Source of the DNA: Xestospongia bergquistia
Lineage: Eukaryota > Porifera > Demospongiae > Haplosclerida > Petrosiidae
Assembly: GCA_963965975.1 (NCBI GenBank)
Contig: OZ014419.1
Span: 6,280,150-6,344,149, forward strand
Reading direction: 5' to 3'
Length of the DNA stretch: 64,000 nucleotides
The position numbers and the translations under genes are program-made. The first letter of the stretch is position 1, and every line of letters begins with the position of its first letter. Positions 1-64,000 of the stretch are shown piece by piece. A model generated the notes under the pieces. The model was not told the DNA's origin and made no database searches. It saw only the letters and a list, made by a program, of their open reading frames with translations.

Positions 1-3000
1 TAACCTTGTTTCTTATACAGGACTATTTATTTGCTAGTATAGCTAAAGGAGAACTCAATCGCTTGATTGCTCTGTTAAAAAAACACCCAACTCACACAGT
101 AAATGCTACTGAAGAAGTGAGGCCTACAAAAAACATAGAGTTCTTTCTCTCTTTCCCTTATTATTTACATTGTGATACAATAACTTAATGTTGATAGTTA
201 CATCATAATGACATGTATATGTACATTATGACATGTACTTACATCCTGCCTTAAATTCTTAGTCAAAATTCCTTGTCTGTAAATTCCTGATCCTGTCACA
301 ATATTAGACAACATAGTTATGACTGTTAACTAATTAAGTAGAATTGCTGTAATTTATAATCCAATTATCTAATTGATTATAATCGTCTAGGAAGGTATAT
401 CATTACTTCATTATGCTGTACTTCAGGATAAACCTGATATAGTCATCTATTTAGTGAACAATCCTGAATGTAAACTCACTCCACAAGACAATGTAAGAAA
501 TTAATTTATTCTTGTTTGTTAAGTGCTGATGTTTACTAGTCTAGAGCTTATTAATGGTAGCTATTCTAGGTCACTGTGGTTAGTGCTAATGTTTACTAGT
601 CTAGAGCTTATTAATGGTAGCTATCTTAATTTGCTGTAGTAAGTACTGATGTTTACTAGTTTAGACCTTACTAGTGGTAGCTATCCTAGGTCACTGTGAT
701 GTTTACTAATCTAGAGCTTACTAATGGTAGGTTACTGTGGTAAGTACTGTGTAATAACATTACAACCATAGTAATTTAGAAAACTTCCCATTAGTAAAGT
801 TTAGACTAGTAGAATAACACTTAGACAACTCGACACACAAGTTCTAATATTTTACTATATCATATTCAATTACATTCTAACAACACTTCCATTTCAGCAT
901 TATGGTCACACACCACTTCACATGGCATGTTTCCATGACAACTCACGAATAGCTCAACATCTACTAGCTAAACTTAACTCCAAAGAAGTGAATACTCAAG
1001 ACAAAGTAAACTACAAATATAAATGAACAAATAAGACATTATCAGTTTATTAAGCTATGACTAACATAGTTGATTTTTTCTTTTGTATTTGTACAGTTTG
1101 GTTGGACTCCTCTACATCATGCTGCCCGTGTAGGAAACTTAGATTTGTGTAAATTACTAGTAAAATATTATGCTAAATTGGACATTAGAAATGAAGTAAG
1201 AAAGATAGATAAGTAGATGAATGAATAGACATACTAATAGCGGAAAAGAGTGATAAAACATTTTCTTCTTTTTATTATCAGCTTGGTAAGACAGCGTTAC
1301 ATTATGCTGCTCAACATGGTTTTCTAGACATACTCAAACACTTTTATGAATCTATGTCATCTTCTGTTACACCATCACCAACTGAGGTATGATAATATAC
1401 CATATTTGGTTATTACACTATACACTACCATATATGGTGTGAATGATTACTCTACTGTATGTGTGAGTATATTGTTAGTGAGTAAATGTTGCTGAACTAA
1501 TTTGTTGTATAATGAGACAAATGTATCTGTAACAAAAATGTAAACACTTTTTCGTAAAGGGAGAGGAAGGATTGGGTTGAGTAAGTAGGCATTTACTCGT
1601 GTAATCTATATTATGTTGAGGGTATTTTATCAATAATGAATAGATGAGCAGGTTTACTCTAAAACAAACTTTATAATTTTGGTAGTGTTTGTTGTTAATG
1701 TGTACATGTACTTCACATGTACATGTACATGTATTTTAGATGTACATGTACATGTACTTTAGATGTATATTACATGTATTTTAGATGTACATGTACATGT
1801 ACATTACATGTATTTTAGATGTACATTACATGTATTTTACATATACATGTGTATCTGTGACCTGACAAGTCCTGTTATATATTATAGTGTTTTGCTCTAC
1901 CAGTCCTGACATTGTTACATTTAGCTGCTCTCAATGATCATCAATCAATTATTGAATGGCTTAAACATATATTGTATCCATCAAATGTGAAATGTCAACG
2001 AGCGGTACATCAAAATGGAGAGGTAGGTGGATGAATGGATGGACAATTGGACACACAAATGGATGGATGGATGGACTGGCTAATAATGAAGTAAATCTGT
2101 TTATTTGTTCTCTTATTAGATAACTATAGAGGAGTTGGCAGAAGACACAGCTGCTGCTCGAGGTCATTCTGGATTAAAAGCAAATTTGTTGTCATATCGT
2201 CAGGTATCCTATCAATATCCATCAAATTTATTCATCATTCAATGTAATATGAACCCATATACTTTCATAATGAAACTGAAAGTTAAATATTGATATAAAC
2301 ATTATCAAGAAATCATAAAACTTCTTATTTTTCCTTTCAGCAATATGAGTCGTGGATACATGATATATGTCATGACCACGCCCCCTTGAATCACGTCAAA
2401 CTCTGTCTCTGTGGTCCACCTGACAGTGGAAAAACCAGTCTAAGTGACGCTCTAGAACGAAGCAATCTGCAGCTTCTGTTAGGTTGGGAACCAGATGTGA
2501 CAACAGAGGGAGAAGGGAAGAAGAAATATACATATAGCATTGACACAAAAGACATCCATATATCTGGACACGATACATTCCATATATGGGATTTCTCTGG
2601 TGACATTGAAAGTTTTATTACATATCACTATTTCCTTACTACTGACCACACTATGTACATCATTGTCCTAGACCTTCGCCATTCTTTGCCTGAATTACGC
2701 TCCGAGCTTGCATATTGGCTAAGTTTGATCAAAATGCATAACCTAGGCCAGACACCTCCGTATGATCATAGACCTAGAGACGATAGTCTGCCATTGTCAC
2801 TTCAAGTACAACCTAGAGCTGCTACACTAGGTCGGAGTCGTACTATTTCTGTTCCAGTACCGTCAACACTTCGATCTCGTATTCATAGTGCAAGTTCTAC
2901 TTTGAAACCATTGTCAAAATTTAGTCAATCTGTGTCACAAGTAGATCCATTGCGCACACCATCTCATAGTGCCCCAATTGAGCTAACTAAATTGAATCCT

Positions 3001-5021
3001 CATCACCTATCTTCGCCAGTTCGTGCTGAGTTACCTTCGTCCTCTCTCTGTCCTGTCCCAGTACTTATAGTTGGGTCTCATTTTGATCTCCTGGTTGATT
3101 CACAACGAAGTGAAGTTATAAGTCAATTTGAGAACTGTATTCGTGAGTTATCGACCAAATTTCATTCTTCAGTTGATGTCATACCTCAGTTATTTCCAGT
3201 CAATTGTCACAAACCAAACAGCTCTGAGATTAAACATCTTAAAGAACAAATAACTGCTGTACGCATTACAGATTTAGAGGTATTGTAGATGCACACACAC
3301 ACATCAATATATCATGACTTGACATTTCTTTTTGTACACAGAACCAGCTTTTGTATCCAAGGATATTTGAGAAAGTAATAAAAAAGATTGAGTCTTTGAA
3401 ACTACAGACACCTAATACTAAAGTAAACCACAATATTGTACATGAATATACAGTGTTACTCTAAATTGTAGGTGATGAAATTTAATGAAATGTGTAGCCT
3501 GATTAAAACTCACATCAATCAACTTGTCTCTGATCGGCAAATTACATATATTTTAAAGTGTCTGTCTCAAATAGGAATGGTAAGACTACAATTTATAAAT
3601 GTGTTGTTATGAATCTACAAATATATATTAGTTTGTCAAACTTATTTCATCGTCTCTAGATTATATACATTGAACATGGTGCACTCAATCAATGGGTCTT
3701 TATTGATCCATCCTGGTTATGTCAAGACGTATTGGGACAAGCCTTAGCTCCACCTACCTATCCCTCCTCACTTCTCACAAGCTATCAAAGTCACATGTTA
3801 ACAGAGAGCCAAATTACATCAAAATTGGAGGTCTGTACTGATCGGTATTTTACCTGTCTAGTCCTCGATCTTCTACACCAATTTGAAGTGTGTCATAAAT
3901 CTCGAAACAACGATGTTTACCAATTTCCTTCCTTTATCACTAAGGAAATGGACGTAGCTGATGATAGATGGAGAGTGGGACCTCCCTTTGTAGCGTACAT
4001 AGGACGTCGACTGTCGTGTGCTGACAACACAGATTTCTTCCCTCCTGGCTTTTTTCCTCGACTACAAGTTCAAATTTGTTCATTATCTTCACCTAAAGAC
4101 CCAATCCATCTTTATCGTAACAGTCTTATAATTGATGCTACAAAAATGCAATGTCAGGTCAAATTATCACCAGATAACCGATCTATTGACTTCATTGGGA
4201 GAGTCACTGATCTCTATGCAGCCTCAAGTTGTCTCCAAATGATTGATCACATTCAGAGCTTAATGGCTACACTTAGTCGCCAACTCTGTCCCTCTGTGTT
4301 TTTTCAATGGAGTATCCTCAGTGCTAAGAACCTTCAAGACCACTCCCCTTCTCTAGAGGCCTATTCTGTGACTGACATTATAGAAGCTAGTCATCAGAGT
4401 AAAGTTTTGTGGAACAACACATTGAGGTGTTCAGAATATGTTGATGATCTTATGTATATGGGAGACGAAAAGTTGAAAAAGAAGTGTGCTGGTCGAGGAG
4501 CAAAGGTGACCTTTTTGCATGACGAAATATTTGAGAAGTTGGAAATATTGTTATCTGATGATCAGGAGCAAGCAGTAAGTTATAATGTATACATGTACAA
4601 ATATCTGATGTGTGTATTAGTTACATGTGTTATGTGATACAGTTAATTTACACTAATTTGTAATGTAATTTGAAAGGGCATCGCCCATGGATTGTTGACT
4701 AGTGGTTACACTACTCGTGAATTCATGGGAAGAGACATTACATTGTCAGCATTTATTGCTTGTAGCATGAGTTATATTACGTGTATATCATTATAGGGAT
4801 GGAAACAGTTAGCTAAACACCTTAATCTCTCAGAGTACATTGAGTTACTCAAAGATCACAGTGAGCCTGCTAAAAGGTTGATTCTCAAATGGGGAGAGAA
4901 ACCACGCTGGACTGTTGATAGTCTGTTGTATGCATTACAAGGTATCAATCGTAAGGACGTCTATAACTTCATCCGAGCTAAAACAGATACAAAATACACT
5001 GAGACAGAGTGTTCTAAGTAA
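1..5021 (+). CDS. Ankyrin-Roc-COR-death domain protein (ROCO family, DAPK-like), 5' partial
   Basis: This is the 3' part of a spliced gene whose start lies left of the window. Exons read by eye are about 21-116, 391-492, 898-1005, 1097-1195, 1282-1386, 1888-2022, 2120-2203, 2341-3279, 3342-3422, 3472-3579, 3660-4574, about 4677 onward, and 4797-5021. The early exons encode ankyrin repeats, one per exon (GHTPLHMACFHDN, GWTPLHHAARVGN, GKTALHYAAQHG). The exon at 2341 opens a Roc GTPase with a P-loop (CGPPDSGKTS) and a switch-like WDFSGD. A low-complexity serine/proline insert and a COR-like region follow. The last exon is a death domain (GWKQLAKHLN, ILKWGEKPRWT, LLYALQGI). This order matches DAPK1-type ROCO proteins, which act in cell-death signalling. 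A kinase domain, if present, would be upstream and is not visible. The junction between the exon near 4677 and 4797 has no obvious phase-compatible GT donor, so that join is unresolved. Confidence 0.85.
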
Positions 5022-5212
5022 TGTCCATTAAGTTAAGTGTGCAATTGAATCAAGTATAATCCTTTAATTATAGTTCAAATTAATATCAAAAGGAAATAAT
5101 AATATAGTAAGAATATTAATTATATGTGTCTAGGTACTGTGTAACAAGCCATTGTTGCATTAGCATCTTAAAACAAAGGAAGTATTCGAATTTGATCACT
5201 ACATACAAAAAA

Positions 5213-7799
5213 TTATTTACTCTCAACTACTAAAGTACAAGGATTTGGTAGTCCATACCGGCCAATAGAATCATTATCCAACAATACTTCACCGCAAAAG
5301 AAAACATTAAGTTTCTCTGAAGCCATGCCTGTTTTCTGAGCAACCATTAATTTCAATACTTCTACGCTGTTTGAAGGTTCAAGTGAAAGGGTTAATAATT
5401 TAGAAGGTGTTTTAACAAACACAGTTAAAGCTCTTTCAGAAGCAATCATAAGCAACAAGGTTGCACCATCATGTATCAAGTAATCACCTAAACAGTAGTG
5501 ATTCTCTAAGACCACACCCCTATAATGAAGTACCTGTTGAGACGCAGGCACTCGGTCTCCACACTCCTGTATTGCCATCTTCAATTGTTGTACTGTGTTA
5601 TTGCTCTCCATTCGTAGATTCAATGTCTTACCAGTGTGTAGTCGAACAAGAACTAAAATAGGAATTCCCATTTTAGTGAACAATTGAATGGACACGTTGT
5701 CATTTGATATCACGTCACTTAATAGAGTTGAATCCTCTAATATTTGAGCATTGCATGTTAAGACTTGATGTTCTGGTGGGATTTGTAGTATCTGATACAC
5801 AGCAACCTTCATATCTAAGACATTTCTATTGTCATATAGTTGACAATGACAATGTCTTCCAGTGATAGTACTGACCGAGGCAGATACAAGAGAAGGTTGT
5901 TTGGTAAAAACTTGGACTGTGCTGCCATTCCTAATAGAATATTGAGACAAACTGAGTTCTGGATTGACAACTTGACCATTGTACACTAGTGTGAGATTTG
6001 ATCTTGTTATCTTCAAAATTTGTTCTAATTTGTCCTGTAAAATGCGGCCTCGATCACTTGTACTTAAACCTTCAACTTTTATTACTTCATTTGTGGACAT
6101 ATTCAAGGCCATAACATGCATAGATGGCATTACTTTGAAAGTGACCAACAAAGTCGAGTCCTGTTGGATCCGATACTCACTCAACAAAGCATCATTATCA
6201 AGATCTTTTCCACCAAACACTAGATTTATGTCGTCAATAGGATAACCCTCTCGCTCCTCTAACCTTTTCTTTATATCTCGGACACGATCAGTGCTTGTAG
6301 CCAGCAAAGTAATGGTGTTACCAGTTAATGTACGAACTAAAATTGGCATGGATACTTGTCGAGATAGTGATGGAGATACTGTGGAAGACATCTGAGCCAA
6401 TTGTACCATATGTACTGTACATTGACTAGGTAGGTTGCATGATTTAAGTGTCTTGTCATCGTCTAAGTGTTTCCCTTGAAAGACAATGCGATGATGAGAT
6501 GTGTCAATGTTCTCTTTTGATTGAAGCTCATTTTTAACATCAGCTACAGTTTGGTAGATAGAGGGATAAAGAATAAATGTATGACCATTCAATGTCTTAA
6601 CAAAAAGATGCATTCGTGAGGCAGCAGAGAATATGAGCTGTAGAGTACAATTAAACGTGATGCCGTAATCACAAAGCAAGCGGCCATCTTGAAGTTGCGA
6701 GCCAGCACAAATGAGAACTTGTTGATCACATGGGATCTCTTCTTGAGCAGCTATTAATTGTTTTAGTCCATAAACGGATTCATTAGAATCAACATTAAAT
6801 TTAAGTTGTTTTCCAGTTTGAGTATTAATTGTTAATTGTAATTGAGATGGGGGTTGCCTCACGGGTTGATCAGTTGGAGCCATCCAAGTACGCTTTCCAT
6901 GAGGATCTTTCGTGTTACTTTGTGGTAATACACCTTGTGATGGTGGCCCCTGTGGTGCAGAATAACTAATGTTTACTTGTTTATGTGCTGGGGTATCAGG
7001 TTTGGGTTGAGAGAGTAAAGTTGTTTCAGCATTAACTTTAATGACTAAGTGTACAGTTGACTCACGTTGAATGTTGTAACTAGATAGTTGACGATCATCA
7101 GCTAATGTCATTCCTGAAAAGATCAGTTGTTGCTGTTCCAAAGGTACACCTTCTTTTTCTTTGATTCTCTGTTTGATAGCTGCCACTGTTGATGTTGTAT
7201 CCACATCAATTGATATAGCACGACCTAGAGAGAGAGAGAGGAGGCAGAGAAGGAGGGAGGGAGAGGGAGAGACAGAGAGTAACCAGTTTATTTCATAGAC
7301 TAGTACCAACTCTACCTGTAAGTGTTTTAATAAAAATTCTCATCATTTCTCCTCTCTTACCCTCAGTAACAATCAAATGAACAGTTCCACCACCTATGAT
7401 ATTACATGAATGTATTGTTGAACTGTTATCTAGTGCCTGACCTACAAATGAACAAAACCAAGAATATCATCAGTGGGTGTGGCACATCTATATGGACTAT
7501 ATAATGCTTATTTTACCAGTACTTCCCCCTGCAAGGAAGGAGGAACTGGTTATGAAACAGATGAATTATTTTATAGCAAATAATAATTTATAACGTATAA
7601 CAACTATACTGTGAAGTAAATTGGTGGGTGTGACCAGCTCACCACTGTGAACGAGTTTTTGTTGATCAGGAGGAATTCCCTCCTTCTCATAGATTTTGGC
7701 TTTGAGTTGATAGACAGTACTAGTTGGTTGGATATCTACAACCAACGATCGACCACTAAGTGTCTTGACAAAAATTTGCATTTCTCTCGTCGTTGACAT
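5213..7799 (-). CDS. Polyubiquitin-like protein with nine diverged ubiquitin domains
   Basis: Three exons (7643-7799, 7316-7441, 5213-7224) join in frame with GT-AG sites. The ATG at 7799 gives MSTTRE before the first ubiquitin fold (MQIFVKTLSGRS). I count nine ubiquitin-like units. The first two are closest to ubiquitin (for example KEKEGVPLEQQQLIFSG). The rest drift strongly, though most keep a recognisable beta-grasp pattern of FVKT/LVRT start, I-K helix, Q-x-L-x-F-x-G and a final STV-x-L strand. No unit ends in the diglycine needed for processing and conjugation, and the protein ends VVESK. It is therefore unlikely to be a ubiquitin precursor and more likely a stable multi-Ubl scaffold. 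The intron before exon 3 has a (CT)n tract next to its acceptor. Its specific role is unknown. Confidence 0.85.
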
Positions 7800-8494
7800 G
7801 TTGTACAATTAATCACATGACTTAGGTTAATTAATAAGTTAATAATAATAATTAAGTAGAGTATGTTGGTATTCCACCTACGATCTACTGAAATATACTG
7901 ATTATAGTGGAATTTTCACACTACTCAGTATATTTCAGTATATCACAAGTATTCAATGGATTAACAATAAAACATTACAGCAGCTAAAATACTTAAAATA
8001 TAATGTAAAAGTAAAGCAAGTTTGTCTATATTACAAATTGACACTAACTCGTCTTGACACATGCACATATTCCCCCTTCTGTGTTTACTTACTTCACCTC
8101 AGCTATAAAACATTTTTGCAGTATATATTTGTCTTGGCACTCCTTCAGTATTTGTTCATGATCACCTCGAAAATAAACAGTTTCCTGCATGTTGTTTAAA
8201 AATTTTTTCTTGGTACACACACACATATCCCCTTCAAAGTTTACTCATTTTAGCTATAACAATAAATAACAATTTATAAATTTGCTTCTGCATAATTATA
8301 TACACATATCCCCTTCAATTCACATCAGCAGTATAAATTGAGATTTTTTGGTCTAGAGTCTACCATATATTATTAAGATATATATAGCTATAAAACTTTA
8401 TATCAGTTCAACCCAATTGTGTGCACATATTGGAGATCTAGAAACAATCTGCTTTGAATAATTCGTATCAGAATTCTTATTCATTTGGTTTTGT

Positions 8495-8675
8495 TCATTT
8501 GTAGGTCAGGGACTAGATAACAGTTCAACAATACAGTCATATAATATCATAGGTGGTGGAACTGTTCATTTGATTGTTACTGAGGGAGAAATGATGAGAA
8601 TTTTTATTAAAACACTTACAGGTATAGTTGGTAATAGTGTATGAAATAAACTGGTTACTCTCTCTCTCTCTCTCA
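8495..8675 (+). pseudogene. Inverted fragment of the multi-ubiquitin gene (exon 2 and flanks)
   Basis: This plus-strand stretch repeats about 180 bases of the minus-strand gene at 5213-7799. It starts in the intron before exon 2, passes through exon 2 (LDNSST, IIGGGTVHLIVTEG, MMRIFIKTLTG) and continues into the next intron up to the TC-rich tract. Compared with the gene it lacks a few codons after VTEG. It has no start and no neighbouring exons, so it is a non-functional copy. Confidence 0.75.
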
Positions 8676-8760
8676 TCAAATACTAATGCATCCAGAAATA
8701 GAATAAGAATGTAGTTGTATGAAGCCATTATAAAACATAACTAGTAATACCTATACCTGA
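8676..8760 (-). pseudogene. Short inverted scrap of the receptor-like family C terminus
   Basis: Read on the minus strand, this encodes MASYNYILILFLDALV, matching the last membrane helix of the receptor-like genes at 9639-13336 and 15309-19016 (MASYNYVVAILFFGVIV). It abuts the inverted ubiquitin-gene fragment. Only about 80 bases are recognisable. Confidence 0.55.
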
Positions 8761-9638
8761 CAACAGGAGTTAGCACATTAATAAGTTAATAATAATAATT
8801 AATTAGAATATGTCGGTATTCCACATAGAAATGTATTGATTATAGTGGAATCTCCACACTGCTCAGTATATTTCAGTAGATCATTACTATTCAAAGATTA
8901 AGGAATCAGTGACAATAAACAGTATAGCAGTTAAAATACTTCAAATATAAAGTAAATCATGTAAAAGTAAAGCTAGTTTGTCTATATTACAAATTGACAC
9001 CAAGTCCTCTTGGCACATGAACATATCCCCCTTCTGTGTTTACTCACCTCACCTCGGCTATAAGCACTTTCTGCAGTTTCAACATTTGTCTTGGCATATG
9101 CACACATTCCCTTCTGTGTTTACTCACCTCACCTCACCTCACCTCAGCTATAAACACTTTTCTGCAGCATAAAAATTTGCATCGGCACCTTTTAAGTATT
9201 AACTCACCTCGGCTATAAACAATTTCCTGCATGATGTATAAAATTTGTCTTGGCACACACATACCTGTTTAAAAATTTGTCTTGGCACATACACTCACAT
9301 ATCCCCTTCAAAGTTTACTCATCTTAGCTCTATATAAATTAAGACTTTTATAAAATTTGTTTCTGCATATATGCACATATCCCGTTCAATTCACATCAGC
9401 TGTATATATCAAGAGGTTTTATGATCTAGAGTCTACCATATATTATTAAGATATATATAGCTATAGAACTTTATATCAGTTCAACCCAATTGTGTGCACA
9501 TATTGGAGATCTGGAAACAATCTGCTGTGAATGTGATTTAACTAATCACAGAACCCTAATATCACAAGGTACACTTGATTATATTATAGATTTATATATT
9601 CTTTATTGTCACTCCAGAATTGATATAGTTACTGGAAA

Positions 9639-12600
9639 ATGATGTCATTTAGTCTAGCACTGTTTGTAATTGTTATTTCAACACTTACCACTGCTGAACC
9701 ACTTTCTTCACATATTGTTTCAATTAACACAAGTGATCAAGGTTATGTAGTGGTAATGTATCAATACAAAATAACTTGGTTCTTAATTTGACACAGAGGA
9801 ACTATGTACTGTACAATATGACCTTTTGTCTTATTGGAAATGTCAGTAATATTATATTAACAGGACTCACTGATGGAAAATCATCAATTAAATGTTTAAA
9901 AAATGGAAATTCCTCCTCAACTACTGGTTTTGGGTTTGTTAATATATCAAGTATTGCTTTAGAAAATTTGGAGTTCATTGGATGTGGAGCAACAATAAGA
10001 AAACCAGCTGTGACATTCTTCAATAATACACACCCACATTTAGGATACAAACAGAAAGCTTTGCTTGTATTTAACCATTGCTACAATATAACAATACAAC
10101 ATGTTAATATTTATAGTTACATTGGATATGCTGTATTGATGCTGAATCCACTTTCCTCATCATTAATGGATCATGTTCTAATTTCCTATGGAACTGGTGC
10201 TAGTCACTGTACTGATTCTGGTATGTTTGCTTGTGCTGGTTGTGGTATAGCTATAATATTTAAAGATACTGAACATACCTCTCCTTATATGACACCTGTT
10301 AATGTCGTATTGTCACAGTCAACTCTTTCTTATAACTTCAATTTTATACCAGATGTACCACCATTGACTCTAATAGGACATGAGATATGTACACTTCCTA
10401 TAGTTGGTGCTGGTGGGTTAACTGTACTGTATAACCAGTCTTATGTGGCTAAATTTGAAACTCAGAATACTACCTTTGGCTATAATAGTGGAACAGTAAC
10501 AGGAGTCTTACTAGTGTTATTTTATAATGGCATGATGAATTCTCAATTTTCACTAAAAGATGTAGATGAATATAATGGAGGTATTATGCCAACAACTAAA
10601 CAAATTGGTGGTCTATGTATTACTGTTATCTCCATCTTGTGTCACACATGTTATTTAATAAACACCACAAATGTATGGACACCAATTACATTCAATAACG
10701 TGAAAACAGTGCAAATTGCATACTTTAATATAGAGATGCCTTACATCAAGTATGATCAAGGAATTTATGTAAATATTTTTGAATTATGCTGTGCAAAATC
10801 CATTAATATATTCCTAAAAGGGGTTAAATGTAAAACTTCTGGCTCATGTCTTTACGCATTTGTGATGGATCAATTTCCAAGCTACAAAGAAAGCAACATC
10901 TCTATTGTATTAGAAGATACTGAAGTATATTTCAGTTTCAATAAGTATATTGGTTATGCACTGTATTCTACAGTTCCATCTTTGATGTTAATAAACTGGA
11001 ATGACATCTTTGTTAGAGGAAATAGCAATTTTCAAGAGAGTAAGTCAGCAACAATTGCAGTATATCACAGCAACCTACATATAATAGGAAATGTATCCTT
11101 TAAAAACAACAAGGCAACTATAGGAGCTGCCATTCAACTTTACAACTCATTCCTTATTCTCCAAGAACCACTAACTGCTACATTCCTTAACAACAGTGCT
11201 TTGTTATATGGTGGAGCTATATATGCTGATAATGTAGTCCTCCCTGGTCATAGTAGATGTGCTATACAAATTAATACCAACAAAACAAATCTAAACAATT
11301 TAACTATCACTTTGAAATTTGAAGGAAACACAGCAGGACTTGCAGGAAATAGTATTTATGCCACTCCTCTCTACAATTGCTCCTTCCTCTACTCACAAAA
11401 TGACTTTAAACCAGTCCACTTTGACTGGAAATCAATCATACACTTTGATCCACCAAACTATCATAACAATCAACTAAATCAAATCTCTTCTCAACCAGTC
11501 AAAATATGTTCTTGTCAATTTGATCCTACAAAAAATGAAAGAATCTCAATATACTGTTCAATATTACAAGATATTACTCATATCATTAACACTTACCCTG
11601 GTAAGACAATAATCACATCACTTTGTGCTGTTGATGATTCTGGTAACATTGTTTACTCTCCTGCTGTAGCTACTATTGATAATGATTATATTAATCATGA
11701 AAAGCTCTCTCCAAATATTATATATTTAAAACAAGGACAAACACTAGTACCTCTCTCTGGTAGTAACTGTACTCAAATCAATTACAATGTTCTCAGTAAA
11801 CTAAATGAAATCAAACATGGAGTATTAAATATTGCAACACCAGGCAATCCACCATCTTGGTCAGCTGAAATATATGTCTATCCTTGTCCAATGGGGTTCA
11901 TATTAAATGAAGGTGAGTGCGTATGTAATAGCTTTATCACTGATATTTCACCTACAACAATATGTAACATCACTACAAACACTATTTCTATATCTTCTGG
12001 TCAATGGTTGGGTCATATATTATCTGATAACAAGAGTGATTTAGGATTTGCCTCTGTTTGTCCTCCTGGTAACTGTAAGACTGATACTGTACTTGTCAAT
12101 GTGACAGACCCACTCTCTATTTGTGAGTCCAGTAAGACAGGTGTTCTCTGTGGACAATGTCAACATAATATGAGTGTTGTATTTGGTAGTACAGAATGTA
12201 GACCATGTTCTGATCTGGGGTTAATTACAATAGTGGGATATGCTCTATCTGGTCTGTTACTGGTAACAATTATGCTTGCATTACCTCTGACTATATCAGA
12301 AGGACCATTAGCTGGTATCATAATAGCTATGAATATCACTTCTGTTTCAACTATTGACTATTTGGATAACAACAATTGGTTTGTATACACTGCTAGAGTC
12401 TTTGTTTCTCTCATGAACCTTAATCTAGGTTTTCCAATGTGTTTATACAATGGAATGACACCAACTGTTAAAACTGGTATACAATTTATATATCCAGTCT
12501 ACTTGTGGATTTTAGTAATAGGATTCATCATATTTAGTCAATACTCAACTCAAGTCTCTAACAAAACAGCAAGTTACTCTGTTCAAGTCTTAGCTAGTCT

Positions 12601-13336
12601 CATTCATCTCTCCTTCTCCAAAGTCCTCATCACTTGTATAGACATCATAGCTTATGTTCCTGTTCGTACAGGACAAGACGAAACAGTTATAGTGTGGTAT
12701 GGTGATGGTAATGTTAACTATCTCTCTAGTCCTCAACATATTGTTCTGTTTACTGTAGCTGTGACAAGTTTCTTGTTGTATATTATACCATTTTTAGTAT
12801 TTGTTACTTTGGGTAGATATTGTATGAGATGGAGATGTGTTAATAAGTACTTGCGTCCATTTCTAGAGGCTTTTCAAGGTCCATACAAACAAGAACAAGG
12901 TTACTGGTATGGAATGAGGATGATAACTGTTGTATATGTTTATTTGATGTGGGCAGTCTTTAGAGGATACAATATTAACTTAATGCTGTTTATGCAACTA
13001 ATATCAGTTATTATATTATGCCTCATTCAAACATCTATCAAACCATTTCAAAATTCAATATTAAACCACATTGACTCATTTTGTATAGCAATGTTAATAT
13101 GCCAGATCCTGTCAGCTATTGTGTTTGGTGGTAGGTATTACTGGTTATCTTATATAATGGCTTCATACATCTATGTTGTTGTTATTGTTTTTTTTGGTGT
13201 TATAGTTTGTCAATGTTGGGAAAAGTGTAAATGCAAGTTCAGAAAAGAGAGAAGCCATGATCATGGTCATGTGATTATCCCATCAGATGAAGAAGATGAT
13301 GAAATGAGACAAGCTCTGATAGCACTTCAAGATTAA
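9639..13336 (+). pseudogene. Receptor-like beta-helix/multi-TM gene, copy A, frameshifted near the start
   Basis: The gene begins with a signal peptide (MMSFSLALFVIVISTLTTAE) that matches copy B. After codon TSDQ at 9740 it lacks ten bases (CTGTGGTACT) present in copy B. The frame then runs into a stop near 9789, leaving about 50 residues. From about 9776 the homologous frame is open without interruption to the stop at 13334-13336 (about 1,180 residues), so the damage looks recent. That large frame has the same parts as copy B: beta-helix ectodomain with many N-glycosylation sequons, a cysteine-rich knot, about nine hydrophobic helices and an acidic tail. It may be a fresh pseudogene, a protein using a downstream start without a signal peptide, or a sequencing error. 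Confidence 0.7.
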
Positions 13337-13504
13337 ATCAAGTCCCTTATTGTTTGTATAAAGATTAGAAAAAGCTTAAGTAACATGTGTTTGATAAAAT
13401 TAAAAGTTTGTCATTTTAGCAAATTACAAACTCATTAATGTAATGTAATTTAAATAGCAATATTAATGTCCTATTGTAATTATCAAAAATAATTAATTGA
13501 ATAA
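13337..13504. other. 3' flank of copy A
   Basis: AT-rich 3' flank. It is similar to the flank after copy B (19017-19200), including the shared atcaaaaataattaatt block. No gene is seen. Confidence 0.5.
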
Positions 13505-13690
13505 TTGTTCATCTTAACTTCTCAACTTGCAAGTTGTTGTCTCTGATGTAGTTGGTAGTACAATCCACCACTGGCTATAAGTTGTTAATGTGTACCACTT
13601 TCTACAAATTTCCCATGAGTGATAACACTGATACAATCTGCATTATAAACTGTTAAGAGGTATAACAACACTATTACTGTCGTTTCTAAC
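13505..13690 (-). pseudogene. Fragment of the ABC transporter last exon
   Basis: This stretch matches the 3' end of the ABCB gene at about 19605-19790, including the C-terminal coding part (revcomp of the [12 protein letters not shown] region and the [12 protein letters not shown] region). Small indels and substitutions break the frame. It lies 3' of receptor-like copy A, as the real ABC end lies 3' of copy B. The two were therefore copied as one unit. Confidence 0.75.
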
Positions 13691-13729
13691 ATTAGTGAAA
13701 AGTTTCTTGGATGACATGTTTATTCTCAT

Positions 13730-13995
13730 TGTATAGCATTCTAATATGTCAGACCCTATTGCTTTCATCTTTGGTGTTAGGTATTACTGGTTATGTTTTA
13801 TAATGACTTCATACAACTACATTCTTGTTCTATTTCTGGGTGTAATTGTGGGTTGATGTTGGGAGAAATATAAACACAAGTTCAAAAAAAGGTAAGTCAC
13901 ATTGTGGTAGTGTCATTATCCTATCAGATGAGGTTGATGAAATGAGACAAGCTCTTTTAAATCATAAAGATAAATCAAGCAATGTTCCAGATCAT
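13730..13995 (+). pseudogene. C-terminal fragment of the receptor-like family
   Basis: The sequence matches the last helix and cytoplasmic tail of copies A and B: a YYWLCFIMTSYNYILVLFLGVIV-like stretch, then an in-frame TGA where the family has a cysteine codon, and a degraded tail (DEVDEMRQAL). No upstream part of the gene is present. It is a decayed third family member. Confidence 0.7.
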
Positions 13996-14084
13996 TAATA
14001 GCACTATCAGTAATTATAATACACATTATTATTACAATATTCTTTTCCTCTGTATATACATTTATAATTATACATATTTCCAAC

Positions 14085-14515
14085 CTAAACAGTAATTTAA
14101 AACTAACATATATCTGTTATGTATACATTAGGATATAAGTGGTCATTTGGATAATGTGATTATCTACACAAATATAAATTATCCAACAACCAATATTAAT
14201 GCTCATAAGTTTACATTACCTTTTTGTTTAGTAGATTAACCTAAACAGTAAAATTGATATGCATCTGTTGTGTATACATTGAGACTTAAGTGGTCATGGA
14301 GATATCAACATTATCTACACAAATATAAATTATCCAACAACCAATATTAATGCTCATAAGTTTACATTACCTTTTTGTTCAGTAGATTAACCTAAACAGT
14401 AAAATTGATATGCATCTGTTGTGTATACATTGAGACTTAAGTGGTCATGGAGATATCAACATTATCTACACAAATATAAATTATCCAACAACCAATATTA
14501 ATGCTCATAAGTTTA
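14085..14515. repeat. Tandem repeat, about 151-156 bases, three copies
   Basis: Three head-to-tail copies begin at ctaaacagt near 14085, 14241 and 14392. Each contains a tgtatacatt block, ggtcat, and aaattatccaacaaccaata. Copies two and three are nearly identical and the first is more diverged. No reading frame is seen. Confidence 0.85.
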
Positions 14516-15308
14516 CAGTAGCTGTTTATGTCAGTTGTATTATCTACAGACTATACTTTGCTTAGTTGTTCTTCATGACAAGTACAACTGTTAATTAAAG
14601 AGCAATCAATTTCATTGTTTTGTTACAATGATATTGTAGTTGTATAAAATTAATTTAACATTTCTAGTTACATAACTAGTACTATGTGTATGTTTGTATA
14701 TGAAAAATTCTTATTTTATATTGAATCACTTTATATTGTGGTATACTGTAACTAATAAACAGATCCCTATAAAGACCAATTAAAGTCATGTTGTGGAAAA
14801 TGTTCAAAGAAAAAGAAACAGTTATTGTACGTATTGAGTCTATGTTGAAGAGGTGCCCCCTATTGGAGTCATAGTAGATAAAAATAATATTGGGAATTTA
14901 ATGTCAATTTTCTTTATATAAAACTATGATCCATCTTTATTCATGTACAGAGAAGAAAACTACAAGAATTATAGATCAATCCTACATGATATGTTCATGT
15001 TCTGACATTGATAGTTTTATAGATATTAAAACAATTAAGATGCCATTAAATGACATAAGTAATTTATTGTTGCTTAAGACAAACTTGTCTGTTTATTCAT
15101 AACATTTATCTAAACATGAAAAAACATATATGAAGTATATATAATTGTACACGGAGATATAGTTCATATCAATCTGTATTGATGATTTTGACTTCATTGT
15201 AGATCTTTGGATAGTGTCTTGTGATTTTGTCATCACTTTATGTAAGTATAATTGTTATACTGCTATAGTTATAGATATTATTTTATAGTACTTGCAGGAT
15301 TAATAAAA
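14516..15308. other. Intergenic region upstream of copy B
   Basis: AT-rich, with no gene or family fragment recognised. It should contain the promoter of copy B, but no distinct element is seen. Confidence 0.4.
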
Positions 15309-18300
15309 ATGGTATCTTCTCATAGTCCAGTATTGTTTGTACTTATAATTGTTATTTCAACACTTACCACTGCTGAACCACTTTCTTCATATATTGTTCC
15401 AATTAACACAAGTGATCAACTGTGGTACTGGTTATGTAGTGGTAATGTATCAATACAAAATAACTTGGTTCTTAATTTGACACAGAGGAACTATGTACTG
15501 TACAATATGACCTTTTGTCTTATTGGAAATGTCAGTAATGTTACATTAACAGGACTCACTGATGGAAAATCATCAATTAAATGCTCAAAATATGAAAGTT
15601 CCTCCTCAACTACTGGTTTGGGGTTTGTTAATATATCAAGTATTACTTTAGAAAATTTGGAGTTCACTGGATGTGGAGCAACAATAAGAAAACCAGCTGT
15701 GACATTCTTCAATGATACACATCCACATTTAAGATATAAACAGAAAGCTTTGCTGGTATTTAATCATTGCTACAATATAACAATACAACGTGTTAATATA
15801 GCACATTATGTAGGATATGCTATACTAATACTCAATCCTCTTGCCTCATCATTAATGGATCATGTTAAAGTTCAATATGGATTTGGTAATAGGTACTGTA
15901 TTGATTTTGATATATTTGCTTGTGGTGGTAGTGGTATAGCTATAATATTTAAAGATACTGAACATATCTCTCCTAATATGACACCTGTTAATGTTGTATT
16001 GTCACAGTCAGCTCTTTTTTATAACTTAAATTTTATACCAGATGTACCACCATTGACTCTAATAGGACATGAGATATGTACACTTCCTATAGTTGGTGCT
16101 GGTGGGTTAACTGTACTGTATAACCAGTCTTATGTGGCTAAATTTGAAACTCAGAATACTACCTTTGGCTATAATAGTGGAACAGTAACAGGAGTCTTAC
16201 TAGTGTTATTTTATAATGGCATGATGAAGTCTCAATTTTCACTAAAAGATGTAGATGAATATAATGGAGGTATTATGCCAACAACTAAACAAATTGGTGG
16301 TCTATGTATTACTGTTATCTCCATCTTGTGTCACACATGTTACTTAATAAACACCACAAATGTATGGACACCAATTACATTCAATAACGTGAAAATTGTG
16401 CAAACTGAAAGGTATCATATAGAGATCGCTCAAATCAAGTATAGTCAAAAAATCTATCTAAATATTTTTGAAATATGCTGTGCAAAGCTCGTTAATATAT
16501 TCCTAAAAGGGGTTAAATGTAGAACTTCTGGCTCTTGCCTTTACGCATTTGTGAGAGATCAATTTCCAAACTACAAAGAAAGCAACATCTCTATTGTATT
16601 AGAAGATACTGAAGTATATTTCATCTTCAATAAGTATATTGGTTATGCAGTGTATTCTACAGTTCCATCTTTGATGTTAATAAACTGGAATGACATCTTT
16701 GTCAGAGGAAATAGTAATTTTCAAGACAGCAACTCACCAACAATTGCAGTATATCACAGCAACTTACATATAATAGGAAAAGTATCCTTTAAAAACAACA
16801 AGGCAACTATAGGAGCTGCCATTAAACTTTACAACTCATTCCTTATTCTCCAAGAACCACTAACTGCTACATTCCTTAACAACAGTGCTTTGTTATATGG
16901 TGGAGCTATATATGCTGATAATGTAGTCCTCCCTGGTCACAGTAGATGTGCTATACAAATTAATACCAACAAAACAGATCTAAATAATTTAAATATCACT
17001 TTGAAATTTGAAGGAAACACAGCAGGACTAGCAGGAAATAGTATATATGCCACTCCTCTCTACAATTGCTCTTTCCTCTACTCACAAAATGACTTTAAAC
17101 CAGTCCACTTTGACTGGAAATCAATCATACACTTTGATCCACCAAACTATCATGAAAATGAAATAAAACAAATGTCTTCTAAACCAGTCAAAATATGTTC
17201 TTGTCAACTTGATCCTACAAAAAATGAAAGAATTTCCATACACTGCTCAACATTACATCTTATCATTAACACTTACCCTGGTAAGACAATAGTCACATCA
17301 CTTTGTGCTGTTGATGATTCTGGTAACATTGTTTACTCTCCTGCTGTAGCTACTATTGCTAATGATTATACTAAACAAGAAAAGCTCTCTCCAAATATCT
17401 TATATTTAAAACAAGGACAAACACTAGTACCTCTCTCTGGTAGTAACTGTACTCAAATCAATTACAATGTTCTCAGTAAACTAAATGAATTAAAACATGG
17501 AGTATTAAATATTGCAACACCAGGCAATCCACCATCTTGGTCAGCTAAAATATATGTCTATCCTTGTCCAATGGGGTTCATATTAAATGAAGGTGAGTGT
17601 GTATGTAATAGTTTTATCACTGATATTTCACCTACAACAATATGTAACATCACTACAAACACTATTTCTATATCTCCTGGTCAATGGTTGGGTCATATAT
17701 TATCTGATAATAAGAGTGATTTAGGATTTGCTGTTGTTTGTCCTCCTGGTAACTGTAAGACTGATACTGTACTTGTCAATGTGACAGACCCACTCTCTAT
17801 TTGTGAGTCCAGTAAGACAGGTGTTCTCTGTGGACAATGTCAACATAATATGAGTGTTGTATTTGGTAGTACAGAATGTAGACCATGTTCTGATCTGGGG
17901 TTAATTACAACAGTGGGATATGCTCTATCTGGTCTGTTACTGGTAACAATTATGCTTGCCTTACCTCTGACTATATCAGAAGGACCATTAGCTGGTATCA
18001 TAATAGCTATGAATATCACTTCTGTTTCAACTATTGACTATTTGGATAACAACAATTGGTTTGTATACACTGCTAGAGTCTTTGTTTCTCTCATGAACCT
18101 TAATCTAGGTTTTCCAATGTGTTTATACAATGGAATGACACCAACTGTTAAAACTGGTATACAATTTATATATCCAGTCTACTTGTGGATTTTAGTAATA
18201 GGATTCATCATATTTAGTCAATACTCAACTCGAGTCTCTAACAAAACAGCAAGTTACTCTGTTCAAGTCTTAGCTAGTCTCATTCATCTCTCCTTCTCCA

Positions 18301-19016
18301 AAGTACTCATCACTTGTATAGACATCATAGCTTATGTTCCTGTTCGTACAGGACAAGATGGAACAGTTGTAGTGTGGTATGGTGATGGTAATGTTAACTA
18401 TCTCTCTAGTCCTCAACATATTGTTCTGTTTACTTTAGCTGTGACAAGTTTGTTGTTATACATTATACCTTACATAGTATTTGTTACTTTGGGTAGATAT
18501 TGTATGAAATGGAGATGTGTTAATAAGTATTTGCGTCCATTTCTAGAGGCTTTTCAAGGTCCATACAAACAAGAACAAAGTTACTGGTACGGAGTGAGGA
18601 TGATAACTGTTGTATTTGTCTATTTGATGTGGGCAGTCTTTAGAGGATACAATATTAACTTAATGCTGTTTATCCAACTAATATCAGTTATTATATTATG
18701 CCTCATTCAAACATCTATCAAACCATTTCGAAGTTTAATATTAAACCACATAGACTCATTTTGTATAGCAATGTTAATATGCCAGATCCTGTCAGCTATT
18801 GTGTTTGGTGGTAGGTATTACTGGTTATCTTATATAATGGCTTCATACAACTATGTTGTTGCTATTCTTTTTTTTGGTGTTATAGTTTGTCAATGTTGGG
18901 AAAAGTGTAAATGCAAGTTCAGAAAAGAGGCAAGCCATGGTTGTGGTCATGTGATTATCCCACCAGATGAAGAAGATGATGAAATGAGACAAGCTCTGAT
19001 AGCACTTCAAGATTAA
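15309..19016 (+). CDS. Receptor-like protein: beta-helix ectodomain plus multi-TM domain, copy B
   Basis: An intact single-exon gene of 1,235 residues. The ATG at 15309 is chosen because it begins a clear signal peptide (MVSSHSPVLFVLIIVISTL) that aligns with copy A. Residues about 25-720 form a long extracellular region with Asn-rich repeats typical of right-handed parallel beta-helices (NNKATIGAAI, FLNNSALLYGGAIYADN) and many N-x-S/T sites. A cysteine-rich segment (CPMGFILNEGECVC, GVLCGQCQHN, STECRPCSDLG) precedes about nine hydrophobic helices starting at GYALSGLLLVTIMLALPL. The C terminus is a cysteine-rich, basic then acidic tail (CWEKCKCKFRK, DEEDDEMRQAL). The topology suggests a cell-surface receptor or sensor. 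I do not know the ligand or signalling partner. The protein is not a classical GPCR by any motif I can see. Confidence 0.85.
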   Translation: MVSSHSPVLFVLIIVISTLTTAEPLSSYIVPINTSDQLWYWLCSGNVSIQNNLVLNLTQRNYVLYNMTFCLIGNVSNVTLTGLTDGKSSIKCSKYESSSSTTGLGFVNISSITLENLEFTGCGATIRKPAVTFFNDTHPHLRYKQKALLVFNHCYNITIQRVNIAHYVGYAILILNPLASSLMDHVKVQYGFGNRYCIDFDIFACGGSGIAIIFKDTEHISPNMTPVNVVLSQSALFYNLNFIPDVPPLTLIGHEICTLPIVGAGGLTVLYNQSYVAKFETQNTTFGYNSGTVTGVLLVLFYNGMMKSQFSLKDVDEYNGGIMPTTKQIGGLCITVISILCHTCYLINTTNVWTPITFNNVKIVQTERYHIEIAQIKYSQKIYLNIFEICCAKLVNIFLKGVKCRTSGSCLYAFVRDQFPNYKESNISIVLEDTEVYFIFNKYIGYAVYSTVPSLMLINWNDIFVRGNSNFQDSNSPTIAVYHSNLHIIGKVSFKNNKATIGAAIKLYNSFLILQEPLTATFLNNSALLYGGAIYADNVVLPGHSRCAIQINTNKTDLNNLNITLKFEGNTAGLAGNSIYATPLYNCSFLYSQNDFKPVHFDWKSIIHFDPPNYHENEIKQMSSKPVKICSCQLDPTKNERISIHCSTLHLIINTYPGKTIVTSLCAVDDSGNIVYSPAVATIANDYTKQEKLSPNILYLKQGQTLVPLSGSNCTQINYNVLSKLNELKHGVLNIATPGNPPSWSAKIYVYPCPMGFILNEGECVCNSFITDISPTTICNITTNTISISPGQWLGHILSDNKSDLGFAVVCPPGNCKTDTVLVNVTDPLSICESSKTGVLCGQCQHNMSVVFGSTECRPCSDLGLITTVGYALSGLLLVTIMLALPLTISEGPLAGIIIAMNITSVSTIDYLDNNNWFVYTARVFVSLMNLNLGFPMCLYNGMTPTVKTGIQFIYPVYLWILVIGFIIFSQYSTRVSNKTASYSVQVLASLIHLSFSKVLITCIDIIAYVPVRTGQDGTVVVWYGDGNVNYLSSPQHIVLFTLAVTSLLLYIIPYIVFVTLGRYCMKWRCVNKYLRPFLEAFQGPYKQEQSYWYGVRMITVVFVYLMWAVFRGYNINLMLFIQLISVIILCLIQTSIKPFRSLILNHIDSFCIAMLICQILSAIVFGGRYYWLSYIMASYNYVVAILFFGVIVCQCWEKCKCKFRKEASHGCGHVIIPPDEEDDEMRQALIALQD

Positions 19017-19199
19017 ATCAAGTTATATATAGTTAGCATGTTATAGTATAAAGATTAGAAAAATTAGCATGTGCAGTTCTGATAAACTTTAAAAGACTAT
19101 AATTTTAGCAAATTACAGACACACTTAAAAATTTTAAGAAAGTATCCATTCATGTGTTGTTTTTAATTTAGCTAAATTAATATATTATTGTAATTATCA

Positions 19200-19400
19200 A
19201 AAATAATTAATTAATTGCTCTCAACTTGCAAGCTGTTGACTCTGGTGCAGTACATTATAATGTTATAGTTTTTCAATGTTGGGATAAGTGTAAGTTCATA
19301 AAAGAGAGGAGCCATGATTTTGATTATCCCATCAGATGAAGATGATGAAATGAGACAAGTTCTGATAGCACTTCAAGATTAAATCAAATTATATATAGTT
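19200..19400 (+). pseudogene. Second compound remnant: ABC end plus receptor-like tail
   Basis: About 19205-19250 matches the extreme ABC 3' end (ctcaacttgcaagctgttg). About 19255-19382 then matches the receptor-like family tail (VIVFQCWDKC-like, PSDEDDEMRQVLIALQD) and its stop. Most of the gene is missing. This is the third occurrence of this junction, counting 13505 and the real convergent gene ends. Confidence 0.65.
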
Positions 19401-19613
19401 TGTATAATGATTAGAAAAAGTAGCATATGTAATTTAATTTATAAAGACTGTCATTTTAGCAAATTAATTACACTCATAATAAATTTAAGTAGATGTATGC
19501 ATTCAAACTGTAGCAAAATTCATCCCCTATTATTGATTTAATTAATGTAGCAGACTAATATTCTATTGCAATTATCAAAAATATCTAATTGATTAATTGT
19601 TCATCTTAACTTC

Positions 19614-20925
19614 TCAACTTGTAAGCTGTTGTCTCTGATGCAGTTGGTAGTACAATCCACCACTGGCTATAAGTTGTGAATGTGTACCACTTTCTACAAC
19701 TTTTCCATGAGTGATAACTATGATACAATCAGCATTATAAACTGTTGATAAGCGATGAGCTATAACAATACTAGTACGTCCTTCCCGAGCTTTGTCTAAA
19801 GCTTCTTGGACAACTTGTTCACTCTCACTGTCTAGAGCTGAGGTGGCCTCGTCCAAGAGAAGGATCTTGGGATTACGAATAAGTGCACGAGCAATAGCAA
19901 TACGTTGTTTTTGTCCTCCACTAAGTTGTGTTCCTTTGTCTCCAGCATTAGTATTATAGCCCTGAAAAAAATGTAAGTCATTGCAATACAGCATTGACAT
20001 AAGTGACATAACAGTCAACTTTTAAGTTAAAGTTGTAATCTGTCATTGTACAATCTGTGTACTTTTAAATATTATCAACTGTTCAATACATTTATATAGA
20101 ACACTTACACGTGGCAAAGCTTGAATAAAGTCATGAATATTGGCAGCTTTGGCAGCTTCGATAACCTCTTCATCACTGACCAACCTGTCATTAGCACCAT
20201 AACGAATATTATCAGCAATTGATATATCAAATAAGACTGGTTCCTGAGATACCAAACCAATCTGAGACCTCAACCAGCGTATATTTAAATTACAAACATT
20301 AACCCCATCGACATGGATACCACCCTCCAAAACATCGTAAAAACGTTCAATTAATGAAACAATTGTACTCTTGCCACACCCACTAGGTCCAACAAAAGCT
20401 ATGGTTTGTCCAGGATTAGCAGAAAGAGAGATGTCTTGAAGGACAGGGACATTGGGACGAGATGGGTAATTGAAAGAGACATTTTTCACTGATACAGAAC
20501 CCTCAACAGAGTCCTGAATGAAAGAAAGACAAGTGAATACTCTATCCTTCATATGCATATATTGTATGTACTATTTACCAATTCTTGTCCTTCAGTGTTA
20601 TAGTTGTCAATAACTGGTTCACGATCTAGCAATGAAAATATACGATTACTTGATAGTTTTGCTTTAGTGTAGTCTGGTGCAAAAGCACTGGCTTGACCAA
20701 TAGCAAAGGCCCCAAACACAATTGCAAAGAGAGCTCTAAACAAATCATAAAACTCAGTATGAAGGACATGATTGTCATCTAATGTCACTAAAAATGCTCC
20801 AAATCGGAAGGTTATAGCATATCCAAAAAACATCATTCCTTGAGAAATACCATACGCTAGACCTTCAATAGCATCAAATACCAGAGCAGTTCTATATATA
20901 TTATATATATGAGATAAGAGATGAG

Positions 20926-20957
<32 letters not shown>

Positions 20958-23900
20958 GAGAGAGAGAATGAGAGAGAGAGAGAGAGAGAGTATAATCAAT
21001 ATTAAATAGCTTCATCAATATACCTGTAAGGTTTACGAACTTCATTCTCATAGAGCTGACCAAATTTGCTCTGAAGATTCAATGAAGTCACAGTTCTAAT
21101 ATTCTCTAACGAATCCACAGCCAGCTATAGTAATGTCACAATAATGCTATTAATAGTTATAGTATAAATAACTTACCTTTCCAGCTTCTGATTGTGCAGC
21201 TTTATTTTTCAAGAGATGTCTTCGAAACATAATGGTTCTTGCGATTCCAGTCACTATCAAGAATGGAGAAAATCCCAAAACCACAAGTGTCATGATCCAT
21301 GAATACACAAATGCAATAACCAATGCAAGTAATAAACTGATCATTGTTTCTATAAGTATTGCAAGACGACTGCCTGTAGCCTACAATATGAAGAAAGTAT
21401 TATTGTAATTTTATTCCAGTAAATCTGTTGATGCTATATATAAATATTCTAATACCCTATAAGTTAGTATCCTTTGTGAATTTTTGTACTTTTATTTCTT
21501 AAAGATGGTATCCCTCTTCAATTAAGCAGGTCTACTGATATTCTTATGTATCTACACCATAACATTCTATTATACAAAGACGTGGGTCTTACCCCTTGTA
21601 CTTGAGCAGCATCTTCTGCTAGTCTTGTTGTAAGTGCACCAGTTGAGTTTCTCTCCTCATCAAACCATGCCATCTCCTTCAAAACAAAGAAAAAGATGGT
21701 GTCAAATATCATATTAAACATATAGCAACAAATGATGGAATGTATTAATAACTTCTTAATAATAAATATACTGACTTGACGTAACATGGCTTTAAATGCT
21801 CTGGATCTTATCCTAGCTGTTAAATATTCACCAGAGACACTGAAACAAAAGATCTAAAAAATTGAAGAAAAGTTAGAAACTATGTTGACATTCTGTCGTT
21901 AAATAATATATATTCTAATAAATTAAAGAAGAATTTGTGTTATTTTTAACTTTCCAAACCTTGATAAAGTTACTTGCTGCAGAAACAAATGCTAGAGCGA
22001 GGAAAAGACCAGCTGGAAGATGAACTTTATTAAGAACCTCACTACTTTCAACACTAAATGCCTAATCAATGGACACAATAATATATATATAATCAATAAA
22101 ATGAAGCTAACTTTTAGAAGTTCACCAAAAAAGATGGCAAAAAGAGGAAAAATAGAACCATTGATTACAGCAGCCAATACTCCAATCACAATAATCCACC
22201 ATTCTTTAGCATTGAGTGCAATGATACGACCAAGTGAAACTTCCTTTAAATCTTTGTCCCATTCTTCTTGCTATAATAAAATAAAAGAATGAACAAATGA
22301 ATGGAATTGAAAGGTGGGTAAAGATGGATGGATACATCAAATGATGGGAAAATAAATATTTGAATCTTAACCTTTTTCTTGTTGACTTCATTCTTTGTTT
22401 TTTCTCCTTTGCCTTTCTCTGAAATCTGACGACTGAACTGATGACTTGTCTGCCGAGAGTACATGCGAAGAACAGCAGGTTTCTCTTTTGAAGAAATTTC
22501 CTCAAGAGATGGTTGCAGTGCCAAAAATGCATCATCCACTCCACCATGTGTCTATATAGGTAATGAATATAGTTATAATAGAGTGTTATTATTTGTTATG
22601 TACAACCAACCTGTGCAGTGACCATGTCATAATAGAGTCCTTGTAATTTCATTAGTTCATTGTGAGTACCTGTCTCAACAACTTCACCTTCACTAAGACA
22701 AACAATGTGATCAGCATTTTGTATAGTTGATAAACTAAAAAAAAGAGAGAAGAGAGGAAATTATTACTTCAATAAGAAACACTTCTTTGATCTTTTACCG
22801 ATGAGCAATGACAATAGTAGTACGTCCTTGGCTAGCTTTTTCTAGAGCAGCTTGAACTAACGACTCACTCTCACTATCTAAAGCTGATGTGGCCTCATCG
22901 AGGAGGAGGATTTTGGGATTACGAATTAGTGCACGAGCAATAGCAACACGTTGTTTTTGTCCTCCACTTAGCTGAGTCCCCCTCTCTCCAACTAGTGTTT
23001 TGTATCCTGAAAGAGAGAGAGAGAGATGAAATATGGTGAGGACTGAGGAGATTTAAATCTATTCATCTGTTTATCAGCCTGTCCATCCATTTATCAATCC
23101 ATTTGTCCACACACCCACACTAACCATTAGGTAATCCCATTATGAAATCATGAATATTGGCAGTAGATGCTGCAGCTTCAATTTCTTCCTGACTAGCATC
23201 CTCTCGTCCATACCTGATATTATCAGCAATAGTTGTATCAAACAAGACAGGTTCTTGACTGACTACTCCTATCATGTTACGTATAAACTTCAAATTTAGA
23301 TCTTTAATTGAGTGAGAACCAATGTGAATCTGTAAGAGATCAAATAAATTCTCAGGGATAGCTTTAAGTAAGTATGGTTTCATGATATTTTCTACATATC
23401 TGCCTTTCTTGTATAAAGTAAATTCTGTTTTAACTAGTCCTTTACTACAATAGAAACTCTCATAAAGAACAAAAAATTAAGATGTTATTTATATTGAGGA
23501 CAGATCCTTCATTCAGTCAGTCCATTTAGTCTATTTTAAGGACAGCTCTACAGTTACAATGTTAAATTAAATGTTAATGTTAAATTTGTTCACTGCTGTG
23601 TTATGTATTGTATACTCAATAGTGGATAAAAGAAGTTATGACATCATTACCTCTCCACTGTCCATATCATAGAATCGCTGTAATAATTGAATAACTGTAC
23701 TTTTGCCACACCCACTGTGGCCCACAAGAGCCACTATCTGACCCACATCAACATTCATATTGAATGACTTGAGAACCTTTGTAAATAATAAGAGAAACAA
23801 TGATATAAAAAGGACTTGTATAGTTACAAGTCTTCCTACCTGTACATCGGGGCGTGCTGGATAAGTAAAGTTAACATCTTTAAAATGGACTGAAGTGACA

Positions 23901-24906
23901 TCCTCTTTATCAGGTACAACTCCCTCATTACTGCTAGAATCAATTGGTGGTTGCTATAGTAACAAGATGATAAGGAAACAATCTAGATCTAGATGTGTCT
24001 CTCTTAGATTCTTACCCTCTTGATGACTTCAAAGATAGCTCCAGCTGCTCCTAATCCAGAGGAAAATGCCTCAAAGTTGGGACCAGCTTGTCCAATTGAA
24101 AAGGCACCAATCAAAACACAAAAGAATACCTAAAAAGAATCATACAAAGAAACATAAATTATAATGAAATATAAATTATGTTTGAGCTTACTATGAGTAC
24201 ATCTCCACCTTGTGCTAGTTCTTGTGATATTAACCATCCACCAAACCTATAAAATAATGTAAAAAAGTATTTGTATTAAATACGAAATATAAAATTTAGA
24301 GAAACTACAGTACTATATCAGAAAGACTACTTTCTATTAACATTGAATTTGAACTGAATCCCATAAGATGATCACTTGAATAATTTAATCATTTATAACA
24401 TCTGCATTATATCTCCTTCCTTCCATTTGTTCTGATATAATACTGTACTTTCTTCCATTTGTTAACAAGATGATGACTTACCAAAAAGCCAATGCATAAC
24501 TAGCAAACATAAAGAAAAAGATATAAGCTATACCACCACCAACAGCCATTCCTTTCTTAACTCCAAATTTTCTAGCATCAGCAAGACGACTATCATATCT
24601 AAATTAAAATAGTTATAACAAGATTGTTCACAGCATGTAACATTCTCCATACCTTTGTGATTCCTTGAATTCTCCTCCAAATGCTAGAACAGTTTTTATA
24701 GATGAAAGAACTTCTTCTGCAATAGCTCCAGCAGAGGCATAATTCTTCTGTTCCTTACTTGTAAATTTTGAGGTAACCTGAGCTCAGGAAATGATACAAT
24801 TAAACAGTTATTCTAGTAGTAAGTCACATCAATTATTACTAGGTGTTAATAATGCTTTAAAATTCTTGGATAGAACTGTAGTGTTCATTCATATCACTCA
24901 CACATG

Positions 24907-24942
<36 letters not shown>

Positions 24943-26736
24943 CTCACATACACATACACACACACTAATACTTTACTTACAACTGCTACTAAAGCTCCAC
25001 CAACTATCAAGAAAGGTGCAATGGACAGCAGAAGTAGGGTGAGTCTCCAATCTTTTAAAAACCCTACTATAAATGCAGTAAAGAAGGTAGTGACAAACTG
25101 AAAAAGGACAACCAGTTTCTCTCCAAGTCCAGTCTGTACTTTGTCTAAATCACTGTAATAGGAAAAAAATAATCAAAGAGAGTGAAAGAGAAAAATTTAA
25201 AAACAAAACCAATCATATTTTGATATTATAATAATTTTTTTCATTCAACATATTGACACTTGCACTACACATATCAAGTATACTTAAACATCATATGTAT
25301 ATCTTGTATAAAAAATTAATGTAGCTCACTCAGCAAGTCTACTGGCCACTTCTCCACTAGGATTCAAATCAAACCATCCCACATCCTGTCTCAAAACAGC
25401 TCGATAGTAGGCCAATCTCATCTTAAGAACTTGTCGCTCACTTGCTACTTGAAAGGCAGCAACCATAAAAAATCCCATTGCAATAACTACACTAGCAATG
25501 ATCACAAAGTAAAGAGTGAACATGTTAGCAGTGTCATAAAAACTGTCCTCAGTTATACAACTTGTTATCCCTCCATATAGCTGAGACGTGACAGATTCTA
25601 ATACAGCACAGTTGATAGGATTGATAGAGAATGTGAAATTTGATGTAACTGCTCCTGAATAATTAAAGTTTGCATTTGATAAGCAAGAAAGATTATATGG
25701 TGTCTCATAGTATTCCTCCACGATAGGACTAAGACTAGAACAGCTAAACAATTCAGGTGTGGCCTTGTAATAGCTAACATTATTAGATAAGTCATTATAA
25801 ATAGTATACACAGTTTGTTCCGTCAGAAAATCAACAACAGCACTTGTTGCCTACAGCAAGAATAAGAAAGAATACGACATGCTTTCAAATGTTTCTCTAG
25901 TAGCTTTGTCTTACCTGTTCATTAATGAAGGCATTGATAAACTCACCAAATACTAGAAATGCTAAGGGCATACCAGTTCCGATAACAATAGCACAGAAAA
26001 TACCAAGTAACATAATGACACAATCAAATGGAGTGGCAAAACTGAACTAAAAATAAAAAGAAGAAATAAAGGAATGTTATATGAAAATAGTGAATTGTAA
26101 CAGTATGACTCATTAGAGATAAGAGTGTCTGTAATATCACAGATTACAGCTATACTATTAACAAGTAATTATAGTATTATCAGTTGCTATTCCCAAATTG
26201 TTTTATCCTGTTTATATATATACTATACAACATGGAGTAATTAATATGAATATAATTATTATTATATAACATATACAAACCAAAATAGGTAAAATTTCCT
26301 TCCATTATTTGTAGCATACACATCAGATAATACTCACAATTTCTCTGATAGAAGCTGAACGAACTTTATCTTCCTCTTTGACATCTTTCTTCTTGAACCA
26401 AGATCTAAATGAATATGACATTAATCAGTAACAAAAGGTCATAAATAATAAATAGTAAGTGTTAAAAGAAAGGGTTAAGAATTTATAAAACAATTAATAA
26501 TTGTTTTATGGATAGTACAGGAATGTCCCTATAATTAAGTTCCAGAATTTAACATATAATAATATTATTATAACATTTCTACTTTAATTTAACCTCTTTT
26601 CCTTTTTAGTAACTTCATTAGTGGGTTTGTTTTCATCAGTTAGTGAAGCTATCTTCTCTTGGCTTTCTTCATTTATTAATGCAATATCCTCCAATGGAAT
26701 AGCTTCCTTTGACTCAGTACCTCCAGAGTCACTCAT
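19614..26736 (-). CDS. ABCB full transporter (P-glycoprotein type)
   Basis: A multi-exon gene starting at the ATG at 26736 ([14 protein letters not shown]) and ending QRQQLTS at 19614. The architecture is TMD1-NBD1-linker-TMD2-NBD2, as in full-size ABCB exporters. NBD1 (about 23841-22612) has Walker [10 protein letters not shown], signature [15 protein letters not shown] and Walker [16 protein letters not shown]2 (about 20540-19614) has [24 protein letters not shown] and the same Walker B. Both NBDs have the H-loop (IAHR). These motifs indicate two competent ATP sites and export of lipophilic compounds at the plasma membrane. The linker (about 22553-22373) is basic and serine-rich. The first extracellular loop, encoded near 25560-25851, is unusually long. 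Introns carry GA and CA microsatellites. The 3' end is convergent with receptor-like copy B and has been copied twice. Confidence 0.93.
20923..20989. repeat. (GA)n microsatellite in an ABCB intron
   Basis: An interrupted GA dinucleotide run inside an intron of the ABC transporter. On the coding strand it reads CT. Confidence 0.9.
24908..24963. repeat. (CA)n microsatellite in an ABCB intron
   Basis: A CA dinucleotide run with short interruptions, within an intron. The small frames over it are low-complexity artefacts. Confidence 0.9.
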
Positions 26737-28116
26737 CTTGATACTATACTGGAAAAACAAAAAGTCATAGCATGGCTGTTCTACCAAAAATGGAGTGTTG
26801 TACAACAATAGGATTAATACTATACTCTAGAACCTAAACTATCAATATTAGAACTATATGTATTAATTTTGTATTAAAGTATACATAACACATAATAAAA
26901 AATTGATGAATTAATTAATTATTATAATAAGAACCCTACACCATATATGGTTAATTGGTGTACTATCTAAGCAATTGCCAAAGAACTGGAAGGTTACTGA
27001 TTAACATAGACATTTGCAAAGCACAGTACATGCATGGGACTTGGTACACCCATACAATTGTGCTTACATTGCTGCAGCTGGGTGTGTTTCCTGGCAAATC
27101 CAAGCTTGAACTCTTGACTAATAAGGTAAATTGGAATTTTATGATTTATGAAACTTAATGAGCTCACTTGTCGCTCGTTTTCCTTTTATACTAGCAGTTC
27201 AGATGCCACAACAAAGATGATGCAACTCACCCAGACGATACAACGAGACAAGAATCTTTCTAAATTTAGTAACATAGATGACGTAATCTTTAATTGTGCT
27301 ATTACCAGCCATATAAGGTAATAAAGGTCAACTGGGGTCAAATATTATTTTATTAAAATCACGATAAACAGATGAGATCATGTTCCACAGGGGAACACCA
27401 CTATGTAATACCTTAGTATTTAGCCATCCTTCATTGTAGCCTCACAGGCCACCCAAAGTGGTGAGTGGTGACTGGCTATAATATAGTTGTAAGATACCAT
27501 TCATTATAATTATGACTTATAAGTGGTTATTAAAAAATGAACTGCAATATAAAGTACTTTTGTTCTCACATTGAAGAGAGGCTGGGTGGATAGATCGGCT
27601 ATCATGAACCAGTCCTAGGCCTTATGTAGTGCATTACCATATTGTTACCTTAAAAAAGAGAGTTATTCTTTTAAGATTCCACTGACTAGTTTTATATATA
27701 AAAGTTGAGTAGATCTAATATAATGTTCATATATAAACTGCCAGTTGGATGTTATATAGAATATCAGGTATTTCAGTCTAAAATGAAATTGTGGTCATGT
27801 TATACTGACCAAAGTTAATGGCAGCAGTTGAGCCTTTGGCAGTGGAAATCCATAATTGCGTATCAAGCAAATTAAGCTGAATTTCCTACTAATTTCAATG
27901 TCTAACACCACCACCTGCATATTCTGTGAATATATATTGGTCCAGTGACCTCAATAATAGAGATGACAATATTTAGTTTGTTGACACATGTAAATCCAAT
28001 CAGTGATTAATGCATCGATCATTAAAGAACTGATTATTATAAACAGTATATAGTTACTCAGTAAATGATAACAAAATTATTGTTCTTATAACAATGAAAT
28101 GTTTATCAATGCCAAA
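26737..28116. other. Intergenic region between ABCB and lipoxygenase
   Basis: About 1.4 kb of AT-rich sequence with no convincing coding exon or RNA gene. It must contain the ABCB promoter near its left side and the lipoxygenase 3' flank at its right. Confidence 0.5.
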
Positions 28117-31950
<3,834 letters not shown>

Positions 31951-33190
31951 CTCTGCAAGCACTCTTATAATGACTGGGATATGAAAGTAGTTCACTTATA
32001 TACTATGCAGTCACATGACCATTGTTATAAATTAGACAATTGGGTTACTCGTAACTGATTAAACAATTATCATTATATTTATTATATTGCATAACAATAT
32101 GCCATTTATTATTTCTGTATATTATTGTACTGTTGTTATGGGTATAAAAAGGTATGCACTGGTTATCTAATTACGCGAGGAAATGGATTGTGCAAGAAGT
32201 GAGAACAAGGGAAAAAGTGAGGAATACAACAATGTTGTAAAGGAGAAAAGATATGGAAATGATGTGGTGATGTGGAATCAATGTAGTGATAAACATGGCA
32301 GTTAAACTAATCTTCAGTTATGTGTACATCATAGTAAATGTGCCTATAATTTACTAGAGTATACAGCTATGAATATATACATTGAGTTAATACCCTAAAA
32401 TAATATAATACATCTTCCATTGTACATACTTACTTATCACAGTTCTAAGTGTAACTCTTAGGAAGGTAGACTCTAGTACATGTACTGTAATATACCTGTG
32501 CATGTAGTAGTGAGATGGATGAATGGCTGAGGGGTTGCATTATTTACCTTAAATGTGTATTTATGATTATAATTTGAGTGAAGTTGTGTTTACCATATAG
32601 CTTTTTGAACGTAGCACAATGTGACAGATATACTAATAACCAAAACAGACATATACTCATAAAACTTTATTTTTTATAACCTCTTTTGCTAGCACAACTT
32701 TTATCTCCTTCTTTGATTGTATTTCTGAAACTATTCTATTTCTTTGCTCTTGAACTGGACTTCATTAATCATTAATTTGTAAAGAGCAGCTAACCGAGAT
32801 TGTGGTTCTAGGCCTCTTTGTCTGCAATTCATTAAGTGTGAACTTCAATTATTTCTTATTTCTTTTCTTGATTGTGCAGGAACCTTGTCACATTGTATGG
32901 ACTAATAACAGCCTAATTTCAACTCAAACCCAGCAGGTAGAGAGAATGTTGTAGGATCATCATAATATTTTGGATTGAGATAAATTCCAGGTGAAAACAC
33001 CTATAAATAAGGTCAAAAGAAAAGAAATTACTTTAGTTATTATAAACCTCAATATGTGAGATCATTTTGGTAGTTTGAATCCATTCAGAGTGACTTCCCA
33101 CATAGCCCGATAAAGGAAGTTTGACAAAAGCAATTGGTTGTGTGACAGTAACTGACAGTTACTTTCTTTCTCAGCAGTACAGTCTTGAAT
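31951..33190. other. Intergenic region between lipoxygenase and scramblase
   Basis: Mostly featureless and AT-rich. It contains one possible minus-strand exon pair at about 32908-33180, listed separately. Confidence 0.5.
32908..33180 (-). other. Possible orphan minus-strand exon pair
   Basis: Two open blocks on the minus strand, about 33055-33165 (QPIAFVKLPLSGYVGSHSEW) and 32908-33000 (GIYLNPKYYDDPTTFSLPAG, ending in a stop). They are separated by a plausible GT-AG intron. The frame is blocked by a TAA just upstream, and extending it would overlap the scramblase start on the other strand. I do not recognise the product. It may be the decayed tail of a gene. Confidence 0.3.
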
Positions 33191-34523
33191 ATGGCAGGTA
33201 ATTATATAGTATGACAAACAACAGATGAGAATATATCTAACACTATTCTAGCTCCTGAAAAGCCCAAAGATACTTCACAAGCACCAGTAGCTCCTGTACC
33301 TTCAGCACAACCTCAGTACCCAGTACCTCAAGTTTCTCAAAATCCAGAAGCCCATGTCCCTGCTCAGGCTCCAGGACTTTATCCTCCAATTCCTCCCAGT
33401 TCAGGTCAAGGACATCCTGTGAGATCTCAAGCTCCAATACCCTCTGGTTATCCACCTGGATTAGAGTATCTTCTTTATGTTGACCAACTTTTAATAAACC
33501 AACAAATTGAGTTATTTCAAGGTAAGTTAGACGTGTACTGAGATAATATTTCACTATGTTACAAGTGCTTACATCTTGGGAGGGTCAGAACAAGTACAAA
33601 ATACGAAACTCTCTTGGACAAGATGTCTATTTTGCAGCAGAAGGTAGGATAGATAGCAATTCTTAAGATATTTACACTTTATCACACTATGCTATTTCTT
33701 ACAGATTCTAATTGTTGTGTTCGTCAATGTTGTGGTCCAAGACGACCATTCTCAATGGCCATCATTGACAATAACCAAAGAGAAGTGATTCATGTGGAAC
33801 GTTTTTTACGTTGTACCTCTTGTCTTTGTTTCTGCTGTCTTCAAAAAATGGAAGTTCAATCACCTCCTGGTACTATTATTGGTTATGTTGAACAAGTAAG
33901 AGTATGATAGCCTCATACCCATGCAAGGATTGGGTATGAGGCAAGCAATGCTATCATGGGACCTTGTATGTATTCTCTAGGACTGTAGTATCATCTTTCC
34001 TTGGTTTTCTCTTAAAAATGCTGATGGTGAAACAGTACTTAAAATAAAGGGACCTTTCTTTACTTGTCAATTTTGCTGTAACATTAATTTTGAGGTGCGT
34101 CAACAAAAGCATCAGTCATTATTGTAATACATGAATATATTAAGAATAAATTGTTATAACTAAATAATGCAGTTATATGTAAATGCAGTAAGAGATTACT
34201 GTCAATTACATTAGGTATTATCAGCTAATGGAAATGAGGTGGTGGGGAAGATAAGTAAAAGATGGTCTGGTTTAGTAAAAGAGGTCTTCACTTCTGCAGA
34301 TAACTTCGGTGTACAATGTTAGTATTTATGACAATTAGATAGTATACTCTTGTGATCTGTAGTTCCAATGGATTTGGATGTTAAAGTGAAGGCTGTCCTA
34401 TTGGCTGCTACATTCCTCATTGTAAGTATAATATTATGAATGAATCATACTATTATCTTTATTTAATAGGATTTTATGTTCTTTGAGCGTGACCAAAGGG
34501 AAAGAGATAACAGGCGATACTGA
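33191..34523 (+). CDS. Phospholipid scramblase
   Basis: Eight exons: 33191-33197, 33252-33531, 33566-33643, 33705-33895, 33981-34094, 34215-34317, 34363-34431 and 34470-34523, all joining in frame at GT-AG sites. The N terminus is proline/glutamine-rich, as in PLSCR1-4. The core follows: [20 protein letters not shown], then [33 protein letters not shown], and CQFCCN. The Cys clusters are likely palmitoylation sites. A hydrophobic segment ([18 protein letters not shown]) near the C terminus fits the membrane-inserted helix that follows the calcium-binding region in the family. Role: calcium-triggered bidirectional movement of phospholipids at membranes. The gene ends about 85 bases from the convergent RBMX2-like gene. 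Confidence 0.92.
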
Positions 34524-34607
34524 TCCGAGTGAAAACCAATATTATAATGTAATCATGAAAATGTTATTTTTTATAGCAATAATAGTACATCAAAACCAAT
34601 GATGATG

Positions 34608-36235
34608 CTATCTTTGATTTCTCTCTCTGCTATGACTCCTTTCTCTCCTTCTCCTTGGACTTCTACTTCTATTGCTTCTTTTCTCATTTCTTCTTTCTCT
34701 AACTGGGCTTCTGTCTCCACGCCTTTCTTTGATTGGACTTCGATCTCTATGCATTTTTTTGGCTGGGCTATAATCTCCATGTCTTTTCCTCACTGGGCTG
34801 TGACCTCTATCTCTCCTGATTGAACTATCATTTCCATGTCCCTTCTCTATTGGACTATCGTCAACACTCCTCTCTCTTTTTTCTCGTACTGGGCTATGGC
34901 TATTACTCTTTTGTCTAAGCAATGGACTTCTGGCTCTAATTTTTCTTTTGTTACTTTGTTCCTTAGTAGGTACAGGACTGTGACTTCTGCTTCTGCTTCT
35001 GCTTCTTGCTATATATAATTTTTTGTCATGTTGTTGACTTGGTGGACTAGAAGATGACAGTCTTCTGTGGGATGGATGATCTATAGAATATAAAGAATAT
35101 TTTGGTACTGTCAGTACTCTCTCTCTCACCATGTTGGTGATGGGCATCTGATCTCTTTCTATCTCCATCTTTGATGCTTTCATTTTGTTTGTCATCATCA
35201 TTAGAACTATCTTTGAGTTCTTCTGGTAGTTGCTCTTTTGATTTCTTTTTCTTCTTCTTTTTCTCATTTTTGGTTTTCTTTGATTTCTTTTTTGCTTTTG
35301 ATTCATTCGAAGGTTCAGGTGAAGGAGAAGGTGTTGGTGTTTTAGGAGCACAACCCTTCTCAATAATTTCATTTCCATGTTCATCTTTTGGACGTCGATA
35401 CTGTTGTACATGATCAACACGTATTGTTCGGCCACATAACTAATATAAAACAACTAGTTTTACTTTAGAAGTTGCATAAACATTCAAAAACTTACACTCT
35501 ATATTCTAAAGTCATATTAACTATCTATTAACTTCAACATATAGTATTTTTTGTGAATACACTATATTCCTTTAATGGATATGCTTACCTTAATTCCATT
35601 AAAATTATCAACAGCTAAAACAGTGCTTCTTTGGTCTTCGTAACCAATAAAACAAAATCCTTTTGATTTCCCTGTTTTCTTATCTCTTACCAAATTAATA
35701 TTGACAATTTCACCGTATCTTAAAACAAAAGAAAATAATGCTAAAATATGAGTATTGCATTATTAAATAATTATTAAAATACTTACTGTGAGAAGACAGA
35801 CAAAATATCTCCTTCAGTCAAGTTATAATCTAAACCACCTGATGTAAGAGAATAAATGGATGTTACTATTTATAGTACAAGTAATGATGTAATTGTTATT
35901 ATATAATACATTATCATAGTCTAACCTAAAAATACATATGCACTCTTCCTGTATTGATGATGCCAGGAAGCACTACCTTGAATACCTAATTTTAACTCTT
36001 CTTGAGTAATGTCATGAATGGATTTCATATTACTGTATAATTGGAACAAGATATCATTTTTGTAAAAGATGCTTACATTTTCACAGCTAAAACATACATG
36101 TACACATGTGTTCATATTGTAAGACATTAGTTACCATATATAGTATAATGGTCTGCCATATATATTAACCTCTCTGTGATACAGTCAGAAATTGTGCTAT
36201 TAAGTAAATCTATAGATAATAATTGCTTACTTCAT
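34608..36235 (-). CDS. RBMX2: RBMX2/Ist3-like RNA-binding protein with RS-type tail
   Basis: Exon 1 is only five coding bases (36231-36235, ATGAA). Exon 2 (35926-36032) gives [18 protein letters not shown], matching the RBMX2 start. The RRM follows with [37 protein letters not shown] and [16 protein letters not shown], almost identical to the human family member. Later exons encode a lysine/glutamate-rich stretch. After an intron near 35095-35130 comes an arginine/serine-rich tail with repeated SPVRxRxGD-like units, ending RERNQR at 34608. RBMX2 (yeast Snu17/Ist3) belongs to the RES complex of the activated spliceosome. The gene is head to head with a broken COG3 copy 110 bases away. It is the intact member of a duplicated pair. 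Confidence 0.92.
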
Positions 36236-36344
36236 TTTGACTGCTGCTTTTTTTCTAAAATTCCACTGATCAAGAATTTGAAGAGATTAGAGTCTAAAAG
36301 GTTAAAAACTAGAATCTAGTTTTCTATTTAACGCACACCTTACC
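36236..36344. promoter_or_regulatory. Bidirectional promoter interval RBMX2/COG3 copy 1
   Basis: Only 109 bases separate the two divergent start codons. An almost identical interval sits at 41786-41894 in the second copy. No TATA box is evident in a convincing position. Confidence 0.55.
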
Positions 36345-36725
36345 ATGTGTGCTGAGAAGATGGACAAGTTACAATCCAAGTCTATCAGGGATCGTCTTAG
36401 TCTATGGGAGGGGTCTTTGGCACCTTTGAGTGACAGTGAAAAGCAGGGTTTTATGGAATTGGGCGCAATTGCAGCACAGAGACCACTCCCACCTGAAGTA
36501 CATAATGAAAATAAATGTAATGATCTATTAAATGTATACTTGATATCTAAGTTCATATATTAATGCATTTATATTTATTGATACGTATATTATATTCCTA
36601 GTTACCATCTGGTGAAGTACCAAACAAAAGATATGTTAATGACACAGAGCCATCAGAAATTGAAGAGAAAATACAAGAAATTAAAACGACACAAGATGTA
36701 GGTTGGATAAAGCAAAAAAACAAGG

Positions 36726-36778
<53 letters not shown>

Positions 36779-38415
36779 AGTTGCTTTTATGGTTTGATGA
36801 AATGGATAATGAGATATCGGCAGATAAAGATAAAGTATACAGGTAAGGAGTTCAAAGAGTAACTCCCTATTAATTAAATTTAATTGCCAACATACAATAT
36901 TTTCAAATCTCTATCTTCCCAGGGACTATTGCAGTCATCTTCATCATTATTGCAGTCAATGTGAAGAGATGGTACAACAGCTGACAATATCACTGGATGC
37001 TTTGAGCGATATGACTGAAAAACATCATTTTGTCTCTCAGAAAACTCAAGCATTACATGATGCATGTGAACAACTAGTTCAAGAACAGGTATTGTGTTTC
37101 ATCATTTGTTTAACCTTATGTTCATTTATTTATTGTAGAATCATTTAGCTCAAGTTGCTGAAGGTATTTCGAGTAGGTTGGCTTACTTTACAGAATTAGA
37201 GCAATTGGGTCAAAAACTAAATGCCCCTTCATTTTCGATCTCATCTGATACCTTCCCTGTTTTGTTAGCTCGACCGGATGAGTGTATTTCATTTATTGAT
37301 ACTCATGTAAGTATTGAGTGAATTATATTGAATTAATGTCCAATGGTGCTTGTATAGTCTGATTAAGCACCACTTATACTATGACACTATGTGTATCATT
37401 GGATACCATAGCACTGATATATCCCTCTCTCCCTCAGCCACATTACAAGGAGTCCCTCATATATTTAGCTCGCTACAGACAACAACTCTCAAGAGCATTA
37501 GCTTCTATAAAACAACAAGTTACACAGACACTTAAATCCACTACTCAAAATGTCCTGAAACAACAGGTGTGACATACACATGTATCCTTCTCTCCATATT
37601 TCCTTGCTTTCATTGTTTGTTTGTTTGTTCTCCCATTCAATTGACTAGTAATCTTTCCTTTCTTAGCAACCCAACTCACAGTATAGAGGTGTCTCTGAAG
37701 CAAACTATTCTCAATATTATGGCAAATTTAGAGCTTGTGCTCCTAAAATAAAGGTATTCATTTAATGGTCATATTTATTTGTATATTTATGTGTTATATA
37801 TCAAGCCTTTGATGAATGAAGTAGAGAGCAGAGCAGAAAAAATATCAGAGTATGTATACCATTACAGTATAATGCACAACTGTACTCCCCCCCCCCTCTC
37901 TCTCTCATTAATAGATATTCTACTATTCTTCATGATTGTCTTCAATGTTAGTATAATAATCATAGTATTAATATTGTGCATATGAATAAATGGAGAGATG
38001 ATGGAGTAAAGTGGAACATTAGTAAACCTTTTGTTCCCTTTAGGTTGAGATGATTGAAGAAGTTATTGAGCCTAAAGGTATATATTATAATATATTGTAT
38101 GTAATATATGTATCCTAGGAGAACAACTGTCAAGGTTTGGTCTCATTATTAAAGCTCTTTTGAGTGATATTCAACAGAGACTTGTGTTCAGAACACAGGT
38201 GAGTCCACGATTTAACTCAACATTTGAGTAGCTTTTATAAGAACTTTTGTATGATACTGTCACTTGTGTATGGAAGTCATTCTGTGCTAGGCTATTGTTG
38301 TATTTTGTTTCTCTAGCGTTTTATACAAACTGATATACGAGGTTATAAACCAGCGCCTGGTGACTTAGCTTATCCTGACAAGTTAATAGTAGCTGTAAGT
38401 ATTACACTATACTAT
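36345..38415 (+). pseudogene. COG3 copy 1, internally deleted and 3' truncated
   Basis: The exons match the complete COG3 at 41895-46052 almost base for base up to about 37950 ([40 protein letters not shown]). There about 530-550 bases carrying three exons are missing. The sequence resumes inside the following intron at about 37952 and includes the exons before [10 protein letters not shown]. Similarity stops at 38415, so about half the protein is absent. It cannot make a full COG3 subunit. Confidence 0.85.
36728..36779. repeat. (CT)n tract at a COG3 copy 1 splice acceptor
   Basis: The CT dinucleotide run leads directly into the CAG acceptor of the exon starting LLLWFDEMDN. It is matched by a longer run at 42283-42336 in copy 2. 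Confidence 0.9.
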
Positions 38416-40720
38416 AGACATTAATTTACAAATGTATTTCTTTTCAGTAACAAGTTGTAGAATAGTAATTACTATAATATTTTATGTATTTTGAAAACTT
38501 TAATTATTTGTTAATTAGATTAATTAAAAATCAATTTAATGTTGGTCACGCGTGTTATGTTTCCCGCCAATTCTGTCACAAGTTTCTGGTGACTAGTTGT
38601 CAAATTGAAGTGTGACAGAGATCTCTTGATAACATAAAAGCGACTCCATTTTTCATACCTCTATGTTCTCTACGACTCGCCTCGTCGCTGGATCATCTCG
38701 TAACTTCGTTGGATCGACTCGCCTCGTCGCTGGATCATCTCGTCACTTCGTTGGATCGACTCGCCTCATCGTTGGATTATCTCGTCACTTCGTTGGATCG
38801 ACTCGCTTCATCTTTTCATTTCAGTTATGTCATCCTTATTTGTTTCTTTATTTTATCTTTTTTTTTTAATTTTTAATTTTTTTTGATTGTGTAAAGTTTT
38901 TTTTCCTCCCTCTTCATTTCTATAGGACTCAACTTGGAAGTGGTTGGCTGATGTTCTTGACTGTGCTTCTCTGATGTTCTCTCGACTGTTCTGATGTTCT
39001 TGACTGTTGTGATGTTCTCTTGACTGTTCTGATGTTCTTTGATGTTCTCTGATGTTCTTGACTGCTCTGATGTTCTCTGATGTTCTTGACTGTTCTGATG
39101 TTCTCTTGATGTAAAAGATGAGTTGCTCTCCTGCTCATTGGACTCTTTCCTGTCTTCCTTCCGGCCTTCTTTCCTCTTCTTTTATTTTTATTTTTTTTAT
39201 TTTGGGCTATCTAGCCTATGTACACCATACACACACTCATACAATCCCTACAAATCATATCTCCCCCTGCCACCTGGTGGCCAAAAAAAATTTTTTTAAA
39301 TCCGAGGCCGCCAGGTGGCGGGGGAGACCTCTGATCTTGTAGGGTGCGTGTGTGTGTGTGTGCTGTGTGTGTGTGTAGGTTGGTGGTCCTTTTTCACTTC
39401 CTCTGTCTCTCTTCACTTCCATCCATCCATTCATTTCCGCTACCAGTTCAGTTATTACTACTTTTTTCTTTCCCTGCAGGAGCAGCACTTTTGAAAGGTG
39501 AGCTATCTCTCTATCCATCCATCCATCCATTCTTTAGTAATCCAGTTGTTACAGATAACTTTCTCTTTCTTCCCCTATGTTCTCTACTTGTGGACTGGCT
39601 GGAGGATTCTTGGGGACTCTTTAACTATTAGTTAAAGACAGTCTTTTTTATTTTCTTTTTTATTGTGATATTTTTTTTCTTTTTTGTTATAATTTTTTAT
39701 TAATATAATTTTTAAATTTATTCTATTGAAGTTCTAAAAAAACGTTTTTTATTCTAAAATTTGTCAAATGTCAATCATTAGATTTTACTTAACTTTGAAC
39801 TTGTTTCATGGAAACTGAAAGCAGTTTAGAATTGCATTTTTTCAACTACAATGATACTGAATTAAACATTATTCCAATTTTTTGTCTTTATTGTTATTAA
39901 TTATTCGTTTAGTTTTACAAGATAAACTAACTTTATTAATTATTTAGCTTGTATCAAATTATGCTTAATGTTTTTTTACATATTATTTACTAAATTTTTT
40001 AAACATAATTAATTAAAAACTAAAAATGTTCTGCTGCCCGTGCACTGGTAATATGTTCCCGCCATAATGTGGTGGTCACACGTTTTCTGCTCCTCGTTAG
40101 GCGCGTGCTGATGATATTTTCCCGCCTAGCTAACGTGATCTTCCTTGACTGAACTCTCTCTCTCTCTCTCTCTCTCTCCTTTGAGATCTTCACCTATTGA
40201 GACAGTTTGATTTCTTTTTAGTGCTTCCACTACACTCAATTACTTTATCATAGAATGTGCTAAGAACAAGAATATGGAGAGGAAGTGTCAAAAGAAGTCT
40301 CATTATATATGGATGTTATGTAACTGTGGTTGATCAATGGATGAACAAGATAATGATTGTATGTTAGAAATTTGATGTTTGACTGTTCATTCTCCAATCA
40401 ATTATTTTAATCATGTTCTTTTTATGTCTTTATTTTATTTTGACTTTTAATCATTAAAATTAAAATTAAATTCTATTTATTTAACTTATTTATTGTTTTT
40501 TTAAAGTTTCAGTACTCTCACAAAATATTAACAAATTGCATGAGATCAATATAGGTCAGAGAAACTTCTCAATTTTAGTCACCTTCAAACTCAAAAGATC
40601 TTACTTATTATATACTGACACTTGAGATATATATATACTATATTATACTAGTAGCAGTAGATTTAATTACATGTAACACAGCAATATGTCTAAATGGCTT
40701 ATGTACAATTTTATTAATAG
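38416..40720. other. Unusual spacer between the duplicated pairs
   Basis: Present only between the two RBMX2/COG3 copies. It contains a 42-base minisatellite, a cttgactgttctgatgtt minisatellite (38945-39115), long T-rich runs (38848-38890, 39655-39720), a CT run at about 40155-40178, and two GC-richer cgtgttatgtttcccgcc-like patches near 38546 and 40045-40130. It looks like inserted or satellite-like DNA. No confident gene is seen. Confidence 0.6.
38672..38812. repeat. 42-base minisatellite, about 3.3 copies
   Basis: Head-to-tail units of 42 bases starting cgactcgcctcgtcgctgg and ending cttcgttggat. The plus-strand frame reads a 14-residue repeat (STRLVAGSSRHFVG), because 42 is a multiple of three. 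Its base composition is clearly richer in C and G than the surroundings. Confidence 0.9.
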
Positions 40721-40723
40721 AGC

Positions 40724-41182
40724 AGCTACACAATGTTTTCTTCTGTCTACTGTATGTAAACTAGGAGATCCAGTAAGGATAGATGGATGAATGACAATGA
40801 ACTGATAGATGGATGGATGATACAGAATGGATGGACAGCAATGAATTGATAGATGGATGGTTTGTTTTGTTCATTAATTGAAAATAAATTTAATTTTATA
40901 CATTTTTGTAGATTCTGGATTTTTCAGAAATATTTCAAACTCTTGGATGTTTTAGAGAAACTGAGTGTTTACTCTATGGTACATCATCATGGACTGAGGT
41001 AGACTATCTGTTACTATATATAGTAACACTTATACCAATGCTATTAATATTTAGGCTCGTCACTGGATCACTACATGTGCAGCTGCTCACAGTACAAGTA
41101 ATAGTCTGTACTCCTTTTTAGAGAGCTGTATACATTCCCTTATAAAGGGCTCCATCTCTCAGTCTCAGACCTGTACTAGTGA
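40724..41182 (+). pseudogene. Three exons of an unrecognised gene, cut off by the duplication
   Basis: Three open blocks with matching GT-AG sites and phase join. These are about 40724-40771 (AATQCFLLSTVCKLGDP), 40913-41000 (ILDFSEIFQTLGCFRETECL, then a GTSSWTE end) and 41055-41182 (ARHWITTCAAAHSTSNSLYS onward). The last one runs straight into the copied RBMX2 segment at 41183 and meets a stop a few codons later. I do not recognise the family. The fragment implies that the duplicated segment landed inside, or broke, another gene. Confidence 0.45.
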
Positions 41183-41785
41183 TAACCAATAAAACAAAAA
41201 TCCTTTTGATTTTCCTGTTTTCTTATCTCTTACCAAATTAATATTGACAACTTCACCGTATCTTAAAACAAAAGAAAATAATGCTAAAATATGAGTATTG
41301 CATTATTAAATAATTATTAAAATACTTACTGTGAGAAGACAGACAAAATATCTCCTTCAGTCAAGTTATAATCTAAACCACCTGATGTAAGAGAATAAAT
41401 GGATGTTACTATTTATAGTACAAGTAATGATGTAATTGTTATATACAATACATTATCGTAGTGACGTAGTCTAACCTAAAAATACATATGCACTCTTCCT
41501 GTATTGATGATGCCAGGAAGCACTACCTTGAATACCTAATTTTAACTCTTCTTGAGTAATGTCATGAATGGATTTCATATTACTGTATAATTGGAACAAG
41601 ATATCATTTTTGTAAAAGATGCTTACATTTTCACAGCTAAAATATACATGTACACATGTGTTCATATTGTAAGACATTAGTTACCATATATAGTATAATG
41701 GTCTGCCATATATATTAACCTCTCTGTGATACAGTCAGAAATTGTGCTATTAAGTAAATCTATAGATAATAATTGCTTACTTCAT
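41183..41785 (-). pseudogene. Truncated RBMX2 copy 2
   Basis: This matches the first exons of the intact gene at 34608-36235: exon 1 at 41781-41785, exon 2 ending at 41582, and the RRM exons. It stops at 41183 inside the exon encoding [16 protein letters not shown]. It has an extra A in the acaaaaatcc run relative to the intact gene, which shifts the frame. The C-terminal half of the RRM and the RS tail are absent. Confidence 0.85.
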
Positions 41786-41894
41786 TTTGACTGCTGCTTT
41801 TTTTCTAAAATTCCACTGATCAAGAATTTGAAGAGATTAGAGTCTAAAAGGTTAAAAACTAGAATCTAGTTTTCTATTTAACGCACACCTTACC

Positions 41895-42279
41895 ATGTGT
41901 GCTGAGAAGATGGACAAGTTACAATCCAAGTCTATCAGGGATCGTCTTAGTCTATGGGAGGGGTCTTTGGCACCTTTGAGTGACAGTGAAAAGCAGGGTT
42001 TTATGGAATTGGGCACAATTGCGGCACAGAGACCACTCCCACCTGAGGTACATAATGAAAATAAATGTAATGATCTATTAAATGTATACTTGATATCTAA
42101 GTTCATATATTAATGCATTTATATTTATTGATACGTATATTATATTCCTAGTTACCATCTGGTGAAGTACCAAACAAAAGATATGTTGATGACACAGAGC
42201 CATCAGAAATTGAAGAGAAAATACAAGAAATTAAAACGACACAAGATGTAGGTTGGATAAAGCAAAAAAACAAGGCACT

Positions 42280-42339
<60 letters not shown>

Positions 42340-45300
42340 GCTTTCATGGTTTGATGAAATGGATAATGAGATATCGGCAGATAAAGATAAAGTATACAGG
42401 TAAGGAGTTCAAAGAGTAACTCCCTATTAATTAAATTTAATTGCCAACATACAATATTTTCGAATCTCTATCTTCCCAGGGACTATTGCAGTCATCTTCA
42501 TCATTATTGCAGTCAATGTGAAGAGATGGTACAACAGCTGAAAATATCACTGGATGCTTTGAGCGATATGACTGAAAAACATCATTTTGTCTCTCAGAAA
42601 ACTCAAGCATTACATGATGCATGTGAACAACTAGTTCAAGAACAGGTATTGTGTTTCATCATTTGTTTAACCTTATGTTCATTTATTTATTGTAGAATCA
42701 TTTAGCTCAAGTTGCTGAAGGTATTTCGAGTAGGTTGGCTTACTTTACAGAATTAGAGCAATTGGGTCAAAAACTAAATGCCCCTTCATTTTCGATCTCG
42801 TCTGATACCTTCCCTGTTTTGTTAGCTCGACTGGATGAGTGTATTTCCTTTATTGATACTCATGTAAGTATTGAGTGAATTATATTGAATTAATGTCCAA
42901 TGGTGCTTGTATAGTCTGATTGAGCACCACAGATACTATGACACTATGGGTATCATTGGATACCATAGCACTGATATATCCCTCTCTCCCTCAGCCACAT
43001 TACAAGGAGTCCCTCATATATTTAGCTCGCTACAGACAACAACTCTCAAGAGCATTAGCTTCTATAAAACAACAAGTTACACAGACACTTAAATCCACTA
43101 CTCAAAATGTCCTGAAACAACAGGTGTGACATACACATGTATCCTTCTCTCCATATTTCCTTGCTTTCATTGTTTGTTTGTTTGTTTGTTCTCCCATTCA
43201 ATTGACTAGTAATCTTTCCTTTCTCAGCAACCTAACTCACAGTATAGAGGTGTCTCTGAAGCAAACTATTCTCAATATTATGGCAAATTTAGAGCTTGTG
43301 CTCCTAAAATAAAGGTATTCATTTAATGGTCATATTTATTTGTATATTTATGTGTTATATATCAAGCCTTTGATGAATGAAGTAGAGAGCAGAGCAGAAA
43401 AAATATCAGAGTATGTATACCATTACAGTATAATGCACAACTGTACTCCCCCCCCCTCTCTCTCTCTCTCTCTCATTAATAGATATTCTACTATTCTTCA
43501 TGATTGTCTTCAATGTTATGTCAGTCAACGTAAACTACTGTTATCTCCCTCTTTAGTAGTCTCATTAGAAGAGTTAACAACACATCATAAATCAGAATAT
43601 TGTACTTTAGTAAGTACTGATCTTATACTTGTCTAATGTATTCAATATCTTTGTAGGTAAGAGCAGTATGTAATTTGGTATCTCGTGTGTGTTTAGATGA
43701 GTATCAATTATATCATCATTTCTTTAGTAATTCCAGCAATGAATTGAAGTAATTTTCATTCCTGTGTCCTCGTTCCTAATCCTATTCTCTTATTCTCTTT
43801 CTCATTTTTAAAATCCTCATTTCTATTTTCGTTCTCATTCTCTTACCCTCATTCCTATTCCTTTCTATTGCCATATTCTTATTCTCACATCCTCATTCCT
43901 ATTCTCTTATCATCATTCCTATAGTGATCTAATAGAGACTCTTAGTTATCAGATGTATGATGCATTACGTCCTGTTGTAATTCACATTAATCACTTGGAG
44001 ACACTTACTGACCTTTGTACTGTCCTCAAGGTACATAATATTTAAATATAATAATCATAGTATTAATATTGTGCATATGAATAAATGGAGAGGTGATGGA
44101 GTAAAGTGGAACATTAGTAAACCTTTTGTTCCCTTTAGGTTGAGATGATTGAAGAAGTTATTGAGCCTAAAGGTATATATTATAATATATTGTATGTAAT
44201 ATATGTATCCTAGGAGAACAACTGTCAAGGTTTGGTCTCATTATTAAAGCTCTTTTGAGTGATATTCAACAGAGGCTTGTGTTCAGAACACAGGTAAGTC
44301 CACGATTTAACTCAACATTTGAGTAGCTTTTATAAGAACTTTTGTATGATACTGTCACTTGTGTATTGAAGTCATTCTGTGCTAGGCTATTGTTGTATTT
44401 TGTTTCTCTAGCGTTTTATACAAACTGATATACGAGGTTATAAACCAGCACCTGGTGACTTAGCTTATCCTGACAAGTTAATAGTAGCTGTAAGTATTAC
44501 ACTATACTATGATTATACTTATTATAATAAAGGCTGAAGCTCAAGCTACATCACATGGGTCTGAGGTTTTTTCAGATTCAGATTCAGTCTTTGATGCTAG
44601 TGGAACAGAGGTGTGTTAATGAGTACCAATGAACTTCTTTGTTATTTTTAAAACAAGAGTGAGGCTACAACTCCTGATACCAGTTCTACATTCTCAATTG
44701 GACGCAGACATAGGGGGCGTGGCCTCAATGAGCTCCATGCCATGTGGTACCCCACAGTGAGAAGGACATTGATGTGTTTGTCTAAACTTTATCGTTGTCT
44801 TGATGTGAGTTTACAGATTATCTCCAATAAGATTGCCAATGTGTTCATTAGCGTGCAGTATTTGAGGGTTTGGCACAAGAAGCATTGAGTGAATGTGTCA
44901 AGTCATTACTAGCGGCATCTAATGCTATTCATGCTAAAAAGGTAGAGTAGATTCCTTAGTCACAAATTGTACATGTAACTGTGGCATTTTCAGGGTGATA
45001 TCGATTCTGAGCTTTTTCTTATTAAGCATTTGCTAATTTTAAGAGAGCAGATTGCTGCTTTTAATGTTAATTTTTCTGTCAAGGAAGTCTACCTTGACTT
45101 CACCAAAACTAAAGGTAGTGCTACTTTTATGATACTGTTTTTTCAATGTTTTCATTTATTGTTTTTTAGCTGCTGCATTTAATTTATTGAAGAAACGATC
45201 ACGGATGTTTTCTTTGAGTAGCAATAATGCTTTTTTAGAGTTTCTTTTCGAAGGATTTCCAGAGTTAATTGAGACACAACTAAACTCTAAAAAAGTAAGT

Positions 45301-46052
45301 ACTGAGAGAGTCAATTGTTGTTATTTCTCTCTCTGTCTCTGTCTCTCTCTCTCTCTCTCTCTCTCAGGAGGTAGATATGAAGCTAAAACAAGCATGTGAA
45401 ATGTTCATTTCTCATGCTTCAGCTCAACTGATACATCCATTGAAAATGTTATTGGGAAAATTTGATGTTATCATTGAACTTGCCGGCAAAGAAGGACGTG
45501 ATATAGCAAATTTAATACAACATCAACCTTTTGCTAATGCCAGTCAGTGTATATAGACACACACACACACATATATATATATACTGTGTCCATGTGTATT
45601 GTTATATAGTCATCAGTTAGTGTCATTACTTATAAAGAGATATCAAACTGTTAATGATATTAGTAGTATTTATATTGTATTGATTTCTCTCTTTTTATAG
45701 AGGATGTTCATACAACAGTGACTCAAACTAATAGATTATTAAAAACTCACATTCCACTTATTAGACAAAGTTTGACACTGTACTTATCTAATGAGGAAAC
45801 AGAACACATCCTTTTTAGACCAATTAAGGTGACACTGATAATAGTTGGTTCATTTTAATACAACATCAGATTGTCTATTTATACTCTTAGCCTATATTAT
45901 AAATTTGTCATTAATGTTGTCTTTAAATTGCTCTCTAGGCTAATGTCCTTAATACATATCAAGCGCTAGAGTCAATCTCGCTTAAGTATTATTCTGATGA
46001 AGATCGACAGATCATTGCTTGTCTCTCTCAACATGAGGTAAGTGTTTCATGA
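41895..46052 (+). CDS. COG3: Conserved oligomeric Golgi complex subunit 3
   Basis: About eighteen exons join in frame from the ATG at 41895 ([20 protein letters not shown]) to [10 protein letters not shown] and a stop at 46050-46052. Conserved stretches include [80 protein letters not shown] and [20 protein letters not shown], all characteristic of COG3. COG3 is a lobe A subunit of the COG tether that handles retrograde vesicles at the Golgi. It is a helical rod, and no catalytic motif is expected. The final exon may instead splice at 46037 (gtaagt), so the last five residues are uncertain. The copy at 36345 is broken, which leaves this as the only complete one in the window. Confidence 0.9.
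42283..42336. repeat. (CT)n tract at a COG3 splice acceptor
   Basis: A CT run ending in the CAG acceptor of the exon [11 protein letters not shown] shorter similar run at about 45331-45367 precedes another COG3 exon ([10 protein letters not shown]). Confidence 0.9.
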
Positions 46053-46064
46053 TAATTTGTGTGG

Positions 46065-46360
46065 CTGTGTCATTACCAGTTAGGTGACCTTGTTACTATC
46101 GGCACCTTCAGCTCCTTTGGTAAAGATAGTTCCTTCATCGCCAAAGGTGGTACCTCCATCACCAAAGGCTGTACCATCATCACCAACAGGTGTACCATCA
46201 ATGCTTTTAAATTCAACTTGAGAGGTGGTAATAAACTTTGTAGTTACTGATGTTCAGATAAATTTGTCACATTATAATTAAGGTACACACAACATATAAC
46301 TCATTAGTAACTGCATCAATAGTAAATGTAACAGCAAGGTCATATTAAAATCCTTCAGGA
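46065..46360 (-). other. Orphan minus-strand exon-like blocks with a short peptide repeat
   Basis: On the minus strand about 46297-46350 reads LAVTFTIDAVTNELYVV. About 46075-46250 reads TTKFITTSQVEFKSIDGTPV, followed by a run of GDDGTAFGDGGTTFGDEGT-type units. A gtacc donor and tcag acceptor could join them. No rest of a gene is visible between here and the WDR53 stop. It may be a fragment or chance coding-like sequence. Confidence 0.3.
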
Positions 46361-46516
46361 GTGATAAAATGTTGACTTCAATTTATGACTAAATTTATTT
46401 TTTAAGTACAAAAATTATTTTATTTAAAATTCAATTGCTTCAGACAAAGTGTGACAACAAAGACCATGACATTCCTATGCTGGCTCCTGTAACTCATCAA
46501 ATATATAGCTAAATCT

Positions 46517-47632
46517 TTACTGCTCAATTGAATATAAGGTAATAACAGATGTCTGATCAGCTACAACTACTACATGTTTATCATTCCACTGTCTAAGTAT
46601 TGTGATCCAATTCACTTTAGATCCATGATCATAAATTGCTAAAGGCGACTCTAGTATCTCGTACATAACAGAGGAGTGGTGGGGTTTAGATTTCTTTGAA
46701 CTCGACTTGACTTTATCAGTAGATACAGGAGTAGTCTTTTCAGTCACACCTGACCAAATGATCTTGCCATCATTACCTCCTGATACTACAATGTAAAAAA
46801 GTAACTCTTCCACATTGCTGGCTCCTACAAGTGGTTGATCACTTCTTGAAGCACCTTCAGGAGCTAACTTAGTTTCATAACATGTAATACAGGCAATACT
46901 AATGGAATGAAACTCTCTAGTTGATACTAGCTCCAATTGGCTCCTGTTAGTATTACACAATGTAATAGCTCCATTACCTAGCCCAAGAACCACAAAAGGT
47001 GTCTGACCAATAGTACATAATGAATGTACCATAGGTGGATTAATCAAGTAAGCAGAGGCACCTGAGTTCACAGCAAGTGCTTCTTGAATGTTTAATATTG
47101 TGTATGGTCGCCCACGGGAATAGTCCCATAATATCACCTGACAGTCTAGGCCACCAGATATCATGTCCCAATGTCTGTGTGGATGAAATGTCACTGACGA
47201 ACAGATGTTATCATGTTTGCGACATGTCTTATAGAGTTTGGGTTTAGAAGTACTAATATCTAGTACTTGTATCTCACCTGTATCATCGCAGGCAAGTAAG
47301 AAGTTTCCTGACTCATTGATGGATATTTGGTTGATTTCATCCTTGTTGTATGTACAGTGTTCAATTAAAGTTGTTAATTTATTAGGATCATAGAGTAGTA
47401 CTGAAGTGTTCACTGATACTGCAATTTTTGACTTGGAAACACAGATACAAGTCACATCTCCTTCTATCGGTGTATCAATGCTTTGTTCTAAAGTGCCATC
47501 TCTTTTCCAGACTTTAAATTTATTGTTGTGTCCAGATAATAATCTTGGAGGGCTTTGATTGTCACTGGCTATACAGAACACGTCCTCTTCTTGGGTATCT
47601 ATCTGTGCTATTAGACTAACCTTCCAAGACAT
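46517..47632 (-). CDS. WDR53: WD40-repeat protein, WDR53 homologue
   Basis: A single exon of 371 residues from the ATG at 47632 (MSWKVSLIAQIDTQEEDVFC). It contains WD40 blades, among them LLSGHNNKFKVWKRDG, LLACDDTGEIQVLDIS, HDNICSSVTFHPHRHWDMIS with VILWDYSRGRP, and VVSGGNDGKIIWSG. The last blade, KVNWITILRQWNDKHVVVVA, is followed by DQTSVITLY. The INQISINESGNFLLACDDTG segment, the HSNICSSV-like segment and the ADQTS-x-I end are specific to WDR53. WDR53 is regarded as a substrate receptor for CUL4-DDB1 ligases, but its substrates are poorly defined. A basic insert between the last two blades (KVKSSSKKSKPHH) is also found in the human protein. The start codon is about 150 bases from that of TPT1 on the other strand. 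Confidence 0.9.
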   Translation of the reverse strand: MSWKVSLIAQIDTQEEDVFCIASDNQSPPRLLSGHNNKFKVWKRDGTLEQSIDTPIEGDVTCICVSKSKIAVSVNTSVLLYDPNKLTTLIEHCTYNKDEINQISINESGNFLLACDDTGEIQVLDISTSKPKLYKTCRKHDNICSSVTFHPHRHWDMISGGLDCQVILWDYSRGRPYTILNIQEALAVNSGASAYLINPPMVHSLCTIGQTPFVVLGLGNGAITLCNTNRSQLELVSTREFHSISIACITCYETKLAPEGASRSDQPLVGASNVEELLFYIVVSGGNDGKIIWSGVTEKTTPVSTDKVKSSSKKSKPHHSSVMYEILESPLAIYDHGSKVNWITILRQWNDKHVVVVADQTSVITLYSIEQ

Positions 47633-47782
47633 CCTGCAGTGAGCACGTGGTCAACAGCTTTGCGCATGCGCAAATTGCACAACACCCACGAGGAAAGGTT
47701 ATATAGATCACTATACAAGAAAGTACAAGAAAGCTCCGCTGGCCGGCATTTTACTTCATCTAAATTCGCTTATTCTGTCAAT
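47633..47782. promoter_or_regulatory. Bidirectional promoter interval WDR53/TPT1
   Basis: 150 bases between divergent start codons, with tgcgcatgcgca (a perfect NRF1-type palindrome) at about 47660-47672 and a less AT-rich composition than its surroundings. NRF1 palindromes are common in housekeeping bidirectional promoters. Confidence 0.6.
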
Positions 47783-49249
47783 ATGATTATCTATAAGGAT
47801 CTCTTTACCGGTAAATCATATACAAATATACCAGTATACGCATCATTTGTCTTTCTGACAGGCGATGAGCTATTCTCAGACTCTTATAAAATTAGAATTA
47901 TCGATGATATCTTTTACGAAGTCGAGGGAAAGGTAAGCTATTTGTGCTCTAAATTGTGGCACAAAAATTTTAAAGGTACTTCCTGTCTGCAACACTAATG
48001 TGTGGTTATTAATATTGACAGACTTCCTGTTGGTTCATAACTTAGTTCTTAAACAAAGCAATGAGCATCAAGTATTGTTTTCCTAGTTTGAATAATAAAT
48101 GTCTTGTTTGTAACAGTAGGTTGTTTGTTAAGTGGACTCCATGTTTTTTTATTAATTGTGTTTAAGAAAAATTGAGTGTCTGTTCAATTATTTAGTTTGA
48201 ATGCTAAAGTCTGAAACAGGTACTAGTGTTGAAATAAATAGGACTATAATTAATTATTTGGTTGTTTGTAAGGCTCTTAACAATCCAAGGATATTATCTC
48301 ATCAGTTGAGAAAGTAACTAAGAATGAGTGTTCGCAGTTGGACATCAAATATGTCCACTTATTGTAATGCAAATATTCAAAACTAGTTCATTTAGCAAAG
48401 CAAATGTTTAAATATAAGGTATTATTATTTGATTCAGTGTTAATTGTCATTTTATAATATTAAAACTGGCTGTATGTACTTAAATCTTTAATAGCTTCCA
48501 TTATAATCTGTTCCTTTTAATTTAAGATGACAACAGAGACTGGAGGTATTGATGAGTCAAAGATTGGTGCTAATGCTTCAGCTGAAGAAGGAGCTGAAGC
48601 ACTTCAAGAAGAATCAGTAACACAATGTAATATTGTGACAGCAAATAGACTGCAAAAAACTGTATTTTCAAACAAAAAGGATTACCAGAATTCTGTTAAG
48701 GTAAAGGACATTGTTAATATTTAACCCCTAACTGACCAGTGATGATGTAAGCATTGAAGCTGACTTTGTCCAAATCTTTATTTTATTGTTTGCAATTCTT
48801 TTTTGTATTGTAAGGCAATTTTTGCTAAAAGGTACTCTTAAACTAGATTTTACTAACTATTTTGTGTCATGAAAAAGTACATGGAAACAATTAATGTTTT
48901 GTTATTTGTTTTATTTTAGATATACATGGGAAAAATTGTCAAACATTTAGAGGAAAAAAACCCTGATCGAGTTCAACCATTCAAAGATAGTGCTAAAGTT
49001 GCAATGAAAAAGGTAATTTCACATTGTCATGAATTGTTCAAGATAATACATTCATACATTTACTTTTAAGACCTCTCTGGTTTATAGGTATTTGATAACT
49101 ACAAGGATTTTGACTTCTATTATGGTGAATCTAATAACGATGAAGGTATGGTGGCTTTACTGAATTTCCGTGAAGATGGTCTTACACCTTATATGTTGTT
49201 CTTCCGGGATGGACTTGTTGAAGAGAAAGTTGTAAGTGACACAGTATAA
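47783..49249 (+). CDS. TPT1: Translationally controlled tumour protein
   Basis: Five exons (47783-47810, 47862-47932, 48527-48700, 48920-49012, 49088-49249) encode 175 residues; the human protein has 172. The start MIIYKDLFTGDELFSDSYKI matches TCTP, as do IGANASAEE, KDYQNSVKIYMGKIVKHLEE and GMVALLNFREDGLTPYMLFF. TCTP is an abundant cytosolic calcium- and tubulin-binding protein involved in growth and survival. The first intron is only 51 bases and stays open in frame, so retention would insert 17 residues. The C-terminal VSDTV differs from the family's short KC-type end and lies across a gtaagt, so the last codons are slightly uncertain. Confidence 0.95.
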
Positions 49250-49792
49250 TAACAATCCCTCTATCAAAAAAATGAAATTACAATTGTAAATCTGGAGCTA
49301 GGTTTAACCTTATTCTCAGTGATAAACCACACCCATTAAGAACTGATATAATTAGTAATGTATAGGTTATTGCCAAATCACAAGGTTTTGTTGGTACAGT
49401 ATGTGATGTTGAGAGCCGTAAGTCCAAAATGTCACATGCTATATTAGCACAAGATACAAGTGGTTGGACCACAATGCATCTGTCATGGCAACAGTTGTCA
49501 TGGTAGTGCTTGCCATGGATGTTATGAGTACTTGTTAGAGCATATATAGGCACTTGATAAATTCACTATGTTTTTATTTATTTATTTTTTTTAGTGAACT
49601 TCATTGACCATTTTGACAACAGCTGTAGAAGTCTTCTTGTTATTAATTATGACACATTTCATTATTTCATAATTATTATTATTATTGTTTGTATTTGTAA
49701 ATGAAAAGGCAAACTAGGAAATTCTATTATAACAACCACAAATCTAACCAGTAGCCACTATTATTCTACATTAGATGAGGTACAATTTGTGG
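49250..49792. other. Gap between TPT1 and the avidin-like gene
   Basis: No gene is recognised. The block at about 49597-49690 (ttgacaacagctgtagaagt onward) is repeated at 51290-51380. Confidence 0.5.
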
Positions 49793-50442
49793 TCACAGTT
49801 CATCACTGGGGCTTCTTTTTTCTCCACAGGAGTCAGCTGACTTGTAAAATGTATCTTTACCCACAAGGGTAGATTCCCAGTTATTGATTGGTTCAGTTTG
49901 GGATGTTAGGAGCCATGTTGTATAGATACGAATACCAGAAGTTGTTTCTTGCCATTGTCCAGACCAGGTAGTAGTTGAGTTAGCAGTTATGTCTTTATTA
50001 CGCCATGTTACTGCCCTACATGTATAAATGAAGATAGTTTAATAAATATAGATAGTTTATTAATTTGTAAAGAACCAAGTTTATGCTATCACTTTTACTG
50101 GTACATTTTATTGAGGTGAAATTTTTGCTCTCAACTATAGATGACTTTTCTTACCATCCCAATGTGCCTCCATTAATTGATCCAGTATCATATCTTCCTG
50201 CCAAATCATATCGATACACAGCATCACCAACAAGTGATTCATACCATCCATTCAACTGTCCAGCAGATACAGTTTCCTGGTATATGCACATAGTAGAGAC
50301 TAACTCATTTTTCCACTCTCCAGCAAGAAGATCAATATTTGAGGCTGAGGTGACACCAAAGATGGCAATAACTGCAATAAACCTGCAATAGTATTCATGG
50401 TATTTAAGTTTACAATATCTATTGTTTAGCTTACCAAATCAT
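49793..50442 (-). CDS. Secreted avidin/streptavidin-like biotin-binding protein
   Basis: Three exons (50435-50442, 50155-50382, 49793-50015) join in frame to 152 residues. Exon 1 is only eight bases. The N terminus MIWFIAVIAIFGVTSA is a signal peptide. The mature part aligns end to end with streptavidin: GEWKNELVS, LNGWYESLVGDA, YRYDLAGRYDTGS, LGWAVTWRN, ANSTTTWSGQW, IYTTWLLTS and NNWESTLVGKDTF. Residues equivalent to the streptavidin biotin contacts N23, S27, Y43, S45, W79, S88, T90, W92, W108, W120 and D128 are all present. N49 is replaced by Asp. Expected fold: an eight-stranded beta barrel, normally tetrameric. Probable role: biotin capture outside the cell, for example antimicrobial biotin starvation (inference). 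The introns and signal peptide argue that it is a host gene, not bacterial contamination. Confidence 0.9.
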
Positions 50443-52378
50443 ATTATTTCAATCAGTTTTGCTATTTTTTCAATATGAACTGTGGACAATGAAAAGACAC
50501 TAGTACAGTCAAATGTACTACTTGCTTATTATATAGACAATAATGGAGGAAAACCTATAAGTTCTAGTTTGGTTTGGATTTCCTTTTAAGTCACAATAGA
50601 TTCATTATAATTATTCAATTCTTTACCTTATTATATTATGATTACTCATGTCCTAAACCATCAAAGTGACAGAGGTACTCAGTTTATGATACTAAACTAC
50701 TGATCATCTGCTTTCTTATTACTCCTTTTCCTCCTGTACTCAATGTACCCAGTCTCTCATTATTAAAAGTGTTGAGACTAACTCTTTTACTTGTCCCTTC
50801 ATAAATATTAATAGCAGTGTATCCTTATATTGAATGTAAACTTCTCTTTGCATTGTGTGCTGACAATGCATTTAATGTTAACTAAAATTATTTAGAGCGT
50901 CAATTATTATTATTGGAAAAATTTATGAAAAAACATATTAACCAAAAATTGACATAATGATAATAATTAACTATCATATTATTTGTTCTGTCAATCTGAC
51001 ATTTCAAAACCAAACCAGACAATGAGAAGACAGCCCAGCCAAAAAGCACTCACTCACATAGATGATATGGTGGGGAATATTAAAACCTAATAAGTTCTGG
51101 TTTGTTTAATTTAGTATAGAAAACCAACCCATAAAATGAGAAGACAACCCTAGTTTGTTTGCAGTATCAATTGGGATTCCTGTTAAACCACAATAAATTC
51201 ATTTTTAATTTTATAAGTATTCTCCATCAATATCATTAATTAATTAATAATTACACATGTTCTAAAACATCAGTGACAGAGGGTACTCACTTTATTGACC
51301 ATTTGACAACAGCTGTAGAAGTCTTCTTGTTATTAATTATGACACATTTCATTATTTCATAATTATTATTATTATTATTATTGTTGTTGTTTGTATTTGT
51401 AAACGAAAAGGCAAACTAGGAATTATAACAAAAACCACAGATTTAACCACTAATATTTAACATGAGGTATATTTTTTGGTCACAGTTCATCATGTGTAAT
51501 TATTAATTAATTAATGATATTGATGGAGAATACTTATAAAACTAAAAATGAATTTATTATGGTTTAACAGGAATCCCAATTGATACTGCAAAACAAACTA
51601 GAGTTGTTTTCTCATTTCATGGGTTGGTTTTAAAGTAATAATTACACATGTTCTAAAATATCAGTGACAGAGGGTACTCACTCAGTTTATATTCTAAACT
51701 GCTTATATAGACAGGTACCAGCAGTCATGACATCATATGATGACATAATTCCTAATTATCTTTAGTACACCCATGATCTATTTAGGTTAACATAAGTTTT
51801 GTCTCGTATCTAAAGTATAGTCAACCTTATCATGACCCTCATCTGCTCTCATGTTGTCACTCCTTCTGTATTCAATCTCTCATCAATGACATTTCCATGC
51901 CAAACACAATATGTTCATTTTTCTGCCAGGCACACACAGCCATTTTATGAGCCAGACCCCATCAGTGTCAAATTACGTCTATGGCTAACAAAGTCACATT
52001 ATAGATAAGGTTTTTCATTTAATTAATTTTGACACCAATGGCTTGACATATAAAGGTGTCCTATAAGTGTTTTGCACCATGTGTCTTGCAAAAGATATCC
52101 TTGTGAAAATAGAGGGTCAGTAACAGGAAGTAATGCATTATGTCATCCCTGAGTTTAGCTATAGACAAGAGTGGATCACCTCAGCAAAAAGTTGTTTGTA
52201 ATTTCATCTCAGGAAATGATATTTTTGGAGTCTTGCAAACTGATTTTGGAAAGTCATTATTGTTTGAGATCCTTCCAATGAAATTTCATGAACTAATAGA
52301 TTAATGTTTTTTATGATGATAACATAAAACGGGTAAAATAAACACAATAATTGACATTTGGATAATATTTAACTACCA
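50443..52378. other. Repeat-rich gap between the avidin-like gene and RBX2
   Basis: Contains related repeat blocks at about 50545-50700, 51060-51290 and 51485-51690, including an inverted pair, and a copy of the avidin-gene 3' flank (51290-51500). No coding exon is recognised. Confidence 0.55.
51118..51645. repeat. Inverted repeat around a copied avidin-gene 3' flank
   Basis: About 51118-51265 (aaccaacccataaaatgaga onward) is the reverse complement of about 51490-51640. The loop between them (about 51290-51480) matches the sequence just 3' of the avidin-like gene (49597-49800), including the ggtcacagttcatca that contains that gene's stop region. Confidence 0.75.
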
Positions 52379-52488
52379 AATCTTTGTACCATCCATTCTT
52401 GTTGACATAGAGGACAACGATTGTTTTGTTTAATCCATAACTGCATACAACAATTATGAAATGAATGATTACATTCACCCCAAACAAC

Positions 52489-52521
<33 letters not shown>

Positions 52522-53605
52522 CAGTGATGTTGATCATCATTATAACATTAGATACAACTAAATTTATTAGTTATGGTATCTGCAAGAGTTATTAGTAGGG
52601 AATACTTTCCACATATTACACATATAGTTAGTATTTGACTTACCTATACATTCCTCTTGTTTACCATCACTCTGACATCGAAGACAAGCATCTATAAAAA
52701 AAGGAAGACATATCTTTTATATTGTCAGCTGAATCATGTCTAAACTGTTCACTCCAAGGAATGACTATAAACTTATTAAGGTCGTGACTATTTGACTCCT
52801 ATTATAATTAATGTTTTGTGTTTTAAATTATAAACAACATAATGAAAAATAGTTGAAAATATAAGAATCTTATGTGAATGAAATTGACCATATCTAATAT
52901 ATACAAGGAAAGAAATGAAAACCACAGGCAAGATTCTCTATCCATGGCTACGCCATTTGGCTTTCTACCAGGATTAAGAGTAGACCAATCAAAATGCCCC
53001 TATCATGTGATTAACTGTGGTCACACCTTATTTTAATGCGTAACTTGCTTGAATCTCAATATCACGTATTATGTTGACAAATAGGAAAAAAAGGCAAAGT
53101 TAGATCTTGAGGAAAGTACTACTAAAAGGAAAAGCAAAAGGATGAAGTTGGACCTCAAACATCTTTTATCAGCTTCACTAGTAATGATGTGAATTTATTG
53201 TAAAATGAAGCCACAGAAAGGAAGTCATGTGACCTGAGGGTTGCCCAATCCAGTTTGCCCAGATGTTCCCTCCCCTTACAGAACATCTGGCTTCGACACT
53301 ATCCATGGCTGTACTCAGGTTGGTGTTATGACATGATATTTAACATATAAAGGTGTGTGTAAAAATTGCTTCCATTATTTCTTACCCATTACTTGAACAC
53401 GACATATAGCACAAGTATCACATTCTACATCCCACGACCACATAGCTACAGCATTCCACTTTTTAAGTGTAAATATTGGTCCTGAGGGTGTTTTAGCTTT
53501 GGATTTTTTGATCTTAGGTCCTTCTCCAGTCTCTTCTAATGGTTGATCATCGGCCATGATAACTTCCTCCCTTTGTCGTTTCAGTACTATGTCAGACGAT
53601 GCCAT
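52379..53605 (-). CDS. RNF7: RING-box protein 2
   Basis: Three exons (53386-53605, 52644-52691, 52379-52487) join in frame. After a basic N-terminal extension ([14 protein letters not shown]), the protein is nearly identical to human RBX2/RNF7/SAG. It has [20 protein letters not shown], then [26 protein letters not shown] and [13 protein letters not shown]. All Cys and His zinc ligands of the RING-H2 domain are present. RBX2 recruits the E2 to cullin-RING ligases, chiefly CUL5. The N-terminal tail is somewhat longer than in mammals. A GA/CT run (52490-52519) sits at the acceptor of exon 3. The gene is head to head with the ninein-like gene. Confidence 0.96.
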
Positions 53606-53750
53606 ACGATAGGTCGGTTATCACGCCCACAAATGAAATAGGGGGGCGTATCTGTTTGCAAAACAAACAAGGTGTGGCTGGATTTGGAAAACTCTTACAG
53701 TTTTAAATATATTTCTTTTGTCTTTAAAATTAAAACTGTAATATCGAACT
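53606..53750. promoter_or_regulatory. Bidirectional promoter interval RNF7/ninein-like
   Basis: 145 bases between divergent start codons, with atcacgcccac and ggggggcgt GC-box-like patches. It is presumably shared. Confidence 0.55.
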
Positions 53751-56700
53751 ATGGCAGACGAAAAGCGGCGGAGTTCTTTATACTTGGACCTAAAGGAGCT
53801 CCGAGAACGATTCGAAGAAGTTGATAAAGACAATAAAGGCTATATTGACTATGGGGGTTTGGAACAAATGATAGCTGGTATGGAAGGGTTTAATTCATCA
53901 ATGGCTGGAGAGTTAATGGATAGTCTAGATAGAGACAAAGACGGAAAAGTAAGAAACATATTTTTTTGTAGTTATATCTTGAGCTCCACCCACCACGCCC
54001 CCTTTTCAAAACTGTTTTCTTCTTTGTCAGGTAACATTTGATGATTTTCAGACTTTGTTCACTTTAAAGAGAGACACATTGAAGGAACAACAGTCTAATA
54101 ATAATTCTAATGTCTCATCTCCTCGTTCATCAGCATACATGACTGCCATGGATTTATCTGCATGTAAGATTGGATTGATGGATGGATGGACAGATGAAGG
54201 GATTGATGGATGGATGGATGAATGGACAGATGAAAATAATGAATAATATTTGCATTCTCAATTAACAGTTTCTCCTGAGAGACCTCCTCTTCCTCCTGGT
54301 AGCAGTTCAAGAAGTTACAAGAAGCAAACAAGTCCGAGTCCGAACATTTTTACTCGTGGTTAGTTGCCATTATGTTTTAAACAATGAGTACCTACACAAT
54401 GCTCTAATTAATATCTTTATTTCAGTACCAGATTCACCAGATCTAGCTAGCCATGTGCGCTCTTTACGAGGAACTGTGTTTGAACTTTCAGGTCAAGATC
54501 CTAGAAGACTATCTCAAGGCAGTGAACAAGGAGACATAGTACTAGAAGACACAGGTGGCGGTGATATTGAAGAAACATGTTAGAACAGAATTATTTTGGA
54601 TGTATTGTTTTAATATGGAACTCTATAGATCCTGCTTCCTTTACATCACCAAAAACTCACCCGTGGGCATCTGGTTATGATTTTATTAGAAAAGAATTGG
54701 AAAGTATTTGTCCAACAGATGAAGTAGAAAAAGAACACATCGTAAAACTTTGTACTAAGCTTCAATTGGATGTTCAAGACGAACAGGTACTTAGTGATTA
54801 TGGTAATATAACTTGTATTATGTGTTAATCTGTTTTGGCAGGATCTTGTTGGAACATGGGAGGAACTTGACAATGCAACTATTGACAATATATGTCACTC
54901 TCTTAAGCAGAAAGAACTGACAGCTATGGTCACATCAACTCCAGCTTCTTTATTTCAGTCTACATCAGAAGCTTGGAATGAGGTACATCATTATAAACAG
55001 TACTAGTATAGATTTATACTTGAGCATATGCACATTGTTTGTTTTCTTTAAACATGTAGCCTCCCAGTCTGGGGACTCCTATTACACCATCTTTCTTAAA
55101 AGACCCTCCTAAACCAATAAAAAAGTCAACTGAAGATGTTGAAGAAGTTGAAGACAGCATAGAAGATGACAGTGAAGGTCATGAGGATGGTTGGAATAAC
55201 ACATCTGACTTTTCCTTTCAAGAAGTAAATATTAAAGACTTAATGAATTACCATTCACTGTGAAATGCAGATCCCTCGTGTTCGTCCAAGTTCAGCATCT
55301 AAAGAAGGAATGAGGTTATCACGAGGGTATAGTGAAAGCAGCCTTCGTCAATCAGTAGTTTTCCACAATGAATACAAATCTATGCAAGAAAAACTTGATA
55401 AAGTATGTATTATATACAAGCTGCAGATTAATCCTTATACAATAATATTAGAGTTAACATAATAAGAATGTCTCTTATTTTTTAAAGCCTTTATTGAAGC
55501 TTTTTTTAACCTCATATGTGACTTTTTTTAAAGATGAAACAAGAGAATGATTCTTTGAAGACCAATCTCTCACGTGTGGAGGAGGAGAGAAGAAAACTCA
55601 TTCATGAAGGAGAAGAGAGCATTCAATTACTTCAACTGAAGAAAGAAGATGACATAAGGTCAAATTATCTCCTTTGTTGCTTCTAAAATATTGATATGCA
55701 TTTTAAATGATAGGAGGGTACAAGAAGAATATACTTCTAAGATAAAAGAGTTAGAAAAGTCCATTACTGATGAGCGACAAACAATTCAAGACAGAGCTGA
55801 TCAAGATGTAATAAATTTCAATGAACAATTGAAATCGCTTAAAAATGATAACGAATCTCTCCGTGAGGATGTTAAGTACTACCACAGTGAATATACCAAA
55901 CTTGTAGAAGAGCGTGAAAAATTGTGCTTCCAAATTCAAGAAAAGGACAGGAGAATTGATATGCTTTACAGAGTCTTTGGAGTACAAACAGAAGCAGCAA
56001 GTGAAGCTGATCTTGAGAGACAGGCTTCCCGAATTCAAAGTTTAGAGAGTGATTTACAGGATTATGTTTCACAAAATCAAAATCTTAAAGAGCAGAACGA
56101 AGAGCTAGCCGATAGAGTAGATGAACTGAAAGCAGAGTGTGAGCAGCTTAAGCAAAAGGCATTTAGTGAGAAGAGAAAGAGACAAAGACGCAGATCTGGG
56201 ACAAGTTCACCAACCAAAGTTGCACCATCTCATGGAAAGCAAAAAGATTCTCTAGACCACAAAAAGAGAACCCACCGACACTTGCCATCTTTGACTAGTT
56301 TAGCAACTCCTGTCAACACACGTAAGCTATCAGTGGGTGCTACTGCTGAAGGTGTTGAAGAAGATGTGGAACTAACAGAGGATATTGATGCAGGGAATAT
56401 CAGTGAGGTTGTGCCAGGTGAAGGGGAGTTCTTTGAAAATGACAGCTCCGATGAAATTGATGAAGATGTTAATGCTGTTTCAAGTAAATGTTATTCCTTA
56501 AACAAACAAGTTATTTGATCAATGTTCTTTCATATTATAGGTGCAAGCCTTTTAGAAGAAATGAAATTTGATGATCACAAGCAACTTTTGGGAAAGAGTA
56601 AGCCAGTACATTTATTAGTTCGTTTAAATCTTGTTTGTCTTGATAGAAATATCAGAAATGGAAATTCAACGATCTATATTAGAAGCTAGCTGTAATGACC

Positions 56701-59700
56701 TGACAAAGCAACTTCAAACACTGGAAGAAAGCAAGGTAAATTTTCAATAGTTTACTGATAATGCTACTATATTAATAGATTATAATGAGAGAGAAACTAG
56801 AAGAAGAACTCAGGAGAAAAATGTATCAAAGAGCCAATCTTGACAAACGTTTATCAGAGTTGCACAAAATTGGAGAACAACTTGCTAAAACACGAAGAAC
56901 AGTGAGTAACTGCTTTATTTATTATTTGGTTATTATTAATCTTTTCAGGTCACTGACAATCTTCAAGCGAGTGAGGACATTCTGGCTCAATATCTTGCTG
57001 GTTTTGAGTCAGACTTTCATCAACTCATTACTGAAGATGCATCTGAAGAAATGGCTAACACTGCTCATGTTCAAGAGCTCAAAAATGAAATAGAGCAGTT
57101 AACATCCAGTCTCTATATTAATGAGAGTATCAACAATCAACAACAAGAAGAAATTCAAAATCTCTTAGAGAAGAACACAAAACAAGAGACAGTGATTGAT
57201 CAATTGCAGAAGGAAATCTTCACTCACCAGTCTCAAATTGTTGATACAAAGAAAGAATACACAATGCAAATAGCCAGTATGAAGGAAGAATTGATGAGTT
57301 ATCAAGAGATAAACCAAGCTATGCAACAAGAGAACTTGGAACTCCAGTCCCAATTACTAGTGTCCCAAAACAATAATGATCAACTTGAGGAGAGCAATGA
57401 AGAATACTTGAGTAAAATACAGCACCTTGAAGGGAGGATCGAAGCTCAAGAACGCGAATTAAAAATGAAGAAAACTGAGTCTGGTCTTGCAAATTATGAT
57501 TTGGTTAAGAAACAAGAAGAGTGTGCAGCACTTCAGGAGAAAATCCAGAAACTTGAGAAGGAGGTCGTTTGTCTACACACTGACAAAGACAATCTTTGCA
57601 CACATATTTCTCAACTTAAAACACAACTAGATAGTGCTTTGAAAGAGAAGTCTCAAGCAGAAGAAAGCTATCAAGAGGCAACGAAAGAAACAACAAACAT
57701 TAGGCAACAATTGACTAAAGCCTTGAATGAAACCAACAGTTTAAAAGATCAGATTGTCTCACTGTCATCTCCACCTGTCCCATCATCCAGTGAATCATCT
57801 TCACCTATGAAAGCTCAAGTAACAAGTCCAGCCACCATCGAAGAATCTTTTCTATTATCTTCACCACTTCCACTGTTCTCTCCAAATTGTAGCTTTAATT
57901 CAAACACCAGTCAATTTGAGATTGTTTCTCAAATGAAAACACAACTGGAAGATCTTCAAAGTATTCTTATAAAAAAGGGCAATGAAGATGTCAATGATAC
58001 AGAGCTTTCTGTGATCCAGGAGTTACTAGACATCAACACAACACTACAAGAAAACATCATGAAGCAGCAAAGATGGTATGATTCAGAAATGGCCATAAGA
58101 GATGCAATGGTCCAACAGTTACAGAAAGATGGATCATATCTCTCAGAGTCTAACCTCATTGACATTTTTAACAGAAATTTCCTTCTTTCAGCTGAAGGTC
58201 TTCAAGATACACCTGAACTAATCCAAGCAATGAGTGATCGCATATCTTCACTTTCAACTGTAGTTAGCAACATTCAAATGAAATTAGGTGTTTCCAAAGA
58301 TGAAATGATTGCTTTGGAAACATCAAAAGATGATGAGATAGAGGCATTATGTAATGATTTGTCACAATTAAGAGGAGACTTAGAAGAAAGCAAAAAGAGC
58401 CTGGATACCCTTCAAGCTTCTTTGGAACAAAAGGAGATTGATTATCGTGAGAAACAAAAACAAACAAAACAATATGAAGAAATTATTCAACGTCAGAAGA
58501 GTGAGCTAGAACTATTGAACCATTATCTTGGCAAAGCCAAGTCTTTGGAATTAAAATATGACCAAGAAAAGGTTGAGAAAGAGAGGCAACTACAAGAAAA
58601 GGAGCAAGATATACTTTCTAAAAGCATGAAAATACACGAGCTTCAAGAGAAAATGAAAAAATTCAATAGCCTTCCAGATTTGTTTGATACTTCAAGAGAT
58701 GACCAAGATGTGACAAATGATGTGCATGTGAGATCAGCAGGGGATTTGGGCTTGCAAGAGCTCAATGAAAACATTGATGCTTTGTACAATGGATATCAAG
58801 AGAATGGTATTGATCTGGTTCGAGAACTCAGAGGAGAAATTGAAAGAATCAAGGAAGGTCACGAACTGGAAACGTTAACAGTAAGTAAATTACATAATAG
58901 AATAAACTGATTATTTTAAGCACAGAAATGTAACGCATTTTCTTTTAATTCAACAGCAAAAGGAAAGCTTGCAAGCAGCAGAAGATATGATCATTAGAAT
59001 GCAAAATGAGCTCCATAGTCTCTATCTCTATATTGTCAACCCATCAGATTCTACACCTTCAGATTTACTAGAATTTTCAGATGTGGTCATTCATATTAGA
59101 GAGGCATTTAACAACTTGATGGCTGAAGTAAGTGATAAAGAAATTGCCAAACAAATTAAATATTCCTATTATCGTAGTTACTGTCAGAGAAAGCACTGAG
59201 AGATGAAATTGAAGAAAGTATGGCCAAAAAGACTGAGGACTATGATCAATTATACAATGAACATGATGAAGAGGTAAATACTACAAACTACAAGAGTATA
59301 CACATAATAATTATTATAATTATTATCTGAACTTTAAATTTAGGTCCAAGCAATCTCCCAACAGAAAGATCAAATACAGTCCAGGCTCTCTGAAGTTGAA
59401 GAACATTTTGAGCACCTCTTTGTCAATCAAGAGAAACAGGTATACACAATATTGTTAGCTTCTTACATATTGGGGATAGATATTACAGGGAGGAAATGTT
59501 ATGTAAGAAAAAATGGCCAGATGACAGTTTAGAACTGTCACATTAGATAACTAGTAGAGATCTCTACCATTACAGTATATTATAATTTATAGATCATAGA
59601 GTTTCAAAAAGAAAAAGAAGCATTACATGAAACAAACAGAAAGTTAGAGGAAATGCTACTCCAGACTGAAGTGGAAGCCAAGAATAGTTTTCTCATGTTT

Positions 59701-59784
59701 GAGCAACAGAAATCAACTCTCATTGAAGTTATCCATCAATTAAGTCTACAAACTGTCCAGACTCTTAATACAATAATACAATAA
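53751..59784 (+). CDS. EF-hand and coiled-coil protein, ninein/NINL-like
   Basis: A multi-exon gene from MADEKRRSSLYLDLKELRER to a stop at 59782-59784 (LQTVQTLNTIIQ). The N terminus has two EF-hands. The first (DKDNKGYIDYGG) has Gly at position 12 and is probably weak, while the second (DRDKDGKVTFDD) is canonical. Then come a serine/proline-rich linker (SSPRSSAYMTAM) and a second helical region (YDFIRKELESICPTDEVEKE) resembling the second EF-hand region of ninein. The rest, from about NEYKSMQEKLDKMKQ onward, is very long coiled coil interrupted by a basic, phosphorylatable segment (KRKRQRRRSGTSSPTK) and an acidic stretch. This layout fits ninein/NINL-type centrosomal proteins that anchor microtubules. 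RAB11FIP3-like proteins share the EF-hand plus coiled-coil plan, but no FIP-type Rab-binding end is visible. An aataaa overlaps the stop. Confidence 0.85.
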
Positions 59785-61522
59785 ATATATATATATATAG
59801 CCCTTTATAATGAATCCATTGGTATATTGTTGTAGAAATAACTCCCACACATTATCATATAAATCTGTACAGTGTTATATGTCATATGTGTTCACGTAAA
59901 TACATTATTGTTGATAATTACTTAAATACTGTTCTCCCACTCAGTTAATTGACCTTTTAAATGACAAGACAGGTGAAATGAAGCGAAGGATTATGATCTA
60001 TTTAGTATTTAATTAACTGTGTATGCCAACATTGATCGCAAGTAGCCCAGTATTAAATATACTATTAGTTAAATGTCTGTTGGCTGTTGAAATATGAAGT
60101 ACAATTGTCATATTATACATATATTCTTTATATGAAGTAGACAATAATACTGGTATATGTAATGATAAAGAATATTTTGCATTTATATTAAACTCTCACT
60201 GAGAAAATGTAACTAGCTATAAATGAATGTTAACTTAATAGTCTTATATTTTGTACGCATTATTTTACTCAGTAATTCTGATAATGTACTTATAATGATA
60301 TGTCTTATTCATAGTAGATACCTGACATATTTACCCATTAATTCACCCCAAGAGACAAATATAACAATGACTATGCTTGTCAATACACCTCTCAAATACC
60401 ACATACCTTTTCTAATAGCTAGCTAGCCACTATTATAACACATATTGTCTATAGGAAGGTTTAATTGAATTATTTGACCCGTGTGCACCAATACACAAAA
60501 AACAACAACAGAAGCTTTAAAATGAAATGCATCTTTACATAGTTGTAACACTATAGACATCATGTGGTTAGTTACAGATCCTTGTTTAAGCAATTATTGT
60601 CCATCTCTTACCAATCTTTTCAATTATTGTCCAAAGATTACTTTTTGGCTTCATAATTGGCTCTATGTATTGAGTTAAGACTACTAGTTTTTGATTTTGT
60701 GATCATAATAACTCCATATTGAGACTTTACATTTGTGTTCATGAAACTATGGTAATCTATGGCCATTTTCATTGGATAATTATAATATATAATGAGATAT
60801 TGAGAAGTTTAATAAACAGTAAACTATTCTCATTACTAATATACTAATGACAAGATTCTGCATGACCTCTTATTAGACAATAATAGCCACCTTATATAAT
60901 TGACTATCTATCTATCTATATGTATATGCTTTCTTCTGATGTTTGCACTGTAGTTAAAAGGAAAAGTAGGGCAGATGTTCTACTCTTCCTTGTAACTACT
61001 TTAATTGGAATTAGTTCTACTTAATTGTTGACAGGTGTGCAGTCTGTTACTAGATTTTTGACCAGTTTTAATTGAACCGATTGGAAGTACAAAGGATCAC
61101 AACAGAAAGAACAAAAAGCATAGATATAGCTTAAAGGTAGGACAAAAAAGGTGAGGTTCAACTCAATACTCTAATTAATACTCATTAACACCTAACTTAC
61201 ATATACAGCAAGTGCACTTATTACACAACTGCCTAACTAGCTACATAAATGTAGAGTTATTAACAACACCACTATCCATCTGTTTATCCCAGGAGAAGAA
61301 ACCATTGTATTCAACTACTCAATAAATTATATGTTCGCAAATAGTTACAAGGAAGAGTAGAGCATTTGTTGCTGGATAGTGGAACCATTACACCATTACT
61401 ATATGTCTGGGCAGCTGTAGTTTATTAGTAATATTAAACAGATTGCATGTTTACTATACTTCTCATAAACCTGTTATGTACTATTTGCAACCAAAATGAC
61501 ATTGAATTGGTTAAATCAAGCA

Positions 61523-61533
61523 ATCACTATATA

Positions 61534-61584
<51 letters not shown>
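61523..61584. repeat. (TA)n microsatellite
   Basis: An uninterrupted TA dinucleotide run in the intergenic region. Confidence 0.95.
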
Positions 61585-61586
<2 letters not shown>

Positions 61587-62199
61587 CTGTTAAAATTAGT
61601 ATGTTGATTTAACGACTAGTTAACTTACTTGGATGGATTACCATTGGAATTCAAATCTGTGTGAATTACTCAAAGTATAATTTTTGTTTTGTAAGCAAAA
61701 CATGCCAACAATTTATACAATGAGTTACTCACAGGAATATTAGATGCCATTGTAAACGATCCATAAGAAATAAATTTGACTAGTCCTTAAATGGCGCCGG
61801 TTGTGGTTGTAGTTGGCTTCATTTGGCAGCTACAATCTGATGTTTATGTTTTGACCACATTTATGCATGCCAAATACTGGAGACATTAGGTAAGTTCAAA
61901 GTTTAATTCTTTCTATGAAACATTTCTAAACACAAACTCAGTCAACTTGCTCTAAAATGATGTTCGTAATAGATGCAATTGTGAATATGGGTACAAATTT
62001 AAGATCTCTGCATGCAAGCTCTCCCAGTTTATAGTAAGTTCTGCTGTAAGATTTTACGGATCAATTGTCATGTATTCACGAAGTTCTGTCACAATAAACA
62101 GAGCATTTTAAAGTATTTTGCCAAGCCTAGCGTGACAGATACTGTAGTAACGATCGAGGCGGTCTATTAGCGGCGATCGACGTCGACGGTCTAGTTACA

Positions 62200-62207
62200 T
62201 GACGTCA
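62200..62207. promoter_or_regulatory. Consensus CRE (TGACGTCA)
   Basis: A perfect palindromic CREB/ATF site in a GC-richer, CG-containing stretch (62140-62230), just before the first ATG of the ketosynthase-like remnant at 62217. This is the expected place for a promoter element. Confidence 0.45.
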
Positions 62208-62216
62208 TAGCACCGC

Positions 62217-62905
62217 AATGCAAGCAAATCCGAAAGTGCGTGTGTTATCCCTGTCTTATGGATTGTGCAAGGAAGGATTTTCCTATAGCCATCATTAGCT
62301 TTGTGGTGAAAGTCTCCGGATCAAAGTCAATAGACTCTTTCTAGAAAATTTAATTACTAGCAAAGAAGACAGAGTTAGTAAATTAATTTCCTTCTGATCT
62401 AGAGAGGGCACTCAAAGCAGAAGGCCTTAACCGACATCAATTTCTTGACGTAGATACATCTTTCCTCTCAAGGTCTTATTTTCACATGGTTGACAAATTT
62501 GGTGTGGTGTGTTTCTAGTAAACTCAAAAACTTTATTTATTGAGTCAGAACAACAGCATTTTTTCCTGGCCATGGAAACCGTAAAGGATTTACTAACAGA
62601 TGCAGGTCATTCTTCCTATACCATTAAGATAGGTATGTCATGTTGGCAATACAGTTAACAAATGTATCACATGATTATTACATCATATGTTAACAATTCA
62701 CAGCTATAATTTGTTTCATCTTCAAGGACCCGCCACAATGTTTACTACTACCGGTTATTCCTCCTCAATACAGGCTGTTCATTTGGCTCGTCAATGTGAC
62801 TTATTAATATCTTGTGACATGGCAAAAGGTGTTACACTTGATGTTTCACTTATCACTAAGACTGGTCATCTCAAATACCCTTCAAAGTTTAATGAAGAAG
62901 ATTGA
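62217..62905 (+). pseudogene. Degenerate ketosynthase-like (PKS/FAS) region
   Basis: Pieces in order resemble a beta-ketoacyl synthase but do not form one frame. MQANPKVRVLSLSYGLCKEG (62217) sits where the N-terminal strand would be, but meets a TAG. HQFLDVDTSFLSRSYFHMVD (about 62437) resembles the FDxxFFGI region. ESEQQHFFLAMETVKDLLTD (about 62544) resembles DPQQRLLLE-x-TWEALEDAG. After a short intron, GPATMFTTTGYSSSIQAVHL and CDLLISCDMAKGV (62727 on) resemble the GP-x-DTACSSSLVAVH active-site block. The catalytic Cys is not there (Gly-Tyr), and about 60 residues between the blocks are missing. It could be a pseudogenised or non-catalytic domain. The assignment is by pattern only. Confidence 0.45.
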
Positions 62906-64000
62906 TGTGTCCACTGATCAATCCTATGTTGAATTAGTAAATGTAGAGAGAAGCTATCTCAACTCAAAACAGTCAGACATTGACAATAATTATTGGAATA
63001 AAGAATTTTCAACAATATCTCCTGATGTTAATCTATCAGTCCTTCCTAAAGCTGAGTCCACATGGAATGATTCCACAACATATAGAGCCAAGCATATTAG
63101 CAAAATTGTTCCTTCAAATACTCTTAAAGAAGTAGTCAAATGGTGCAATATTTTAGAGATAACAGAATTCCAATACTATCTGGCATGCACATCACTTGTG
63201 CTACAGAGATACCTTGGTGTCAATGAGATTACTCTTGCAATTCCAGTTAGCACTCGCACCGACATTTACCAGAATTCAGATGGGTCATTTGTAAACACTG
63301 TTCTTTTTAAAGTGAAAGTTGATTTAAACAAAACAATGAAAGAGTATGTTAAATCTGTCGCTAACAGTTGGATGGAGACACTTGCACACTCACAATATCC
63401 TCTCGACCGAGTAGCGGAAGCAGTATGGAAAGAACATGGAAAAAGTATCCACTCCTTTTGCTGTGTGATGTTCAACTACTATGCATCAAAAACAAAGCCC
63501 ACATGTGAGCTTAAAGTACATGCCAAGCATGCCAAAATGCCTTTAACATTAAATGTTTCACATTATGGTAACACAATAGAGGTTGTGTGTGAATGGTCAG
63601 CAGAGTTACTTGATGACAACATTGTAGGAAGGCTGTTTGATGGTGTCATTAGACTATATGATGTAGCATTAAATGTAGAGAATGACAAACTATGTGACAT
63701 TGATGTCTTGTCCCCACTTGAACATAAACTGCTGCAGTCATTCTGTCATGTCGAGTCTAGTCACCAAAAGACTTCTATACCGGTTCACAAAACATTCAAA
63801 GAGTACTCTACTATGTATCCAGATTCTATAGCAATTGTTTTCAATGATTTGACACTGACATACCGTCAACTCGATAATATATCCTCACAAATTGCTAATG
63901 AACTATATCAAAGAATAACTGACAGCAATGTTCTCAAAAGAAATCCTGTTGTCGTTGTAATGAAGAAAGATGAATATGCCATAGCTTCGATTTTGGGAAT
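62892..64000 (+). CDS. NRPS condensation (C-terminal half) and adenylation (start), 3' partial
   Basis: An open frame runs from the ATG at 62892 off the window edge, about 370 codons without a stop. It reads as the second half of a condensation domain: YWNKEFSTISPDVNLSVLP, ITLAIPVSTRTDIYQ, SFVNTVLFKVKVDLN, and HSQYPLDRVAEAV, which matches HQDYPFExLVE. The C-A linker follows (LSPLEHKLLQSF), then the adenylation start (FKEYSTMYPDSIAIVFNDLT, LTYRQLDNISSQIANELYQR, VVVVMKKDEYAIASILG). The first half of the C domain with its HHxxxDG catalytic motif is not visible upstream; the ketosynthase-like remnant is there instead. The N-terminal end and start codon are therefore uncertain. The base composition is like the neighbouring host genes. 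Confidence 0.75.
   Translation, partial: MKKIDVSTDQSYVELVNVERSYLNSKQSDIDNNYWNKEFSTISPDVNLSVLPKAESTWNDSTTYRAKHISKIVPSNTLKEVVKWCNILEITEFQYYLACTSLVLQRYLGVNEITLAIPVSTRTDIYQNSDGSFVNTVLFKVKVDLNKTMKEYVKSVANSWMETLAHSQYPLDRVAEAVWKEHGKSIHSFCCVMFNYYASKTKPTCELKVHAKHAKMPLTLNVSHYGNTIEVVCEWSAELLDDNIVGRLFDGVIRLYDVALNVENDKLCDIDVLSPLEHKLLQSFCHVESSHQKTSIPVHKTFKEYSTMYPDSIAIVFNDLTLTYRQLDNISSQIANELYQRITDSNVLKRNPVVVVMKKDEYAIASILG

Follow-up and report, generated by a model that had tools for sequence, protein, structure and literature searches.

A 64,000-nucleotide stretch of the Xestospongia bergquistia genome, referred to here as the window (C9:6280150-6344149 of a 146.5-Mb genome in 21 contigs), carries a host gene for a streptavidin-type avidin that keeps nearly all of the streptavidin biotin contacts and ends in the tetrapeptide SDEL. 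We favor, with a probability of about 0.5, the reading that this gene encodes a working host avidin directed to the endoplasmic reticulum (ER), where it would serve as a biotin trap or store, and that the avidin family to which it belongs stems from a single, probably actinobacterial-like acquisition.

The gene lies on the minus strand, and its three exons are predicted to be spliced into a reading frame of 459 nt including the stop codon, corresponding to 152 amino acids (Table 1). When the exon 2 frame is extended upstream, a stop is reached before any methionine, so a further upstream exon is required, and this exon is supplied by ATGATTTG ahead of the GTAAGC donor. The initial annotation had proposed three spliced exons, the first of only eight bases; its coordinates proved exact, the introns have GT-AG ends, and a paralogue on contig 2 shows the same layout. 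The avidin gene is a host gene with animal-type neighbors. Contamination, or a bacterial contig, is ruled out by the introns, the 7.5-Mb length of the contig, and the neighboring TCTP, Roc/Death-domain, and COG3 genes.

Table 1. Positions of the avidin gene elements and the convergent neighboring gene, numbered within the window
Feature	Position	Strand	Evidence or remark
Exon 1, 8 nt (ATGATTTG): M, I, first 2 bases of W	50435..50442	-	donor GTAAGC
Intron 1, 52 nt, GT-AG, phase 2	50383..50434	-	GTAAGC...TTGCAG
Exon 2: remaining signal peptide and first part of barrel	50155..50382	-	PF01382 match; own-genome search
Intron 2, 139 nt, GT-AG, phase 2	50016..50154	-	GTAAGA...ATGTAG; splits Trp-79 codon (TG/G)
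Exon 3: remaining barrel, Cys-142, tail ...SPSDEL, stop codon	49793..50015	-	PF01382 match
SDEL codons, C-terminal, KDEL-like ER-retrieval tetrapeptide	49796..49807	-	sequence; SDEL function PMC2556349
TATA-like box TATATA, starting 93 nt upstream of ATG	50530..50535	-	consensus match only
Two AATAAA poly(A) signals, 207 and 215 nt past stop	49573..49586	-	consensus match only
TCTP exons, convergent neighbor just downstream; 3' end approximate	48521..49249	+	Pfam TCTP 57.1 bits on 49088-49249; PDB 118 bits for joined exons

Elsewhere in the window, a DAPK- or ROCO-type gene (2299-5018, plus strand) gives Roc (35.6 bits), Death-domain (42.8 bits), and COR-like (21.5 bits, below cut-off) matches, with an ankyrin-like exon visible by eye upstream of it at about 805-1023; the presence of a Roc, COR-like, Death-domain gene speaks for an animal. 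The genome is compact and A+T-rich. A silicatein-like query gave 64 matches in it, and a loose motif search of 10 of these loci gave 10 hits, two of them at one place, all lacking the Ser of silicatein; comparison of TCTP with solved structures did not set animals apart from fungi. A 708-aa frame with seven ubiquitin-like stretches occupies 5216-7339 on the minus strand. Two long, paralogous, uninterrupted frames lie on the plus strand at 9737-13333 (1199 aa) and 15252-19013 (1254 aa); the latter begins like a signal peptide, and no Pfam family matches either frame above cut-off. Lipoxygenase exons are found at 28336-30103 on the minus strand (165 bits on one exon), and near-identical duplicated segments at 36305-37145 and 41855-42702 carry exons of a COG3-like gene (COG3_N, 39 bits, 36834-37145). 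Approximately 12 kb from the avidin gene, on this animal contig, a single frame of 934 aa encodes an NRPS-like module with condensation (72.6 bits), AMP-binding (176.5 bits), AMP-binding C-terminal, and PP-binding domains; it runs from 62808 to 64000 in the window and on to L063:958-3759 (C9:6342957-6345758).

To place the product, we compared it with family profiles and known structures. The 152-aa protein matches the Pfam Avidin family, PF01382, with 83.7 bits (E = 1.7e-23, curated cut-off 24) over positions 2-115 of the 116-position profile, in agreement with the earlier description of a signal peptide followed by a full streptavidin-type barrel. Avidin-family similarity, anticipated in the initial annotation, was likewise found in NCBIfam and the PDB: single-domain streptavidin chains score ≈86-91 bits among the best 60 of 163 PDB matches, and the NCBIfam streptavidin model NF047623 gives 106.8 bits, under its equivalog cut-off of 300. 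The product is an avidin of the streptavidin type rather than a true streptavidin. It adds a member to a well-known family that is on record from vertebrates, lancelet, sea urchin, and a hydrozoan. Its N terminus resembles a signal peptide, with a mean hydropathy of 3.07 calculated over residues 4-13 followed by small residues.

The biotin pocket is almost complete. At the 18 streptavidin positions that we take to be the biotin contacts, 17 residues are kept in a 28-row alignment, including the equivalent of W120, the tryptophan lent by the neighboring subunit. The sole change is N49D, and tamavidin 2 and the Amycolatopsis sacchari avidin likewise have Asp at this position. A previous count of 11 of 12 contacts, with only N49 changed to Asp, thus holds on this fuller list. 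Across the barrel, the protein is 50.0% identical to the streptavidin of S. avidinii (114 columns) and 31.2% identical to chicken avidin (112 columns), consistent with the view that the protein stands nearer to streptavidin than to chicken avidin, and the highest value, 51.8%, is to the S. virginiae protein.

Searching the host genome with the protein returned 12 exon matches that make up six copies: the window gene, a second on contig 2 (L005, C2:10424767-10425380), and a further four, all on contig 7; the Pfam profile by itself found exons of the window and contig 2 copies only. The contig 7 copies lie in a duplication with an offset of ≈15 kb, in which larger blocks are 87-98% identical. 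Four copies were treated as distinct (window, contig 2, C7a, and C7b), with C7b2 excluded as a near-copy and C7a2 read exon by exon. Intron 2 falls in the same Trp codon across the host copies. Intron 1 varies in position: it interrupts the signal peptide, in phase 2, in the copies of the window and contig 2, and it lies downstream of the whole signal peptide, in phase 1, in those of contig 7. An alignment of 149 residues gives 55.7% identity between the window copy and the contig 2 paralogue. The first exon of this paralogue is 14 nt long and likewise ends at the donor GTAAGCTA in phase 2, and its intron 2 interrupts the same codon.

The other host copies look damaged. In exon 3 of the contig 2 copy, a Ser codon of the window copy is replaced by an in-frame TGA, Trp-79 is changed to Tyr in the same paralogue, and the contig 7 copies are without most pocket residues; the contacts kept number 14 of 18 in the contig 2 copy, 7 of 18 in C7a, and 2 of 18 in C7b. 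Between the window and contig 2 copies, dN is 0.38 and dS, which is near saturation, is 0.97 over 148 codons. The parts of the contig 2 copy after and before its stop are similarly constrained (dN 0.36 and 0.39, respectively), so the stop looks recent, or may be a matter of assembly or haplotype. Tyr-79 and Ala-90 of this copy also occur in the second S. avidinii avidin (L033); the tree described below nonetheless groups it with the host copies.

An -EL ending is present in three of the four distinct copies, as SDEL in the window protein, NTEL in the contig 2 copy, and HSEL in C7b and its near-copy, and C7a is without a tail. Beyond this ending, the tails share almost only a Cys and differ in length. 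The PROSITE ER pattern, as we take it to read, fits the SDEL of the window copy only and not NTEL or HSEL. The host has a match to the KDEL receptor (98 bits), and its BiP ends in HDKDEL. The last three codons of the window copy sit at the edge of a local repeat: together with the 3' flank, they are copied at 51289-51492 on the minus strand with 81% identity, the sole further copy in the genome, and the edge bases there read HDEL-stop by eye. SDEL is reported to work as an ER-retrieval signal in HeLa cells (PMC2556349), and the same tetrapeptide is given as the motif that retains Minpp1 in the ER (PMC8890658). Retrieval of the window protein to the ER through SDEL can thus be inferred, and the initial description of the protein as secreted becomes doubtful, given this ending and the TEL and SEL endings of two distinct paralogues.

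Under the reading that we prefer, the signal peptide would bring the protein into the ER, where it would fold into an eight-stranded barrel and, judging from its sequence, bind biotin tightly, probably as a tetramer whose subunits each contribute a Trp to an adjoining one. The SDEL tail would be read by the KDEL receptor, and much of the protein would be retrieved to the ER or released slowly. The result would be a biotin trap or store within the secretory pathway of an animal seemingly without its own biotin synthesis. We know of no avidin that is kept there.

A pair of cysteines may add to this arrangement. All four distinct host copies have Cys-35 and Cys-142, whereas the pair occurs in none of the 24 further avidins in the alignment. 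If the strands are numbered as in streptavidin, residue 35 would point outward on strand 2 and residue 142 would come after the last strand, which makes a disulfide between barrel and tail plausible. The two residues likely form a disulfide tying the tail to the barrel. The disulfide of chicken avidin is located elsewhere.

As for the supply of biotin, an exon-by-exon search of the host genome for bioB gave no match, in a design that a much-split gene could escape; the control search gave a match in 13 of 14 genomes, all prokaryotes, 7 of them above cut-off. The absence of a host bioB match suggests that biotin probably comes from food or symbionts. In the sponge Xestospongia muta, one study attributes the biotin-synthesis transcripts to bacteria (PMC4412061).

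The main rival to an ER-directed protein is a secreted, biotin-sequestering one that starves microbes, deters grazers, or regulates symbionts, with the SDEL signal weak or masked. We regard this as a substantial possibility that stops short of even odds. The signal-peptide-like N terminus and the intact pocket suit secretion, as do the bacterial transcripts of X. muta. The known avidins of eukaryotes are described as secreted and two lancelet avidins as expressed as a response to bacteria (PMC8033661), and epithelial cells of an Avidin+ type occur at the tentacle bases of a hydrozoan (PMC11876637). The SDEL end and the -EL ends in three of the four distinct paralogues argue against secretion, and so does the zebrafish avidin knock-out, which is described as unchanged in resistance in one infection model (PMC13425791).

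To understand the origin of the family, we built a maximum-likelihood tree of 28 rows, comprising 22 bacterial, 4 host, and 2 eukaryotic reference sequences (tamavidin 2 and chicken avidin). From the 40 bacterial loci extracted, 18 were left out as near-copies (L014, L015, L016, L032, L035, L039, L042, L048, and L055), as wrong or partial frames (L046, L047, L049, L051, L052, L053, and L054), or as fused or two-domain proteins (L040 and L044). A tree of 22 rows was also computed without the fast host copies C7a and C7b and the distant bacterial rows L036, L045, L050, and L056. The 28-row tree unites the four distinct host copies in a single clade (100/99) and places it within the actinobacterial streptavidins plus tamavidin 2 (91/86, not starred); chicken avidin is placed elsewhere, beside an Anaerolineae MAG (81/86). 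Constraining the host copies to join chicken avidin costs 5.7 log-likelihood units and is not rejected by the AU test (p-AU 0.136); a sister relationship of the host copies and tamavidin 2 is not rejected either (p 0.196), and the tree itself does not join them. In the 22-row tree, the host pair is without a resolved position in an 18-row group (90/82) that also holds chicken avidin, the latter grouping with Gemmata, Rickettsiales, Anaerolineae, and two other bacterial rows (88/83). Here, the constraint of chicken avidin with the host pair costs 6.3 units and is again not rejected (p-AU 0.195).

A bacterial origin is thus favored rather than shown. The transfer proposed in the initial annotation is supported by the 28-row tree, but the 22-row tree does not place the host pair, and neither data set rejects a clade with chicken avidin. 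The accompanying proposal that the gene later gained a secretion signal is not needed, because a signal peptide is already present in the bacterial precursor L011. On our preferred account, one acquisition of a probably actinobacterial-like avidin gene would have been followed by intron gain and by duplication to six copies, after which the other copies would have lost parts of the pocket or gained a stop.

Avidins are sparse among the bacterial genomes sampled, with 1 of 396 genomes in the phylum of the Streptomyces center, 3 of 392 in that of the Gemmata center, 16 of 398 in that of the Rickettsiales center, and 2 of 400 in that of the Anaerolineae center, all counts including the center, a known positive. 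Among plasmids, 2 of 72,556 records carry an avidin, both from Streptomyces. In genome_contigs, 15 of 43 pattern-matched stretches were confirmed, in a search with two short patterns only that misses distant avidins by design. A viral or phage source was rejected: of 43 pattern-matched stretches of viral_contigs none was confirmed as a relative, and the phage records and PHROGs gave none either.

The competing account of the origin is an ancient animal avidin, passed down vertically and shared with the vertebrate avidins, that has stayed streptavidin-like through slow evolution; we judge it a real contender, if somewhat less probable than not. The unrejected chicken avidin clades and the loose position of the host pair in the 22-row tree leave room for it, and avidins are reported from a cnidarian, lancelet, and sea urchin. 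The sequence identities (31% to chicken avidin versus 50% to streptavidin) and the 28-row placement with the streptavidins speak against it. The introns can be read both ways. The zebavidin report gives exon lengths of 87, 211, 120, and 42 (PMC3811995), which put one intron just before the barrel and, if chain residue 1 is precursor residue 31, the second intron in codon 100, corresponding to Trp-83 of the window protein. This position is only 11 nt downstream of host intron 2, yet it is in phase 1, whereas the host intron is in phase 2 in codon 79, and the error of the mapping may equal that offset. The published lengths sum to 460, which is not a multiple of three, and a chain of 126 residues plus 30 and a stop needs 471; the sum is 11 short, so the mapping may be off by about the difference seen. 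The third zebavidin intron is absent from the host gene.

Three further readings concern the sisters, the tails, and the state of the window copy. First, an early-branching animal may have turned a bacterial streptavidin-type gene into an ER-resident family, with a full pocket and a KDEL-type tail in the window copy and sisters that no longer bind biotin and keep the tail for another ligand or role, a proposition that we consider doubtful. Second, the tail could be an intrinsic ligand that folds into the biotin site, the -EL being kept for that and not for ER retrieval. This is improbable: C-terminal peptides of bradavidin and of streptavidin C1 do enter the biotin site, as described in PMC3344845 and PMC7924230, and the host tail comes after the conserved Cys, but the tails share hardly anything beyond Cys and -EL, and two of the three tails are on copies with damaged pockets (14 of 18 and 2 of 18 contacts). 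Finally, that the window copy is itself a nonworking, degenerating member like the contig 2 copy is very improbable, since the exon 3 stop of that paralogue and the 7 of 18 and 2 of 18 contacts of the distinct contig 7 copies are set against a window copy whose frame is open, whose splice sites match the consensus, which keeps 17 of 18 contacts, and for which dN is lower than dS.

The window protein can also be compared with known avidins one by one. To the streptavidins of S. avidinii, its relatives, and A. sacchari, the likeness extends over the barrel (48-52% over 114 columns, nine rows), the 17 of 18 contacts, and the signal peptide; the barrel of the second S. avidinii avidin is 43% identical. 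Unlike streptavidin, the host gene has three exons on a host chromosome, Cys-35 and Cys-142, an SDEL tail, and Asp-49, the last shared by A. sacchari. Tamavidin 2 (PDB 2zsc) is eukaryotic, has Asp-49, and is 48.2% identical over 112 columns, but differs in the tail and the Cys pair; its source is an edible mushroom, as stated in PMC8033661. With the vertebrate avidins of chicken (1avd) and zebrafish (zebavidin, 4bj8), the host protein has the fold family, the signal peptide, and coding-region introns in common; theirs are genes of four exons, as opposed to three in the host, intron 2 may lie at another base, and identity to chicken avidin is 31%. Two invertebrate cases were compared by description only: the Hydractinia Avidin+ gene, an avidin-like gene (PMC11876637), and the avidin-like domain of sea urchin fibropellin (cited in PMC3811995). 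Avidin-like genes outside Bilateria are therefore already published, as the hydrozoan Avidin+ cells described in PMC11876637 attest. In the open-licence literature, no sponge avidin was among the matches listed. Of note here are the six copies, a tail of the ER type, a Cys pair confined to the host copies within the alignment, and the single intact pocket.

Even for vertebrates the natural role of avidins is unclear; zebrafish lacking avidin are described as developing normally and as showing no change in one infection test (PMC13425791). The six-copy family of this sponge offers a natural experiment on roles beside biotin binding: its host gave no bioB match, a single copy keeps its pocket intact next to decayed ones, and the tails are of the ER type. 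A small avidin with an extra Cys pair is also of biotechnological interest, and the window gene makes the keeping of an avidin in the ER directly testable.
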